Assembly: GCF_027594865.1 (NCBI RefSeq) | Contig: NZ_CP089391.1 | Coordinates: 6,168,501-6,232,500, forward strand | Reading direction: 5' to 3' | DNA: 64,000 bases | Origin: Bradyrhizobium xenonodulans | Lineage (GTDB): Bacteria > Pseudomonadota > Alphaproteobacteria > Rhizobiales > Xanthobacteraceae | Part shown: positions 1 to 64,000 of the stretch, one piece after another | How positions within the stretch are numbered: the first letter of the stretch is position 1 | Layout: each line of letters begins with the position of its first letter | Made by a program: the position numbers and the translations under genes | Notes under the pieces: generated by a model | Databases searched by the model: none | Told to the model about the DNA's origin: nothing | Seen by the model: only the letters and a program-made list of their open reading frames with translations

Positions 1-203
1 ATTCTGCAGGTGGCAAGGCCGAAGAACACCGCACCGATATAGCAGGCGGCGACCTCGAACGTGGTGACGTTCTTGCCTTCCTGCCAGCTGAATGCGAACC
101 CCGCGCAGAGCAGCGTCAGCAGCAGACTGCCACCGAAAAACATCAGCAGCCGGGCCCGGGAATAGCCGATCGCAAGATTGGGCAAGTTCTGACTTTCGGA
201 CAT
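1..203 (-). CDS. 5'-partial small membrane protein, STM3941-like
   Basis: The first 67 codons of a gene that runs off the left edge of the window; the ATG is the complement of 201-203. The translation begins MSESQNLPNLAIGYSRARLL and continues into two hydrophobic stretches (about residues 18-35 and 48-64), so an inner-membrane protein is likely. The spacing of the two segments and the surrounding residues resemble the N-terminal half of the STM3941-like gene at 8394-9056 (LL-A-FAF-W, then a second segment ending FFGL/LFGL). I infer membership of the same family, but the diagnostic cytoplasmic half lies outside the window. Function unknown. Confidence 0.55.
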   Translation of the reverse strand, partial: MSESQNLPNLAIGYSRARLLMFFGGSLLLTLLCAGFAFSWQEGKNVTTFEVAACYIGAVFFGLATCR

Positions 204-395
204 TTTTGACTGCCTCCAGCCATTTGCAGCAATCCGGGGGTTTATCCGCGCTCCTCCGGCAAGGATTAAGCCTGGAACCTTGCGTGGGGCTGCCCGCAGG
301 GGTGGTTGAACGCCGGGCGCGCGGCTTGCGACTAACCGCAAGTTGGGCCCCACCATCCCGATGCGGCCCGTCAATGACTGACCGCCGGTGCGATC

Positions 396-1016
396 ATGAA
401 GCTTGCCCTTGTTCTTCCGCTTGTCTTTGCCGCGCTCGTCAGTGCCGCCCACGCGCAGGACGACGTCCATATCCGCGCAGCCACCACGGCCGAGGCCGGG
501 GCCTTCAGCGAGCGGGTGTTCGCCGGTCCGCCCGGCAGGAAGCTCTATGCCTGCTTCGTCCGCCGTTACGATGCGGATCATCTCGCGCGACATCCGAAGC
601 AGAAAGTCGCTTCGATGAAGCTGCTGATGTCGGCCGAATACGATAACGAGGTCAGGGACCTCCGCTATTCCTTCCGTCTGGGCTTCAAATACCGCCACCG
701 CTCCGGCGATTTCGACTCCAGCGGGTCGTGCAGCCACGCCGTGTTCGAAGACAGCGGCAACGAGGTTCGTTTCGGCTGCGGCGTCGATTGCGAGGGCGGC
801 GGCATCGGCGTTGCGCTGTCCCGGCACGACAAGTCGGCCATCGTGCGGCTGGCGCGAGTCCGGGTCTGGCAGAACAACAAGCCGGACGACGATGCCGAGC
901 AGTCGCTGGTCGCCGGCGCCGACGACGGGATCTTCCGTCTCGACCGCACCGACAACCGCGAATGCGCTTCGCTGGTGACCGACCGCAAGGAACTCGCCGC
1001 GCTGCGCCACAAATGA
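396..1016 (+). CDS. Secreted protein of unknown function
   Basis: A 206-residue protein with a clear Sec signal peptide: K2, a hydrophobic core LALVLPLVFAALVSA, and a probable cleavage after AHA near residue 20. The mature part is rich in charged residues and has five cysteines (ACFV, SGSC, FGCGVDC and ECAS contexts), which suggests disulfide bonding in the periplasm. I do not recognise a named domain. It is followed 42 bases later by another exported protein in the same direction, so the two may be co-transcribed. The start is chosen because it places the signal peptide at the N-terminus; an overlapping ORF beginning upstream in another frame has no coding character. Confidence 0.75.
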   Translation: MKLALVLPLVFAALVSAAHAQDDVHIRAATTAEAGAFSERVFAGPPGRKLYACFVRRYDADHLARHPKQKVASMKLLMSAEYDNEVRDLRYSFRLGFKYRHRSGDFDSSGSCSHAVFEDSGNEVRFGCGVDCEGGGIGVALSRHDKSAIVRLARVRVWQNNKPDDDAEQSLVAGADDGIFRLDRTDNRECASLVTDRKELAALRHK

Positions 1017-1058
1017 TATGCGTCCCTTCGAATTCAGGCTCAGTCGAGGGAGATCGCC

Positions 1059-1508
1059 ATGAACCGCCGGAGCATCTTGTGGAGCGCCGTGTCGGCTTTG
1101 GGCGCGGCGTTCGGCGCCTCGCGTGCACAGGCCGCCACTGAAGCCGGCACGGGCAGCAAGCTCAAGGTGGTCTATCACCTCAGCGACGCCGAGAAGGTCA
1201 ACTTCGTGCTCGGCAACATCCAGAACCATATCGACGGTGTCGGCGGGCCCGAGCACGTGACGGTCGCATTGGTGATCCACGGGCCGGCGCTGAAGGCTTT
1301 TCACCGGGCGCAGGCCAACCCTGACGTCAGCAAGCGCCTCAGCGATTTCTCCAAGGACGGCGTCGAGCTTGCCGCGTGCGGCAACACGATGAAGGCGCAG
1401 AACGTCACGCTCACGGATTTGCTGCCAGGCTTCGTCAGTGCGGAAAACGGCGGCGTGGTGCGCATCGCCGAGCTTCAGTCGCAGGGGTATCTGTATCTGC
1501 GGCCTTAG
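1059..1508 (+). CDS. Exported DsrE-family-like protein
   Basis: A 149-residue protein. Residues 1-25 form a signal sequence with a twin-arginine start (MNRRSILW...) and an AQA cleavage site, so Tat or Sec export is likely. The remainder has the DsrE/DsrF-like fold pattern: a beta strand (KVVYHLSD), a helix around FVLGNIQNHID, a strand VTVALVIHG, and the segment GVELAACGNTMKA carrying the single conserved-position cysteine. Cytoplasmic DsrE proteins carry sulfur as persulfides on that cysteine; what the exported homologues do is not established. A ribosome-binding site GGGAGA lies about 7 bases before the ATG. Confidence 0.75.
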   Translation: MNRRSILWSAVSALGAAFGASRAQAATEAGTGSKLKVVYHLSDAEKVNFVLGNIQNHIDGVGGPEHVTVALVIHGPALKAFHRAQANPDVSKRLSDFSKDGVELAACGNTMKAQNVTLTDLLPGFVSAENGGVVRIAELQSQGYLYLRP

Positions 1509-1561
1509 GGTTGCGCGCCGGCGCCGCGGCATTCTCCACAATGACGATGGAGAGAGCGCAC

Positions 1562-1615
1562 TTGACTTACCCATAACTCTACGGTTATGAGTTTTCCATA
1601 ACCTACGAGTTATGG
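1562..1615 (+). promoter_or_regulatory. Promoter with two tandem palindromic operators for the ArsR-type gene
   Basis: Two copies of the inverted repeat CATAAC-N6-GTTATG lie at 1572-1589 and 1597-1614, with centres 25 bp apart, ending 8 bp before the arsR-type start codon. The second copy extends to 7-bp arms. A plausible -35 (TTGACT, 1562-1567) and -10 (TTATGA, 1585-1590) with 17-bp spacing overlap the first palindrome. This is the expected architecture for autorepression by the winged-helix regulator encoded just downstream. That this regulator binds here is inference from position and symmetry. Confidence 0.7.
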
Positions 1616-1622
1616 ATTTCGC

Positions 1623-1946
1623 ATGTCCGCCGCGCACGACCTCCTGTTCAGGACGCTCGCCGACCCGACCCGGCGGGCGCTCTTCGAGCGGCTGTGCCGC
1701 GAGGGCGAGCAGACGGTGGGGGCACTGACGGTGCGATCGGGCGTTTCCCAGCCGGCGGTCTCGAAGCATCTCGGCGCGCTGAAGCAGGCCGGCCTCGTGC
1801 GCGACCGCCATGAGGGACGCCAGACCCATTACAGCGCGCAGCCCGGTGCGCTCGATCCGCTGATCGACTGGACCAGCCAGATGGCCTCCTTCTGGCAGAA
1901 CCGGCTCGATGCGCTCGATGATCTGCTGAAGAGGATGGACCAATGA
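1623..1946 (+). CDS. ArsR-family winged-helix transcriptional repressor
   Basis: A 107-residue protein matching the ArsR/SmtB fold along its whole length. It begins DLLFRTLADPTRRALFERL, followed by the helix-turn-helix TVGALTVRSGVSQPAVSKHL at about residues 31-50 and a beta-wing GLVRDRHEGRQTHYS. No cysteine-rich metal site is visible, so it belongs with the non-metal members that regulate an adjacent AHSA1 gene. Its stop overlaps the next gene's start (ATGA), which indicates translational coupling. Paired palindromes immediately upstream are its probable operators. Confidence 0.9.
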   Translation: MSAAHDLLFRTLADPTRRALFERLCREGEQTVGALTVRSGVSQPAVSKHLGALKQAGLVRDRHEGRQTHYSAQPGALDPLIDWTSQMASFWQNRLDALDDLLKRMDQ

Positions 1947-2374
1947 ACGAGACCTCAAGCGAGACGCGCTCCGTCATCGTCGAACGCGAATTTGCGTTTC
2001 CGGCCGAGCGGATCTGGCGCGCGCTGACGCAGCCGCATCTGATCGAGGAATGGCTGATGAAGAACGATTTCAAGCCTGATGTCGGTCACCGCTTCAACCT
2101 GCGCGGCGAATGGGGCGGCGTGCTGGACTGCGAGGTGCTCACCATCGAGCCGCAGAAGACGCTCGCCTACACCTGGAATTTCTCGCACGAGGAAGCGGCG
2201 TTCGATCTCAAGAGCGTCGTCACGTTCACGCTGACGCCGACGGGTGCAGGCACGCATTTGCGCGTCGAGCAGGCGGGCTTCAGCCCGACGCAGAAGCAGG
2301 CTTTTGGCGGCGCGCATGCCGGCTGGAAGCAGTTCCTGGCAAAACTGGACGAGGTGCTGGCGCGGGCAGGCTAG
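1943..2374 (+). CDS. SRPBCC / AHSA1-domain protein
   Basis: A 143-residue protein of the START-like SRPBCC superfamily, AHSA1 (activator of Hsp90 ATPase homologue) type. It opens with VEREFAFPAERIWRALTQPHLI, followed by EEWLMKNDFKPDVGHRF, a central strand region GVLDCEVLTIEPQKTLAYTW and the C-terminal helix AFGGAHAGWKQFLAKLDEVL. Such proteins have a deep hydrophobic ligand cavity; the ligand is unknown. It overlaps the ArsR-type gene by four bases, a very common pairing in which the repressor controls the SRPBCC protein. Full length for the family. Confidence 0.9.
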   Translation: MNETSSETRSVIVEREFAFPAERIWRALTQPHLIEEWLMKNDFKPDVGHRFNLRGEWGGVLDCEVLTIEPQKTLAYTWNFSHEEAAFDLKSVVTFTLTPTGAGTHLRVEQAGFSPTQKQAFGGAHAGWKQFLAKLDEVLARAG

Positions 2375-2415
2375 CTCCGCCGGCGTTCATTCGATCGTAT
2401 CAAGAGGAGGTTTCA

Positions 2416-2640
2416 TTGACCGGCAATATGTGGGTTCGGCAGATCCATCGTTGGCTGTCGATCGCTTTTACCCTTGCCGTCATCGCCAACATCGTCGCGA
2501 TGACAATGCAGGTCGAAGCCAATTGGATTGGCTTCCTCGCGCTCGTGCCGCTGATCCCGTTACTCGCGACGGGGCTCTATTTGTTCGCGCTGCCCCATAT
2601 CGGCCAGAGCGACGGCGTCCGGCGCGAGGCGCAATCATGA
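2416..2640 (+). CDS. Small two-helix membrane protein
   Basis: A protein of about 74 residues with two hydrophobic segments (around IAFTLAVIANIVAMTM and IGFLALVPLIPLLATGLYLF). I place the start at a TTG (2416) because a strong AGGAGG (2405-2410) sits five bases before it; an in-frame ATG at 2428 is the alternative and would be 17 bases from that site. The stop overlaps the next start (ATGA at 2637-2640), so it is translationally coupled to the DUF1801 gene. Probably the third gene of the ArsR-AHSA1 transcription unit. Function unknown. Confidence 0.7.
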   Translation: MTGNMWVRQIHRWLSIAFTLAVIANIVAMTMQVEANWIGFLALVPLIPLLATGLYLFALPHIGQSDGVRREAQS

Positions 2641-3077
2641 AGAAGGCTACGACCGCGAAGAGGGCCGGCGCGACGAAAGCGGACGGCATTTCGCCCTCCA
2701 GGATGATCGACGGCAGGATCAAGGAGCTCGGCGACTGGCGCGGCGAGATGCTGGGGCGGATCCGCGGCCTGATCAAGCAGGCCGATCCTGATGTCGTCGA
2801 GGAATGGAAATGGCGCGGCGTTCCCGTCTGGGAGCATGACGGCATCATCTGCACCGGCGAGACCTACAAGGACGTGGTGAAGATGACCTTTGCCAAGGGC
2901 GCGGCGCTGGATGATCCTTCCGGCCTGTTCAATTCGAGCCTCGACGGCAACGTCCGGCGCGCGATCGACATTCGCGAAGGCGAGACAATCAACGAGAAGG
3001 CGTTGAAGGCGCTGATCCGCGCGGCGGTGGAGCTGAATGCGTCGAAGAAGAAGCCGGCCAAGAAGCGATCGGCCTAG
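2637..3077 (+). CDS. DUF1801 (YdhG-like) protein
   Basis: A 146-residue protein. After a lysine-rich N-terminus, residues 20-130 match the DUF1801 family: a helix ending MLGRIRGLIKQADPDVVEEW, then KWRGVPVWEHDGIICTGETY, the strand DVVKMTFAKGA, and NVRRAIDIREGETINEKAL. DUF1801 proteins are small cytoplasmic proteins related to the iron-chaperone/frataxin-like fold, with no settled function. They are often encoded next to AHSA1 and ArsR genes, as here. The C-terminus is a basic tail (KKKPAKKRSA), which could bind nucleic acid, though that is speculative. Confidence 0.85.
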   Translation: MKKATTAKRAGATKADGISPSRMIDGRIKELGDWRGEMLGRIRGLIKQADPDVVEEWKWRGVPVWEHDGIICTGETYKDVVKMTFAKGAALDDPSGLFNSSLDGNVRRAIDIREGETINEKALKALIRAAVELNASKKKPAKKRSA

Positions 3078-3124
3078 AGCACCGCGGGTTCATGTCGATC
3101 GCGCTAGTCGCCGCGGGCTCGCTT

Positions 3125-3244
3125 CGACCTCTCCCGCTTGCGGGAGAGGTCGGCGCGCAGCGCCGGGTGAGGGTTCTCTCCTCTGGGGGACCCCCACTGT
3201 GGAGACACCCCTCTCCCCAGCCCTCCCCCGCAAGCGGGGGAGGG
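3125..3244. repeat. Pair of palindromic repeats between convergent genes
   Basis: Two near-perfect hairpins: 13-bp arms CGACCTCTCCCGC / GCGGGAGAGGTCG with a 2-base loop (3125-3152), and 11-bp arms CCCTCCCCCGC / GCGGGGGAGGG with a 2-base loop (3221-3244). The two are related (CTCCCGC core) and lie between the ends of the DUF1801 gene (plus) and spoVR (minus). They look like a dispersed REP-type element that may also act as a bidirectional transcription block. There is no T-run, so a classical intrinsic terminator is not demonstrated. Confidence 0.75.
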
Positions 3245-3309
3245 AGCGCACCTTCGTCGGAGCGCTGGCTGAGCCTCACCCGATTAGGCGTCAAGGATCG
3301 CCAGCCGCC

Positions 3310-4845
3310 TCAGGCGGCCACCGGGATCGGGCGCGGGCTCACGACGTATTCGCGCAGAACCTTGTCGTTGGCATCGACCTCGATCAGCGCGACGTCGTAG
3401 GTCCAGAGATCGGCGAGATGCTGGAGCACACGCTTGGCGTCGGTCTCGTTGAGCTGCGATCCCTTGATGACGTGGTGATGCAGGATCAGCCGGCGGTCGC
3501 CGGAGAGGTCGACGTCGACCACCTCGATATTGGCGTCGATGTAGCCGACATCGTGCTGCCGCGCCAGCTCGCGGCGGACGCGACGGAAGCCGCGTTCGTC
3601 ATGGATCGCATCGACCCGGATGCCGGCGCGCTCCTCGGGATCGTCGTGCAGATGGAACATGCGGAGTTGCCGCATCAGCTTCGGGCTCAGGAACTGGGCG
3701 ATGAAACTTTCGTCGCGGTAATTGGCCCAGACGTCGCGCAGGACGCCCATCACGTCGTTCTTGCCCGCGATATCCGGGAACCACTCGCGGTCCTCGTCTT
3801 CCGGCCGGGTGACGATGCGCTCGATGTCCTGCATCATGGCGAAGCCGAGCGCATAGGGATTGAAGCCGGAGAAGCGCTGATCGTCGAATTCAGGCTGGAA
3901 CACCACGTTGGTGTGCGATCCCAGGAATTCGAGGAAGTTGCCGTCGGTGATGCGGCCCTGCTCATGCAGCTTGGTCATGATGCGATAGTGGACGTAGGTC
4001 GCCGTCCCCTCGTTCATCACCTTGGTCTGGCTCTGCGGATAGAAATATTGCGCGATGTGGCGGACGATGCGCAGGAGCTCGCGCTGCCAGGGCGCCAGCC
4101 GCGGCGCGCTCTTCTCCAGGAAATAGAGCAGGTTTTCCTGCGGCAGGCCGAGCAGCTTGCGGCGGCGCTCGAGGCTGAGCGCGGACTTGCTCTTGGCGGC
4201 GCCCTTGGGGACGGTGCGCCAGAGATCGTTGAAGACCTCCTCCTCGTGCTGGCGGCGGCGCCCTGCCCGCTTCTCCTCGGCGCGCAGGTCGAGCTTCTTC
4301 TTGCCGGGATAGCGGTCGATGCCGTGCGACATCAGCGCATGCGCGGCGTCGAGCGTGCGCTCGACCTCGGTGCGGCCGTAGCGCTCCTCGCATTGCATCA
4401 CGTAGGTCTTGGCGAAGTCGAGATAATCCAGAATGCCCTCGGCATCGGTCCACTGCTTGAATAGATAGTTGTTCTTGAAGAAGTGGTTGTGGCCGAAGGC
4501 GGCGTGCGCGATCACCAGCGTCTGCATCGTCGCCGTGTTCTCCTCCATCAGATAGGAGATGCAGGGCGAGGAGTTGATCACGATCTCATAGGCGAGCCCC
4601 ATCAGGCCCTTGCGGTAGGAGGCTTCGTGGTAGGCGAACTGCTTGCCGAAGGACCAGTGCTTGTAGAACAGCGGCATGCCGACCGACGAATAGGCATCCA
4701 GCATCTGCTCGGCGGTGATGACCTCGATCTGGTTCGGATAGACGTCGAGCCCGAGATCGTTCTTCGCCACCGCCTCGCAGGCATCGGTGATGCGCTGCAA
4801 GGTGTGAAAATCCCAATCCGCGCCTTCGAACAATCTTTCCGTCAT
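3310..4845 (-). CDS. SpoVR family protein (YcgB-like)
   Basis: A 511-residue protein homologous over its length to the SpoVR/YcgB family. Markers include FEGADWDFHTLQRI near the N-terminus, GLDVYPNQIEVITAEQMLDA, YEIVINSSPCISYLMEEN, FGHNHFFKNNYLF, and a central NEGTATYVHYRIMTKLHEQG. The biochemical activity is unknown; in Bacillus SpoVR affects spore cortex, while in non-spore-formers the gene accompanies yeaG and yeaH. Here it is the last gene of that trio and overlaps the YeaH-like gene by four bases, so it is translationally coupled and likely expressed with PrkA under stress or starvation. Confidence 0.92.
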   Translation of the reverse strand: MTERLFEGADWDFHTLQRITDACEAVAKNDLGLDVYPNQIEVITAEQMLDAYSSVGMPLFYKHWSFGKQFAYHEASYRKGLMGLAYEIVINSSPCISYLMEENTATMQTLVIAHAAFGHNHFFKNNYLFKQWTDAEGILDYLDFAKTYVMQCEERYGRTEVERTLDAAHALMSHGIDRYPGKKKLDLRAEEKRAGRRRQHEEEVFNDLWRTVPKGAAKSKSALSLERRRKLLGLPQENLLYFLEKSAPRLAPWQRELLRIVRHIAQYFYPQSQTKVMNEGTATYVHYRIMTKLHEQGRITDGNFLEFLGSHTNVVFQPEFDDQRFSGFNPYALGFAMMQDIERIVTRPEDEDREWFPDIAGKNDVMGVLRDVWANYRDESFIAQFLSPKLMRQLRMFHLHDDPEERAGIRVDAIHDERGFRRVRRELARQHDVGYIDANIEVVDVDLSGDRRLILHHHVIKGSQLNETDAKRVLQHLADLWTYDVALIEVDANDKVLREYVVSPRPIPVAA

Positions 4846-6125
4846 GGAGCAGCTTTCTCCTGGGCAGTTTCGCGGCGCTGGAACAGGTCGTGGAACACCG
4901 GAAAGATCTCGCTGCGCTCGCTGACCTTGCGCATCGAGAGCGGTGCGCCGCTGTTGCGCAGGCGCTCATAGAGGGTCCAGAGCGAGGAATCGGAGAGATC
5001 GAAGGCGCTGCCGCCGGACTCGCCAACCTCGAGATAGGCAAAGAACTGACAGACCGGCAAGATCTTGTCGGTCAGCAGCAGGCCCGTGAGCTCGCCGTCG
5101 GAATAGGAATTGTCGCCGTCGGAGGCCTGGGCTGCGTAGATATTCCAGTCCGATGGATTGAAGCGCTCGCGCACGATCTCGTGCATCGCCTGGAGCGCGC
5201 TGGAGACCAGCGTGCCGCCGGAGGCCGGGCCGTAGAAGAAGGTCTGCTCGTCCACTTCCTCGGCGCGGTCGGTGTGGCGGATGAAGACGATCTCGACATG
5301 CTTGTAGCGGCGCTTCAGGAACACGTAGAGCAGCATGTAGAATCGCTTGGCGAGATCCTTCATGTGCTCGGACATCGAGCCCGAGACGTCCATCAGACAG
5401 AACATCACCGCCTGCGCGACCGGCCGCGGCACCTTCTCGTAGCGGCGGTAGCGGATGTCGAGCGGGTCGATGAAGGGAATGCGCTTGGTCTTCGCCTTCA
5501 GCTTTTCGAGCTGGGCGAGCAGCACCACACGCTCGTCCTCGTCCGTGCACGCGGCGATCGCGGCTTCCAGCTCCTCGATCTCCTCCTTGCGGGGACGCTT
5601 GAGCGCGATCCGGCGCGCCAGCGCGAGCCGCACCGTCCGGCTCACCGAGATATTGGCGGGCGAACCTGCCGTGGTGTAGCCGGCGCGCTGGATGCCCTCG
5701 CTCTCGGTCTGCGCGATCTTGCGCTTGGCGAGATCCGGCAGTTCGAGATCGTCGAGGAAGAGATCGACGAACTCGTCGCGGCTGAGCACGAAGCGGAAGG
5801 CGTCTTCGCTGTCGCCTTCGCCGGGACCGGAATCCTTGGCGCTGCCCTGGCCGGAGCGCTGGAGATAGTCGCCCTCGATGAACTTCTTGTTCCCGGGCAG
5901 CACCATGTCGCGCGTTCCGCCTTCGCGGCGGAAACGCGGCTCGTGCATGCCGTCCAGCGGGATCGTGACTTCACCCCCCTCGAGGACGTCCTTGATGTCG
6001 CGTTCCTGCGAGGTCTTCTTGACGGCGCCCTGCACCAGGGATTTGGCCCGACGCAAGAACCGCTGCCGGTTCTCAAGACTCTTGCCGCCTGGATTCAGGC
6101 GCCTGTCAATAATGTGAATGGGCAC
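4842..6125 (-). CDS. YeaH/YhbH family protein (DUF444)
   Basis: A 427-residue protein of the DUF444 family. The N-terminus is basic (IDRRLNPGGKSLENRQRFL, which is typical), and the C-terminal half contains a von Willebrand A-like domain with the metal-site motif DVSGSMSEHMKDLAKRF (around residue 240) and the later segment GGTLVSSALQAMHEI. This family is encoded with the PrkA kinase and SpoVR in many bacteria. In E. coli YeaH works with YeaG in the response to nitrogen starvation; the molecular role is unknown. The gene lies 24 bases downstream of prkA and overlaps spoVR by four bases. Confidence 0.92.
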   Translation of the reverse strand: MPIHIIDRRLNPGGKSLENRQRFLRRAKSLVQGAVKKTSQERDIKDVLEGGEVTIPLDGMHEPRFRREGGTRDMVLPGNKKFIEGDYLQRSGQGSAKDSGPGEGDSEDAFRFVLSRDEFVDLFLDDLELPDLAKRKIAQTESEGIQRAGYTTAGSPANISVSRTVRLALARRIALKRPRKEEIEELEAAIAACTDEDERVVLLAQLEKLKAKTKRIPFIDPLDIRYRRYEKVPRPVAQAVMFCLMDVSGSMSEHMKDLAKRFYMLLYVFLKRRYKHVEIVFIRHTDRAEEVDEQTFFYGPASGGTLVSSALQAMHEIVRERFNPSDWNIYAAQASDGDNSYSDGELTGLLLTDKILPVCQFFAYLEVGESGGSAFDLSDSSLWTLYERLRNSGAPLSMRKVSERSEIFPVFHDLFQRRETAQEKAAP

Positions 6126-6149
6126 TTTACCATTCGCCTCCCATCCGCC

Positions 6150-8093
6150 TCAACCGGCCTGCTTCACGCGCATGTACCATTCGACGAGCCGGCGAACCTG
6201 ACGCTCGGTGTAGCCGCGCTCCACCATGCGTGCGACGAATTCGCCGTGCTTCTTCTCCGTCTCGCCGTCCTTCTTCGACCCGAAGGAGATGACCGGAAGC
6301 AGGTCCTCGACCTGGGAGAATATCCGCTTTTCGATCACGTCGCGAATCTTCTCGTAGGAAATCCAGGTCGGATTCTTGCCGCCGTTCTGGGCCCGCGACC
6401 GTAACGAGAATTTGACCACCTCGTTGCGGAAGTCCTTGGGGTTGGCGATGCCCGCCGGCTTCTCGATTTTCGTCAATTCCTGGTTCAACAATTCGCGATC
6501 GAGCAGTTGGCCGGTGTCGGCGTCCTTGAAGTCCTGGTCCTCGATCCAGGCGTCGGCATAGTCGACGTAACGGTCGAACAGGTTCTGGCCGTAATCCGAG
6601 TAGGATTCCAGATAGGCCTTCTGGATCTCGTTGCCGATGAACTCGGCGTAGCGCGGCGCAAGGTCCGCCTTAATGAATTCGAGGTAGCGCTTCTCGACTT
6701 CCTCGGGCAGCTGCTCGCGGCGGATCGACTGCTCCAGCGCGTACATCAGATGCACGGCGTCGGCGGCGACTTCCTGCGGATCATGGTTGAAGGTCGCGGC
6801 CAGGATCTTGAAGGCGAAGCGGGTGGAGACGCCGTCCATGCCTTCGTCGACGCCGGCGGCGTCGCGATATTCCTGGACGCTGCGCGCCTTCGGATCGGAT
6901 TCCTTCAGGCTTTCGCCGTCGTAAACCCGCATCTTGGCGAACACCGTGGAATTCTCGTGCTTGCGCAGCCGCGACATCACCGAGAACCGCGCCAGCGTCT
7001 CCAGCGTCGAGGGCGCGCACGGCGCGGCCGCGAGCTCGGAGCCCTGGATCAGCTTCTCGTAGATCTTCTGCTCTTCGGTGATCCGCAGGCAGTACGGCAC
7101 CTTGATCACGCAGATGCGGTCGATGAAGGCCTCGTTGTTCTTGTTGGCCTTGAAGCTCGACCACTCCGCTTCGTTGGAATGCGCGAGGATCACGCCCGTG
7201 AACGGGATCGCGCCGATGTTCTCGGTGCCGATGTAGTTGCCTTCCTGCGTCGCGGTCAGCAGCGGATGCAGCATCTTGATCGGCGCCTTGAACATCTCGA
7301 CGAACTCGAGCACGCCCTGGTTGGCGCGGTTGAGGCCGCCGGAATAGCTGTAGGCGTCGGGATCGTTCTGCGCGTAGGTCTCGAGCTTGCGGATGTCGAC
7401 CTTGCCGACCAGCGAGGAGATGTCCTGGTTGTTCTCGTCACCTGGCTCGGTCTTGGAGATCGCGATCTGACGCAGCCGCGACGGCTGGATTTTTGCGACG
7501 CGAAACTGCGAAATATCGCCGCCGAAGGCTTCGAGCCGCTTATAACACCACGGGCTCATCAGGCCGGTGAGGCGGCGGCGCGGAATGCCGTACTTCTCTT
7601 CCAGCATCGGCCCGAGGTGATCGGGATCGAACAGGCTCAGCGGGCTCTCGAACACCGGCGAGAGTTCATCGCCGGCCTTCAGCACGTAGATGGGGTGGAC
7701 TTCCATCAGCGACTTGAGCCGCTCGGCGAGCGAGGATTTGCCGCCGCCGACCGGGCCGAGCAGATAGAGGATCTGCTTGCGTTCTTCGAGACCTTGAGCT
7801 GCGTGGCGGAAGAAGCCGACGATGCGCTCGATGGTCTCTTCCATGCCGTAGAAGCCGGCAAAGGCCGGATAGGTGCGGATCGTGCGGTTCAAAAAAATAC
7901 GGCCAAGGCGGGTATCCTTGGCCGTGTCAATCGTCTGGGGGTCACCGATGGCAGCTAGCAGTCGTTCGGCCGCGTTCGCGTATTTCATGGGATCGCTTCG
8001 ACACGATTCCAGATATTCCGCCATCGACATGTCGTGCTGGCTTCTCGCCTCGAACGACCGAGCGAAAGCGTTGAATAGAGAATCGTTGTACAT
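6150..8093 (-). CDS. prkA: PrkA family serine protein kinase / AAA+ ATPase (YeaG-like)
   Basis: A 647-residue protein. The N-terminal two thirds is an AAA+ ATPase with Walker A GPVGGGKSS at residues 113-121; the C-terminal domain is the PrkA-specific region. Homologues are described as serine kinases and, in some reports, ATP-dependent proteases. E. coli YeaG promotes survival under nutrient stress. It is the first gene of a three-gene operon with YeaH and SpoVR. The ATG at 8093 follows the ribosome-binding site GAGAGGG. A general-stress-type promoter is predicted about 35 bases upstream. Full length, with no disruption seen. Confidence 0.95.
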   Translation of the reverse strand: MYNDSLFNAFARSFEARSQHDMSMAEYLESCRSDPMKYANAAERLLAAIGDPQTIDTAKDTRLGRIFLNRTIRTYPAFAGFYGMEETIERIVGFFRHAAQGLEERKQILYLLGPVGGGKSSLAERLKSLMEVHPIYVLKAGDELSPVFESPLSLFDPDHLGPMLEEKYGIPRRRLTGLMSPWCYKRLEAFGGDISQFRVAKIQPSRLRQIAISKTEPGDENNQDISSLVGKVDIRKLETYAQNDPDAYSYSGGLNRANQGVLEFVEMFKAPIKMLHPLLTATQEGNYIGTENIGAIPFTGVILAHSNEAEWSSFKANKNNEAFIDRICVIKVPYCLRITEEQKIYEKLIQGSELAAAPCAPSTLETLARFSVMSRLRKHENSTVFAKMRVYDGESLKESDPKARSVQEYRDAAGVDEGMDGVSTRFAFKILAATFNHDPQEVAADAVHLMYALEQSIRREQLPEEVEKRYLEFIKADLAPRYAEFIGNEIQKAYLESYSDYGQNLFDRYVDYADAWIEDQDFKDADTGQLLDRELLNQELTKIEKPAGIANPKDFRNEVVKFSLRSRAQNGGKNPTWISYEKIRDVIEKRIFSQVEDLLPVISFGSKKDGETEKKHGEFVARMVERGYTERQVRRLVEWYMRVKQAG

Positions 8094-8127
8094 GATCCCT
8101 CTCCGCGTGAGTTCCGCTACAAGCTGA

Positions 8128-8153
8128 AACGAAAGCAGTTACTGGACCGTTCC
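8128..8153 (-). promoter_or_regulatory. Candidate EcfG-type general stress promoter of the prkA operon
   Basis: On the minus strand GGAAC (complement 8149-8153) is followed after exactly 17 bases by CGTT (complement 8128-8131). This matches the consensus GGAAC-N16/17-CGTT of the alphaproteobacterial general-stress sigma factor EcfG/RpoE2. Transcription would begin roughly at 8120, giving a leader of about 25 bases before the prkA ATG. The enterobacterial counterpart of this operon is under the stationary-phase sigma factor, so stress control makes biological sense. The call rests on the motif and its position only. The rest of 8094-8393 holds no gene I can support, only a perfect 6-bp hairpin at 8341-8358 downstream of the STM3941-like gene. 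Confidence 0.65.
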
Positions 8154-8393
8154 TCAGGCCGCTTCTCGAATCAGCGTGAGCACATGCCGATCATTGGACA
8201 CCCTGGTGCCGACGCGACGCAACGCACAAGGTAGGCACTCGGTGAATTACGAACAGGCACTTGCCTGTAATTTGTGCGAATCTCTATCTATCTTCGCTCA
8301 TTTCCAGAATTTGTCACTCGCTCGCCACATCCGGGCAATACCGGGGATTCCTCCCCGGGCACCGCAACATAAGGCGATCTGCGCGCGGCGATC

Positions 8394-9056
8394 TTATGAC
8401 GCTTGTACGGCGAAGCCTTGAGCTCCGTCTCGCGTGCGGCGTTCATCTTCGTGCTGCAATGCGGCGCGTTGGCTGCTTGCAGCATGACAATCGCGGCAGG
8501 CGCGCAGCAGTGTCTCAAAATCGGTCGCCAAACCCTCCGAGCGGATGACAACCCGATCGTTCTGCCGATCGTTTTGCGCGCCGCGCGCCATGGTGTGGAC
8601 GGCGCCGAGCTGGCGCTGCAAGGCTGGCGTCGGCGTCAGCACGATCATCTTGTGCCCGCGGCACTCCTCGGCCGAAATCTCCGCAATCGCGTCCCACAGC
8701 AGAAATTCATTACCGATGCGGAGGTCGCGGATGCCATAGGGGGTGACGATCACCACCGGCCCTCGTTCGGCGGGCAGCATCCAGATCAGCCAGCTGGTGA
8801 TCAGGCCAAAGAGTGCGACGCCGGCATAGCCGATGGTCGTGTCGTAGTCGCCGACCCCCCAAAGCCCGTCCCACCAGTCGAAGGCAAGGGTCGCGCTGAG
8901 CAGGGTCATCGCGAAGCCCGCCGCGACCAGCAGCCGCAGTTGGGTCGTACATGGACTGATTTCGAGATCGTGGGACGCGTCGATGCCGGTGGTCGACGCG
9001 ACCGATGGCGGACTGTCTGCGACAGCGAGCACCGGGCCGTCATGATGTGCGTGCAT
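8394..9056 (-). CDS. STM3941-like membrane protein
   Basis: A 220-residue protein with a soluble N-terminus of about 40 residues, two transmembrane helices (about LRLLVAAGFAMTLLSATLAF and TIGYAGVALFGLITSWLIWM), then a cytoplasmic PH-like segment GPVVIVTPYGIRDLRIGNEF and LLWDAIAEISAEECRGHKMI. That arrangement fits the STM3941 family, whose function is unknown. I prefer the start at 9056 (MHAHHDG), preceded by GGGGAA, over an ATG 36 bases upstream. The 40-residue C-terminal extension (HAASSQRAALQHEDERR...) is charged and probably disordered. A partial gene at the left edge looks like a paralogue. Confidence 0.75.
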   Translation of the reverse strand: MHAHHDGPVLAVADSPPSVASTTGIDASHDLEISPCTTQLRLLVAAGFAMTLLSATLAFDWWDGLWGVGDYDTTIGYAGVALFGLITSWLIWMLPAERGPVVIVTPYGIRDLRIGNEFLLWDAIAEISAEECRGHKMIVLTPTPALQRQLGAVHTMARGAQNDRQNDRVVIRSEGLATDFETLLRACRDCHAASSQRAALQHEDERRTRDGAQGFAVQAS

Positions 9057-9401
9057 GCTTTTCCCCAGCATGGCCATTCGCGGCCGAGCCACGATGCATC
9101 AGACGGACCGGAATCCGCTGACGGCACTCCACCCAGCCACTAGACGACAAGACGAAGCGGCCGACGTTACGCAACCAGACGCTGGTCAATTCAAGACCTT
9201 GGCCAATTCCTCCCGGCCAACGACTTTTTACGCAACACGGCAACTTCCGCCTGGATCGCCAAGATCGCGACGGAGTTAGACTGAGAGTATGACGCTCGTA
9301 CCCTTGATTGGTTCCCTCCCGGGAGCATGTAGGCTAGAGGATAGCGCGTCAGGACCGGCGCGGAAACCCCTCGCCCGCAGGCTTGGAGATAAATAGGCAT
9401 C
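9057..9401. other. Intergenic region upstream of tal-pgi
   Basis: A 345-base gap between two divergently read genes with no credible ORF. It should contain the promoter of the pentose phosphate gene series. A GGAAC (complement 9311-9315) faces the STM3941-like gene and is followed after 16 bases by CGTC, one mismatch from the EcfG consensus. Its distance from the start codon (over 230 bases) makes it weak. A TTGATT at 9304-9309 has no convincing -10 at standard spacing. A GGAG ribosome-binding site precedes the tal-pgi ATG. Confidence 0.4.
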
Positions 9402-12251
9402 ATGAATCCCGTCAAAGAACTGGAAAAGCACGGCCAAGCCGTCTGGCTGGACTTCCTGGCCCGCGGCTTCATCGCCAAGGGCGACCTGAAGCGGCTGATC
9501 GACACCGACGGCGTCAAGGGCGTCACCTCCAACCCCTCGATCTTCGAGAAGGCGATCGGCAGCTCGGACGAATACGACGCCCCGATCGGCAAGGCGCTGA
9601 AGCGCGGCGACCGGGCCGTGGCCGATTTGTTCGAGGCCGTCGCAATCGAGGACATCCAGGCCGCCGCCGACGTGCTCCGCCCGGTCTATGACCGCCTCAA
9701 GGGCGGCGACGGTTATGTCAGCCTGGAAGTCTCACCGTATCTGGCGATGGACACCGCCGGCACGGTCGCTGAAGCGCGGCGGCTCTGGAAGGACGTCAAG
9801 CGCAAGAACCTGATGGTGAAGGTGCCGGCGACGCCGGAAGGCCTGCCGGCGATCGAGACGCTGATCGGCGACGGCATCAGCATCAACATCACGCTGCTGT
9901 TCTCCAGGACGGTCTACCTCGAGGTCGCCGAGGCCTACATCGCCGGTCTGGAAAAATACGTCGCGGGCGGCGGCGATCCCTCGCATGTGGCCAGTGTCGC
10001 GAGCTTCTTCGTCAGCCGCATCGACTCGGTCGTCGACAAGCAGCTCGACGAGAAGATCGCGCGCGCCAACGATCCGAGCGAAAAGGAACGGCTCGCGGCG
10101 CTGAAGGGCAAGGTCGCGATCGCCAACGCCAAGGTCGCCTACCAGGATTACAAGCGCCTGTTCTCCGGTGCGCGCTGGGAGAAGCTTGCCGCCAAGGGCG
10201 CCAAGCCGCAGCGCATGCTGTGGGCCTCGACCGGCACCAAGAACAAGGACTACAGCGACGTTCTCTATGTCGAGGAGCTGATCGGTCCCGACACCGTCAA
10301 CACGGTGCCGCCGGCAACGCTCGATGCATTCCGCGACCACGGCAAGCCGCGCGACAGTCTCGAGGAGAATGTCGACGACGCCCGCCGCGTGCTGGAAGAG
10401 CTGGAACGCTCCGGCGTCTCGCTCGATGCGATTACCGAGGAGCTGGTCAAGGACGGCGTCAAGCAGTTTGCGGATGCCGCCGACAAGCTCTACGGCGCGG
10501 TCGCCCACAAGCGCGCGACCGTGCTCGGGCCTGCGATCGACCGTCAGCAGTTCTCGCTGGGTGACGGGCTCGGCAAGGCCGTGGCGAAGAGCACCGAGGA
10601 ATGGCGCGCATCGGCGAAGATCCGCAGGCTATGGCAGCGCGACAAGTCGGTCTGGACCGGCGCCGATGAGAACAAATGGCTCGGCTGGCTCGACAGCGCG
10701 GCGAAGGCCGATGTTGCGGACTATGAGGACTATGCTGGCCGCGTGAAGGGCCAGAAATTCTCCGACGCCGTCGTGCTTGGCATGGGCGGATCGAGCCTTG
10801 GCCCTGAGGTGTTGGCCGAGACCTATGGGAAAAAACCCGGCTTCCCCAAGCTGCACGTGCTGGACTCCACCGATCCGGCGCAGGTGCGGGCGATGGAGGC
10901 GAAGATCGACATCGCCAACACCGTGTTCATCGTCTCCAGCAAGTCCGGCGGCACCACCGAGCCGAACGCGATGAAGGACTATTTCCACGAGCGCGTCGCG
11001 CAAGCGGTCGGGCCGAAGGTCAAGACCGGCCATCGCTTCATCGCGGTGACCGATCCCGGCTCGTCGCTCGAGAAGGCGGCCAAAAGCCTGAACTACGCCC
11101 GCATCTTCCATGGCGAACCCTCGATCGGCGGCCGCTATTCGGTGCTCTCGCCATTCGGCCTCGTGCCGGCGGCAACCGCGGGCATCGACGTCAAGACCTT
11201 CGTCAAGCATGCGCTGGCAATGGCCCGCTCCTGCGGGCCGGACGTGCCGCCAAGTGAGAACCCCGGCGTGCAGCTCGGCCTCGCCATGGGCCTTGCCGGC
11301 CTCGAAGGCCGGGACAAGGTGACGATCCTGTCGTCGAAGAAGATCGCCGATTTCGGCGCCTGGGCCGAACAGCTCATCGCGGAATCGACCGGCAAGGAAG
11401 GCAAGGGCCTGATCCCGATCGACGGCGAGCCGCTCGGTGAGCCCGCGCTTTACGGCAACGACCGCTTCTTCATCGACATCCGCATCGAGGGTGAGGCCGA
11501 CGCCGCCCACGACTCCCAGCTTGCCGCGATCGAAGCGGCCGGCCATCCCGTGGTGCGCATCGTCATGAAGTCGATCGACCATCTCGGCCAGGAATTCTTC
11601 CGCTTCGAGATGGCGACGGCAGTGGCCGGCAGCATCCTCGGCATCAACCCGTTCGACCAGCCGGACGTGGAAGCGGCCAAGATCAAGACCCGCGAGCTCA
11701 GCGCATCGTTCGAGAAGTCCGGCGCGCTGCCTGAGGAAGAGCCCGTGGTCAGCACCGCGGAAGCTGACCTCTTCACCGACGAGCACAATGCCGCCGCGCT
11801 GCGCGCGATGGGCGCCAACGGCGACCTCACCTCCTGGCTGAGGGCACATATCACCCGCTCGCGGCGCGGCGACTATTTTGCCCTGCTCGGCTACATCGCG
11901 CGCGACAAGGCCACGATCGAGGCGCTTCAGGAGATGCGGACTGCGGTGCTCGTGAAGCGGCATCTGGCGACCGCAGCCGAGTTCGGACCGCGCTTCCTGC
12001 ATTCGACCGGGCAGGCCTACAAGGGCGGGCCCGACAGCGGCGTATTCCTTCAGATCACCGCAGACGACGCCAAGGACTTGGCCGTGCCGGGCCAGAAGGC
12101 CAGCTTCGGCGTGATCAAGGCGGCGCAGGCGCGCGGCGATTTCGACGTGCTCACCGAGCGCGGCCGGCGCGCGCTGCGCGTCCACCTGAAAGGTCCGCTC
12201 AAGAAAGGTCTCGCGGCGCTCAATGCCGCGCTCAACGACGCACTGAATTAA
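9402..12251 (+). CDS. tal-pgi: Bifunctional transaldolase / glucose-6-phosphate isomerase
   Basis: A 949-residue fusion. Residues 1 to about 370 are transaldolase: [11 protein letters not shown] near residue 39, the Schiff-base lysine in [11 protein letters not shown] (K140), and [20 protein letters not shown]. About residue 385 onward is glucose-6-phosphate isomerase: [14 protein letters not shown], then [13 protein letters not shown] for the phosphate loop. The two activities link glycolysis and the pentose phosphate pathway by interconverting sedoheptulose-7-P/erythrose-4-P/fructose-6-P/glyceraldehyde-3-P and fructose-6-P/glucose-6-P. The fusion is known in several alphaproteobacteria. It heads a plus-strand series with gnd, zwf, pgl and gluconokinase. 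Confidence 0.96.
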
Positions 12252-12264
12252 GGGAATCTCTCAC

Positions 12265-13263
12265 ATGCAACTCGGCATGATCGGCCTCGGCCGAATGGGC
12301 GGCAACATCGTTCGCCGCGTGATGCGCCAGGGACATTCGACCGTGGTCTATGACAAGGATGCGAAGGCCGTCGCGGGCCTCGCCGCCGACGGCGCGGTGG
12401 GCTCGGCGACGCTCGAGGAATTCATCGCGAAACTCGAGCGGCCGCGCACGGCCTGGGTGATGCTGCCGGCGGGGCGCATCACCGAGACGACGATCGACAC
12501 CATCGCGGGCGTGATGCAGGAAGGCGACGTCATCATCGACGGCGGCAACACCTTCTGGCAGGACGACGTCCGCCGCGGCAAGGCGCTGAAAGCGCGCGGC
12601 ATCCACTATGTCGACGTCGGCACGTCCGGCGGCGTCTGGGGGCTCGACCGCGGCTATTGCATGATGATCGGCGGCGAGAAGCAGGTGGTGGACCGGCTCG
12701 ATCCGATCTTCGCCGCGCTCGCGCCCGGCGCCGGCGACATCCCGCGCACGGAGGGACGCGAGGGACGCGATCCCCGCATCGAGCAGGGCTACATCCATGC
12801 CGGCCCTGTCGGTGCCGGTCATTTCGTCAAGATGATCCACAACGGCATCGAATACGGCCTGATGCAGGCCTATGCCGAAGGGTTCGACATCCTCAAGAAC
12901 GCCAATATCGAGGCGCTGCCGCCGGACCATCGCTACGATTTCGATCTCGCCGACATCGCCGAGGTGTGGCGGCGCGGCAGCGTGATCCCGTCCTGGCTAC
13001 TCGATCTCACCTCCACCGCGCTCGCCGACAGTCCGGCATTGGCGGAATATTCCGGCTTCGTGGAGGATTCCGGCGAAGGACGCTGGACCGTGAATGCCGC
13101 GATCGACGAGGCCGTGCCGGCCGAAGTCCTGACCGCGGCGCTCTACACACGTTTCCGTTCCCGCAAGGAACACACCTTCGCCGAAAAAATTCTCTCCGCG
13201 ATGCGCGCGGGGTTCGGCGGCCACAAGGAGCCGAAGCAGCCGGACGCCACCAAGCCGAAATAA
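12265..13263 (+). CDS. gnd: 6-phosphogluconate dehydrogenase, decarboxylating (short form)
   Basis: A 332-residue enzyme oxidising 6-phosphogluconate to ribulose-5-phosphate and CO2 with reduction of NAD(P)+. The N-terminal Rossmann motif is [15 protein letters not shown]; substrate and catalytic segments are [20 protein letters not shown] and [20 protein letters not shown] (containing the catalytic K and N). The length of about 330 fits the short GndA/YqeC-type enzymes rather than the 470-residue form. The catalytic-domain tail is short and ends in a lysine/proline-rich stretch. It lies 13 bases after tal-pgi, so it is co-transcribed. Confidence 0.94.
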
Positions 13264-13290
13264 GAGCAACAAAGCGAAGGCCAATCGTTC

Positions 13291-14802
13291 GTGACAAAAG
13301 ACCCGCAAGCCAAGCGCAAGCCGGAAAATTGCGCCTTCGTCATCTTCGGCGTGACTGGCGACCTCACCCATCGGCTGGTGATGCCGTCGCTCTACAATCT
13401 CGCCGCCGAGCATCTGCTGCCGGAAAAATTCTGCGTGGTCGGCGTGGCCCGCAGGGGCCAGTCCGATGACGAGCTGCGCGACAGTCTGATGAAGGGCCTG
13501 CGCCAGTTCGCAACGCGGCCCATTGACGACGACATCGCCCGGAAGCTCCTGGAATGCGTGACCTTCGTCGAGGCCGATCCGAAGGACCCGCCGTCGTTCG
13601 ACCGCCTGCGCGTGCATCTGGATTCGCTGGAATGCGCGCAGGAGACCGGCGGCAACCGCCTGTTCTACCTGGCGACCCCGCCCGCCGCGTTCGCGCCGAC
13701 CGCGCGCGAGCTCGGCCGCACCGGCATGATGAAGCAGAACGGCGCCTGGCGGCGGCTGGTGATCGAGAAGCCGTTCGGCACCGACCTCGCCTCGGCCAAG
13801 GCGCTGAACGCCGAGCTCCTGAAGATCATGGACGAGCACCAGATCTACCGGATCGATCATTATCTCGGCAAGGAGACGGTGCAGAACATCCTGGTGCTGC
13901 GCTTCGCCAACGGCATGTTCGAGCCGATCTGGAATCGCAACCACATCGACCACATCCAGATCACGGTGGAAGAGAAGCTCGGCGTCGGCCACCGCGGCGG
14001 CTTCTACGACGCTACCGGCGCGCTGCGCGACATGGTGCCGAACCATTTGTTCCAGCTGATGTCGCTGGTGGCCATGGAGCCGCCGGCACGCTTCGACGCG
14101 CATTCCGTGCGCTCCGAGAAGGCCGAGGTGCTGACCTCGATCCAGCAGCCGAGCCGAGAGGACGCGCTGAAGAATTCGGTGCGCGCGCAATATCTCGCGG
14201 GGCGCATCGGCGACGATGAGATCATCGACTATCGCAAGACCGAGGACGTCAAGCCCGGCAGCACCACCGAGACCTTTGTCGCGCTGAAACTGATGATCGA
14301 CAATTGGCGCTGGGCCGGCGTTCCCTTCTATTTGCGCACCGGCAAGGCGCTGGGTCACAAGCGCACCGAAGTCGCGATCAAGTTCAAGCAGGCGCCGCTG
14401 TCGATGTTTTCTGGAACGACGGTCGATCGCCTGTCGCAGAACTTCCTCACCATCGGGATCGCGCCAACCGAGACCATCGAGCTTCAGTTCAACGCCAAGA
14501 TTCCGGGGCCAAGCATCACCATCGACGGCGTCGAGATGAAGTTCAAATACGGCGACTATTTCCGCGCCGATCCCTCGACCGGCTACGAGACGCTGATCTA
14601 CGACTGCATGATCGGCGACAACATCCTGTTCCAGCGTGCCGACGGCATCGAGGCCGGCTGGCAGGCGGTTCAGCCGTTCCTGGACGCGTGGAAGCAGGCC
14701 GGCGGCAACGGCATCGAGACCTACGAAGCCGGCAGCGACGGCCCGGCCTGCGCCGACGAGCTGCTGCGGCGCGACGGGCGAAGCTGGCGGAAATTTTCGT
14801 GA
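13291..14802 (+). CDS. zwf: Glucose-6-phosphate 1-dehydrogenase
   Basis: A 503-residue enzyme that oxidises glucose-6-phosphate to 6-phosphogluconolactone with NADP+ reduction. The nucleotide-binding motif VIFGVTGDLTHRLVMPSLY lies at about residues 17-35 and the signature RIDHYLGKETVQNILVLRF (substrate-binding H and K) at about residue 185. Standard length. The start is GTG at 13291. The stop overlaps the next start by one base (TGATG), so pgl is translationally coupled. Together with pgl and gnd it forms the complete oxidative pentose phosphate branch and an NADPH source. Confidence 0.96.
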   Translation: MTKDPQAKRKPENCAFVIFGVTGDLTHRLVMPSLYNLAAEHLLPEKFCVVGVARRGQSDDELRDSLMKGLRQFATRPIDDDIARKLLECVTFVEADPKDPPSFDRLRVHLDSLECAQETGGNRLFYLATPPAAFAPTARELGRTGMMKQNGAWRRLVIEKPFGTDLASAKALNAELLKIMDEHQIYRIDHYLGKETVQNILVLRFANGMFEPIWNRNHIDHIQITVEEKLGVGHRGGFYDATGALRDMVPNHLFQLMSLVAMEPPARFDAHSVRSEKAEVLTSIQQPSREDALKNSVRAQYLAGRIGDDEIIDYRKTEDVKPGSTTETFVALKLMIDNWRWAGVPFYLRTGKALGHKRTEVAIKFKQAPLSMFSGTTVDRLSQNFLTIGIAPTETIELQFNAKIPGPSITIDGVEMKFKYGDYFRADPSTGYETLIYDCMIGDNILFQRADGIEAGWQAVQPFLDAWKQAGGNGIETYEAGSDGPACADELLRRDGRSWRKFS

Positions 14803-15551
14803 TGGCGGCGGCCGGACAGCCGAAGCTGATCGTGGCGGCCGATGCCGAGGCGCTGGCACGGGCCGCAGCCGAGCGGGTGATGGCGCGGATCGAAGCCAAC
14901 CCCTCGCGGATCGCGATTTGCCTGACCGGCGGCTCCAGCCCGAAGACGCTCTATCAATTGCTCGGCAGCGATAGCTGGTGCGGCAGGATCCCGTGGGAGC
15001 GTGTGCACTGGTTCATCGGCGACGAGCGCTTCGTGCCCGCCAGCGATCCCCTCAACAACATGGCGGTCGCGCGCGCGAGCTTTCTCGACCGCAATGCGCC
15101 GTCTAGCCATATCCACCCGATCCCAACTGCGGCTGAAAGCCCCGAGGCGAGCGCCGAGACCTATGCGCGCGAGCTACAAGCCTTCTACGGTTCTGAGAGC
15201 CTCGATCCGGCCAGGCCGCTGTTCGACATGGTTTTGATGGGCGCGGGCCCTGACGGCCACACCGCCTCGCTCTTCCCGGGCTATCCCGCGATCGACGAAA
15301 CCACGCGCTGGGTCGTTGGCGTGCCCAAGGCCAATGTCGCCCCTTTCGTGCCGCGGGTCTCGCTCACCCTGCCCGCTTTGGCCTCTTGCCACGAAATGCT
15401 GTTCGAGATTGCCGGGCACGACAAGCAGCCGATCTTGACGCGCCTCCTCAATGGCGAGACTTTGCCGGCCTTACGCGCGCGCTCGAATGGTGAGACCGTC
15501 TGGCTGGTCGACCAGGCCGCGCTTCCGGAGGGAATTCGTGGCGGGCGTTGA
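14802..15551 (+). CDS. pgl: 6-phosphogluconolactonase
   Basis: A 249-residue enzyme of the NagB/RpiA-like fold that hydrolyses 6-phosphogluconolactone to 6-phosphogluconate. Motifs are LTGGSSPKTLYQLL, VHWFIGDERFVPASDPLNN and the catalytic region DMVLMGAGPDGHTASLFPG with the conserved histidine. The start ATG shares its first base with the zwf stop codon. A much longer ORF in this frame reaches back into zwf and is not real. It overlaps the gluconokinase gene by 14 bases. Full length. Confidence 0.95.
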   Translation: MAAAGQPKLIVAADAEALARAAAERVMARIEANPSRIAICLTGGSSPKTLYQLLGSDSWCGRIPWERVHWFIGDERFVPASDPLNNMAVARASFLDRNAPSSHIHPIPTAAESPEASAETYARELQAFYGSESLDPARPLFDMVLMGAGPDGHTASLFPGYPAIDETTRWVVGVPKANVAPFVPRVSLTLPALASCHEMLFEIAGHDKQPILTRLLNGETLPALRARSNGETVWLVDQAALPEGIRGGR

Positions 15552-16068
15552 AGCACCTTGTGCATTGATCGTGATGGGCGTGTCGGGTTCGGGCAAAAGC
15601 ACGGTTGCGGGGGCGCTGGGCGAGCGGCTCGGCTGGCGCTTCGAGGACGGCGACAGCTTTCACCCCGCCAGCAATGTCGAGAAGATGCGGGCCGGCCATC
15701 CCCTGACCGACGAGGATCGCTGGCCCTGGCTCAACGCCATCGCCGACGAGATCGCGCGGGTCTGCGACAAGGGCGAGCATGTCATCATCGCCTGCTCGGC
15801 GCTGAAGCACACCTATCGTGACGTGCTGCTGCGCGGCCGCGACGACGTCCGCTTCGTCTTCCTGAGGGGCACCAAGGAACTGATCGCCGCCCGCCTCGCC
15901 GGGCGCAAGGGGCACTTCATGCCGCCCGGGCTGCTGGCCAGCCAGTTCGACACGCTGGAGCCGCCGGAGGCCGGCGAGCACGTCATCACCGTCTCGATCG
16001 ACGAATCCGTCGAGGCGATCGTGGACGGCGTGGTACGGCAATTGAGACTGGGCGGGGCGAAACGCTAA
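15538..16068 (+). CDS. gntK: Gluconokinase
   Basis: A 176-residue kinase phosphorylating gluconate to 6-phosphogluconate and so feeding the pentose phosphate or Entner-Doudoroff branch. The P-loop VMGVSGSGKSTVAGALG is near the N-terminus, followed by WRFEDGDSFHPASNVEKM and GHPLTDEDRWPWL, the family signature. I choose GTG at 15538 because CGGAGGG sits five bases upstream and the protein then has normal family length. The start lies inside the end of pgl, a tight operon arrangement. Confidence 0.93.
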   Translation: MAGVEAPCALIVMGVSGSGKSTVAGALGERLGWRFEDGDSFHPASNVEKMRAGHPLTDEDRWPWLNAIADEIARVCDKGEHVIIACSALKHTYRDVLLRGRDDVRFVFLRGTKELIAARLAGRKGHFMPPGLLASQFDTLEPPEAGEHVITVSIDESVEAIVDGVVRQLRLGGAKR

Positions 16069-16095
16069 AGGCCGAAAAACCCTGGGGATCCTGCC

Positions 16096-16908
16096 ATGAC
16101 GAAAATCTCACTGGTCGTGTCCGACGTCGACGGCACGCTGCTGACCAAGGACAAGACGCTGACCGAGCGCGCGAGGAGCGCGGTGCAGCGGCTGCACCAG
16201 GCCGGCATCGGCTTCACCATCACCTCCAGCCGCCCCGCGATCGGCATGCGCTTCCTGATCGAGCCGCTGGCGCTGTGGCTGCCGGTCGGCCCGTTCAACG
16301 GCTCCTCGATCGTCGATCCCGAGATGAAGCCGGTCGAGCAGCACCTCATCCCCGCGAGCGCCGCCGAGCGCAGCTTGCAAATCCTCCGCGAGTTCGGCGC
16401 CGATATCTGGCTGTTCACCACCGACCAATGGCTGATCGATAATCCAAGCGGAAAATACGTCGCGCATGAACAGCACACGATCCGCTCAGCCCCCACCATC
16501 GTGACCGATTTCACCCCGTATCTTTCCAGCGCCTGCAAGATCGTCGGCGCCAGCGCCGATGCCGCGGGGCTCGAAGCTTGCGAAAAAGCGATGCAGGAGG
16601 CGCTGGGCAGTGAGGCGACCGCAGTCCGCTCGCAGACCTACTATCTCGACATCACCCCGCCCGGCTTCAACAAGGGCACCTTCGTGCAGGCGATGGCCAA
16701 GCGCCTCGGCATTGCGACCGACACCGTCGCCACCATCGGCGACATGCAGAATGACCTCGCCATGTTCGCCGTCAGCGGCGTCTCGATCGCCATGGGCAAT
16801 GCCACCGACAACGTCAAGGACCAGGCCACCCACGTCACCGCAACCAACGAGCAGGACGGTTTTGCGGAAGCGATGGAGATGATTTTGAAGCGGAATGGGG
16901 TGGGTTGA
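16096..16908 (+). CDS. Cof-type HAD-IIB phosphatase
   Basis: A 270-residue sugar-phosphatase-like protein. HAD motif I is VVSDVDGTLL at residues 7-16 (two catalytic Asp), motif II TSSRP, motif III K in NKGTFVQAMAKRLGI, and motif IV ATIGDMQNDLAMF. The C2B cap lies between motifs II and III. Such enzymes dephosphorylate hexose phosphates, pyridoxal phosphate or related compounds with broad specificity. Position 27 bases after gluconokinase suggests a metabolic-repair or overflow role in sugar-phosphate metabolism. The substrate cannot be read from the sequence. Confidence 0.9.
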   Translation: MTKISLVVSDVDGTLLTKDKTLTERARSAVQRLHQAGIGFTITSSRPAIGMRFLIEPLALWLPVGPFNGSSIVDPEMKPVEQHLIPASAAERSLQILREFGADIWLFTTDQWLIDNPSGKYVAHEQHTIRSAPTIVTDFTPYLSSACKIVGASADAAGLEACEKAMQEALGSEATAVRSQTYYLDITPPGFNKGTFVQAMAKRLGIATDTVATIGDMQNDLAMFAVSGVSIAMGNATDNVKDQATHVTATNEQDGFAEAMEMILKRNGVG

Positions 16909-16912
16909 ATTA

Positions 16913-18715
16913 CTACTTCGACCGCTGCACCGCCGGCTTCTCACTCTCCTGCCTTGCCGCGGAGAGATTGTGGGCGGTGTTGATCAGCGCGATGTGGGTC
17001 AGCGCCTGCGGGAAATTGCCGGTCTGGCGCCGGGCGTTTGAATCATACTCCTCGGCCAGCAGCCCGACGTCGTTCGCGACGCCGACCACGCGATCCAGCA
17101 GGACTTGCGCCTTGTCGAGATCACCCGACAGCACATAGGCATCAGCCAGCCACAGGCTGCAGGCCAGGAACGCGCCTTCGAGCGGCGGCTGTCCTGCAGG
17201 CAACTCGCGCGGATCGTGCCGCAGCACGAAACCGTCGCGCACCAGGCATTTCTCGACCGCCGCGATGGTGCCGCGGATGCGCGGGTCCGACGGCGGCAGG
17301 AAGCCGACGGCGGGCAGCAGCAGCACGCTCGCATCGAGCAGCTTCGAGCCGTAGGACTCGACGAAGGCATTTTCCTCCGCGTCAAAGCCGTTGTTGCAGA
17401 CGTCGCGATGAATCGCCTCGCGCAGAGCGTGCCAATGCAAGAGCGGCGCCTTGAAGCCAAAGGTCTCGGCGCTCTTGATGCCGCGGTCGAACGCGACCCA
17501 GGTCATGACCTTGGAGAAGACGTAGTGCTTCGGCTGCCCACGCCGCTCCCAGATGCCGTGATCGGGCTGGTCCCAGACCTCGGCGAGATGGTTGAGCACG
17601 GCGCATTCCAGCGACCATGTCGTCTCATCGTCGAGCTTGAGCTTGGCCATGCGCGACTGGTGGAAGGCGTCGATCAACTCGCCATAGACGTCGAGCTGGA
17701 GCTGCGCATGCGCAGCGTTGCCGATTCGCACCGGCTGCGAGCCCTCATAGCCGTCGAGCCAGCCCGCCTCCCATTCCAGGAGGCGCCGCTGGCCCCAGAT
17801 ACCATACATGATCTGCATGTTGGCGGGCGAGCCGGCCGCCGCGCGCAGCAGCCAATTGTGCCAGGCCGAGGCTTCCTCGGTATAGCCCGAGTTCATCAGC
17901 GCCAGCAGCGTGAAAGTGGCATCGCGCAGCCAGCAGAAGCGGTAGTCCCAGTTCCTGCCGCCGCCGAGCTTCTCCGGCAGCGAGGTGGTCGGCGCGGCGA
18001 CAATGCCGCCGGTCGGGCCGAAGGTCAGCGCCTTCAGCGTGATCAGCGAGCGCATGATGAGATCGTGATAGTCCCCGTCGCGGGTGCATTGGCCGCACCA
18101 GTCCTGCCAGAATTTCTCGGTCTCCTCGAGCGCGATCTCCGGATCGATCGGCCCGGGCGGCTCGAGATGCGAGGGGCCGTAGGTCAGGACGAAGGGCACG
18201 GTCTCGCCGGCCTTGACCTCGAAGTCCGACACCGTGGTCAGATCCTCGCCGCGGGTCTCGACCGGCGTGCGCAGCACGGTCATGTCCTGGCCGGCGATGG
18301 CCATCAGGGAATGGTCGATCCGCCGCACCCAGGGAATGTCGGCGCCGAAACCGAAGCGGATGACGAGCTCCATCCGCATCTTCACCGCACCGCTGACGCC
18401 GCGCACCAGCCGCACGATGTCCGAGGCCTTGCCGCGCGGCGGCATGAAGTCGATCAGCGCGACGGTGCCGCTCTTCGTCTCGAAGCGCGTTTCGAGGATG
18501 AGGGTGTCGCCGAGATAGCGGCGCGACGTTTTTGTGACGTCCTCGCCCGGTGCGATCAGCCAGCGGCCGTTCCTGTGCGTGCCGAGGATCGCGGCAAAGC
18601 AGGCGTCGGAATCGAAGGCCGGCCAGCACAGCCAGTCGATCGAGCCGTTGCGCCCGACCAGCGCCGCGGTCTCGCAGTCGCCGATCAACGCATAGTCCTC
18701 GATCCTCTGAGACAA
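16913..18715 (-). CDS. Glycoside hydrolase family 15 protein (glucoamylase-like)
   Basis: A protein of about 600 residues. N-terminal segment IEDYALIGDCETAALVGRNG then SIDWLCWPAFDSDACFAAIL is typical of bacterial GH15. The (alpha/alpha)6 catalytic domain holds GGGRNWDYRFCWLRDATFTL, DHGIWERRG (catalytic acid region) and PLEGAFLACSLWLAD (second Glu). Family members hydrolyse alpha-glucans from the non-reducing end or hydrolyse trehalose, so both are possible here. The start is uncertain: a TTG at 18715 gives MSQRIEDY..., while a TTG overlapping the malQ stop (18763) would add 16 residues. It lies directly downstream of malQ and is presumably co-transcribed. Confidence 0.88.
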   Translation of the reverse strand: MSQRIEDYALIGDCETAALVGRNGSIDWLCWPAFDSDACFAAILGTHRNGRWLIAPGEDVTKTSRRYLGDTLILETRFETKSGTVALIDFMPPRGKASDIVRLVRGVSGAVKMRMELVIRFGFGADIPWVRRIDHSLMAIAGQDMTVLRTPVETRGEDLTTVSDFEVKAGETVPFVLTYGPSHLEPPGPIDPEIALEETEKFWQDWCGQCTRDGDYHDLIMRSLITLKALTFGPTGGIVAAPTTSLPEKLGGGRNWDYRFCWLRDATFTLLALMNSGYTEEASAWHNWLLRAAAGSPANMQIMYGIWGQRRLLEWEAGWLDGYEGSQPVRIGNAAHAQLQLDVYGELIDAFHQSRMAKLKLDDETTWSLECAVLNHLAEVWDQPDHGIWERRGQPKHYVFSKVMTWVAFDRGIKSAETFGFKAPLLHWHALREAIHRDVCNNGFDAEENAFVESYGSKLLDASVLLLPAVGFLPPSDPRIRGTIAAVEKCLVRDGFVLRHDPRELPAGQPPLEGAFLACSLWLADAYVLSGDLDKAQVLLDRVVGVANDVGLLAEEYDSNARRQTGNFPQALTHIALINTAHNLSAARQESEKPAVQRSK

Positions 18716-18759
18716 TGTCGTGCGAGCCTTCGGAAATCGCCCCTGGATATCCCGGCCGA

Positions 18760-20739
18760 TCAACTCCCGCCGGTCAACGAACGTTCCCGCGTCGCGGCCT
18801 TCAAAGCCGCGAGATCGACCTTCGAGGCAATCTTGTCGAGCGCAACAGGCAGGCGCTGGCGCCAGTTCGGATGCTCGTCGATCGTGCCGGGAATGTTGGG
18901 CTGGTCGATCACGCCGAGCAGATCCTCCAGCGATATCGCCAGAAGCCGCGACGGCGTGCGCGACAGGAAGGCGAGCACCGAATAGAGATCGTTGGCCTTG
19001 ATGCCGTTCTGGTGCAGAATCTCGTCGAGCGCACCGAGCGCATCCCAGCGCGCCTGGTCGTCCTCGCCGGGATCGAGCCCGAGCGAGCGCTTCATCTTGA
19101 GATCGCCGAAGGAGCGCCAGCCGGCATAGGTGCACAGATCATGCGTGTTCAGCGTCACCAGCGCATTGGGACGGTAATGGTCGGTGTTGCGGAAATGGCC
19201 GGCCTCGTCGCGCTCGAACATCATGACGAGATAGGACCAGATGCCGAAATCCTGCATCATCTCGCGGAAGCCTTCTGGCACGGTGCCGAGGTCCTCGCCG
19301 ATGACGATGCACTTGTGGGCGGCGCTCTCGCGCACCACGGCGCCAAGCAGCGCCTCGAATGGCATCTGCACATAGGCGCCGTTGTCAGGCTTGAAGCCGC
19401 GCGGCACCAGATAAAGGCGCTTCAAGCCCAGCACGTGGTCGAGCCGGATGGCGCCGGCATGGCGCATCGAGGCCGCTAGCATGTCCGCGAACGGCACGAA
19501 GGACTGCGCTTCGAGGCCGCCGGAATTGAAGCCGGCAAGACCCCAGTCCTGTCCGATGGTGTTGAGCACGTCTGGCGGCGCGCCGACGGCGAGCTCGCGC
19601 GAGATCGCCGTCTGCTCGTTCCATGCATCGAAGCCGTTGGATTGCACGCCGACGGCGACATCGAGATAAAGCCCGACCCGCATGCCGAGCTGGCCGGCCA
19701 GCTCCTTGGCCGCATGCAATTGCGAATCAGCCGTCCACTGCACGAATTCGACGAACTCGACCTCGCGCTTGTCGGGCCCGTTGCGCAGCTCGGCGCATTT
19801 GGCCTCATCCGGCCGCTGCCATTCCTGCGGCCACTCCCACCACGGCCCGTTGAAGCGATGGCGCAGCGCTTCGAAGCAGGCAAAGCGGGACAATAGCGGC
19901 GCGCGGTCGGCGCGAAAGGCGTCGAACTGATTGCGGCGGACACCGCTCGCGCTCGTCATGAAGCTGTTGAAGGCGGCGCGCAGGGCCAGCCATTTCAACG
20001 CCGCCATGTCGGCATAGGGGACGCGGTCGCCTTCCCGCAGCCGCGCGGCGGTCGCAGCCGCGTCGGGGACGAGGTCGGGGGAAAATTCCGGGATCGCCTC
20101 GACGTCGATATAGAGCGGGTTGAGGAACAGCCGGCTGTTCGGCGAATAGGGGCTGCAATCGGCCGGATGGTCGTCGAACAGGACGTGGAGCGGATTGAGC
20201 CCGACACCATCGGCGCCGAGTTGCTTGGCGAGCCGGACGAGACCTGCGAGGTCGGTGAAATCGCCGATGCCCCAGTTGCGGTCGGAGCGGACGCTGTAGA
20301 GCTGCACGGCGAGCAGCCAGCCGCGGTCGAAATCGCCGCCGAAGGCGCGCTCGGGCGCCACGATCATCGGCACCTCTTCGCTCACGCCTCCGGCATCGGT
20401 CAGCGACAACCGGTGATAGCCGAGCGGCAGGCCGTCGGGCCAGGCGATGACGGGCTCGCGCGTCTCGCCTTGCGCGATCACATTGGGTTTGCCGTTGGCC
20501 TGGTCACTGCCGGTGATCTTCCATTTGAGCGGCGGCGCGCCCATGGCCGCCAATTCCGTGCGCGGATGTCCCAGGGCGCGAACCACCACGGGCCCGCCGA
20601 CGAAGCGATAAACCCGCTTCTCCGGCAGGGCGTCGAGGATGGATTTGAGCGCTTCGGGCGCGGTGACCCGCAGCTTTCCGAGCGCATCGACGAATTCAGA
20701 CTGAACGCCCTTGATCCGGGCTTGAGCTAAAAGATCCAT
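18760..20739 (-). CDS. malQ: 4-alpha-glucanotransferase (amylomaltase)
   Basis: A 659-residue GH77 enzyme transferring alpha-1,4-glucan segments between maltodextrins and glucose. Catalytic motifs are intact: nucleophile AIRLDHVLGLKRLYLVP, acid/base VIGEDLGTVPEGFREMM, and stabiliser LNTHDLCTYAGW. Substrate region GIGDFTDLAGLVRLAKQLGA matches the family. The N-terminal extension of about 150 residues is usual for the longer proteobacterial MalQ type. It is divergent from the GlgE-like gene across a 204-base region with symmetric promoter-like elements, and is followed by the GH15 gene. Confidence 0.95.
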   Translation of the reverse strand: MDLLAQARIKGVQSEFVDALGKLRVTAPEALKSILDALPEKRVYRFVGGPVVVRALGHPRTELAAMGAPPLKWKITGSDQANGKPNVIAQGETREPVIAWPDGLPLGYHRLSLTDAGGVSEEVPMIVAPERAFGGDFDRGWLLAVQLYSVRSDRNWGIGDFTDLAGLVRLAKQLGADGVGLNPLHVLFDDHPADCSPYSPNSRLFLNPLYIDVEAIPEFSPDLVPDAAATAARLREGDRVPYADMAALKWLALRAAFNSFMTSASGVRRNQFDAFRADRAPLLSRFACFEALRHRFNGPWWEWPQEWQRPDEAKCAELRNGPDKREVEFVEFVQWTADSQLHAAKELAGQLGMRVGLYLDVAVGVQSNGFDAWNEQTAISRELAVGAPPDVLNTIGQDWGLAGFNSGGLEAQSFVPFADMLAASMRHAGAIRLDHVLGLKRLYLVPRGFKPDNGAYVQMPFEALLGAVVRESAAHKCIVIGEDLGTVPEGFREMMQDFGIWSYLVMMFERDEAGHFRNTDHYRPNALVTLNTHDLCTYAGWRSFGDLKMKRSLGLDPGEDDQARWDALGALDEILHQNGIKANDLYSVLAFLSRTPSRLLAISLEDLLGVIDQPNIPGTIDEHPNWRQRLPVALDKIASKVDLAALKAATRERSLTGGS

Positions 20740-20816
20740 TCGGCACGCAGCTTGCAGGCCATAGTTTGGCCGGGGGCATCGATTTTAACGAGGCGGAGGA
20801 AGACGTTAGTCAGGCT

Positions 20817-20911
20817 TAACTCGCAAACCGCGCTGGCCGTTCCCGAGGGAACTAATGCCACACAACCGGCTTTCTATAGTGGTACCAAGCGTAGGTTCCC
20901 GACAAGGGAAA
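20817..20911. promoter_or_regulatory. Divergent promoter region between malQ and the GlgE-like gene, with two related palindromes
   Basis: A perfect palindrome GTTCCCGAGGGAAC (20839-20852) supplies a GGAAC on each strand. Going right, GGAAC (20848-20852) is followed after 17 bases by CTTT (20870-20873). Going left, GGAAC (complement 20839-20843) is followed after 17 bases by AGTT (complement 20818-20821). Each -10 is one mismatch from the EcfG-type CGTT. A second inverted repeat, TTCCC-gacaa-GGGAA (20896-20910), repeats the same core 57 bp away. The region may hold back-to-back general-stress promoters or a dimeric repressor's sites; the sequence does not decide between these. Confidence 0.5.
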
Positions 20912-20943
20912 CGGGCTCCTGCTTTCTTGTCAATGGCATCACC

Positions 20944-22902
20944 GTGAACAAGACAATTCAAACTGTCGAGAGTGCCGCAGCCGGCAGCGCTTTCCTCATC
21001 GAAGACGTCTATCCGTTGGTCGATGGCGGCCGCTTCGCCGTGAAGCGAATCGCGGGCGAGCGGGTCGAGGTCTGGGCCGACATCTATCGCGACGGCGACG
21101 CCGTCGTCAGTGCCGCGCTGATCTGGCGCCGCGAGCAGGACCGGGAATGGCGGAGCGAGCCGATGATCCCTCACGGCAATGACCGCTGGTCCGGCGTGTT
21201 CACACCCGTCGAGCCCGGCCCATATGTCTATGCCATCGAAGCCTGGACCGACGAATTCGCCACCTGGTCCCACGGTGTCGCGCGAAAACAGCGCCTCGGC
21301 GCCGATGTCAGTCTCGATGCCGTCGAGGGCGCCGGCCTCCTGACCAAGGCGCATGGCGCGCGGCAGGACGCCGCGGCGCTCATCATCAGGCAGTGCGAGG
21401 GTTATCTTCAGACCGGCGACGTCACCCCTCTGCTTGCAACCGAGCTCGGCGAGGCCATGGCCCAGAGCCAGCCGCGGCCTGATCTGACCCGCTCGCCGAA
21501 TTTCCCGCTGATCGTCGATCGCGACAAGGCACGCTTCGGCGCCTGGTATCAGATGATGCCGCGCAGCCAGAGCCAGGACTTCAGCGGAGGCGCCGGCCGG
21601 CATGGCACGCTCCGCGACTGCATCGCGCGCGTCCCCGACATCGCCGCGATGGGCTTCGACGTGCTCTATTTCACGCCGATCCACCCGATCGGCCACACAA
21701 GCCGCAAGGGCCGCAACAATGCGCCGGTGGCAACCGCTGGCGAGCCCGGCTCGCCCTATGCGATCGGCTCGGCCGAGGGCGGGCACGATGCGCTGCATCC
21801 CGAGCTCGGCACCATCGAGGATTTCCGCGCGCTGGTCGCGACCTGTCTCGAATACGGCCTCGAGCTTGCGCTCGACTTTGCCGTGCAATGCTCGCCGGAC
21901 CATCCCTGGCTGACGCAGCACCCGGAATGGTTCAAATGGCGGCCGGACCGTTCGGTGCGGACGGCGGATAGCCCCTATTCGGATATCGTCATCCCCGATT
22001 TCGCCTCCGTCGACCGGAGCGGGCTGTGGAATGCCTTCCGAGATGCGATGCTGTTCTGGATCGACCAGGGCGTCACCATCTTCGCCATCGACAACCACGA
22101 CACCGCACCGCTTGCCTTCTGGGAGTGGCTGATCAGCGACATCCGCCGCCGGCATCCCCAGGTGATCCTGTTTTCCAAGACGTTTGCGAGGCCAAAGCTG
22201 ATGAAGGGCCTCGCCAAGCTCGGCTTTGCGCAATCCTTCACTTATTTCCCCTGGCGCACGGCGAAGTGGGAGCTGGAGCAATATCTGGGCGAGCTGACGC
22301 GCTATCCCGAACGCGACTTCTATCGGCCGAACCTGTTCGTGAGCACGCCGGACCTGCTGCCCTATCATCTCCAGAGCGGCGAACCCTGGGCATTCAAGTC
22401 GCGCGTGGCACTGGCGGCGACGCTGTCCGGCAGCTTCGGAATCTACAGCGGCTTCGAGTTGCTGGAGCATCAAGCCGTGCCCGGCCGCGAAGAATATCTC
22501 GATTCCGAAAAGTACGAGATCAAGCAGCGCGACTGGAACAAGCCCGGCAACATCAAGCCCTACATCGCCGCGCTCAATCGCATCCGCAACGGCAATCCGG
22601 CGCTTCGGCAGACGGCAAACCTCCGCTTCCTCGGCATCGAGGACGGCGAGACGATTGCCTTCGCCAAGGAGGCGGCCGATCCCGCGAGCACGATCATCGC
22701 GGTCATCGCGCTGTCGCGCCGTGCGCGCGAATCCTGGTTGCCGCTCGGCGACTTCACCATCGATGCCGGTGGCGAACGCCGCCACGTCACCGCACTCGAA
22801 AATCTCCTCACCGGCGAACAGTCCCGCATCGAATGGGGCGGGATCAAATTGCGTATCGATCCCGACCGTGATCCGGCGCTGCTGTTCCGCTGCCTGGCGT
22901 AA
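20944..22902 (+). CDS. GlgE-like maltosyltransferase-family protein with altered active site
   Basis: A protein of about 652 residues aligned over its length to GlgE (maltose-1-phosphate:alpha-1,4-glucan maltosyltransferase, GH13_3). It has the N-terminal DUF3416-type domain, ARFGAWYQMMPRS, PIHPIGHTSRKGRNNAPVA and GSPYAIGSAEGGH. The nucleophile Asp (D383 in FAIDNHDTAP) and third Asp (D470 in STPDLL) are present. However, the acid/base Glu is a Lys (K412 in LFSKTFARP; family AEAFTRP), the near-invariant Arg two residues before the nucleophile is Ala381, and the family loop NPPKKYQD reads TADSPYSD. The protein is otherwise intact and therefore probably folded but not a standard GlgE. GTG 20944 is chosen because an upstream in-frame start would place the promoter elements inside the gene. 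It lies 12 bases before treS-mak. Confidence 0.85.
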   Translation: MNKTIQTVESAAAGSAFLIEDVYPLVDGGRFAVKRIAGERVEVWADIYRDGDAVVSAALIWRREQDREWRSEPMIPHGNDRWSGVFTPVEPGPYVYAIEAWTDEFATWSHGVARKQRLGADVSLDAVEGAGLLTKAHGARQDAAALIIRQCEGYLQTGDVTPLLATELGEAMAQSQPRPDLTRSPNFPLIVDRDKARFGAWYQMMPRSQSQDFSGGAGRHGTLRDCIARVPDIAAMGFDVLYFTPIHPIGHTSRKGRNNAPVATAGEPGSPYAIGSAEGGHDALHPELGTIEDFRALVATCLEYGLELALDFAVQCSPDHPWLTQHPEWFKWRPDRSVRTADSPYSDIVIPDFASVDRSGLWNAFRDAMLFWIDQGVTIFAIDNHDTAPLAFWEWLISDIRRRHPQVILFSKTFARPKLMKGLAKLGFAQSFTYFPWRTAKWELEQYLGELTRYPERDFYRPNLFVSTPDLLPYHLQSGEPWAFKSRVALAATLSGSFGIYSGFELLEHQAVPGREEYLDSEKYEIKQRDWNKPGNIKPYIAALNRIRNGNPALRQTANLRFLGIEDGETIAFAKEAADPASTIIAVIALSRRARESWLPLGDFTIDAGGERRHVTALENLLTGEQSRIEWGGIKLRIDPDRDPALLFRCLA

Positions 22903-22914
22903 GAGGCGCACGCC

Positions 22915-25900
22915 ATGAACGTTTTGTCTTCCGTCGACACCAAGAAGGCCGAGGCTGCCGAGATCGTGGATGAGCTCTGGTACAAGGACGCCATCATCTA
23001 CCAGCTCCACGTCAAGGCGTTTGCCGACAGCAACCAGGACGGCATCGGCGACTTCGCCGGGCTGACCGAGAAGCTGCCCTATCTGCAGGAGCTCGGCGTC
23101 ACCGCGCTGTGGCTGCTGCCGTTCTATCCCTCGCCCGGCCGCGACGACGGCTACGACATCGCCGACTACGGCTCGGTCAATCCCGATTTCGGGACGATGA
23201 AGGATTTCAAGCGCTTCATCCAGGAAGCGCAGAAGCGCGGCCTGCGCGTCATCACCGAGCTCGTCGTCAACCACACCTCCGACCAGCACAATTGGTTCAA
23301 GCGCGCGCGCCGCAGCCCGGCGGGCTCGAGCGCCCGCAACTGGTATGTCTGGAGCGACACCGACCAGAAATACCAGGGCACGCGCATCATCTTCACCGAC
23401 ACGGAGAAGTCGAACTGGACCTGGGATCACGAGGCCGGCGCGTTCTACTGGCACCGCTTCTTCTCGCACCAGCCGGATCTGAATTTCGATAATCCGCGCG
23501 TCGTCAGCGCGCTGATCCAGGTGATGAAGCGCTGGCTCGATGCCGGCGTCGACGGCTTCCGCCTGGACGCCATTCCCTATCTCTGCGAACGCGACGGCAC
23601 CAACAACGAGAACCTCCCCGAGACGCATGCCATCATCAAGCGGCTGCGCCAGGAGCTGGATTCCTACTCCAAGGGCAAGCTGCTGCTGGCCGAGGCCAAT
23701 CAATGGCCGGAGGACGTGCAGGAATATTTCGGCCGCGGCGACGAATGCCACATGGCCTACCACTTCCCGCTGATGCCGCGCATCTACATGGCGATCGCGC
23801 AGGAGGACCGCTTCCCGATCACCGACATCCTGCGCCAGACGCCGGACATCCCGGCGAGCTGCCAATGGGCGCTGTTCCTGCGCAACCATGACGAGCTGAC
23901 GCTGGAGATGGTCACCGACGTCGAGCGCGACTATCTCTGGACCACCTACGCCAACGATCCACGCGCCCGCATCAATGTCGGCATCCGCCGGCGCCTTGCG
24001 CCGCTGATGGACAATGACCGCCGCAAGATCGAGCTGATGAACTCGCTGCTGCTGTCGTTCCCGGGCACGCCGATCATCTATTACGGCGACGAGATCGGGA
24101 TGGGCGACAACATCTATCTCGGCGACCGCAACGGCGTGCGCACGCCGATGCAGTGGAGCCCGGACCGCAATGGCGGCTTCTCGCGCTGCGACCCCGCCCG
24201 CCTCTACGCGCCGCTGATCATGGATCCCGTCTACGGCTATGAGTCCGTGAACGTGGAGGCGCAGTCGCGCAGCCTGTCCTCGTTGCTCAGCGCCACCAAG
24301 CGGCTGATCTCGGTGCGCAAGTCGACGCTCGCCTTCGGCCGCGGCACCATGACCTTTATCCGCCCGGCCAACCGCGCCGTGCTGGCCTATGTCCGGCAGT
24401 ACCGCGACGAGGTGATCCTCTGCGTCGCCAACCTCTCGCGCGCCGCGCAGGCGACCGAGCTCGACCTGTCGCCCTGGAAGGACCGCATCCCGCAGGAAAT
24501 GCTCGGCCGCACGCGCTTCCCTCCGATCGGCGAACTGCCATACATGGTCACGCTGGGGCCATACGGCTTCTACTGGTTCCAGCTTCAGGAGCGCGACAAG
24601 TCCGAGCCGGTGACGCCGCGCGCGGTGCCGGAGTTCGAGACCCTGGTGGTGCCGGTGAACTCGAACTGGGTGTCGCTCGCCCGCGAGCGCGGCGTGTTCG
24701 AGCGCGACGTGCTGCCGGGCTTCCTGTCGCGGACACGCTGGTATCCCGAGCACAATCCCAAGCATATCAAGGCCACGCTGACCTCGGCGGTACCTTTCAG
24801 CGACATCGGCGACAACAGGCCGTGGATCGCGTTCTTCGAGGCGGCGCAGGATGACGTCACGACGCGCTATGTGCTGCCGATGCAGATCGAGTGGGTGCGC
24901 TTCGACCGCGAACGCTTCAACCCGAAGGCGCTTGCCGCCGTGCGCCAGGGCGCGCGCGAGGGCACGCTGCTCGACGTCGCGACCGAGCAGATCTTCATCG
25001 GGCTTTTCTTGCGGGGTCTGTCGCAAAACCTGGTGGTGGAAGAAAATAACTTGCGCCTGGAGTTCAAGGCCACCAGCCGGTTTGCCGATCACATCGTCAA
25101 GGAGCCCGAACGCATCCGCGCGATCGAGCAGTCGAACAGCACCGCGCTGGTCGACAACCAGTATGTCGCGAAGATCTATCGCCGGCTCGAACGCGGCATC
25201 AGTCCCGAGATCGAGATCGGAGCCTACCTCACCGAAATCGCCTGCTTCGCCAACACACCGGCGCTGCTCGGCAGCGTCGCGCTGGTCGAAGGCGATAGAA
25301 GCAGCGCTCTCGGCGTACTGCACGCCTATGTCGAGAACCAGGGCGACGGCTGGGCCGTGACCACGGGCTATCTCGACCGCTACATCGACGAGCAGCGGGT
25401 GCTGCCGCCGGGCGAGAGGCTTCGCGAGACCCAGGAGCAGGCGCCCTATCTGCACTTCATGGCGCAGACCGGCCGGCGGCTTGCCGAGCTGCACGTCGCT
25501 CTCGCCGCCGCAAAGCCCGACAATCTCGCCCCGGAACCGATCGGCCCCGCACATGTCGAGCGCTGGACATCCGACCTCAGGGCACGGGCCGGACGGATAT
25601 TGGAACGGCTGGCCGACATCCGCGAGGGCCTGCGCGAGAGCGACCGTCTTCTGGTCGACCAGCTCGCCGCGGTGCGCGCGACCCTGTCCGACCATCTGAA
25701 TGCACTCTTGCCATCCGACATCGGCGGGTTGAACATCCGTCATCATGGCGACTTCCGCCTTGGGCAAACTCTGATCGTGAAGGACGACATCTTCATCATC
25801 GACTTGGACGGTGATCCGCGTCTGCCGCTGGCCGACAAGCGGCGCAAGCTGCCTGCCGCGCGCGACGTCGCGGGCCTGATCCGCTCGATCGATCTTTCGG

Positions 25901-26208
25901 TCAACGCCGCGCTCAGCCGCGCATTCACCGGCGCATCCGACGAACAGGACCGGCTCGCGACCGCACTCGGCGAATGGCGCGAGCGCGCCACCGCGACATT
26001 CCTCAACGCCTACCGCGACGCCATGACCGATCGCCGGCTGTGGCCGGAAGACCGGCGGCACGCGGAAGGCCTGTTAAGGTTTTTCCTGCTTGATCATGCC
26101 TTCGACGAAGTAGAGTACGAGCTGTCCCACCGGCCTGAGGGGCTCCATGCGCCGCTGACCGGACTGCTTCGCATTCTGTCCAGTGCCGGGAGCGAAGCCC
26201 ATGCCTAA
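22915..26208 (+). CDS. treS: Maltose alpha-D-glucosyltransferase (trehalose synthase) fused to maltokinase
   Basis: A 1097-residue two-part enzyme. Residues 1 to about 560 are TreS (GH13): [20 protein letters not shown], nucleophile [13 protein letters not shown], acid/base [17 protein letters not shown], third Asp [13 protein letters not shown]. About 580-1097 is maltokinase (Mak/Pep2), with the aminoglycoside-kinase-like catalytic motif [10 protein letters not shown] and the metal motif [20 protein letters not shown]. Together they convert trehalose to maltose and then ATP-dependently to maltose-1-phosphate, the donor for GlgE. All catalytic residues are intact, unlike the upstream GlgE-like gene. 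It overlaps glgB by 8 bases. Confidence 0.96.
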
Positions 26209-28348
26209 ATTGCCAGCCGAGGCCTACGCCATCATCGAGGGCCGTCACTCCGACCCCTTCCATTATCTCGGACTGCATCCGGAGGGCGGCAAGAGCGTGG
26301 TCCGCGCCTTTCTGCCCGAGGCGTCCAACGTCGAGGCGGTGGGCGAACATGGCGAGGTCGCAAAGCTCGACCGCGTCCACGATTCCGGCCTGTTCATCGG
26401 CGCCCTGCCCAACGGCTCGAAGCACTACCAGCTGCGCGCGAAGTTCGGGAACGACGTCGTCGAGTTCGAGGACGCCTATCGTTTTCCGCCGATCCTGACC
26501 GATTTCGATCTTTATCTGCTCGGCGAGGGTACCCACCAGCGCCTCTATGACAAGCTCGGCGCGCATCCGATGCGGCTCGAGGGCATCGACGGCATCGGAT
26601 TCGTCGTGCTGGCGCCGAATGCGCGGCGCGTGTCCGTGGTCGGCGATTTCAATTTCTGGGATGGGCGGCGCCATCCCATGCGGGTGCGCGGTGGTGGCTA
26701 TTGGGAATTGTTCATCCCGCATGCCAAGGCCGGCAATCACTACAAGTTCGAGATCATCGGCCCGCATGGCCATCTGCTTCCGCTGAAGTCAGATCCGATG
26801 GCGTTTGCGAGCGAAGTGCGCCCGAAGACGGCCTCCATCGTGTTCGACGAGGCACATCTGCCGCGTCCGCGACCGGCGCCTGACGGCATCAACGCGCTGT
26901 CGGCGCCGATGTCGATCTACGAGGTCCATCTCGGCTCGTGGCGGCGCAAGAACGGCGACGAATGGCTCACCTATCGCGAGCTGGCCGAGCAATTGCCGGC
27001 CTATGCCCGCGACATGGGCTTCACCCATCTCGAATTCCTGCCCGTCAGCGAGCATCCGTTCGACGGCTCCTGGGGCTATCAGCCGACCGGCCTCTATGCG
27101 CCGACCAGCCGCTTCGGCACGCCGGAGGATTTTGCCGCGTTGGTCGATGCCTGCCATCGCGAGGGCGTCGGCGTGCTGCTCGACTGGGTGCCCGGCCATT
27201 TCCCGGACGATCCGCACGGGCTCGGCAGCTTCGACGGCACCTCGCTCTACGAGCACGCCAACCCGCTCCAGGGCCGCCATCTCGACTGGGGCACGCTGAT
27301 CTACAATTACGGCCGCACCGAAGTGACGAACTTCCTGGTATCGAACGCGCTGTTCTGGCTGGAGCGTTACGCGATCGACGGCCTGCGCGTCGATGCGGTC
27401 GCGTCCATGCTCTATCTCGACTACAGCCGCCCGCCCGGCGCCTGGATTCCGAACCAGTATGGCGGCCGCGAGAACATCGAGGCGATCAACTTCCTGCGCC
27501 GCTTCAACACCGAGCTGTTCGCGCGCTTCCCGCAGGCGACCACGGCCGCCGAGGAATCCACCGCTTGGCCGCAGGTCTCGCGCCCGGTCGAATTCGGCGG
27601 GCTCGGCTTCGGCTACAAGTGGAACATGGGCTGGATGCACGACACGCTGAACTACATCAGCAAGGATCCGATCCACCGCAAGCATCATCACGGCGAGATC
27701 CTGTTCGGCCTGCACTACGCATTCTCGGAAAACTTCATCCTGCCGCTGTCGCATGACGAGGTCGTGCACGGCAAACGTTCGATCCTCGGCCGCATGCCCG
27801 GCGACGAATGGCAGCGCTTTGCGAATCTGCGCGCCTATTACAGCTTCATGTTCGGCCATCCCGGCAAGAAGCTGCTGTTCATGGGCGCGGAGATCGCGCA
27901 GAGCCGCGAATGGAATCACGACCAGTCGCTCGACTGGCACCTGCTCGAATACAAGTACCATTCCGGCATCCAGGCGCTGATCCGCGATCTCAACCGGCTC
28001 TACCGTGCGGTGCCGGCGCTGCACCAGATGGATTGCGAGCAGGCCGGCTTCGAATGGGTGATCACGGACGATGCCAACCGCAACGTGTTCGCCTGGCTGC
28101 GCAAGGGATTTGACGAACACGCGCGCTGTCTCGTGATCATCAACTTCTCACCCAACGTCTATCGCAACTACCGCGTTCGCGTGCCCTTCGCCGGCAAGTG
28201 GAAAGAGGTGTTCAACTCGGACTCCGCCCATTATGGCGGCACCAATGTCGGGAACATCGGCGAGGTTCATGCCGTTGACGGCAAGACGCCCGAGCTCCGT
28301 CTCACCATTCCGCCGCTCGCCGCGATCTTCCTCGTTCCGGAAAGCTGA
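26201..28348 (+). CDS. glgB: 1,4-alpha-glucan branching enzyme
   Basis: A 715-residue enzyme that introduces alpha-1,6 branches into glycogen. The N-terminal CBM48-like modules (YHYLG-type segment [33 protein letters not shown]) precede the GH13 domain: [14 protein letters not shown], nucleophile [18 protein letters not shown], acid/base [11 protein letters not shown], and [16 protein letters not shown]. Standard length. The ATG at 26201 is inside the end of treS-mak and is preceded by GGGAG at about 8 bases, which is better than the start 18 bases earlier. It is followed by glgX after 3 bases. Confidence 0.96.
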
Positions 28349-28351
28349 CCG

Positions 28352-30430
28352 ATGCGCCTCACTGTTGGATCGCCCGCACGCCTCGGTGCAAGCTGGGACG
28401 GACGCGGCACCAATTTCGCGTTGTTCTCGGCCAACGCGCAGAAGGTCGAGCTCTGCCTGTTCGACACGCAGGGACGCCGCGAGCTCGAGCGCATCGAGCT
28501 GCCTGAAAGAACCGAGGACGTCTGGCACGGCTATCTCAACGACGTCTCGCCGGGCCAGCTTTACGGCTATCGCGTGCACGGCCCCTATGAGCCCGAGCAA
28601 GGCCACCGCTTCAACGCCAACAAGCTGGTGCTCGACCCCTATGCCAAGCGGCTTGCCGGGCGGCTGGTCTGGAGCGATGCGCATTTCGCCTATCGCACCG
28701 GAAGCGCGCGCGAGGATCTGTCGTTCGACCGGCGCGACAACGCGCGCGGCATGCCCAAGGCCGTCGTCGTCGACGAGACCTTCAACTGGGGCCGCCGCGA
28801 GATCCGGCCTAACATCCCGTGGGAAGACACCATCATCTACGAAGCCCACGTCAAGGGCCTGACCCAGAAGCGCGACGACGTGCCGCCGAATCTGCGCGGC
28901 ACCTATGGCGGGCTGTCGTCGCCGGCGATCATCGAGCATCTGAGGAAGCTCGGCGTCACCACCGTGGAGCTGCTGCCGATCCACAGCTTCGTCGACGACC
29001 GCATCCTGGTCGAGAAGAAGCTCGCCAATTACTGGGGCTACAACACGCTGTCCTTCTTCGCGCCGGAGCAGCGCTACGCCCAGGACAATGCGCTCGATTC
29101 CTTCCGCACCACGGTGGCGCGGCTACACGATGCCGGCATCGAGGTGATGCTCGACGTCGTCTACAACCACACCGCCGAGGGCAATCATCTCGGCCCGACG
29201 CTGTGTTACCGCGGCATCGACAACGCCTCCTATTACTGGCTGAACCGCGAGAACCCGCGCTATTACGACGACTTCACCGGCTGCGGCTCCTCGGTGAACC
29301 TCACCCATCCGCGCGTCCTCCAGATGGTGATGGATTCCTTGCGCTACTGGGTCGAGGTCTGCCATGTCGACGGCTTCCGCTTCGACCTCGCCACCACGCT
29401 GGCGCGCGGGCCGAACGGCTTTGATCGCGGCATCTCGTTCCTGACCGCGATCCGGCAGGATCCGGTGCTGGCGAGCGTCAAGCTCGTCGCCGAGCCCTGG
29501 GATCTCGGCCTCGGCGGCTATCAGGTCGGCGCATTCCCCTCGCAATGGTCGGAGTGGAACGACCGCTATCGCAGCGCCATGCGCCGCTACTGGAGCGGCG
29601 AAGGCAGCCTGATCGGCGACATCTCCAGCCGCATGACGGCCTCCTCCGACCTGTTCAACCATGACGGACGGCGGCCGCGCGCCAGCATCAACCACATCAC
29701 CGTGCATGACGGCTTCACGCTCGCCGACCTCTTCAGCTACAACGAGAAGCACAACGAGGCCAATGGCGAGGACAATCGCGACGGCTCCAGCGACAACCAC
29801 AGCAACAATTGCGGTGTCGAGGGTCCGACCGACGATCCCCAAATCATCGGCCTGCGCCGGCAGCTTCGCAAGAACGTGCTGGCCTGCCTGATGCTCGCGC
29901 AGGGCATTCCGCTGATCCTCGCCGGCGACGAGGTCGGCAATTCGCAATCCGGCAACAACAACGCCTATTGCCAGGACAACGAGGTCGGCTGGGTCGGCTG
30001 GGACAATCTCGGCAAGGAGGGCGACGACATGAGCGATTTCGTCGCCGGTCTCGCCGACATCCGCCGGCGGTTCTCGCAGCTTCGCAGCCATCGCTGGCTC
30101 GACGGCCGCCCCAAAGACGGCCTCTCCTACGGCGCGCTGTGGCTGACGCCCGCGGGCGACGAGATGACGGAGAGCGACTGGAATTTCCCGGAAGGGCGGT
30201 TCCTTTCCTATGTGATGGGACCCATGGAACCGGGACGCGCTGCGATCTTTATCGTACTGAACGCCGCCCCCGAAGAGATCGCATTCAAATTGCCCAAAAT
30301 GACCGAATACAAGAGCTGGCAGCAGATCCTGAACACGACGGATGCCATGCTGAACAGCGTTGATTTCCTGCCCGGAAGCGACAGCAAGGCGCCGCCGCGC
30401 TCCGTGCTCGCCTTCGCGGGGGCGCTATGA
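28352..30430 (+). CDS. glgX: Glycogen debranching enzyme
   Basis: A 692-residue isoamylase-type enzyme hydrolysing alpha-1,6 branches of limit dextrins. N-terminal CBM48 segment GRGTNFALFSANAQKVELCL, then IYEAHVKGLTQKRDD, the nucleophile CHVDGFRFDLATTLAR, acid/base VAEPWDLGLGGYQVG and third Asp TVHDGFTLADLFSYNEKHN. The sequence is complete. It overlaps treZ by four bases (ATGA). In the TreX-TreY-TreZ arrangement, GlgX supplies linear maltodextrins to TreY, so its placement between glgB and treZ fits a glycogen-to-trehalose route. Confidence 0.95.
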   Translation: MRLTVGSPARLGASWDGRGTNFALFSANAQKVELCLFDTQGRRELERIELPERTEDVWHGYLNDVSPGQLYGYRVHGPYEPEQGHRFNANKLVLDPYAKRLAGRLVWSDAHFAYRTGSAREDLSFDRRDNARGMPKAVVVDETFNWGRREIRPNIPWEDTIIYEAHVKGLTQKRDDVPPNLRGTYGGLSSPAIIEHLRKLGVTTVELLPIHSFVDDRILVEKKLANYWGYNTLSFFAPEQRYAQDNALDSFRTTVARLHDAGIEVMLDVVYNHTAEGNHLGPTLCYRGIDNASYYWLNRENPRYYDDFTGCGSSVNLTHPRVLQMVMDSLRYWVEVCHVDGFRFDLATTLARGPNGFDRGISFLTAIRQDPVLASVKLVAEPWDLGLGGYQVGAFPSQWSEWNDRYRSAMRRYWSGEGSLIGDISSRMTASSDLFNHDGRRPRASINHITVHDGFTLADLFSYNEKHNEANGEDNRDGSSDNHSNNCGVEGPTDDPQIIGLRRQLRKNVLACLMLAQGIPLILAGDEVGNSQSGNNNAYCQDNEVGWVGWDNLGKEGDDMSDFVAGLADIRRRFSQLRSHRWLDGRPKDGLSYGALWLTPAGDEMTESDWNFPEGRFLSYVMGPMEPGRAAIFIVLNAAPEEIAFKLPKMTEYKSWQQILNTTDAMLNSVDFLPGSDSKAPPRSVLAFAGAL

Positions 30431-32181
30431 GGCCATCCTTCGGGGCGAGGCCGACCAAGGACGGCGTGTCGTTCCGGCTGTGGGCGCCCGGTGCGCGCCG
30501 TGTCGATCTCCTGCTCGACAGACGGCATGCAATGCAGCGCCGGCAGGATGGCTGGTATGTCGCCGAGATTGCCGCCCTGCCCGTCGGCAGCAATTACAAG
30601 TTCAGGGTTGACGACGCGATCGACGTGCCCGATCCGGCCTCGGCCTTCCAGCCCGACGACGTGTTCGGCCCGAGCGAGGTGATCGATCACGATGCCTTCG
30701 CGTGGCGCGCGCGGGACTGGCGCGGTCGTCCCTGGGAAGAGACGGTGCTGATCGAAACCCATGTCGGCACCTTCACCGCTGAGGGCACCTACCGCGCCAT
30801 GATCGACAAGCTCGATCACCTCGCCGCCACCGGCATCACCGCGCTGGAATTGATGCCGCTGGCCGATTTCGCCGGCCGCCGCGGCTGGGGCTATGACGGC
30901 GTGCTCTGGTACGCGCCCGACAGCGCCTATGGCCGGCCCGAAGACCTGAAGACGCTGATCGACGAGGCGCATCTGCGCGGGCTGATGGTCTTCCTCGACG
31001 TCGTCTACAATCATTTCGGCCCGGAGGGGAATTACCTCGGCCGCTATGCGCCGACCTTCTTCACCGACGCCCACACGCCTTGGGGGAGCGCGATCGACTA
31101 TCGCGTGCCGCAGGTCCGCGCCTTCGCGGTCGAGAACGCGCTGTCATGGCTGACCGACTATCGCTTCGACGGTTTGAGGCTGGATGCAGCCAACCACATC
31201 ATGGCGATCCCCGGCGAGCAATCGATGCTGCAGGACCTCAGTGTCGCCGCCGGCGAGCTTGCCAAGGCCACGGGCCGGCACATCCATCTGGTGCTGGAGA
31301 ACGGCGACAACCGCGCCAGCCTGCTCGATGCCGCGCAGGAGACGCCGAACGGCAAATATCGCGCACAGTGGAACGACGACTATCACCACGTCTGGCACGT
31401 GATGCTGACCGGCGAGCTCGCCGGCTATTACGCCGACTACCAGACGCCGCGCATGGACCTTGCGCGTGCGCTCGCCTCAGGCTTCGTCTATCAGGGCGAG
31501 GTCTCGGAATTCTGGGGCAAGAAGCCGCGCGGCGAGCCGAGCGGCGAGCTGCCGCCTGCGACCTTCGTCAACTTCCTGCAAAATCACGACCAGATCGGCA
31601 ATCGCCCGCTCGGCGACCGGCTCGAGAGCCTGGCATCGCGCAAGCAGATCGAGGCCGCACTCGCCGTCACCCTGCTGGCGCCGATGGTGCCGATGCTGTT
31701 TCAGGGCGAGGAATGGGGCTCGACGGCACCATTCCCGTTCTTCTGTGATTTCCAGGGCGGCCTTGCCGATGCCGTGCGCAAGGGCCGCAAGCAGGAATAT
31801 GCCTGGGCCTACGAGACATACGGCGACGAGGTGCCCGATCCGCTCGATCCGGCCACGATGCAATCGGCCGTGCTCGACTGGACCGGCCGCACGCCGGAGC
31901 AGGATGCGCGGCTCGAACTGGTACGGGAGCTGCTCACGCTCCGCAGCAAAGAGATTGCGCCACGATTGAAGCACGCGAAGTTCGGCGACGCCATTGCGGC
32001 CGATAACGGGCTGCTCACCGCATATTGGCGCATGGGCCACGGCGCGACGCTGCGCCTGACCGCCAATCTCTCCGACGAGGACATTGCAGCTCCCGGCGAC
32101 GCTACGGGCACGCCTATCTGGGGCGAGACCAGCGGCGACCGGCTCGCACCGTGGTCGGTGATCTGGCATCTCGGAGGTTAA
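30427..32181 (+). CDS. treZ: Malto-oligosyltrehalose trehalohydrolase
   Basis: A 584-residue GH13 enzyme that releases trehalose from malto-oligosyltrehalose. The N-terminal domain begins FGARPTKDGVSFRLWAPGA. Catalytic motifs are YRFDGLRLDAANHI (nucleophile), HLVLENGDNRASLL (acid/base) and QNHDQIGNRPLGDRL (third Asp). Family marker FQGEEWGSTAPFPFFCDF is present. It overlaps glgX by four bases and is followed one base later by treY, so it is tightly coupled. Normal length. Confidence 0.95.
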   Translation: MRPSFGARPTKDGVSFRLWAPGARRVDLLLDRRHAMQRRQDGWYVAEIAALPVGSNYKFRVDDAIDVPDPASAFQPDDVFGPSEVIDHDAFAWRARDWRGRPWEETVLIETHVGTFTAEGTYRAMIDKLDHLAATGITALELMPLADFAGRRGWGYDGVLWYAPDSAYGRPEDLKTLIDEAHLRGLMVFLDVVYNHFGPEGNYLGRYAPTFFTDAHTPWGSAIDYRVPQVRAFAVENALSWLTDYRFDGLRLDAANHIMAIPGEQSMLQDLSVAAGELAKATGRHIHLVLENGDNRASLLDAAQETPNGKYRAQWNDDYHHVWHVMLTGELAGYYADYQTPRMDLARALASGFVYQGEVSEFWGKKPRGEPSGELPPATFVNFLQNHDQIGNRPLGDRLESLASRKQIEAALAVTLLAPMVPMLFQGEEWGSTAPFPFFCDFQGGLADAVRKGRKQEYAWAYETYGDEVPDPLDPATMQSAVLDWTGRTPEQDARLELVRELLTLRSKEIAPRLKHAKFGDAIAADNGLLTAYWRMGHGATLRLTANLSDEDIAAPGDATGTPIWGETSGDRLAPWSVIWHLGG

Positions 32182-32182
32182 C

Positions 32183-34969
32183 ATGCCTCCTGCCATTCCT
32201 CTTGCGACCTATCGGCTTCAGCTCACCGCGGATTTCGACTTCGACAAGGCCGCCGCGGTGGTGCCTTATCTGAAGGCGCTAGGGATCACGCATCTCTACG
32301 CCTCGCCGGTGATGAAGGCCCGCAAGGGCTCGACCCATGGCTACGACACCGTCGATCACAGCCAGTTCAATCCCGAGCTCGGCGGCGAGGCCGGCTTCGC
32401 AAGGCTGAGCGAGGCGCTGGTCAGGCACGGCCTCGGCCTCATCATCGACTTCGTGCCGAACCATGTCGGCGTGCATTTTGCCGACAATCCCTGGTGGCTC
32501 GACGTGCTGGAATGGGGCCAGGCCTCGCCGCATGCGGTATCCTTCGATATCGACTGGGATCAATTGGCCTATCGCGCGCGTGGCGGCGTGCTGCTGCCGA
32601 TCCTCGGCTCGTCCTACGGCGAGGCGCTGGAGCGCGGCGACATCGCGCTGCGCTACGATGTCGACGAGGGCAGCTTTTCAGCGTGGTATTTCGAGCATCG
32701 CCTGCCGATCGCGCCGGAGCGCTATGGCGAGCTGCTGCGCATGATCGTGAAGGAAGCGGACGCGAGCGAGACGGAAGCCGGCGAGCGCCTGCTGTCGCTC
32801 GCGGCGCGCTACACCGGGCTGCGCCGTCCCAACCGCAAGGAAGCGCCGGCCTTCAAGGCGGAGCTGAAGGAGATCGCAGGCGCTCCCGACATCATCGATC
32901 GCGGCCTCGCCGCCTATCGCGCCGCCAAGGATCGCCCGGCGCAGATACTGGCCTTGCATCATCTTCTGGAGCGCCAGCACTACAAGCTCGGGCACTGGCG
33001 GCTCGCCTCCAGCGACATCAACTATCGCCGCTTCTTCGACGTCAACGGGCTGGCGGGCCTGCGCGTCGAAGACCCCGGCACGTTCGCCGCGACGCACCGG
33101 CTGGTGAAGCAGCTCGTTGTCGACGGCAAGCTGCAAGGCATCCGCCTCGATCACATCGATGGCCTGCGCGATCCCGCGCAATATTGCCAGCGGCTCCGCC
33201 GGCTGGTGCGCGACGCGCAAGGCAACACAAAGCCGTTCTACACGGTGATCGAAAAAATCCTGTGCGAGCATGAGCGGCTGCCGCACTTCGCCGGCGTTCA
33301 GGGCACTACCGGCTATAAATGGATGAACGTCATCACGCAAGTTCTGGTCGACGCCAAGGGGCTGGAGGCGCTGAACGAGACCTGGCGGCAGATCAGCAAC
33401 CGGCCGCCCCGGCTTGCCCCTTACGTCAAGGAGGCCAAACGGCGCGTGCTGGAGACCTTGCTCACCAGCGAATTCACCGTGCTGACGCGCCTGCTCGCGC
33501 GGATCGCCAACGGCCATTACTCGACCCGCGACTTCTCCGCCGACAGCCTGCGGCAGGCGCTCGAGCTCTATGTGCTGCACTTCCCGGTCTATCGCACCTA
33601 TCTGACGCATAGCGGCCCGACCGCACTCGACCGCAAGCTGATCGACGACACCATCGCGCACGCCCGCGCCGAATGGTTCGCCGCGGACGAAGGCATTTTC
33701 GACTTCCTGCGCGATGCCCTGACCATGGACCTGCTCAAGCCCGGCCGTCCCCCGCACAGCGCCCCGCGCGTGCGCCGCTTCGCGCTGAAGGTGCAGCAAT
33801 TCACCGGCCCGGTGATGGCGAAGTCGCTGGAGGATACCGCGTTCTACCAGTTCCACCGGCTGCTCGCCCTGAACGAGGTCGGCGGCGATCCCGCCAGCAA
33901 TGGCCTCACGATTGCGGCTTTTCACGAAGCGATGAGGACCCGCGCCAAGGAGTGGCCGCTGGGGATGACGGCGACCGCCACCCACGACACCAAGCGCGGC
34001 GAGGACGCCCGCGCGCGGATCGCAGCGCTCAGCGAGATTCCCGGCGAATGGACCAGCACGGTTTCGCGCTGGAAGGTGCTGAACGCGTCGCACCTCGCGC
34101 TCAACGGCAATCTGCGCGCGCCATCGGCGACGTTCGAATACATGATCTACCAGACCCTGCTCGGCGCCTGGCCGCTCGACGGCACGGCCGATGCGGGCTT
34201 CGTCGAGCGCATCCAGGCCTATGCGCTCAAGGCGGCGCGTGAGGGCAAGGAGGAGACGAGCTGGCTCAATCCGCACGAGGCGTATGAGAACGGCGTCAAA
34301 AGTTTTATCGAGAAGATCCTCGACCCCGCGCAATCCGGCGAATTCCTGGAGGCGCTGCAAACCATCGCCCGCCGCGTCGCGCTGCTCGGTGCGTTGAATT
34401 CGCTGAGCCAGCTCACGCTCAAGGCGACGCTGCCCGGCGTGCCCGACTTCTACCAGGGCACAGAACATTGGGACCTGTCGCTGGTCGATCCGGACAATCG
34501 CCGCCCCGTGGATTTTGCCGCGCGCAGCACAGTGCTGGCGTCGCTGGAATCGCCGGATTGGCGTCACCTGATCAAGACCTGGCCTGACGGCCAGCTCAAG
34601 CTGGCCTGGACGCGGCATCTGCTCAAGTTGCGCAACGAGCTCGACGACGTCTTCGCGCAGGGCGACTATCAGCCGCTTCAGGTGCGCGGCGCACACGCCG
34701 ATCATGTCGTCGCCTTTGCCCGCCGTCACGGCCGCAGGGCGGCGATCGTCGTGGTCGGACGCCAGTTCGCGCCCTTTACGCAAGCCGGCCGGGAATGGCC
34801 GGTGCTCGAGGGTTTTGACGCGACCGTCGATATCGCCGGCCACACCGCACCGGACCTTGCGGGCAACGAATTGGCGCTCGCGCAGGCCTTTCGTGATTTT
34901 CCGGCTGCGGTCATCGAGGCGCGCGCAGCCAACGCCATCAGGCCTGCGCGGCAGCGCGCTCGCGCCTGA
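32183..34969 (+). CDS. treY: Malto-oligosyltrehalose synthase
   Basis: A 928-residue GH13 enzyme that isomerises the reducing-end alpha-1,4 linkage of maltodextrin to the alpha,alpha-1,1 linkage of trehalose. Markers are ATYRLQLTADFDFDKAAAVV at the N-terminus, SPVMKARKGSTHGYDTVDHS, nucleophile GIRLDHIDGLRDP, acid/base YTVIEKILCEHERLP, and the third Asp in TATHDTKRGEDARARI. Normal size for the family. It is the last gene of the plus-strand glucan/trehalose run and converges on the PHA-region gene three bases away. Confidence 0.95.
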   Translation: MPPAIPLATYRLQLTADFDFDKAAAVVPYLKALGITHLYASPVMKARKGSTHGYDTVDHSQFNPELGGEAGFARLSEALVRHGLGLIIDFVPNHVGVHFADNPWWLDVLEWGQASPHAVSFDIDWDQLAYRARGGVLLPILGSSYGEALERGDIALRYDVDEGSFSAWYFEHRLPIAPERYGELLRMIVKEADASETEAGERLLSLAARYTGLRRPNRKEAPAFKAELKEIAGAPDIIDRGLAAYRAAKDRPAQILALHHLLERQHYKLGHWRLASSDINYRRFFDVNGLAGLRVEDPGTFAATHRLVKQLVVDGKLQGIRLDHIDGLRDPAQYCQRLRRLVRDAQGNTKPFYTVIEKILCEHERLPHFAGVQGTTGYKWMNVITQVLVDAKGLEALNETWRQISNRPPRLAPYVKEAKRRVLETLLTSEFTVLTRLLARIANGHYSTRDFSADSLRQALELYVLHFPVYRTYLTHSGPTALDRKLIDDTIAHARAEWFAADEGIFDFLRDALTMDLLKPGRPPHSAPRVRRFALKVQQFTGPVMAKSLEDTAFYQFHRLLALNEVGGDPASNGLTIAAFHEAMRTRAKEWPLGMTATATHDTKRGEDARARIAALSEIPGEWTSTVSRWKVLNASHLALNGNLRAPSATFEYMIYQTLLGAWPLDGTADAGFVERIQAYALKAAREGKEETSWLNPHEAYENGVKSFIEKILDPAQSGEFLEALQTIARRVALLGALNSLSQLTLKATLPGVPDFYQGTEHWDLSLVDPDNRRPVDFAARSTVLASLESPDWRHLIKTWPDGQLKLAWTRHLLKLRNELDDVFAQGDYQPLQVRGAHADHVVAFARRHGRRAAIVVVGRQFAPFTQAGREWPVLEGFDATVDIAGHTAPDLAGNELALAQAFRDFPAAVIEARAANAIRPARQRARA

Positions 34970-34972
34970 CAG

Positions 34973-35290
34973 CTACTTTTCGCCGTCCTTGGTCAGCAGC
35001 AACTGGCCGCGCCTCTTGATCGTCGCCTGCGCCATCTCGGCAAAGCGCTGCAGCAGCCACGGCAACACCACCTGCACCTCGACGTGATCGTCGGTGACAT
35101 CGACCTGTCCGGTCGCGATCTGCCCGAGTGCGCGGATGCGAAAGGCCAGAGTGTCGCCATTCCAGCGCTCCTCTTCCACTTGCATCACCGGAATGCTCGC
35201 TGCGGCGCGGCCAAGCCCGGTCTTGAGCCGGCGGACCGCCTCCTCGCGGCCGAGACGATGCGGAATGGAAACGACAAGCGGTGCTGACAT
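34973..35290 (-). CDS. Polyhydroxyalkanoic acid system family protein (PHA_gran_rgn)
   Basis: A 105-residue protein beginning APLVVSIPHRLGREEAVRRL and ending with a helix LLQRFAEMAQATIKRRGQLL. This two-strand plus helix pattern (SIPH-LG--EA--R) is that of the PHA_gran_rgn family, first noted near PHA-granule genes; the molecular role is unknown. No PHA synthase or phasin gene is seen in this window, so the name reflects family only. Convergent with treY, with the stop codons three bases apart. Confidence 0.82.
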   Translation of the reverse strand: MSAPLVVSIPHRLGREEAVRRLKTGLGRAAASIPVMQVEEERWNGDTLAFRIRALGQIATGQVDVTDDHVEVQVVLPWLLQRFAEMAQATIKRRGQLLLTKDGEK

Positions 35291-35386
35291 GGATCCCGGC
35301 CCGTGCTGTTGATCCTCACATAATCATGCCGGCGGGATAGGCAAAGGTTCCATGCAAGTTGGGACTTGTCGCCCTGTTTCAAAACC

Positions 35387-35411
35387 GGAACTTTAAAACA
35401 TGCGGCAAGTT
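35387..35411 (+). promoter_or_regulatory. Candidate EcfG-type promoter of the DUF3309 gene
   Basis: GGAAC (35387-35391), then 16 bases, then AGTT (35408-35411), which is one mismatch from CGTT. Transcription would start about 8 bases further on, leaving a leader of about 50 bases before the ATG at 35472. Small DUF3309 proteins are often stress-induced in rhizobia, which supports the assignment but does not prove it. Confidence 0.45.
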
Positions 35412-35471
35412 GCCTCCGCACCACGGGACAGGTGCAACGACCCTTGCAACCAAGGGCTGGAGGAGATTCGC

Positions 35472-35636
35472 ATGTCTATCGGTACGATCATTTTGATCAT
35501 TCTGGTCATCGCCCTGCTGGGCGGCTTCAGCGGCATCGGCGGCGGACCGTTCTACGGCACCGGCTATTACGGCGGCGGCGGCCTCGGGCTCGTCATCGTC
35601 ATCCTGCTGATATTGCTGTTGCTCGGACGGATCTAG
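35472..35636 (+). CDS. DUF3309 family small membrane protein
   Basis: A 54-residue protein with two hydrophobic segments (IGTIILIILVIALLGGF and LGLVIVILLILLLLGRI) separated by a glycine/tyrosine-rich loop (IGGGPFYGTGYYGGGG). This is the DUF3309 pattern. The ATG is preceded by GGAGGAG at good spacing. The longer ORF that starts 72 bases upstream has no ribosome-binding site and is rejected. Function unknown; it probably sits in the inner membrane. Confidence 0.85.
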   Translation: MSIGTIILIILVIALLGGFSGIGGGPFYGTGYYGGGGLGLVIVILLILLLLGRI

Positions 35637-35645
35637 GCGCGAACT

Positions 35646-35766
35646 CGTAGGGTGGGCAAACGCGCAAGGCGCCGTGCCCACCTTTTCTCTCTGAACGAAG
35701 ATGGTGGGCACGCTTCCGCCTTCGCTCTTCGAGCTGCGGCGGACAATTCGCTTTGCCCACCCTACG
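35646..35766. repeat. Dispersed palindromic repeat, copy 1 (downstream of ligD)
   Basis: A 121-bp element with perfect 15-bp inverted ends, CGTAGGGTGGGCAAA (35646-35660) and TTTGCCCACCCTACG (35752-35766). Inner sub-arms CGTGCCCACC and GGTGGGCACG lie inside, so a nested double hairpin can form. A second copy is at 39477-39567. The sequence type is familiar from Bradyrhizobium intergenic regions. It lies 9 bases after the DUF3309 stop and 24 bases from the ligD stop. Confidence 0.85.
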
Positions 35767-35789
35767 GAAGTTGCGCCCGTAGCAGAGAC

Positions 35790-38450
35790 CTACTTCATCT
35801 TCCCCGCCAGCTTCTTCATCGCCGCCTTGATCGACGACGCCGCATCATCATAGCCCTCCCACGCTTTCGATCGCGCCAGCAGGCCCGGCACCGTCCGCAC
35901 CGTATAGCGCTTCGGATCGAGATCGCCCTTCACCTGTGCCCATGTCACAGGCATCGACACTGTCGCGCCATCGCGCGCACGCGGAGACAGCGGTGCCACC
36001 GCCGTCGACATCCGGTCGTTGCGAAGATAGTCGAGAAAGATCTTTCCGTTGCGCAGCTTCTTCGACATGTTGAGCAGATAGCGCTCGGGATCGTCATCGG
36101 CCATCCATTGGCAGACGCCTTGCGCGAACGCCTTGGCCTCCTTCCAGCTCACCTTGTCGCGCGCGCCATGGAGCAGCGGCACAACCACATGCAGGCCCTT
36201 GCCGCCGGTGGTCTTGCAAAAGCTGTCCATGCCGACGTCGGTGAGGCGCTGCCGCATCTCCTTGGCCGCGTCCACGACATCGGCGAACTTGACGTCCGGC
36301 GCCGGATCGAGGTCGAACACCAGCCGGCCCGGCGTGTCATAGGCATCCGGGGCACAATTCCAGGGATGCAGCTCGACGCCGCCGATCTGCGCGACGGCGG
36401 CAAGCCCCTCGACGCGATCGATCTGCAAATACGGCTTGCGGTCGCCGGAGACCTTTGCGAGTTCGAGCAGGCTCGATGTGCCCTGCATGGCATGGCGCTG
36501 GAAGAACTTTTCGCCGCCAATGCCGTCGGGAGCACGCAGGATCGAGCAGGGCCGCCCCTTCAGATGGACGATCATCCAGCCGCCGACCGCCTCGAAGAAG
36601 CGCGCGAGATCGAGCTTTGTGACGCCCTCGCCGTCGCCGCCGTCCGGCCATAGCTCCTTGTCCGGCTTCGAGATGACGACGCCCATCACCTCGGCCGTGC
36701 CGGTATCCTTCCGCTTGGCGGTCTTCGGCGCGGCGCGTTTCCTGGCCGAGGGTTTTGCGAGCTCGGTGTCGGCGGGCGTTTCCGCCTCGACCTCCTCGGC
36801 CGGCTTGTCCTGCCGCAGGCCCTTGAAGGCCGCCTGGCGGATATTGCCGTCGGCGGTGAAGCCTGCGAATTCGATCTCGGCGACGAGTTCAGGCTTGACC
36901 CAGTGCACATCGCGCGTCTTCTTCGGCACATTCTTGCCGCCGAACGGGCTTTCGCTCGACGCCGCCTCCTTCAGCAGCGGCATGATGCGCTTGACCTTGT
37001 CAGCACCAAAGCCGGTGCCGACCATGCCGACGAAGGCGAGATGATCGCCGCGATAGACGCCGGCCATCAGCGAGCGGAATTTCCCCGCCGTCGTCTTCCA
37101 GCCGCCGATCACGACCTCATGCCCTGCGCGGCATTTTGCCTTGGTCCAGCTCTCGGTGCGGCCCGACCGGTACGGCGCATCGAGCTTCTTCGACACCACG
37201 CCTTCGAGCTCGAGCTTGCAGGCCGATTGCAGCACCGCATCGCCGCCGCTCTCGAAATGCTCGACATAGCGGATCTGGCCGCCCTTCTTCTTGCGCGCTT
37301 CCAGCAATTCCTTGAGGCGCTGCTTGCGCTCGCCGAGCGGCAGGCGGCGATGGTCCAGCCCTTCTGCGAACAGGAGATCGAAGGCGAAGAAGATGAGCTC
37401 CTCGGTCTTGCCGTCCGACAGCGCCGCCTGAAGCGAGGAGAAGTTCGGCGCACCGTTATGGTCGAGCGCGACGATCTCGCCGTCGATTATGACGTCCGGC
37501 AGCACGGCTGCCTCCTTGGCAATGGAGCCAAACTTGCCGGTCCAGTCGAGACCCTTGCGCGTCTTCAGCGCCACCTCGCCGTCCTCGACCCGGAGCTGCA
37601 CGCGATACCCATCGAACTTGATCTCGTGGCACCAGCCCTCGCCGGCCGGCGGCCGCTCGACCAGCGTGCAGAGTTGTGGCGCCACGAAGTCCGGCATCTC
37701 GGCGACCTTTTTGGCGTTCGCTGCTGTCGTGGCCGTCTTCTTCGCCGTTCTTCCGGCCTTCAGCGCCACGCGCGGCGCCGGCTTGACGGTGCGCCCTTTC
37801 GGCTCCTCCGCGCGATTGGACTGCCAGACCGCATCGGCCTTGCCCGCGCCTTTCGCCAGCATGAACGGCTTTGGCGCGCGCCCCTTGCCATCCGCGATCT
37901 GCGCCATGGCACGGCCGGACGCGACGGACTTGTCCTCCGCCAGAATATCCTCGCCCTCGCTGGCATATTCGTCGCGATGCTTGATCAGGAGCCAGTTGGT
38001 GCGTTTTTCGCCGCCACGATTACGCATCCGCACCAGCACCCAGCTGCCATGCAGCTTGTCGCCATGCAGCGTGAATTTCAGGTCGCCCTTCTTGAAGCCG
38101 GCTTCCGGATCGTCCGATTCCCAGGTGCCGCGGTCCCACAGCATCACGGTGCCACCGCCATACTGCCCTTCCGGAATCGTTCCTTCGAAATCGCCATAGT
38201 CGAGCGGATGATCCTCCACCTCGACGGCCAGCCGTTTGTCTTGCGGATCGAGCGAGGGGCCCTTCGTCACGGCCCAGGACTTGAAGACGCCATCGAACTC
38301 AAGCCGGAGATCGTAGTGCAGCCGTGACGCATCGTGCTTCTGGATCACGAAGCGCCGCTGCTTCGATGGCGCCACGGCGGACTTACCCGATGGCTCGGGT
38401 GTCTTCTCGAAGTCACGCTTCCGTCGGTAGGTGGAGAGTTTCTGCAGCAC
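35790..38450 (-). CDS. ligD: ATP-dependent DNA ligase LigD (non-homologous end joining)
   Basis: An 886-residue three-domain enzyme in the order phosphoesterase, ligase, polymerase. The 3'-phosphoesterase (about residues 30-160) has [40 protein letters not shown] and LWDRGTWES. After a lysine/alanine linker, the ligase domain has the nucleotidyl-lysine motif [14 protein letters not shown] and [15 protein letters not shown]. After a second linker with [11 protein letters not shown], the primase-polymerase domain shows [19 protein letters not shown]. It processes and seals double-strand breaks with Ku. Divergent from ku across 119 bases. Confidence 0.96.
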
Positions 38451-38507
38451 GAGCGGTCCCGCTTTTTCTTTCGGGGATTCAAGCCTAACACGCCCAAAGT
38501 CCCATCC

Positions 38508-38532
38508 GGAACCAAAACCCTGCGGGAGGGTT
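38508..38532 (+). promoter_or_regulatory. Candidate stress promoter for ku in the ligD-ku divergent region
   Basis: GGAAC (38508-38512), 16 bases, then GGTT (38529-38532), one mismatch from the EcfG-type CGTT, about 40 bases before the ku start. On the opposite strand GGAAC (complement 38535-38539) is followed after 16 bases by GTTT and points to ligD. The two would face each other within one short region. Some rhizobial ku genes are reported to be controlled by the general-stress sigma factor, so the placement is reasonable, but the -10 matches are imperfect. Confidence 0.4.
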
Positions 38533-38569
38533 GGGGTTCCAAAATGCCCTGAAAACGCTGGAGAATGGA

Positions 38570-39454
38570 ATGGCCCCGCGCGCCTATTGGAAGGGAACGT
38601 TGAAACTGTCGCTGGTCAGCTGCCCGGTCGTACTTTATCCCGCGACCACCGCCGCCGAGAAGACGCGGTTTCACATGATCAACCGCGAGACCGGCAACCG
38701 GCTCAAGCAGCAGATGGTGGACTCCGAGACCGGCGACGTCGTCGAGAGCGACCAGAAGGGGCGCGGCTACGAGCTGCGCAAGGGCAAATATGTCGAGATC
38801 GAGCCGGAAGAGCTCGAGGCCGTCCAGATCGAGAGCAATCACACCATCGACATCGAGAGCTTCGTGCCGAGCGAGGAGATCGATCAGCGCTATCTCAACC
38901 ACCCCTATTACATCGCGCCGGACGGAAAAGCCGCCATTGACGCCTTTGCCGTGATCCGCGACGCCATGAAGGATCAGGATCGCGTGGCGCTGGCAAAGAT
39001 CGTGCTCACCAATCGCGAGCACATCATTGCGATCGAACCGCTCGGCAAGGGCCTGCTCGGCACCACGCTGCGCTTCCCCTACGAGCTGCGCGAGGAGGAC
39101 CAGTTCTTCGACGACATCAAGAGCCCGAAGATCAGCAAGGATATGGTCGAGCTGGCCGGCCACATCCTCCACACCAAGGCGGCGCATTTCGATCCCGGCA
39201 AGTTCAAGGACGAGTATGAGAATGCGCTGAAGGCGCTGGTTAAGCGCAAGGCAAGCGGCAAGAAGATTGAACTTCCCGAGCCGGAGGAGCGTCCGAGCAA
39301 CGTCGTCAGCCTGATGGACGCGCTGAAGCAGAGCCTGAAGGGACGCGGCGCGAAGAAGACGGCGGCGAAGTCGCATGCGCGGCGTGCGACCGGGCGGCGG
39401 CAGGCTGCGAAGAAGGCACACCGGTCGACGGCACGGCACAGGAAGGCGGGGTAA
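38570..39454 (+). CDS. ku: Ku protein (non-homologous end joining)
   Basis: A 294-residue bacterial Ku that forms a ring-like homodimer on broken DNA ends and recruits LigD. The core begins [20 protein letters not shown] and runs through [60 protein letters not shown] and [20 protein letters not shown]. The last 40 residues are a lysine/arginine/alanine-rich tail ([19 protein letters not shown]), usual for Ku extensions that contact DNA or the ligase. ATG 38570 has GGAG six bases upstream; an upstream TTG start would add 13 residues not matching the family. Confidence 0.95.
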
Positions 39455-39476
39455 CTGCTCGCCTGGTACTCGACAT

Positions 39477-39567
39477 CGTAGAGTGGGCAAAGCGAAGCGT
39501 GCCCACCACCTTTATCGAAATCGAGAGAATGGTGGGCACGGCGCTTTGCGCCTTTGCCCACCCTACG
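39477..39567. repeat. Dispersed palindromic repeat, copy 2 (downstream of ku)
   Basis: A 91-bp element with ends CGTAGAGTGGGCAAA (39477-39491) and TTTGCCCACCCTACG (39553-39567), 14 of 15 complementary, plus inner arms CGTGCCCACCA (39498-39508) and TGGTGGGCACG (39530-39540). Same family as 35646-35766. It lies 23 bases after the ku stop and 13 bases from the kdpE stop, so it separates two convergent genes. Confidence 0.85.
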
Positions 39568-39579
39568 GGTCTGTGGAAA

Positions 39580-40269
39580 TCAATCCCCTGCCTTCAACCG
39601 GTACCCGATCCCCGTCTCCGTCAGCACGTATTGCGGCCGTTCCGGATCGGCCTCGATCTTCTGGCGGAGCTGGCGGACATAGACGCGAAGATATTGCGCG
39701 TCGGTGAGCTCGTCCCAGAGCTCTTTCAGCAGGAAACGATGGGTCAGCACCTTGCCGGCGTGCTGCACCAGCACGCGCAAGAGATCGTATTCCTTCGGCG
39801 ACAGCTTCACCTCGCGCTCGCCGAGCTTGACGATACGGCGGACGAGATCGACCGAGAGATCGCCGGTGCGGAATATCGGGCGTTCGCCCTGCACTTGAAG
39901 CTGATGGCGTAGCGCGGCGCGCAGGCGGGCCAGAAGTTCGTCCATGCCGAACGGCTTCGTCAGGTAATCGTCGGCGCCGAGATCGAGCGCCTGCACCTTG
40001 CCGGCCTCGTCGCCGCGGCTCGACAGCACCACGATCGGCACGGCTTCGTTGCGGGCGCGGATGGTGCGCAGAAGCTCGTGGCCCTGGATGTCGGGCAGGC
40101 CGAGATCGAGAATGATCAACGCGGGTCCCTCGGTGAGCTTCTCCAGCGCGGTCTTGCCGTTCGACGCTTCAAGAATCTCGTAGCCCTGCGTTGAAAGCCC
40201 CATCCGCAGCAATTTTCGGATCGGCGGCTCGTCATCGATGACCAGGACCTTGATCGGGGCGGCACTCAT
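39580..40269 (-). CDS. kdpE: KdpE response regulator
   Basis: A 229-residue OmpR-type two-component regulator. The receiver domain (VLVIDDEPPIRKLLRMGL; phosphoacceptor Asp in ALIILDLGLPDIQGHELL; Lys in GADDYLTKPFGMDELLARL) is followed by a winged-helix DNA-binding domain (VKLSPKEYDLLRVLVQHAGK, RVYVRQLRQKIEADPERPQY). It activates kdpFABC transcription under potassium limitation or osmotic stress on phosphorylation by KdpD. It overlaps kdpD by four bases. Confidence 0.95.
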   Translation of the reverse strand: MSAAPIKVLVIDDEPPIRKLLRMGLSTQGYEILEASNGKTALEKLTEGPALIILDLGLPDIQGHELLRTIRARNEAVPIVVLSSRGDEAGKVQALDLGADDYLTKPFGMDELLARLRAALRHQLQVQGERPIFRTGDLSVDLVRRIVKLGEREVKLSPKEYDLLRVLVQHAGKVLTHRFLLKELWDELTDAQYLRVYVRQLRQKIEADPERPQYVLTETGIGYRLKAGD

Positions 40270-42989
40270 GCGGCTGTATCCAGTGCTTGGGTCTGTGCCG
40301 GAACAGGCAATCGGATGGTGAGGACAGCCCCGCTCCGGTCGCTGCGGTTGGCGGCCGAGATCGTGCCCCGCATCGCCTCGACGAAGCCGCGCGAGATGGC
40401 AAGGCCGAGCCCGGTGCCGGGACGGACATGGTCGCCCTTCTGCACGCGATAGAACTTGTCGAACACGCTCTCGAGCTCGTCGGGTGGAATCCCGCCGCCT
40501 TCGTCGGCAACCTCGAGCACAACCTGATGATTTTCGCGCTGGCCCCGGATCGAGATCGTGGTCTCCAGCGGTGAGTATTTGGCAGCATTGTCGAGCAGAT
40601 TGAACAGCACCTGCTCGAACAGCACCGCATCGAGCTGAAGCATCGGCAGGTCGGCAGCCAGCACTAGTTCGACCTTGTGCGAGGTCAGGATCTTGCTCGC
40701 ACGCCGAAGCGCGCTGCCGACGATCTCGCCGAGATCGTGCAGCGCCGTGTTGGGCACGATGGCGCCGGATTCGAGCTTGGTCATGTCGAGCAGATTGGCG
40801 ATGAAACGGTTGAGCCGCTCGGACTCGTCGATCACGGTAGCGAGCAGATCGCGCTTCTCGGTGTCGGAGAGCGCGCCGGCGAGATCACGCATGGTGGAGG
40901 CCGCACCCAGCACGGACGCGAGCGGCGTCTTCAAGTCATGCGAGATCGAGGTCAGGAGCGCGGCGCGCAGCCGCTCGGATTCGACGGTCCGCTTGACGCG
41001 ATCCATGTCCTCGACGAGCAGCACGCGTTCGATCGCCAGCGCACCCTGGTCGACCAGCGCGTCGAGCAGCCGGCGCTGGTCCGGGGTCAGCAACGGGCCG
41101 GTGCGATCATTGTCGATGCCGATGACGCCGATCGGGCCGCGCCCGGTGCGCATCGGCAGGAACAGCCGTTTTGCGCCCGGCAGCGTATCCGAGCCGCGCC
41201 CGGCCGGACGATCGTTGCTCCAGGCCCAGTTGGCGGCGGCGAGGTCGGCCTGATCGAGCTCGTCCTCGGGCGGATAGCCGGATTTGACCGTGAGCAGGCC
41301 TTCTTCCGGCAACAGCAGCACCACCCGGACTTTCAGCATCAACGCGATCTGATAGGCCGTCGCCCACAATACGTCGTCGAGCGTGGCGGTGCCGGCGAGC
41401 TTGCGGCTGAAGGCATGGAGCTGCTCGGTCATCCTGATCCGGCCGATGGCGGCATCGGCCTGGGTGCGCACGCGCGCCGCGACATTGGAGACGATCATCG
41501 CCACCACCATGAACAGGACGAAGGCCGCGACGTTGGTCGGATCGGTGATCGTGAACGTGTAGATCGGCGGCAGGAAGAAGAAATTATAGGAGAGCGAGGC
41601 CGCGACCGTCGCAAGCAGCGACGGCCACAGGCCATAACGGACCGCAACTGCCACCACCGCCGTCAGCAGCACGAGGTCGACGTTCTCGATGCCGAACCGC
41701 GGCTGAATCAGCTCTGCGGCGCCGAGGCCGATCAACACGACGCCGAGGGCCTTCAGATATGGCAGCGGATTGAACGGTTCCGACCGCGCAGCGGTCTGCA
41801 CCGCGGTCTTGGGCGCCGCCTCGCCCGGCAGCTCGTCACCGGCGATGACATGAACCGTGATGTTGCCGGCACGGCGCACCAGATCGTGCACGACCGAGCC
41901 ACGCGTCATCTCGAACCAGCGCGAGCGCGTCGACTTCCCGATCACGATCTGGGTGACGTTGGCGCCTTGCGCAAAATTGACGACGTCGTCGGCGATGCGG
42001 CGGCCGACGGCGGGAATCGTCAGCGCCTCGCCGCCGAGGGATTCGGCGAGCCGCAGCGTATCGGCCAGCCGGTCACGCTCCTCATCGGACAATTGCAGCG
42101 ACCGCCGCGTCTCGATCGACACCGCGGTGAACGGCGCATGCAGCCGGTCGGCCAGCCGCTTGGTGTAGCGCACGAGGCCGGCCGCGCGCGGATCCTCGCT
42201 GACACAGACGAGGATGCGCTCGCCGGCGGCCCAGGGACCGGCGATGGCATTGGCCTGCATGTGATTGAGCAGCTGCTCGTCGACCCGCTCGGCCGTACGC
42301 CGCAGCGCCAGCTCGCGCAGCGCGGTCAGATTGCCCGGCGAGAAATAATGCTCCAGCGCTCGCTCGGCCTGCCTGGGGACGTAGACCTTGCCCTCCTTCA
42401 GCCGCTGGATCAGATCGTCGGGCGTGAGATCAATCAGCTCGATCGCGTCGGCACGGTCGAACACCGAATCCGGAACGGTCTCGCGCACCCGCACATGGGT
42501 GATCTGGGCGACGACGTCGTTCAGGCTTTCGATGTGCTGGATATTGACGGCCGTATAGACGTCGATGCCGTGGGAGAGCAGTTCCTCGACGTCGAGATAG
42601 CGCTTGGGATGGCGGCAAAGGGGCGCATTGGTGTGGGCGAGCTCGTCGACCAGAGCGATCTTCGGCCGCCGCGCGATCACGGCATCGAGGTCCATCTCCT
42701 CGACGATCTGGCCGCGGTAATCGATCCTCTTGCGCGGGATCATTTCGAGCCCGCGCACCAGCGCCTCGGTCTCGGCGCGGCCATGGGTCTCGACGAAGCC
42801 GACCACGACGTCGACGCCAGCCTTGCGCCTCGCGTGGGCGCTTTGCAGCATCTCGTAGGTCTTGCCGACGCCGGGAGCGGCGCCGACGAAGATCTTCAGC
42901 TTGCCGCCGGTCCCCTCCTCGCGCCGCGCCGCTTCCAGCAGCGCCTCGGGGGACGGACGTTGTTCGGGATCGCGGCGCTCTCGGACCAT
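40266..42989 (-). CDS. kdpD: KdpD sensor histidine kinase
   Basis: A 907-residue membrane sensor kinase. N-terminal KdpD domain with Walker A GAAPGVGKTYEMLQ near residue 37 and GFVETHGRAETEALVRGLEM; a universal-stress-protein-like domain follows (LVCVSEDPRAAGLVRYTKRL). Four transmembrane helices lie at about residues 410-510, then a GAF domain, the dimerisation/phosphotransfer helix SISHDLKTPLASVLG and the ATPase domain with DEGGGIPPDELESVF and GTGLGLAISRGFVEA. It senses potassium and ionic strength and phosphorylates KdpE. It is 40 bases downstream of kdpC. Confidence 0.95.
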   Translation of the reverse strand: MVRERRDPEQRPSPEALLEAARREEGTGGKLKIFVGAAPGVGKTYEMLQSAHARRKAGVDVVVGFVETHGRAETEALVRGLEMIPRKRIDYRGQIVEEMDLDAVIARRPKIALVDELAHTNAPLCRHPKRYLDVEELLSHGIDVYTAVNIQHIESLNDVVAQITHVRVRETVPDSVFDRADAIELIDLTPDDLIQRLKEGKVYVPRQAERALEHYFSPGNLTALRELALRRTAERVDEQLLNHMQANAIAGPWAAGERILVCVSEDPRAAGLVRYTKRLADRLHAPFTAVSIETRRSLQLSDEERDRLADTLRLAESLGGEALTIPAVGRRIADDVVNFAQGANVTQIVIGKSTRSRWFEMTRGSVVHDLVRRAGNITVHVIAGDELPGEAAPKTAVQTAARSEPFNPLPYLKALGVVLIGLGAAELIQPRFGIENVDLVLLTAVVAVAVRYGLWPSLLATVAASLSYNFFFLPPIYTFTITDPTNVAAFVLFMVVAMIVSNVAARVRTQADAAIGRIRMTEQLHAFSRKLAGTATLDDVLWATAYQIALMLKVRVVLLLPEEGLLTVKSGYPPEDELDQADLAAANWAWSNDRPAGRGSDTLPGAKRLFLPMRTGRGPIGVIGIDNDRTGPLLTPDQRRLLDALVDQGALAIERVLLVEDMDRVKRTVESERLRAALLTSISHDLKTPLASVLGAASTMRDLAGALSDTEKRDLLATVIDESERLNRFIANLLDMTKLESGAIVPNTALHDLGEIVGSALRRASKILTSHKVELVLAADLPMLQLDAVLFEQVLFNLLDNAAKYSPLETTISIRGQRENHQVVLEVADEGGGIPPDELESVFDKFYRVQKGDHVRPGTGLGLAISRGFVEAMRGTISAANRSDRSGAVLTIRLPVPAQTQALDTAA

Positions 42990-43029
42990 GTTGCCAATAT
43001 AATCAACGGGGCGCCGCGAGCCTAGACCG

Positions 43030-43635
43030 CTACTTCGCGGCCGTGCGATCGAGCGCGAGGTTCAGTGCCAGTACGTTAACGCGGGGTTCGCCAAGCAGGC
43101 CGCCCAGACGTCCCTGCGTGGCGGAAGCCACGAGCTGCTTCACGGCCTCTTCCGGCATATTCCGCGCCTTGGCGACGCGCGGCACCTGGAATTGCGCCGC
43201 TTCCGGCGAGATGTCGGGGTCGAGGCCGCTCGCCGAGGTCGTCACCAGATCCACGGGCACCGCAGCGTTCGGGTTCTCCGCCTTCAGCTTGTCCACATCC
43301 TCCTTCAGCCGATCGGCCAGCGCCTTGCTGGTCGGGCCGAGATTGGAGCCGCCGGAGTTGGCCGCGTTGTAGGGCGCCGACACCGTCTTGGTCGAATCGT
43401 TCGGGTCGGGCGCCAGCGTCGCCGAGGGGCGGCCGTGGAAATATTTGTCGTCCTTGAACTCCTGCCCGATCAGGGCGGACCCGACCACCTTGCCGTCCTT
43501 CTCGATCAGGCTGCCTTGCGCCTTTTCGGGGAAGATCGCGCCGGCAATGGCGGTCATCGCGAGCGGATAGGCGAGGCCCGTGATGGCGGTGAGCACCAGC
43601 AACAGGACAATGGCGGGGCGGATTTCTCTGAGCAT
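43030..43635 (-). CDS. kdpC: Potassium-transporting ATPase subunit KdpC
   Basis: A 201-residue single-pass inner-membrane subunit that stabilises the KdpFABC complex. Transmembrane segment [20 protein letters not shown] is near the N-terminus. Family motifs are [60 protein letters not shown] and [18 protein letters not shown] 43635 follows AGGAG; a start 51 bases upstream would lie in the repeat that separates it from kdpB. Expression relative to kdpB may be affected by that repeat. Confidence 0.95.
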
Positions 43636-43660
43636 GATGGGTCTCCTATGTCTGTTGTCA

Positions 43661-43738
43661 TTGCGAGGAGCGAAGCGACGAAGCAATCCAGACTGTCAGC
43701 CGTAGAAACATTTCTGGATTGCTTCGCTTCGCTCGCAA
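43661..43738. repeat. Palindromic repeat inside the kdp operon
   Basis: A 78-bp inverted repeat between kdpB and kdpC. The left arm is 43661-43692 and the right arm 43713-43738, sharing the core CGAAGCAATCCAGA / TCTGGATTGCTTCG and further flanking complementarity (TTGCGAG...CTCGCAA with a small bulge). This GCAATCCAG-type palindrome is a dispersed repeat of Bradyrhizobium-like genomes. It enlarges the kdpB-kdpC gap to 111 bases while the neighbouring kdp genes are 8-40 bases apart. Confidence 0.85.
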
Positions 43739-43746
43739 CGACGGCG

Positions 43747-45870
43747 TTAAGCCAGATGCAGGGCAACAACGACGAGGTCGATCGCCTTGATGCCGATGAA
43801 GGGGATGACGATGCCGCCGAGGCCGTAGACCAAGAGGTTGCGACGAAGCAACGCGCCGGCACCGACCGCGCGATAGGCCACGCCCTTCAATGCAAGCGGA
43901 ATCAGCCCGATGATAACCAGCGCGTTGAAGATGATCGCCGACAGGATGGCGCTCTGCGGGCTCGACAGGTTCATGACGTTGAGCACGTTGAGTTGGGGGT
44001 AGAACGCCAAAAACATCGCCGGGATGATGGCAAAATACTTGGCGACGTCGTTGGCGATCGAGAATGTCGTCAGCGCACCGCGTGTCATCAGCAGCTGCTT
44101 GCCGATCTCGACCACCTCGATCAGCTTGGTCGGGTTGGAATCGAGGTCGACCATGTTGCCGGCCTCGCGGGCGGCCTGGGTGCCGGTGTTCATGGCGACA
44201 CCGACGTCGGCCTGCGCGAGCGCCGGCGCGTCGTTGGTGCCGTCGCCGCACATGGCGACCAGCTTGCCCTTGGCCTGCTCGTCGCGGATCAGCTTGAGCT
44301 TGTCCTCGGGCGTTGCCTGCGCAAGAAAGTCGTCGACGCCGGCTTCCGCCGCGATCGCCGCGGCCGTCATCGGATTATCGCCGGTGATCATGACGGTGCG
44401 GATACCCATGCGACGCAGCTCCGCGAAACGCTCGCGGATGCCGCCCTTGACGATGTCCTTGAGCTGGATCACGCCGAGCAGTTTTCCATCCTTGGCAACA
44501 GCAAGCGGCGTACCACCGGCCTTCGAGATATCGTCGGCAATGGTCTGAATCTCCCGGCCAACGTCCGACAGCGCGGTCGGCTGGATGGCGCGGGCCGTGT
44601 TGCCGGAGGCCACGGCCAGCGGCGCGCCGCCACCGACATAGTTCAGCATGGCATCGACCGCGCCCTTGCGCACCGACGAGCCGCCGGCATCGACGCCGCT
44701 CATGCGGGTCTGCGCCGTGAACGGGATGAAGGTGGCGCCAAGTTCGGCCATGTCGCGGCCACGGATGCCATACTTCTCCTTCGCCAGCACGACGATGGAG
44801 CGGCCTTCCGGAGTCTCGTCGGCGAGCGAGGCGAGCTGGGCGGCGTCCGCCAGCTCCTGCTCGGTCACGCCGCGCACGGGACGGAACGCGGTTGCCTGCC
44901 GGTTGCCGAGCGTGATGGTGCCGGTCTTGTCGAGCAGCAGCGTATCGACATCGCCGGCGGCTTCGACCGCGCGGCCCGACATCGCCAGCACGTTGAAGCG
45001 GACGAGGCGGTCCATGCCGGCGATGCCGATCGCCGACAGCAGCGCGCCGATCGTGGTCGGGATCAGCGTCACGAACAGCGCCACCAGCACGATCACCGAG
45101 ATCGAGCCGCCAGCATAGGCCGCATAGCTCGGAATGGTGACGGTGGCGAACACGAAGATGATGGTGAGGCCGGCCAAGAGGATGTTGAGCGCGATCTCGT
45201 TCGGTGTCTTCGTGCGCTCGGCGCCCTCGACCAGCTTGATCATGCGGTCGATGAAGGTCGAGCCCTGGGCTGCCGTGATGCGGACGCGGATCCAGTCGGA
45301 CAGCACCTGCGTGCCGCCGGTCACAGCCGAACGGTCGCCGCCGGATTCGCGGATCACGGGCGCGGACTCGCCGGTGATGGCCGCCTCGTTGACGGAGGCC
45401 ACGCCCTCGATCACCTCGCCATCGGAGGGGATGGTGTCGCCCGCCTCGACCAGCACGATGTCGCCGACCTTCAGGCTGGTACCCGGCACCAGCGTGAAGG
45501 CCCGGCCGGCCCCGGTCAGCAGCTTGGCCTGGCTCTCGGTGCGGGTCTTGCGCAGCGAGTCGGCCTGCGCCTTGCCACGGCCTTCGGCGACCGCTTCGGC
45601 GAAATTGGCGAACAGCACCGTGAACCAGAGCCAGAGAATGATCTGGAAGGTGAAGCCGAGGCCGGCACCGCCCGTGACAACATCGCGCAGAAAAATCACG
45701 GTGGTGAGCGCGGCCACGATCTCGACGACGAACATCACGGGATTCTTCACCATCAGCCGCGGATCGAGCTTGGCGAAGGAGGCGCGGATTGCCGGCACCA
45801 CGATCTTCGGATCGAGCATGGCCGACATCGGCGCACGCTTTTGCAGTTTCATCGTATCCATGAAGGTCAC
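43747..45870 (-). CDS. kdpB: Potassium-transporting P-type ATPase subunit KdpB
   Basis: A 707-residue P-type ATPase that energises potassium uptake through KdpA. The phosphorylation motif [13 protein letters not shown] is intact. Actuator motif [17 protein letters not shown], nucleotide-binding region [18 protein letters not shown] and hinge [20 protein letters not shown] are present, with seven predicted membrane helices. Length is standard. The gene follows kdpA after 8 bases; a dispersed repeat begins immediately after its stop codon. Confidence 0.96.
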
Positions 45871-45878
45871 TCCAACAA

Positions 45879-47582
45879 TCAGAACAGGTTGCCGGCGTTC
45901 ATCGCGAGGTGCTCGACGATGGGTCCGAGTGCGAGTGCCGGGAAGAAGGTGAGGCCGCCGATGATCAGGATCACGCCGACGACGAGGCCGACGAACAACC
46001 CGCCCGTGGTCGGGAACGTGCCCGCCGACGGCGGGATCGATTTCTTGGCGGCGAGCGAGCCCGCGATCGCCATCGCCGGAACGATCATGAAGAAGCGGCC
46101 GACGAACATCGCGCTCGCGAGCGTGAGGTTGTAGAACAAGGTATTGCCGGTGAGGCCCGCGAACGCCGAGCCGTTGTTGCCAGTCGCGGAGGTGAAGGCG
46201 TAGAGCACCTCGGTGAAGCCGTGCGGACCGGCATTCGCCATCGAGGCGACCGCCGCCGGGTAGACCACGCCGACCGCGGTCCAGCCGAGGATCATCAGCG
46301 GCAGCACCAGGATGGCCAGCATCGCCATCTTGACCTCGCGCGCCTCGATCTTCTTGCCGACATATTCAGGCGTGCGGCCGACCATGAGCCCCGCAACGAA
46401 GATCGCGAGAATGACGAACAGCAGCATGCCGTACATGCCGGCGCCGACGCCGCCGACGATGATCTCGCCGAGCTCGATGTTGATCAGCGGGATCATGCCT
46501 CCGAGCGCGGTGAAGCTGTCATGCATCGCGTTGACCGCGCCGCACGAAGCGGCGGTGGTGACGACGGCGAACAGCGATGAGGCCACGATGCCGAAGCGGA
46601 CTTCCTTGCCCTCCATGTTACCGCCGGTCAGGCCGAGCGCCTGGAGCGTCGCGGTGCCATTGGCTTCCGCCCAATAGGTGATGGCGACGCCGGCGACGAA
46701 CAGCACGCCCATCACGGCGAGGATCGCCCAGCCCTGGCGCTGGTTGCCGACCATGCGGCCGAACACGTTGGTCAGCGCGGCGCCGAGCGTGAAGATCGAC
46801 AGCATCTGCACGAAGTTCGACAGCGCCGTCGGGTTCTCGAAGGGGTGCGCGGCGTTGGCATTGAAGAAACCGCCGCCATTGGTGCCGAGCATCTTGATCG
46901 CGACCTGTGAGGCGACCGGGCCGACCGCGATGGTCTGCTTGGCGCCTTCGAGGGTCGTCGCTTCAACATAGTCGCCGAGCGTCTGCGGCATGCCTTGCGA
47001 CACCAGGAACAGACAGTACACGACACAGATCGGCAGCAGCACGTAGAGCGTACAGCGGGTGACGTCGACCCAGAAATTGCCGACCGTGCGCATCGAGGCG
47101 CGCGAGAAGCCGCGGATCAGGGCCACCGCCAGCGCAATGCCGGTTGCCGCCGACAGGAAGTTCTGGTGCGTCAGGCCGAGCATCTGCACGAGATAGGACA
47201 GCGTGCTTTCGCCGCCGTAGTTCTGCCAGTTGGTGTTGGTGATGAAGGAGATCGCCGTGTTGAAGGAGAGGTCCTCCGCGACCGCCGATTGCCCGGCCGG
47301 GTTGAACGGCAATATCGCCTGAAGCCGCATCACGCCGTAGATGACGAGGAAGCCGCCGACATGGAACAGCAGCATCGCGACCGTATAGGTCAGCCAATGC
47401 TGCTCGCGCTTCTCGTCGACGCCGGAGAACCAGTAAATGCCGGCCTCGATCGGCCGCAGCACCGGCGACAGGAAGGTCCGCTCGCCGTTGAATACGCGCG
47501 TCATGTACCAGCCGAGCGGCTTTGCGAACGCGACGATAATGACGCAAAAGAGAATGATCTGGAGCCAACCGATCATGGTCAT
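45879..47582 (-). CDS. kdpA: Potassium-transporting ATPase subunit KdpA
   Basis: A 567-residue channel-like subunit of the SKT superfamily carrying the potassium path. About ten transmembrane helices. Selectivity-filter-like segments are [57 protein letters not shown] and [19 protein letters not shown], each with the expected glycine-rich turn. Start ATG ACC ATG at 47582; the first ATG overlaps the stop of an upstream 42-codon ORF (ATGA). Confidence 0.96.
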
Positions 47583-47707
47583 GGAATCAACCCTTCAGGC
47601 ATGGTGCAATCCTTCAGATTTTTTGCCCGCAGGAGCAGCAGGAGCACCGTCAGCAGGCCGGCGACGAGCACGACGTCCGCCAGCAGCAATTCGAGAAGCA
47701 GCAGCAC
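47579..47707 (-). CDS. Possible 42-residue membrane peptide between kdpF and kdpA
   Basis: An open frame starting with GTG (complement 47705-47707) and ending in a TGA that overlaps the kdpA ATG by four bases. The translation is [20 protein letters not shown] followed by a leucine run, then [16 protein letters not shown], i.e. one transmembrane helix and a short tail. Overlapping stop-start and position in the operon favour translation; lack of a clear ribosome-binding site and the low-complexity leucine content argue against it. I do not recognise a family. Confidence 0.35.
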
Positions 47708-47711
47708 GGGA

Positions 47712-47801
47712 TCAGAACCGCTCGGGCCGCAGCAGCGCGTAGGTGAGATAGATCAGGAGGCCAAACGAGACGGCACCGGCGAGCGCATAATCGAAGATCA
47801 T
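47712..47801 (-). CDS. kdpF: Potassium-transporting ATPase accessory peptide KdpF
   Basis: A 29-residue hydrophobic peptide, MIFDYALAGAVSFGLLIYLT followed by YALLRPERF, ending RPERF as KdpF peptides typically do. It is a single transmembrane helix that stabilises the KdpABC complex. The gene lies between a 27-residue ORF and kdpA, in the normal KdpF position. The ATG (complement 47799-47801) follows GACGGAGCGG. It was located by translating the intergenic sequence directly, as it is short. Confidence 0.85.
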   Translation of the reverse strand: MIFDYALAGAVSFGLLIYLTYALLRPERF

Positions 47802-47812
47802 GGTCCGCTCCG

Positions 47813-47896
47813 TCACAGCCGTTCGCAGGCGTAGGTGTAGCCGATCGCCAGCGCGAAGAACGCGGCAACCAGCGCCAGCATCAGAATGTCCATCAT
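47813..47896 (-). CDS. 27-residue membrane peptide at the head of the kdp operon
   Basis: A short ORF, MMDILMLALVAAFFALAIGY followed by TYACERL, with a GAGGAG ribosome-binding site seven bases upstream of the first ATG. One predicted transmembrane helix and a short C-terminal tail with one cysteine. It precedes kdpF by 11 bases and appears to be the first cistron of the operon. Similar tiny ORFs occur upstream of kdpF in other rhizobia to my recollection, but I cannot assign a function. The good ribosome-binding site makes translation likely. Confidence 0.65.
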   Translation of the reverse strand: MMDILMLALVAAFFALAIGYTYACERL

Positions 47897-48068
47897 GGTG
47901 ATACTCCTCGTTGCAGCCCTAGTGTCCGGCGCAACCGTTTCCCGGAGTCCCGGCGGATAAGGTGAAACAGGGAAGCGCAACGCATTTCCACGGCACCAGC
48001 CCGGACTTTTGACCGCGCTGAAGTGCCACCACAGCCATAGGTTTTCGAGATGAGGGCTATGGCGACGT

Positions 48069-48137
48069 TATAGGAATCTCATAAAGGCCGAGGGCTCGCT
48101 CCGCGGGCGAAAGCCCCACACTTATGAGATCCCTATA
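48069..48137. repeat. 69-bp element with 16-bp inverted ends upstream of kdp
   Basis: Arms TATAGGAATCTCATAA (48069-48084) and TTATGAGATCCCTATA (48122-48137) pair at 15 of 16 positions around a 37-base GC-rich centre, which contains a smaller GGGCT/AGCCC hairpin. It lies in the 335-base gap (47897-48231) between the divergently read kdp operon and a hypothetical gene. Nothing else supported was found in that gap apart from the ribosome-binding sites. It may be a miniature mobile element, a regulator binding site or a transcribed hairpin. Confidence 0.7.
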
Positions 48138-48231
48138 TCTCGCACCCCGTCTCCATCTCGTTTTCAAATGCCCTTTTGGCCATCTTGGAGAGGCCGGCCG
48201 ACTGACCGACGCCAAATCCAGGAGGCCTGAC

Positions 48232-48699
48232 ATGACCGCTGCTCTCCGACGCCTCGATCCACCCTCCCTCAACCAGCGGCTTCGCGCGGCACCGACAACG
48301 ACGCGGCCGTTGATGCTCGACATCATCGATCACGCCTGCCGGCGCTTCCCTTCGCTCGGACAGAGTGAGCGTACGGCACGCGTCATGCGCCTGGTCGACG
48401 TCGAGGCCTGGGCCGATGCCGCGCTGGCGCTGATGGAGCTCGAGCTGCCGATGTGGCAGGTCCGCCGCATCGCCTATGACGAGGGCGAGTGGCATTGCGC
48501 GCTCTCGCGCGCGCGGGAATTGCCGGAGTGGCTGGACGCCGCTGTCGAGGCTCGGCATGCCGACCTCGCACTCGCTCTGCTGTCGGCCTTCATCGAGGTG
48601 CAGGCGTTGGCCATGGAGGTCTCGCGGCCAAGCGTTCCCACCGTCCGCCCGGCGCTCGATCCGCTTTACGAGCCGATCGCCTGCGACAATTTCGGCTAG
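48232..48699 (+). CDS. Hypothetical protein, mostly helical
   Basis: A 155-residue protein of unknown function. AGGAGG six bases before ATG 48232 fixes the start; the frame remains open 108 bases further upstream, through the right arm of the inverted repeat, but without a ribosome-binding site. The sequence is rich in alternating hydrophobic and charged residues consistent with helices (LVDVEAWADAALALMELELP; MWQVRRIAYDEGEWHCALSR). No transmembrane segment or signal peptide. It is followed by three tiny membrane-protein genes in the same direction, which may be co-transcribed. I do not recognise a domain. Confidence 0.75.
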   Translation: MTAALRRLDPPSLNQRLRAAPTTTRPLMLDIIDHACRRFPSLGQSERTARVMRLVDVEAWADAALALMELELPMWQVRRIAYDEGEWHCALSRARELPEWLDAAVEARHADLALALLSAFIEVQALAMEVSRPSVPTVRPALDPLYEPIACDNFG

Positions 48700-48727
48700 A
48701 CCGACCAGGACAGAAGGACACCAGACA

Positions 48728-48913
48728 ATGTCGACGCTGACTCAACGTCTTGAGCGGCCCCTTCAGTGGCCGGCACGGCGGCTCCGGATATCGAAGCTGC
48801 GCAAGGCCCGGCTCAGGCGCATCGCCCTGCATGGGCTGGCCTTGCTCTCGATGGGCAGCGTGCTCACCGCACTGATTGCGCTGAGGACTGCAATTCTGTG
48901 TTTCGCGAGGTAA
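48728..48913 (+). CDS. Small membrane protein (61 aa)
   Basis: A 61-residue protein. The first 33 residues are strongly basic (RLERPLQWPARRLRISKLRK), followed by one transmembrane helix (IALHGLALLSMGSVLTALIA) and a short tail. A GAAGGA stretch lies upstream of the ATG at slightly long spacing. It begins 28 bases after the hypothetical gene and is followed after 4 bases by another small ORF. Function unknown. Confidence 0.6.
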   Translation: MSTLTQRLERPLQWPARRLRISKLRKARLRRIALHGLALLSMGSVLTALIALRTAILCFAR

Positions 48914-48917
48914 CGAC

Positions 48918-49010
48918 ATGATCGAGCTCAAGATCATCATCCTGGTCGCATTGAAGGGCGCACTTCTGCTCGGCATGCGCGTCACCGCGCGCCCGGCCGC
49001 GGACGGCTAG
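48918..49010 (+). CDS. Small membrane peptide (30 aa)
   Basis: A 30-residue ORF, MIELKIIILVALKGALLLGM followed by RVTARPAADG. One hydrophobic helix and a short charged tail. It starts four bases after the preceding stop (GCGAGGTAACGACATG, with GAGG as a possible ribosome-binding site) and ends one base before the next ORF. The tight packing suggests a real polycistronic row, but such short ORFs can occur by chance. Confidence 0.5.
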   Translation: MIELKIIILVALKGALLLGMRVTARPAADG

Positions 49011-49011
49011 C

Positions 49012-49140
49012 ATGCAGCCGTTCAAGGGAAATCTGGAGCAGGCGGTCACCGTGACCATCCTGACGATGACCTTGAGCCTGATCTGGGGCGGCATCCTGAC
49101 GCTCGTGATCACGCTCCTCGCGCGCGGTCTCGGCGTCTAG
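49012..49140 (+). CDS. Small membrane peptide (42 aa)
   Basis: A 42-residue ORF beginning MQPFKGNLEQAVTVTILTMT and continuing through a hydrophobic helix (LSLIWGGILTLVITLLARGL). It starts one base after the stop of the preceding ORF; no separate ribosome-binding site is obvious, so coupling would be needed. Fourth and last member of the small gene row. Function unknown. Confidence 0.5.
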   Translation: MQPFKGNLEQAVTVTILTMTLSLIWGGILTLVITLLARGLGV

Positions 49141-49285
49141 GGCTAGGCCCCGCGATCGACCGCGAGTTGACCATGGCTGCCTACGAGGCGAGCAGCCCGG
49201 TCGCGCCTCCCGGTTGAGGCGCATATCCGGCGGAAAAAACCCGGTCGATCTGGCGCAAATTCATGGAACCGTGTAGATCGGTTTC

Positions 49286-49921
49286 ATGAGCACCAGCACC
49301 GTCAACGTCGTCGCCCATCCCCTGGTCCAGCACAAGCTCTCGCTGATGCGGGAGAAGGACCGCTCGACCAAGAGCTTTCGCGAAATCCTGAACGAGATCG
49401 GGATGCTGCTCGGCTACGAGGTGACGCGCGACCTGCCGCTGGAGCTGGTCGGGATCGAGACGCCGATCGCGCCGATGCAGGCGCCGAAGATCGCCGGCAA
49501 GAAGCTCACGCTGGCGCCGATCCTGCGCGCCGGCGTCGGCTTCCTCGACGGCATGCAGGCGCTGATGCCTTCCGCACGCATCGCCCATATCGGACTCTAC
49601 CGCGACCCCGAGACGTTGCAGGCCGTGGAATATTACTTCAAGGCGCCGCAGGACCTGTCCGACCGCACCGTGATCCTGATGGATCCGATGCTGGCGACCG
49701 GCAATTCGGCCTGCGCGGGCGCATCCCTGCTCAAGGCGCGCGGCGCCCGCGACATCCGCTTCGTCTGCCTGCTGGCCGCCCCCGAAGGCATCGCGCAATT
49801 CCAGAGCGAGCATCCGGACGTGCCGGTCTGGACCGCCGCGATCGACGAGCGGCTCAACGACCACGGCTACATCGTGCCGGGCCTCGGCGATGCCGGCGAC
49901 CGGATGTTCGGCACCAAGTAG
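49286..49921 (+). CDS. upp: Uracil phosphoribosyltransferase
   Basis: A 211-residue salvage enzyme converting uracil and PRPP to UMP. Motifs are [40 protein letters not shown], the PRPP loop [20 protein letters not shown] and uracil-binding [17 protein letters not shown] at the C-terminus. Standard length. No Shine-Dalgarno sequence is seen; the ATG lies in a small inverted repeat (ATGGAACC / GGTTTCAT, 49263-49287). Confidence 0.96.
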
Positions 49922-49954
49922 ACAGATTTGCGCGATCGGGTTACTCCGGTTGCC

Positions 49955-51529
49955 ATGAGTGCCAACCAATTTTCGCTGCAATCTCTGATTGACGTCGAGC
50001 CTGCCGCCGATCCCGCCTTCGTATTCGACGGCACGCCAGTCTCGCGCGCGGAGTTCTCTGCACAGGTCGAGCGGACGGCCGCATGGCTCGCCGCGCAAGG
50101 CATCGGCAAGGGTGATGTCGTCGCGGTCTGGCTGGTCAACCGGGTCGAATGGCTCGCGCTGCTGTTCGCCGCCGCCCGCCTTGGCGCCGTGGTCGCTGCC
50201 GTCAACACGCGCTACCGCAGCGCGGAGGTCGCGCACCTGCTCAAGCTGTCCGGCGCGAAGCTGATGGTGGTCGAGGCCGCGTTCCGCGCGATCGACTTTG
50301 CCGCCATCCTCGCCGACGTCGCCAGGAACGAAGTGCCTGCCCTGCAAAGGCTCGCGGTGGTCGGCACGGATGAGATTCCGGGCCAATGGCCCTGTGTGCG
50401 GTTCGATGCCTTCGACAAGCCTTACCCACCGGCGCCGCCGGCACAGGGCGATGTCGATCTGCCGGTGCTGCTCTACACGACATCGGGCACGACCAAGGGA
50501 CCAAAGCTCGTCGTGCATTCGCAGCGGACGTTGGCCACGCACGCCGTCTCCGTCGCCAGAGCGCTAAACCTCTCGCCGCAGCGTCACTCGCTACTGGCCA
50601 TGCTGCCATTCTGCGGCACTTTCGGCATGACTAGCCTGCTCGGCTTCGTCGCCGCGGGCGCGACCATCCATATGCTCGACGCCTTCGAGGCGGCACCGGC
50701 GCTGGAGATTCTCGGTAAGCACAAGATCACGCACTCCTTCGGCTCGGACGAGATGTTCCGCCGCATCCTCGCCCTCACTGATGCACCACGGCCGTTCCCG
50801 CATCTCGAGATCTGCGGCTTCGCCGCGTTCCAGCCCGGCTGGCGCGAGCTTGCCGCGGAGGCCGAGGCACGCGGCCTGCCGCTGTTCGGCCTCTACGGTT
50901 CGAGCGAGGTGCAGGCGCTGTTCTCGATCGCCCGCGCCAGCGACGCCTTCGCCGATCGCATCGAGGGCGGCGGCTGGCCGATGTCCCCGGAAGCACTGGT
51001 GCGCGTGCGCAATATCGAGACCGGCGAGCTTGCGGCCCAAGGTGTCTCCGGCGAGATCGAGATCAGCGCGCCGTCGCGCTTCCTCGGCTACTTCAACAAT
51101 CCCGGGGCGACGCGCGAGGCGATCACTGCCGACGGCTTCTTTCGCACCGGCGACATCGGCCGGCTGCGGGGCGACGGCGCCTTCGTCTACGAGACCCGCG
51201 CCGGCGATGCGATGCGGCTCGGCGGCTTCCTGGTCGCGCCCGGCGAGATCGAGGACGAGCTCAAAGCCTGCACCGGGGTGGCCGATGCCCAGGTCGTCGC
51301 CGTCGATCTGAAGGGGTCCGCGCGCTGCATCGCCTTCGTGATTCCGACAAGCGAGCCGCCACAACACGAGCAGCTGACTGCGCGTCTGCGCGATCGGCTC
51401 GCCGGCTACAAGGTGCCGGCACGGATCTACCTCGTGGACGCCTTCCCGGTCACCGACAGCGCCAATGGCGTGAAGATCCAGCGCGCCCGGCTGCGCGCCA
51501 TGGCGATGGAGCGGATCGCTGCCGAATAG
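49955..51529 (+). CDS. AMP-binding acyl-CoA synthetase-like protein
   Basis: A 524-residue member of the adenylate-forming superfamily. The N-terminal domain contains the P-loop-like motif LLYTTSGTTKGPKLVVHS (about residue 175), FGLYGSSEVQALF, and the ATP-binding hinge GFFRTGDIGRLRGDGAFVYE. The C-terminal domain carries RLGGFLVAPGEIEDELKA and the catalytic lysine in SANGVKIQRARLR. It would activate a carboxylic acid to the acyl-AMP and then CoA thioester; the substrate is not predictable. The start at 49955 (MSANQF) is preferred over a TTG 27 bases earlier. It begins 33 bases after upp. Confidence 0.88.
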   Translation: MSANQFSLQSLIDVEPAADPAFVFDGTPVSRAEFSAQVERTAAWLAAQGIGKGDVVAVWLVNRVEWLALLFAAARLGAVVAAVNTRYRSAEVAHLLKLSGAKLMVVEAAFRAIDFAAILADVARNEVPALQRLAVVGTDEIPGQWPCVRFDAFDKPYPPAPPAQGDVDLPVLLYTTSGTTKGPKLVVHSQRTLATHAVSVARALNLSPQRHSLLAMLPFCGTFGMTSLLGFVAAGATIHMLDAFEAAPALEILGKHKITHSFGSDEMFRRILALTDAPRPFPHLEICGFAAFQPGWRELAAEAEARGLPLFGLYGSSEVQALFSIARASDAFADRIEGGGWPMSPEALVRVRNIETGELAAQGVSGEIEISAPSRFLGYFNNPGATREAITADGFFRTGDIGRLRGDGAFVYETRAGDAMRLGGFLVAPGEIEDELKACTGVADAQVVAVDLKGSARCIAFVIPTSEPPQHEQLTARLRDRLAGYKVPARIYLVDAFPVTDSANGVKIQRARLRAMAMERIAAE

Positions 51530-51631
51530 CGACCGGCGAGGCGCATCCACACAACGCGCTGTCATGCACCGCCTGGTCCGCAATTGCGCACGGGGGCGGG
51601 GCATCCAGTATTCCCGAGACAGCGGTGATAG

Positions 51632-51677
51632 AGCCGCGAGGCTGCGGCTTATTGGATTACCCGCCTTCGCGGGGAAT
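51632..51677. terminator. Hairpins between convergent acyl-CoA synthetase and flgL genes
   Basis: Two consecutive inverted repeats: AGCCGC-gaggct-GCGGCT (51632-51649) and ATTaCCCGC-cttc-GCGGGgAAT (51656-51677). The second resembles the dispersed REP-like CCCGCCTTCGCGGG element of Bradyrhizobium-like genomes. They occupy the gap between two genes that read toward each other, so a bidirectional termination role is plausible. Confidence 0.5.
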
Positions 51678-51696
51678 GACACCGAGAGTGTTGAGC

Positions 51697-52608
51697 CTAT
51701 TTCAGGTAACTTGCGAGATTGATGCTCAGGATCTTGGCGAGCGCCGAATAGGACGCCGTGAGCTGTGCCTGGTAAGTCGAGAGCTGCGCCGTGACGGCGG
51801 CGACGTCGACGCCGGTGAGGTCGTTCGACAGCGTCTCAGCATAGCTCTTGTAGTCGGTCTGGCGCGCGCTCGCCGTCTCGATCGAGGACGCGGCGTTCGA
51901 CAGCTTGGCCTGCACCGCCGCAGTGTCGTCCAGCGCCGTGCCAGCGAGATCGAGTGCGCTGGAGATGTCCGAGGACGACAGCGTGGTGCTATTGGCCACG
52001 AATTTGAGCACCCGCATCACCTCTTCGAACGCCGAATTGTCCGCGGTGACGCCGTACGACACCGTCTCGTCGGAGGCGACCCGTACCGAGGCGATCTCGT
52101 CGTCACCGTTGTAGTAGCTGGTGTCAGTCGCGGTCAGGGAGCCGCTGCCGGACGAGAAGCCGGTGAGGTCGACCGGCGCGGTGTCGGTCTTGCCCCCGGC
52201 GAACACATACTGGCCGTCATATTGCGTGTTCATCAGCGACCCCATCTCCTCCAGCATCTGCTGGGCGGTGGTGATCACCGAATTCGTCTCGGTCGAGCTG
52301 CCGGTCGAGGCCGCGCTGAGCTGGGAGCGGAGCTGCGTCAGGATGTCGGTCATCGATCCGATCGCCGAATACATCACCTGCACCTTGCTGTCGGCGAGCG
52401 TCGCGGCGTCGACATAGGATTGCGCGCGCGTCACCGAGACCTGAAGGTTGACGAGATGTTGCGCATCCGAGCCGTAGCCGCCGAAATCGCTCGAGACCAC
52501 GCCCGACGATTCCTGGATCTGCTTGTTGGCCATGACCGTCTCGACGCGCATCGCGTCGGCGATCATCTTGTTCGACTGCGCGAAGGTGGCGACCCGCATC
52601 GCGGCCAT
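51697..52608 (-). CDS. flgL: Flagellar hook-associated protein FlgL
   Basis: A 303-residue flagellin-like junction protein joining the hook to the filament. N-terminal helix AAMRVATFAQSNKMIADAMR and C-terminal helix TAQLSTYQAQLTASYSALAK form the D0 coiled core as in FlgL/flagellins, with a variable serine/threonine-rich centre. Two in-frame ATGs occur at the start (M1, M4); GGGAGCGG favours M1. It follows flgK by 17 bases and is the last gene of the cluster. Confidence 0.88.
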   Translation of the reverse strand: MAAMRVATFAQSNKMIADAMRVETVMANKQIQESSGVVSSDFGGYGSDAQHLVNLQVSVTRAQSYVDAATLADSKVQVMYSAIGSMTDILTQLRSQLSAASTGSSTETNSVITTAQQMLEEMGSLMNTQYDGQYVFAGGKTDTAPVDLTGFSSGSGSLTATDTSYYNGDDEIASVRVASDETVSYGVTADNSAFEEVMRVLKFVANSTTLSSSDISSALDLAGTALDDTAAVQAKLSNAASSIETASARQTDYKSYAETLSNDLTGVDVAAVTAQLSTYQAQLTASYSALAKILSINLASYLK

Positions 52609-52625
52609 GAGCCCGCTCCCGCCCG

Positions 52626-54398
52626 TTACGACTGCACGGCGGACAACAACGCCGAGTACATGGTGTTGATGGCCTGGATCAGCGCGGAAGCCGCGGTATA
52701 TTTGTTCTGGAGCGTGCTGAGCTTGGCGGACTCCTCGTCGAGGTTGACGCCGGATTGCGAGGACAGCGAGCTCGCATAGGTCGACTGTGCGGTCTCCTTC
52801 GCGGTGTAATCGGTCGATGCCTGCGAGGCCTTGCTGGCGACGTCGGCCACGATGGCCGACGCATAATCGGCCAGCGAACCGGTGGTGGCGGCAAGCCCGC
52901 CGGTGGCGGCGAAGGTCCGGGAATCCGTCAGCGCATCATAGAAGGCGTTGACGACGCTGGCCGACCCCGACGACAGCACGGTGCTGCCCACCGTCAGGCT
53001 CGACGAGGAATCCAGGGTCCCGAGCTGGAGCTCGTTGGTGCCGGACAGGATCTTGCTGTTGACCGCGATGTCCGAAGCACTGGTGCCGGTCACGAGGTCG
53101 TTGAGACCGAAATACTCCGAGAATCCCTCCCCCGAGCTTCCCACCGAGCTCGTCATCTCGTTGATGGCGACGCCGTTGCCGGATCCTGTCGCGGCGATCG
53201 AGAGATGGCCGTCCGCATCGACCGAGGCCGACAGTCCGGAGATGCCGTTGATGGCGGTGACGAGATCGCCGACGGTGGAATAGGACGACAGGTCGAGATC
53301 GCTGTAGGAGACCAGATTGCCGCTCTGGTCGGTCACGGCAAGGCGCACCGTACCCGTCGCGGACAGTGCCGTAGAGCTGGTGACGCTCGCCGTCCCGGTG
53401 AGGCTCGTCGGCGCCGGCACCGCGGAGGCGCTGTTCGAGACGCTGTTCATCGCGGAGGCGAGCTGCTGAGCGAGCTGGTCGAGCTGGGACTGTGCGTTCG
53501 GCAGCGTCGTGTCGCGAAGCGTGATCAGCGCCCCGATGTCGCCGCCTGTGATCTGCGAGGTGACGTCGACGCCGTTCACCGTGATCGCGCTGAAACCGCT
53601 CGACGAAGAGCCCGCGGTATAGGTCGTCGCCGCCGTCACATTGGCCGCGGCGGTATAGCTGATCGTATGGGCGGAGCTGTCGACCAGCGCCTGGCCGGAC
53701 TTGGTGTAGATCTGAATGTCGCCGTTCGACGCCGTGAAATAGTTGATGTTCATCTTGGACGCGAGGTCCTGGAGCGCGGTGTTGCGCTGGTCCTCCAGAT
53801 CCGCGGTCGACTGGCCGGCCGCCGCCGTCTGCTTGATCTGCGCATTCAGATCCGCGATCTGCTGCAAGTCCGTATTGACGTCGTCGATCGAGGACGCGAT
53901 GTCCTGGTCGGCATCGGAGCGGAGCTTCTGGATGCTGCTCGACGTCTCTCGCAACTGGCTCGCGACGTCGTCGAGCGCGCTGACGACGTTGGATTGCAGC
54001 GAGGCGCTGCTCGGCGTGCTCGCCAGCGACGACAGCGCCGATTCCAGCGAGGCGATGCTGTTGGCGAGCGACGTCCCGGTCGACGCGTCGTCTGTGCTGC
54101 TGGTCGAGCCGTAGAGCTTTTCGAGCGACGTCAGATAGGTGTTGGTGGTGTCGGCCGAGCCGAGGTCGGAGGTCGCAGAGATCAGCGACTTCAACAGCAG
54201 CTTGTCGACCGTCGAGGTGATGCCCGTTACCGTGACGCCGGTGCCGACGCCATTGGTGACGCTGCTCGACTGGTTCGCAGTCTTGGTCGTATAGCCCGTC
54301 GTGTCGGCGTTCGAGATGTTCGACGACGTCACGCTGATCTGCACCGACGTGGCCGACAGGCCGCTGAAGGCGATCGATCGTGCGATATCGAGCGACAC
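52626..54398 (-). CDS. flgK: Flagellar hook-associated protein FlgK
   Basis: A 590-residue hook-filament junction protein. The N-terminus has the rod/hook/HAP signature ISVTSSNISNADTTGYTTK (residues 21-39) and the C-terminus ends in the helical LIQAINTMYSALLSAVQS, typical of FlgK. The central part is serine, threonine and alanine rich, as for exported flagellar proteins. GTG start at 54398 with AAAGGAG upstream. Located between the flgN-like gene and flgL. Confidence 0.92.
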   Translation of the reverse strand: MSLDIARSIAFSGLSATSVQISVTSSNISNADTTGYTTKTANQSSSVTNGVGTGVTVTGITSTVDKLLLKSLISATSDLGSADTTNTYLTSLEKLYGSTSSTDDASTGTSLANSIASLESALSSLASTPSSASLQSNVVSALDDVASQLRETSSSIQKLRSDADQDIASSIDDVNTDLQQIADLNAQIKQTAAAGQSTADLEDQRNTALQDLASKMNINYFTASNGDIQIYTKSGQALVDSSAHTISYTAAANVTAATTYTAGSSSSGFSAITVNGVDVTSQITGGDIGALITLRDTTLPNAQSQLDQLAQQLASAMNSVSNSASAVPAPTSLTGTASVTSSTALSATGTVRLAVTDQSGNLVSYSDLDLSSYSTVGDLVTAINGISGLSASVDADGHLSIAATGSGNGVAINEMTSSVGSSGEGFSEYFGLNDLVTGTSASDIAVNSKILSGTNELQLGTLDSSSSLTVGSTVLSSGSASVVNAFYDALTDSRTFAATGGLAATTGSLADYASAIVADVASKASQASTDYTAKETAQSTYASSLSSQSGVNLDEESAKLSTLQNKYTAASALIQAINTMYSALLSAVQS

Positions 54399-54416
54399 GG
54401 CGGGCTCCTTTCGTCG

Positions 54417-54890
54417 TCAGGCGCTGCGGCTGGTGCCGCTGGAGACCGCGCGCGCGGCAAGCCGGCCGGACGCGCCATAGGGCGACACCGCCGCGATCTG
54501 CTCGCGGATCGCCTGCATGACGGCCTCGATCCGGCGGTTGCTGGCCTCGATGGCCGCGCGCAGGCGCACCAGATTCTCGTCCATCGCCCCGCGCAGCTTC
54601 AGGATCCGCTCCATCAGCTGCTCGCGCAGCATCCGGTCGCGCACGTCCAGGCTGGTCGTGCCTGCCGCGCATTCGGCGACGGTCCGCTCGAACATCTCCG
54701 CCAACCGGTTCTTCTCGTCGACCTGCTTCAGGCGCGAGGCCGGCAGGCCCTTGGCCAGCTCCGCATTCTCCTCCGCGACCAGCGCGGTCAGCGTATCGAT
54801 CAACGTGATCAGCGACTTGATCCGCGCGTCGCCGTTCGCGGCGTTCGTCCTCGTGGCTTTGCTCGTGGCTTGAGCTACAGTCATGGTCAT
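54417..54890 (-). CDS. flgN: FlgN-like flagellar export chaperone
   Basis: A 157-residue, largely helical protein. The region RIKSLITLIDTLTALVAEEN and RLKQVDEKNRLAEMFERTVA is typical of FlgN, which holds FlgK and FlgL before export; it is encoded directly upstream of flgK here. Two possible starts, at 54890 and 54884 (MTM); GAAGGCG suits the second better. Family assignment rests on pattern and context rather than a strong motif. Confidence 0.72.
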   Translation of the reverse strand: MTMTVAQATSKATRTNAANGDARIKSLITLIDTLTALVAEENAELAKGLPASRLKQVDEKNRLAEMFERTVAECAAGTTSLDVRDRMLREQLMERILKLRGAMDENLVRLRAAIEASNRRIEAVMQAIREQIAAVSPYGASGRLAARAVSSGTSRSA

Positions 54891-54899
54891 CGCCTTCTT

Positions 54900-55160
54900 C
54901 TAGTTATGCCGTTTGCCGCGGCCGGCCTGCGCGTTGCGCAGATAGGCGCCGATCGCAGTCGTCCTGACGGTTGCCTGCCTCATCTCGCCCTCGATCTCCG
55001 CACATTCGCGCAAGAGGCCGCGCCGGGTCGTCTCGAAATCGTCGAGCAGCGCGAGCAATTGCTTGCGGTCGCTGCCCCTGACGGTCGCGGCTCGCGCCAC
55101 CAGCCGCCTCAACCGGCGCAGCAGTGCTTCTCCTGCCGCGCTCGCCTCCGGGCTGCGCAT
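54900..55160 (-). CDS. 86-residue helical protein in the flagellar cluster
   Basis: A short protein between flgE and the flgN-like gene. It is predicted to be two or three helices rich in Arg, Ala, Leu and Glu (EALLRRLRRLVARAATVRGS; LLALLDDFETTRRGLLRECA). The start ATG overlaps the end of flgE region closely and is preceded by AGGTGAG, while another frame over the same stretch lacks codon bias. I do not recognise the family; a small chaperone or adaptor for flagellar export is a guess from position. Confidence 0.6.
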   Translation of the reverse strand: MRSPEASAAGEALLRRLRRLVARAATVRGSDRKQLLALLDDFETTRRGLLRECAEIEGEMRQATVRTTAIGAYLRNAQAGRGKRHN

Positions 55161-55163
55161 CGC

Positions 55164-56429
55164 TCACCTCATCGCCGAGATCAGGGTGTCGTACATCTTG
55201 TTGACGGTGGAGATGACCTGGGACGCGGCGGAATAGGCCTGCTGCGCCGAGATCATGCTCGAGAACTGGCTGGAGGTGTCGGTGGTCGAGGATTCCAGCT
55301 CGCTGCCGTAGATCGTACCCGCGCCGTTCTCGCCGGAAGCCTGCAAGGAGGCATTCCCCGACGTCACGGTCGCCGAGTAGAGTCCGTTGCTGGACGCGGA
55401 GAGCCCGTTGGGATCGGCGAAGGTCGCCACCGCGATCTTGTAGATCGCGATGGTCTCGCCGTTGGAGTAGGTCGCGTCGACAACGCCGTCGGTGCCGATC
55501 GAGATGCTGGACAGCTTGCCGTAGGACAAACCATCGGAGTCGATGCTGGTGACGTTGACGGAGGGCGTGGTCTCGCCGGAGGCATATTGCGTCAGGCCAT
55601 CGGTGCCGCCGACCGTGCCGAGGTCCATGGTGACGGTGCTGTCGGCCGCGCCGTCGGTCCAGCCCGTGATCGAGATGGTTGCCGGGTCAGGGCTGGTGCT
55701 GGCCAGCGAGCCGTCGCTGTTGAAGGTGATGTCGATCGTGCCGGAGGCCGTGCCGGTCGCGGTCGTGGTGTCCGACGACGAGGTCGGTTCGGCAAAGCTC
55801 GCGCTCCAGCTGTTGGTGCCGGTCTTGCTCCAGGTGATCTGCATCGTGTTTGCAGCACCGAGAGAGTCATACACCGTCATCGAGCTGGTATAGGTGTCGC
55901 CGGTGGCGGCATCCGACGGCAAATTGGCCGCGATCGTGGTCTTGGTGGTGGCGCTGCCGCTGGTCGAGGCGATCTGGGTGTTGATGGCCGACAGGTTGCT
56001 GGCCGACTCGCTGCCGACGACATTGCCGTCCGCGTCGGTGCGCCAGCCCTCGAGGTAGCTGCCGTTGTTCTCGAGATAGCCGGCATTGTTGATCGTGAAG
56101 GCACCGTTGCGGGTATAGGACGTGGTGCCGCCGGATGCGGCGCTGGTCACCACGAAGAAGCCCGAGCCCTGGATGGCGACGTCGGTGGCATTCGAGGTCG
56201 CGGCCAGCAGGCCCTGCTGGGTGATGTTGGCGCGGCCCGCGACGGTGACACCGCCCGACGCGTAGGAGGTGGTGTTGCTCGAAGCCGTCACGAGCGAATC
56301 GAACATCGCCGACGTCGTCTTGTAACCGGTCGTATCGGAGTTGGCGATGTTGTCGCTGATCATCGACAGGGACTGGCTCTGGGCGCTGAGCGCCGAGATC
56401 GCCGAGGACAATGCACCGGTGAGACTCAT
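55164..56429 (-). CDS. flgE: Flagellar hook protein FlgE
   Basis: A 421-residue hook subunit. N-terminus ALSSAISALSAQSQSLSMIS then DNIANSDTTGYKTTSAMFDS (the rod/hook signature), a middle with VTVAGRANITQQGLLAATSN and ATDVAIQGSGFFVV, and a C-terminal helix MISAQQAYSAASQVISTVNK. Composition is typical of an exported axial protein. Positioned 31 bases after flgD, which caps the growing hook. Confidence 0.93.
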   Translation of the reverse strand: MSLTGALSSAISALSAQSQSLSMISDNIANSDTTGYKTTSAMFDSLVTASSNTTSYASGGVTVAGRANITQQGLLAATSNATDVAIQGSGFFVVTSAASGGTTSYTRNGAFTINNAGYLENNGSYLEGWRTDADGNVVGSESASNLSAINTQIASTSGSATTKTTIAANLPSDAATGDTYTSSMTVYDSLGAANTMQITWSKTGTNSWSASFAEPTSSSDTTTATGTASGTIDITFNSDGSLASTSPDPATISITGWTDGAADSTVTMDLGTVGGTDGLTQYASGETTPSVNVTSIDSDGLSYGKLSSISIGTDGVVDATYSNGETIAIYKIAVATFADPNGLSASSNGLYSATVTSGNASLQASGENGAGTIYGSELESSTTDTSSQFSSMISAQQAYSAASQVISTVNKMYDTLISAMR

Positions 56430-56460
56430 GATGAAACTCCGAGGAAATCAGGGCGTGGGG

Positions 56461-57129
56461 TCAGGACGTGACGCCGAGGATGTTGGCGGCGCTGACAGCG
56501 ACGCCGTTCACCGTGAGCGAGGGCGTGGAGGTCGAGGTGTCGATGCCGGTCACCGTGCCGGTGACGGTGGTGTAGTTGAGCACCGAGTTGCCGGCGCTAT
56601 CGGTCGCGGTCACCGAGATGGTGTACTTGCCGCCGTCGGCGAGCTGATTGCCGCTGGAATCCTTGCCGTCCCAGGTGAAGCTGTTGGAGCCGGAATTGCC
56701 GGTCCCGGTGCCGGTGAAGACGACGTTGCCGGAAGAATCCGAGATGCTGATCGAAACGTTCGATGCGGCCGAGGACAGCGAGTAGCCGAACGTCGCCGAG
56801 CCGTTGCTCAAGGTCGAGGTGTCGGTCTTCGCCTCGACGGTGTGGCCGATATAGTTCACCGAGTTGAGCGTCACGAGGCTCGAGAACGAGCTCGCCAGCG
56901 ACGACATGTTGGAGTTGATCGACTCCTGCTGGGTGAAATTGGCGTAGGAGGTGAGCTGATTGATGAAGTCGGTGGTCGAGGTCGCGTTCAGCGGATCCTG
57001 GTTCTGAAGCTCGCTGACGAGCAGGCTCAGGAAATCGCTGGAGGTCAGCGACGAACTGGATGACGTGCTCGAGGACGACGAGGTCGTCGTGGTCGCAGTC
57101 GTTGCAGAACTCGTGGCGGAAACGGTCAT
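56461..57129 (-). CDS. flgD: Flagellar hook-capping protein FlgD
   Basis: A 222-residue hook assembly scaffold. The conserved N-terminal FlgD motif DFLSLLVSELQNQDPLNATS and FINQLTSYANFTQQESINSN is present, followed by the Ig-like domains (SFTWDGKDSSGNQLADGGKY). The extreme N-terminus is a low-complexity serine/threonine run. ATG 57129 follows GGAG at six bases; the longer upstream frame adds 44 proline/arginine-rich residues unlike FlgD. The 262-base gap upstream holds no further gene and probably contains its promoter. Confidence 0.93.
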   Translation of the reverse strand: MTVSATSSATTATTTTSSSSSTSSSSSLTSSDFLSLLVSELQNQDPLNATSTTDFINQLTSYANFTQQESINSNMSSLASSFSSLVTLNSVNYIGHTVEAKTDTSTLSNGSATFGYSLSSAASNVSISISDSSGNVVFTGTGTGNSGSNSFTWDGKDSSGNQLADGGKYTISVTATDSAGNSVLNYTTVTGTVTGIDTSTSTPSLTVNGVAVSAANILGVTS

Positions 57130-57391
57130 CAGAAGCTCCGGCTTTCCTGCGCTGCCGGCGACGGATGTCGGCCGGCAGCGCTTGAAATCTGTGTGCTGAT
57201 GAAACGGGTGGGCGCGCGGATTCAGGCGGGGATTCGCGCGCGCCAAAACGGCATTCGACACGGCAAAATCTGCCGTGCGCGTGCGTTAGAGGAGCGATGA
57301 TGTTGAGCTGATCTGTCGCGGCGGCGGCAGTGCGCTCCCTCGCCCCGCAAACGGCGAGGTAAAGTGAAGCGACAATGTCGGAAAGAGCCGC

Positions 57392-57664
57392 TCAGCTCTC
57401 CGCGGTCTCGCCTTCGGTGCGCGGCTCGGCGGTGTCGCCTTTCATCTTCGCAGCGGCGGCGACGATGCGGTCGGCAAGGCCTGCGGGCGCGCGGACCGGA
57501 GGCGCGGCGAGCGCGTGGCGCAAGGCGCGCGCCTCGTCCAGCACGGCTTGCGCGGCGGACGAGCGCGCCAGCAGCTCTTCGGCGGGCAAACGCCGATCGT
57601 CGGGCCAGAGGGAGAGATCCTCGCCCAGCCGATCGATCAGTTCCTCAAACTCGGTGACGTCCAT
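57392..57664 (-). CDS. 90-residue acidic protein, possible sigma-factor partner
   Basis: MDVTEFEELIDRLGEDLSLW followed by PDDRRLPAEELLARSSAAQA. The pattern (G-DLS-WP, then -AE-LLA-S--A--VL-EAR-L) resembles small proteins that, in other alphaproteobacteria, are encoded with ECF sigma factors. The rest is alanine-rich with an acidic tail. An ECF-like sigma gene lies 3.3 kb upstream in the same direction with the filament genes in between. A regulatory link is inference. No transmembrane segment. Confidence 0.6.
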   Translation of the reverse strand: MDVTEFEELIDRLGEDLSLWPDDRRLPAEELLARSSAAQAVLDEARALRHALAAPPVRAPAGLADRIVAAAAKMKGDTAEPRTEGETAES

Positions 57665-57835
57665 CGCCCGCCGGTCCCGCCTCGGTCAGGCCACGTCATA
57701 AAGCATTGCAGGCACGGCGGAAACCGGATTTCGGCGGGGAAGCCCGCCGAGAGCGCCCGAAGCATTACGGAAAATGGCCGAATCGGTCGTCCGGACGATC
57801 GCCGGAACCCTGCGCGGCCGGAGCGACCGAGCCTC

Positions 57836-58267
57836 TCAGCGCTTGCCGGCCGAATCGGCCGAGACGGCCTTGCCGCCCCGCACGGCGGTATCGACGAATT
57901 CCCACGCCTCGCGCATTTCGGTCAGGCCGGCGATGATCCGCCGAAAGCCTTCGCGCGCATGCGGCCGGCCGTAGGCCTTCAGGCTCGCCATGATCAGGGC
58001 GTTGTAGGTCTGGTAGAGCCGCTCGGCCACCGCCCCGCCGTTGACGAAATCGAGATTGTGGCTGAGCCCACGCAGGATCGCGGTCGCCTTCATCAGGTAT
58101 TCGTGTCCCTCCTCGAAACGCCGTGCCTCCTGAGCGGCAAGCGACTTCTGGAGGAAGTTGATCGCGCCGCCCAGCAGCATCGAGACCGCCTTGAGCGGCG
58201 GCACGCTGGTGGCGGCTCCCCGATAGGCCTGATTGGCCGTGTACGCCATCGGATTATGCATCATCAA
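57836..58267 (-). CDS. fliS: Flagellar export chaperone FliS
   Basis: A 143-residue helical chaperone that binds the flagellin C-terminus and prevents premature polymerisation. Segments YTANQAYRGAATSVPPLKAV, VSMLLGGAINFLQKSLAAQE, KATAILRGLSHNLDFVNGGA and VAERLYQTYNALIMASLKAY follow the FliS four-helix pattern. The start is uncertain among closely spaced ATGs (MMMHNPM). It follows fliD by 18 bases, the usual order. Confidence 0.88.
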   Translation of the reverse strand: MMMHNPMAYTANQAYRGAATSVPPLKAVSMLLGGAINFLQKSLAAQEARRFEEGHEYLMKATAILRGLSHNLDFVNGGAVAERLYQTYNALIMASLKAYGRPHAREGFRRIIAGLTEMREAWEFVDTAVRGGKAVSADSAGKR

Positions 58268-58285
58268 TCGCTCGATTTCCCGTTG

Positions 58286-59968
58286 TCAGTCACTCGACGA
58301 ACTGTTCAGCAATGCCTTGAGATATGTCAGCGTGCTGTTGGCGCTCTCGATCGCGGCCTGGTATTTCGCGTATTGCGTCTCCAGCTGCGACTGCAGGGTC
58401 GACGCCGCGCTGTTGATGTCATCGACTTTCTGCTGGAGCTCTTCGTCGCGCGTTGTGAGGTTGGTGATCAGCGTTTGCAGCGCGCCTGATGACGACGAGT
58501 AATTCTTCGCGACCTGATAGAGCTGCGCCGCGATGCCCGACGTCGATGTCACGGTGATCGACTGGGAGGTCGACCCGCTATAGGTGAAGGCCATGCCGGC
58601 ATAGATCGAGCCGGAGGCACCGATGATCGTGTTGCCGCTGATCGTGAAGAGCGACGAGTCGCCGCCGATCGAAGCCGAGCTGAGGTTTCCGTCCGAATCG
58701 ACCGTCAGATCCAGGGTGAAGGATTGCGGCGACGTCCCGGTATTGACGACGCTGAGCTGGCTCGATGACGTCGTCGTCTGCGCCGACAGCAGCTTGGTCA
58801 CACCGCTCAGATTCGTGGTCAGGATATCCGAGAGCGTGCTGGTGTCGAGCTCAAGCTCGTTGTTCTCGTTGAACGACAGGCCGAGGTCGGCCATCGTCAG
58901 TCCGCCCACGGTGCTGTTCAGCGCATTCTGGAGCGCATCCATGATGTTGCGCATGGTTCCGTCGCCGAACAGGACCGCGCTCGAGTCCGCGGTGCCGTCG
59001 GTCGCCGTCGCCTGCTGGGCGATGACCTCGTCGCGAAACGCATTGTAATTGGTGACGAACGTCTCGATCGCCGATTCGATCTGGCTGGTATCGGTCTCGA
59101 TGCTGATGTTGAGCGACGTTCCGTCCGGCGTCGCCTGGAGCAGGCTGAAGGTGACCCCGCTGAGGACGTCGGAGATGTCGTTGGTGTCGCGGGTCATCGC
59201 GATGCCGTCGAGCGTGAACTCCGCGGACTGCGCCTCCTGGATCACGTCGGCGAAACTCCCCGAACTGTCGGTCACACCGAGCTCGTTCAGGATGTCGTCG
59301 CCGGACGTGCTGGAATAGGTGATATCGGCAGCCTCCTCGGTGCCCGTCAGCACCATCTCGTACGAACCGCTGGAGACCTGCACGATCGAGGCCTGGACGT
59401 TTGTCGTCGAGGTCTGGGCATTGACGGCATCGACGATGTCCTGGAGCGACATCGTGCTGGTGACGGTGATGTCGGCCGTGCTGCCGCCTTCGAGGCCGAT
59501 CGAAAACGCGCCGGAATAGCCGAGTTCGTCGGTCTGGCTCGACTGCGAGGTGCCGATCACCTTCTGGGCGGTCGCGAGTTGACTGATCGTCAGCGTATGG
59601 TCGCCGGTCGCGGCGCCGCTCTGGAGCGTCATGGAGAGCGCCGAGGAGGCACTCACGTCTCCGGTCGAACCGATGCTCGCCGAGCGCGTGGCAAATGCGC
59701 TGGTGGACAGCGAGTTGACCACCGCCGTCGCGAGCGAAGCCAGCCCCGAATACAGCGTCTTCAGGTCGCTCTGGAGCGTCTGATAGGCCGAGATCTTGGC
59801 CTCGTTGTTCGTGATCGAGGTCGAGATCGTGTCCGCCTGCGCGGTCTTGGCGTCGACGGCCGCCTGGATCAGCGCCGACCAATCGATGCTGCTCGAATTG
59901 GTCGTTCCGCTCGTGGTGACGGAGACCGCCGAACTTGTGCTGCTGGTGCTCGAACTGACGGAGGCCAC
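58286..59968 (-). CDS. fliD: Flagellar filament cap protein FliD
   Basis: A 560-residue filament-capping protein (HAP2). N-terminal helix region DWSALIQAAVDAKTAQADTI and ISAYQTLQSDLKTLYSGLAS; C-terminal coiled region TRDEELQQKVDDINSAASTL and YAKYQAAIESANSTLTYLKA, which mediate insertion at the filament tip. The start is a GTG. The central portion is Ser/Thr-rich. It follows flagellin by 61 bases. Confidence 0.9.
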   Translation of the reverse strand: MASVSSSTSSTSSAVSVTTSGTTNSSSIDWSALIQAAVDAKTAQADTISTSITNNEAKISAYQTLQSDLKTLYSGLASLATAVVNSLSTSAFATRSASIGSTGDVSASSALSMTLQSGAATGDHTLTISQLATAQKVIGTSQSSQTDELGYSGAFSIGLEGGSTADITVTSTMSLQDIVDAVNAQTSTTNVQASIVQVSSGSYEMVLTGTEEAADITYSSTSGDDILNELGVTDSSGSFADVIQEAQSAEFTLDGIAMTRDTNDISDVLSGVTFSLLQATPDGTSLNISIETDTSQIESAIETFVTNYNAFRDEVIAQQATATDGTADSSAVLFGDGTMRNIMDALQNALNSTVGGLTMADLGLSFNENNELELDTSTLSDILTTNLSGVTKLLSAQTTTSSSQLSVVNTGTSPQSFTLDLTVDSDGNLSSASIGGDSSLFTISGNTIIGASGSIYAGMAFTYSGSTSQSITVTSTSGIAAQLYQVAKNYSSSSGALQTLITNLTTRDEELQQKVDDINSAASTLQSQLETQYAKYQAAIESANSTLTYLKALLNSSSSD

Positions 59969-60029
59969 TTTGCGTACCGGTCCCTGATAGAGCGCGGGCC
60001 GGCATCATGCCGGCCCGCTTGGGTCTTCA

Positions 60030-60854
60030 TCAGCCCAGCAGCTTGAGCAGGTACTGAGGCATCTGGTTCGCCGCGGCGAGCGCGGACACCGCGGCCTGGG
60101 TCTTCACTTCCGCGGAGGAGAGCTTGGACTGCTCGGCCGCGATGTCGACGTCCTTGATCGCCGAATTGGCCGACTGCAGATTCTGGGTCTGGGTCGAGAT
60201 CGAGTCCGCGCTGAAGTTGAAGCGCGACTCCTGGGCGCCGATGCTGGCGCGGGCAGCGGAGACGGTGTCGATCGCCGTATCCAGCGCGGTCAACGCCGAG
60301 GTCGCGTCCGACAGCGAAGAGACGTCGAGCGAAGAGACGCCGAGCGAAGACGAGGTGAGGCTGGTGAGCGTGATGGTGATGGTGTCCGAGCCGGAAGAGC
60401 CGACCAGGACCGAGACGCCCGAGGCGAACACGCTCGAGCCATCCAGAAGGCTCTGGCTGGAGTAGCGGGTGCCGGACGCGATCGAATCGATTTCGCTCGT
60501 GAGCTGCGTGAATTCCGAGTTGATGTAGGCGCGGCTGGAATCGGTCGTGGTGCCCGAGGCGGACTCCGAGGCCAGCGACTTCATGCGTGCCAGGATGTCG
60601 GAGATGTTCGAGGCACCGCCGTCGGCAGTCTGGAGGATCGAGGTGGCCTGTGAGGCGTTGGTCGCGGCCTGCTGGAGCGTGGTGACGTCCGAGGAGATGC
60701 GGGTGGAGATCGCGAGGCCGGCGGCGTCGTCGGAGGCGGACGTGATGCGCGAGCCGCTCGACAGCTTCGAGAGCGAGCTGGTTTCCTGCGAGGAGTTGAT
60801 GTTGAGGTAACGGACCGCGGCGTTGGCGGCGGTATTGGTATTGATTGCGGGCAT
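60030..60854 (-). CDS. Flagellin
   Basis: A 274-residue flagellin. N-terminal D0/D1 (INTNTAANAAVRYLNINSSQ, SGSRITSASDDAAGLAIS) and C-terminal D1/D0 (ARASIGAQESRFNFSADSIS, QMPQYLLKLLG) are conserved, with a short variable middle. Its small size resembles short alphaproteobacterial flagellins rather than large enteric types. ATG 60854 follows AGGAG; a start 36 bases upstream is not supported. Many serines and threonines in the middle could be glycosylated, which fits the nearby HAD-family gene only loosely. Confidence 0.93.
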   Translation of the reverse strand: MPAINTNTAANAAVRYLNINSSQETSSLSKLSSGSRITSASDDAAGLAISTRISSDVTTLQQAATNASQATSILQTADGGASNISDILARMKSLASESASGTTTDSSRAYINSEFTQLTSEIDSIASGTRYSSQSLLDGSSVFASGVSVLVGSSGSDTITITLTSLTSSSLGVSSLDVSSLSDATSALTALDTAIDTVSAARASIGAQESRFNFSADSISTQTQNLQSANSAIKDVDIAAEQSKLSSAEVKTQAAVSALAAANQMPQYLLKLLG

Positions 60855-60997
60855 TGGAAGCTCCTGTGCTGATGGGCAAGCGTGCCGCATCCTTGAAATC
60901 GACTTACGACGACGCGGACCGCAGCCCCGTCCGTTCGCTCAAACGGCGCAGCGCAATCAGATCAGGCGCGGAAATTTTCGCGAGGCGATTTTTATGG

Positions 60998-61696
60998 TTA
61001 GCAATCGGTAAACGCGGTGCGGATGTCGCGTTCGTGCTTGCGCAGCAATTGGCGAAGCTGCTGACGGCCGCGCTTGAGCAGCGACTCCACTGCGGCGACG
61101 GTCGTGTCCATCACCTGGGCGATCTCGCCGTTGCTCATGCTCTCGTGGTAGGACAGGATCACCGCGATGCGCTGCTGCTCGGGCAGGCGCTGCATCGCCA
61201 GCTCCAGCATGTCGTTGAGCTCGTTGCGCTCGATGATCTCGACGGCGCCTGGCTGACCGTCGGCGACCTCAGGCACGGTCTCGACATTCTCGTTGCGCGG
61301 CTTGCGGCGCAGATCGATGCAGCGGTTGGAGATGACACGGTAGAGCCAGGTCGAGAATTTGGCGCGGCCGTGCTGCCAGCGGCCGCGATGGCTCCAGATC
61401 TTGAGCATGGTGTCCTGCACCACGTCTTCGGCATCCGCCGCGTTGCCGACGATGCGCAGCGCAATCGCATAGGCGCGGTCGATGTGACGTTCGACCAGCA
61501 TGCGGAACGCGGCCTCGTCGCCGGCGGCGAGCTTGTCGAGAAGCTCGCTGTCCTCGTCATAAACGACGTCGGCGGTAACGGGTGCGCTGTCCGGCGCGAG
61601 CGGCACCGACGGCATCACCGGCACGACCGCATCGACCCGCACCGTCGTCGTGATCTCGGCCTCGGCGGGAGCCCAGACATCAGCAGCGTAACTCAT
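60998..61696 (-). CDS. ECF-like RNA polymerase sigma factor
   Basis: A 232-residue sigma-70-family regulator with regions 2 and 4. An N-terminal extension of about 50 residues precedes region 2 (LLDKLAAGDEAAFRMLVERH, ADAEDVVQDTMLKIW, RAKFSTWLYRVISNRCIDL) and region 4 (LELAMQRLPEQQRIAVILSY, MSNGEIAQVMDTTVAAVESL), with a basic C-terminus. ATG 61696 follows GGAGG; the longer frame is rejected. It lies 143 bases upstream of the flagellin gene and could direct its transcription, but no cognate anti-sigma gene is adjacent. Confidence 0.88.
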   Translation of the reverse strand: MSYAADVWAPAEAEITTTVRVDAVVPVMPSVPLAPDSAPVTADVVYDEDSELLDKLAAGDEAAFRMLVERHIDRAYAIALRIVGNAADAEDVVQDTMLKIWSHRGRWQHGRAKFSTWLYRVISNRCIDLRRKPRNENVETVPEVADGQPGAVEIIERNELNDMLELAMQRLPEQQRIAVILSYHESMSNGEIAQVMDTTVAAVESLLKRGRQQLRQLLRKHERDIRTAFTDC

Positions 61697-62210
61697 CCCG
61701 CAACCTCCAACCCGCAATACCGGCGGCGTACATGCCACACGGCTTCCAGGCGTTGAACGCGGCACCAAAACAATCCAGGCGGAGATTTTTTGTTATTTTT
61801 CAAGATGTTAGCCGGTATCTTTTGCCGAGCATCGGGCAATAATTGCCGACTGCGCGCAAGCTTCGCGCGTCCACATCTGCAATCGTCACATCGTCTCGCG
61901 CCATGGCGGATCATCCATCCTGAACAGATGTATGTGAGAGAAAACGCTGACATTACGCGGCACTAGGTGATCGAACGCGACACACGCATCGCGCGCGAGG
62001 CAGCGATTGTTTCCGAGTGTGAACGAACGCGGGACGACTTTCGCACTCGGCAATTTTTTCCGAATCACCTTTTTCGAACCTAGCGATTTTTTTGAATCTG
62101 TCAGTCGCGATGGATGCGATTTCGAATCGCGCGCGAACTTTTTTCGTCGTTGTGGCGCCTGACTCCGCACATGCGCACGTTAATCGTCATGGTGGACGGG
62201 GAATTACTGC
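61697..62210. other. A+T-richer intergenic region between the sigma factor and the HAD-like gene
   Basis: 514 bases with no supportable gene. Several runs of T or A (for example around 61790-61810 and 62050-62095) distinguish it from the rest of the window. It must contain the divergent promoters of the sigma factor (minus) and the HAD-like gene (plus). A 6-bp palindrome GCGATT-tcg-AATCGC lies at 62116-62130, with a T-run 8 bases downstream; it could be an operator rather than a terminator. I see no consensus promoter that I can defend. Confidence 0.45.
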
Positions 62211-64000
62211 ATGAAGATCGCAACGGCCGGGCTCGAGCCCCGCGCGAAAATTGTTTCTGCTTGGTCGTTCGATGTTTTCGATACATTTCTGCTTCGCGCC
62301 TGCACGACGCCGGATGGCGTATTTGAAAGGACTTACGAGCTTTCCGGCATTTCAAGAACTTGTCCGAATGTTTCTGCGAGTTTCGTTCAGCATCGAATCC
62401 AGGCCGAATCGCGCGCACGCCGGACCGCAAAAGAAAAGCGCGGCGCGAGCGAAGTACACATTGCGGAAATCTATTCTTACTTTCCCTTCAAGCTGTTCGG
62501 CCTTTCACGGCGCGACCTGAGCGACCTCGTCGAATCGGAGTTCTCCGCTGAACTCGAGCTCTGCCGCGCCAATCCGGACATGCTTCGGCAATATCTGGAC
62601 ATGAAGTGCACGGGCCATCGCGTCGGTTTCATCTCCGACACCTATTGGGACTCCGACCGGCTGGCGCGGCTGCTGCGGGCCTGCCGCCCCGGGCTCACAT
62701 GGCACTTCCTCTATGCGTCCTGCGACCATGGCAGCAGCAAGAGCGAAGCCTTGTTCGCTACATATCTCTCGGAGCAGGGTGTCGACGCCAGCTCCTCCTA
62801 TCACGTGGGCGACAACGAGAAAGCCGACATCAAGGGGGCGAAGCGCCACGGCATTCGTCCTCGCTATTATCCGCAGGCAACGCCGCTACTGGCATCGACG
62901 TTTCAGCGCGAGACCGCTCTGTTCGAACTGCTGTGCCAGGGTGCGCCGTCGCGGCTCGACCACGGCGCACGCACCCTGCGGCGCATGGTCGCCGCGCGCA
63001 GCGCCGAGAAGTCACCGGCCTTCCACCTCGGCGTGACCGTGCTCGGCCCGATGATGACGGCATTCGATGCGTTCATCGCTCGGCGCTGCGAGGAAGCCTC
63101 CGGCCCCGGCCGCAAGGTTGCCCTCGGCTTCCTCGGCCGCGACGGCTTCCTGTCACACCGGATCTGGCAGGAGCTGCATGGTCCGACGGCTGCCTATCTC
63201 GAGATCAACCGCCGCGTCAGCCTGATTGCCTCGGCCGACACGATGCAGCCGCTCGTCGACCTCCTCAGCAAGGTCTTCAAGATCGACGCGCCGACATTCG
63301 GCGACATGCTCAAGATCATGCCGGCCAAGGTTGCCGCATTCTTTGCCGGTTTCCCGGATGGGATTGCCTCCGGCGAGGAGCTCGCCGAGGCGCTTCCGGG
63401 ACTGATGAATCCGGCCGAGATCGTCGCGCTCGCCGCCGGCCTGCGCGCCCGTCTCGTCGCCTATCTGCGTCAGGCCATCCCGGACTTCGACGACTGCACC
63501 GATCTCGTCCTCGCCGATCTCGGTTATTCCGGCAGCGTGCAGAAGGCACTGCGCCGCATCTTCGACCTCGAAGGCATCAAGATCCGCGTCCACGGCGCCT
63601 ATCTGATGTCGCTCGACGACGCCTTCGACGACCTCACTGAAGAGGACAGCGCCGAAGGATTTATCTCCGACCTGGTGGTCACCCCTCACGTCAAGCGCAT
63701 GCTGATCCGCAACGTCGCGCTGCTGGAGCAGATCTGTTGCTCCGCCGATGGCTCGGTACGCGACTATGACGGCAACCAGGTGCTGCGCGAGATCAATCCG
63801 CGCCCCGAAGGCCAGATCGCGCTGGCCGCCGAGATCCAGGCCGGCGCCCTCGCCTTTGCAGAAACCGCCGAGGAGGTCGCGCTCGATTTCTGTCTGAGCC
63901 CCTATGCCGCACCCGACATTGCCGCGCGCTGGTGCACGGCGACATTGGCGCGCCTCCTGCTGCTGCCCGACGAAGACGAGCTGGCGCTGCTCGGCGATTT
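62211..64000 (+). CDS. 3'-partial HAD-superfamily protein (COG5610-like)
   Basis: An open frame of 596 codons continuing past the window end. HAD motif I is SFDVFDTFLLR (D21, D24), motif II FISDTYWD (S142), a lysine in HGSSKSEAL (motif III), and motif IV YHVGDNEKADIKGAK (acid pair near D201). The N-terminal HAD domain occupies about 230 residues; the remainder is a large alpha/beta region containing FLGRDGFLSHRIWQELHG and VLADLGYSGSVQKALRRIFD. COG5610-like proteins occur in surface-polysaccharide and flagellin-modification loci. Adjacency to flagellin genes hints at filament modification. Codon use in the first 100 codons is more A+T-rich than elsewhere. Confidence 0.82.
   Translation, partial: MKIATAGLEPRAKIVSAWSFDVFDTFLLRACTTPDGVFERTYELSGISRTCPNVSASFVQHRIQAESRARRTAKEKRGASEVHIAEIYSYFPFKLFGLSRRDLSDLVESEFSAELELCRANPDMLRQYLDMKCTGHRVGFISDTYWDSDRLARLLRACRPGLTWHFLYASCDHGSSKSEALFATYLSEQGVDASSSYHVGDNEKADIKGAKRHGIRPRYYPQATPLLASTFQRETALFELLCQGAPSRLDHGARTLRRMVAARSAEKSPAFHLGVTVLGPMMTAFDAFIARRCEEASGPGRKVALGFLGRDGFLSHRIWQELHGPTAAYLEINRRVSLIASADTMQPLVDLLSKVFKIDAPTFGDMLKIMPAKVAAFFAGFPDGIASGEELAEALPGLMNPAEIVALAAGLRARLVAYLRQAIPDFDDCTDLVLADLGYSGSVQKALRRIFDLEGIKIRVHGAYLMSLDDAFDDLTEEDSAEGFISDLVVTPHVKRMLIRNVALLEQICCSADGSVRDYDGNQVLREINPRPEGQIALAAEIQAGALAFAETAEEVALDFCLSPYAAPDIAARWCTATLARLLLLPDEDELALLGD

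Follow-up and report, generated by a model that had tools for sequence, protein, structure and literature searches.

An altered GlgE active site beside an altered maltokinase pocket in one Bradyrhizobium clade, and a proposed non-catalytic glucan-binding role for the GlgE-family protein

The closest described relative of the protein considered here is GlgE1 of Streptomyces coelicolor (PF11896; PDB 3zss), an alpha-1,4-glucan:maltose-1-phosphate (M1P) maltosyltransferase. According to the sections covered of the source papers, mutation of its residue E423 leads to loss of activity, the E423A and D394A variants bind malto-oligosaccharides in crystals (PMC5076824), and H397 gave the sole variant whose apparent kcat differed significantly in its study (PMC4526890/PMC5076824); loss of GlgE alone results in M1P toxicity in Mycobacterium tuberculosis (PMC4526890). 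The second point of comparison is the maltokinase Mak/Pep2 (4u94, 4o7o), also described in a TreS:Pep2 complex (PMC6509496, in part). In the mycobacterial enzyme His307 lines the maltose pocket, mutants of Y416, Y420 and K413 are practically inactive, and Phe at Tyr416 or Tyr420 is enough for a drastic loss of activity (PMC4306142, sections covered). Noncatalytic GH13 proteins of storage-glucan metabolism are already known from plants, where the isoamylase ISA2 is a noncatalytic paralogue selected in starch synthesis (PMC12510319, in part). For GlgE or Mak, we found no report of a pseudoenzyme in the literature searched, whose coverage excluded most subscription papers, and the word pseudoenzyme is absent from the covered part of a 2024 review (PMC11046441).

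The glgE locus and its neighborhood

Within a 64,000-nucleotide stretch of Bradyrhizobium xenonodulans DNA (the window), an unbroken forward-strand ORF beginning with GTG at 20944 encodes a 652-aa protein. An alternative in-frame TTG start lies upstream at 20752; the start at 20944 is favored because lengths of 648-652 aa predominate among the listed homologues (80 of 120). Residues 18-647 match S. coelicolor GlgE1 (phmmer against the PDB, E 2e-143), identity to solved GlgE being about 40%, and all the domains are present; PF11896 (GlgE_dom_N_S) is matched over residues 18-193 with 180.3 bits and PF00128 with 22.3 bits (cut-off 22). Modeling, which the original prediction had proposed, yields a predicted fold that is that of an intact GlgE; a first AF2 model from a shallow alignment (pLDDT 53.6) was left out of this reading. 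With the domain set, predicted fold and orthologous operon all present, the protein belongs to the GlgE family by descent, and the full-length alignment to GlgE and the intact frame claimed for it both stand. A second canonical glgE, a further check proposed at the outset, was looked for in the host genome and not found. In what follows, aligned proteins with Lys at position 412 are called K-type and those with Glu there E-type. The features of the locus are:

18760..20739, minus strand: malQ (4-alpha-glucanotransferase), divergent neighbor, present in 10/10 K-type and 9/10 E-type loci compared
20944..22902, plus strand: GlgE-family K-type protein, 652 aa, GTG start (PF11896 180 bits, homologue alignment); proposed non-catalytic maltosyl/alpha-glucan binder
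21961..21984, plus strand: remnant of the donor-phosphate loop, TADSPYSD, residues 340-347 (canonical YAENPPKKYED); K355 deleted, N352 changed, Y357 and D359 kept
22084..22107, plus strand: active-site motif A-I-D-N-H-D-T-A, residues 381-388; R392 to A381, P396 to H385, H397 to D386, K399 to A388, D383 kept
22177..22179, plus strand: codon AAG of K412, at the acid/base position E423 by alignment
22351..22353, plus strand: codon of D470 (D480 of GlgE1), kept in 75/75 K-type rows
22915..26208, plus strand: TreS-Mak fusion of 1097 aa, starting 12 nt downstream of glgE; the triad of TreS is intact and the maltose pocket of Mak lost
24625..26178, plus strand: Mak (maltokinase) domain, residues 571-1088 (TIGR02457); HGD and metal Asp kept, H307R, K413H, Y416D
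25756..25758, plus strand: codon of R948 in the Mak motif HGDFRLGQ, equivalent to His307 of M. vanbaalenii Mak
26095..26106, plus strand: Mak H1061 to D1064, whose ends correspond to Lys413 and Tyr416 of M. vanbaalenii Mak
26183..28348, plus strand: glgB, branching enzyme of the glgE operon
28352..30430, plus strand: glgX, debranching enzyme of the glgE operon
30427..32181, plus strand: treZ
32183..34969, plus strand: treY

The order malQ / glgE-treS-mak-glgB-glgX-treZ-treY recurs in 10/10 K-type and 9/10 E-type loci compared, with L098 differing, and an operon with TreS-Mak and GlgB is likewise shared with canonical GlgE. The original prediction held that the flanking GH13 genes, malQ among them, all keep their triads. 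This is so for TreS (74/74 K-type and 38/38 E-type rows) and, by motif strings that we take to mark the triads of GlgB, GlgX, MalQ, TreZ and TreY in the window, for GlgB, GlgX and MalQ; two of three such strings were recovered in TreZ, TreY was not resolved, and MalQ matches Glyco_hydro_77 instead of being a GH13 protein. A trehalase-like protein (window 16913-19135, minus strand; NF041084 376 bits, below the cut-off of 820) adjoins malQ, and the cluster therefore also holds a trehalose-degrading candidate. Elsewhere in the window, a bifunctional transaldolase/phosphoglucose isomerase gene (NF007080; 9402-12251, plus strand) is followed by one for phosphogluconate dehydrogenase (12265-13263). 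A scan with what we take to be the EcfG-type promoter consensus found no match near glgE; the whole window holds 2, where 1.54 would be expected. The EcfG stress regulator controls treS (blr6767) in B. diazoefficiens, where strains that lack treZY and treS behave like the wild type in symbiosis; TreS has been proposed to degrade trehalose in this species, according to a source cited by the same authors (PMC8092242, sections covered).

Active-site residues of GlgE and the maltokinase

With residue roles taken from the covered parts of PMC4526890 and PMC5076824, the phmmer alignment to GlgE1 sets D383 opposite the nucleophile D394, K412 opposite the acid/base E423, D470 opposite D480, A381 opposite R392, H385 opposite P396 and D386 opposite H397 (+1 residue). 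The alignment is gap-free around the nucleophile and acid/base sites, and no other Glu is aligned to the latter. Thus, the catalytic triad is incomplete, D383 and D470 being present and Lys412 replacing Glu. The NPPKKY loop carries a three-residue deletion, and among the phosphate ligands K355 is deleted and N352 substituted, with Y357 and N395 kept. The residue assignments of the original prediction, namely D383 as nucleophile, D470 as third acidic residue, K412 at the acid/base position, Ala381 in place of the GH13 Arg and a phosphate loop altered to TADSPYSD, are all upheld, and its question of whether another Glu might occupy the acid/base site is answered in the negative by the alignment. 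Retained in the window protein are the -2 subsite (K264, D359, K534, Y535), the -1 residues N395 and Q324, and the acceptor residues Y445, W448 and R449. It thus resembles GlgE1 in full-length homology, predicted fold, -2 subsite and W448; K-type proteins differ from canonical GlgE in lacking the acid/base Glu, R392, H397 and the phosphate-loop Lys, and in adjoining a maltokinase whose pocket is lost.

We aligned 120 rows (119 loci and the window), of which 75 have Lys, 44 Glu and one Gly (L195, E423G, counted in neither type). P396H and H397D each occur in 75/75 K-type rows, so that the new H385 and D386 are constant; R392 is Ala in 73/75, with one Thr and one Ser. R392, D394 and H397 are each present in 44/44 E-type rows, including L199 (542 aa, split in two pieces), which was kept for the GlgE counts. 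Each of K264, D359, N395, W448, D480, K534 and Y535 is kept in 75/75 K-type rows, Q324 in 74/75 and N268 in 72/75. The nucleophile D383 is kept in 72/75, with Val or Ala in the remaining three, and its position holds Ala or Gly in the database homologues P0022 and P0110. Changes in the acceptor site affect R449 (5/75), Y445 (2/75) and P428 (1/75). Two metagenome GlgE proteins (P0159, P0160) carry E423K alone in an otherwise canonical site and might be variants or sequence errors.

The kinase domain next door was expected, in the original prediction, to belong to a TreS-Mak feeding a GlgE, an expectation that probably fails, given the loss of its maltose-pocket residues. In the window Mak the pocket positions hold R948, H1061, D1064 and Y1068, of which only Y1068 (Tyr420) is kept; the ATP and metal residues K753 (K149), H944-D946 (HGD) and D963 (D322) are intact. 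This mapping derives from a distant alignment to the mycobacterial maltokinase (E ~1e-24), although the mapped residues are almost invariant among E-type loci. Left out of the TreS-Mak rows were L119 and L143 (broken or split) and L098, L185 and L196-L199 (short, cut off or unfused). His307 is Arg in 74/74 K-type rows, Tyr416 is replaced in 74/74 (by D, N, H, E, V or G), Lys413 is lost in 71/74 and Tyr420 kept in 70/74; seven different residues occur at position 413 and six at 416. K149, HGD, Q310 and D322 are kept in 74/74. On the E-type side, His307 is present in 37/38 rows (L194 has Asn) and Lys413, Tyr416 and Tyr420 in 38/38, His, Lys and Tyr being intact together in 37/38. A named-genome set of 80 loci, its genomes partly shared with the main alignment, gives R948 with a non-Tyr residue at 416 in 20/20 K-type loci and H, K, Y, Y in 57/57 readable E-type loci (of 60); B. 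erythrophlei GAS478 and Rhodopseudomonas palustris are examples of the canonical relatives in it. Lys413 was probably lost later, since 3 of the 20 named K-type loci (L268, L271, L277; 76-77% identity to the window) retain it. All these counts of joint GlgE and Mak loss represent one event on the tree, not 74 independent ones.

Like Mak/Pep2, the K-type domain is a homologous kinase with HGD, the metal Asp and a link to TreS; it differs in H307R, in having no Y416 and mostly no K413. No second intact Mak was found in the genome, where the other matches to the TreS-Mak query were its TreS part or short GH13 stretches. The M1P donor is probably not made, because Mak has lost pocket residues essential in the mycobacterial enzyme, and maltose is by the same residues probably no substrate of the K-type domain. 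It may nonetheless phosphorylate some other substrate, since the ATP Lys, HGD, Q310 and metal Asp are kept in 74/74 rows and Y420 in 70/74. Judged by these alignments, both M1P sites, that of GlgE and that of Mak, are changed beyond the tolerance of their homologues in the K-type clade, and the loss of the Mak maltose pocket in the same clade as the GlgE active site is what is new here.

Descent, selection and a second lineage

The possibility that the Lys is a one-off mutation of this strain, which the original prediction had set down as a check along with the conservation of both residues among orthologues, is rejected: Lys occupies the site in 119 of the best 120 homologues listed from the database, the exception, P0120, being canonical, and in 75 of the 120 aligned rows; P0012, recorded under the name B. 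japonicum, and P0093 and P0119, recorded as B. diazoefficiens, are among the database proteins, and 73 of the 75 rows also have the equivalent of A381. The 195 Bradyrhizobium genomes analyzed, a selection from a larger group, include 98 that have a GlgE with at least 75% identity, and all 97 that were read (35 K-type among 50 loci read first and the 75 K-type rows, overlapping; G072 was left unread) are K-type. Outside the genus no K-type protein was found, the best identity being 67% among 198 genomes and the 14 loci read, which make up 14 of the 44 E-type rows, being E-type. PF11896 is present in 157/195 genomes as a single match, save for two in G110, G127 and G152, and is weak in G146 and G167; therefore, the K-type gene stands in place of the canonical one. 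The GlgA family reaches its cut-off in 190/195 genomes, so that glycogen probably has another route; being nearly universal, GlgA presence was rejected as a discriminator of the two types. In a tree built without the trait columns the 75 K-type rows lie on one side of a branch with SH-aLRT 100, with a single E-type row (L120) adjoining it, and on this topology the K-type has one origin. Among loci at the margins, the K-type L119 (G078), in which both the glgE and treS-mak frames are broken, perhaps by sequence errors, was dropped from the aligned rows, its glgE having been read earlier as L051; L098 and L196-L199 are more distant E-type GlgE genes beside sequence matching only the Mak part of TreS-Mak.

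Selection was gauged by Nei-Gojobori medians over randomly drawn pairs (at most 600, dS 0.2-1.5), which share branches, for the K-type, a canonical Bradyrhizobium lineage (15 rows) and the B. pachyrhizi/jicamae lineage described below (10 rows, L195 excluded). In that order, dN/dS is 0.155 (595 pairs), 0.111 and 0.190 for GlgE; 0.116, 0.084 and 0.146 for its barrel; 0.207, 0.164 and 0.167 for Mak; and 0.041, 0.081 and 0.064 for TreS. K-type GlgE is thus somewhat relaxed relative to the canonical protein, and its catalytic residues have been lost clade-wide under purifying selection. For the TreS part (window 22915-24588), constraint is tighter among K-type genomes than among canonical ones. 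On a taxon subset with fixed topology, the K stem makes up 3.6% of the GlgE, 2.9% of the Mak and 1.5% of the TreS tree, and the stem of the second lineage 2.8%, 0.9% and 0.5%, respectively. Of 233 positions conserved in both groups (412 excluded as group-defining), 13 switched residue, and 9 of these 13, against 45 of the 233, are no more than 4 residues away from an active-site residue known from the literature (hypergeometric P 7e-5), a distance chosen afterwards; clustering is weaker at 6 residues (P 0.002) and absent at 0 (P 0.18). The pattern is one of sites around the active centre that changed in concert and were then conserved, and not of drift towards a pseudogene.

A second lineage, B. 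pachyrhizi/jicamae (11 rows: L094-L097, L124, L125, L191-L195; named from database matches to L096), shows damage of another kind. Its GlgE keeps R392, D394 and H397 in 11/11 rows and E423 in 10/11, with E423G in L195 and in 3/19 database proteins of the lineage. The NPPKKY loop has become HPPQRW-type, N352 and K355 being changed in 11/11 and Y357 being Trp in 10 and deleted in one. The maltose pocket of its Mak is intact in 10/11; its P-loop EQSN, kept in 28 other E-type rows, has become DQPH-type, with Ser136 changed in 11/11 and Asn137 in 10/11. In the M. tuberculosis maltokinase, mutation of the equivalent Asn inactivates the enzyme and that of the Ser drastically reduces its activity (PMC4306142, sections covered). 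As read from these residues, two lineages have each damaged the GlgE and the Mak of the M1P step, though not in the same way, and since the second one lost its phosphate ligands in both proteins independently of the K-type clade, the step was probably dismantled twice. The GlgE of this lineage might still disproportionate malto-oligosaccharides without M1P.

A probable retirement of the M1P step and its alternatives

We consider it fairly likely that the M1P step was retired in one Bradyrhizobium clade and that the K-type protein (GlgE-K) persists as a non-catalytic maltosyl or alpha-glucan binder. Briefly, we propose that in the common ancestor of the K-type clade the route that leads from trehalose through M1P to glycogen was shut down by changes in its proteins. 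To judge from mutants of homologues, loss of the Mak maltose pocket would mean that no M1P is made, and a GlgE without its acid/base residue, -1 subsite arginine, +1 histidine and phosphate loop would leave M1P unused; joint loss of the two functions would avoid the M1P poisoning seen on loss of GlgE alone. Both proteins persist full-length and conserved, as frames and selection indicate, and are presumably produced. TreS would then only interconvert trehalose and maltose, and Mak may be retained as a structural or ATP-binding domain. GlgE-K likely binds malto-oligosaccharide or glycogen chain ends, because the acceptor groove is largely kept, as are the -2 subsite and D480, and may do so without turnover, because GlgE crystals of E423A and D394A bind malto-oligosaccharides. 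It could serve as a glucan-binding or scaffolding subunit beside TreS, GlgB, GlgX and TreYZ; a role in organizing or regulating these neighboring trehalose and glycogen enzymes is speculative. ISA2 (PMC12510319, in part) offers a parallel as a storage-glucan GH13 protein fixed without catalytic residues lineage-wide and kept by selection; in contrast, it is a paralogue joining the active ISA1, whereas GlgE-K is the only GlgE copy, known here from sequence, and its pathway partner Mak has changed too.

An alternative that we think unlikely is that GlgE and Mak have been functionless since the ancestor and survive only through operon embedding or the TreS fusion. The variability of Mak positions 413 and 416, dN/dS values above canonical (0.155 vs 0.111; 0.207 vs 0.164), the loss of D383 in 3/75 rows, broken frames in two K-type genomes (both genes in L119, treS-mak in L143) and the ongoing erosion by E423G in the second lineage (L195 and 3/19 database proteins) would fit such a relic. 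However, glgE is a separate gene whose median dN/dS (0.155, 595 pairs) is far from 1, all 75 K-type rows encode 646-654 aa, H385 and D386 are new yet constant, and the maltosyl subsite is retained.

It is rather improbable that the K-type pocket (D383, N384, H385, D386, K412, D470) catalyzes another reaction, such as a hydrolysis or glucan transfer in which the leaving group is not phosphate, with Mak phosphorylating another sugar. The clustering of constant-but-different sites near the active centre, the retention of D383 (72/75) and of H385, D386 and D470 (75/75), the intact Mak ATP and metal residues and the fixed new R948 would suit it; yet the nucleophile position is Val or Ala in three rows and Ala or Gly in P0022 and P0110, the alignment places no carboxylate at the acid/base position, and seven and six residues at Mak 413 and 416 are unlike a defined new sugar pocket. 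That GlgE-K is a working maltosyltransferase, the alignment or residue roles being misleading, is most improbable despite about 40% identity to a solved GlgE, a full domain set and the kept equivalents of D394 and D480, given the gap-free alignment around both sites, the loss of S. coelicolor GlgE activity on E423 mutation (PMC5076824, in part), the absence of K355, R392 and H397, and the loss of the donor-making kinase pocket in the same genomes.

Of the roles that the original prediction had offered, a pseudoenzyme is well supported, because the assigned residues are upheld, an intact fold is predicted and the substitutions have become fixed in a clade under purifying selection; glucan binding appears the best reading of the retained residues, and an enzyme with a new mechanism is weakened by the replacement of D383 in 3/75 rows and in P0022 and P0110. 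More tentatively, and with doubt, a two-enzyme step may have been turned into a non-catalytic glucan-sensing or scaffolding module controlling trehalose-glycogen exchange, with a second lineage having independently disabled the same step.

The K-type clade includes soybean symbionts. Many of its proteins are named maltosyltransferases in public records, so that pathway predictions for the clade are likely wrong. A 2021 paper, in the part covered, makes a suggestion about the desiccation phenotype attributed to trehalose, and B. japonicum has been taken in the literature to have a complete glgE operon, on which an inference was built. The operon is complete by gene content, but that inference probably fails because both M1P-handling sites are changed in the K-type clade. 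The trehalose-to-glycogen pathway credited to K-type bacteria is probably off, with its parts reused, and the clade offers a natural experiment on the retirement of a pathway with a toxic intermediate, in which both ends change on the same branch.
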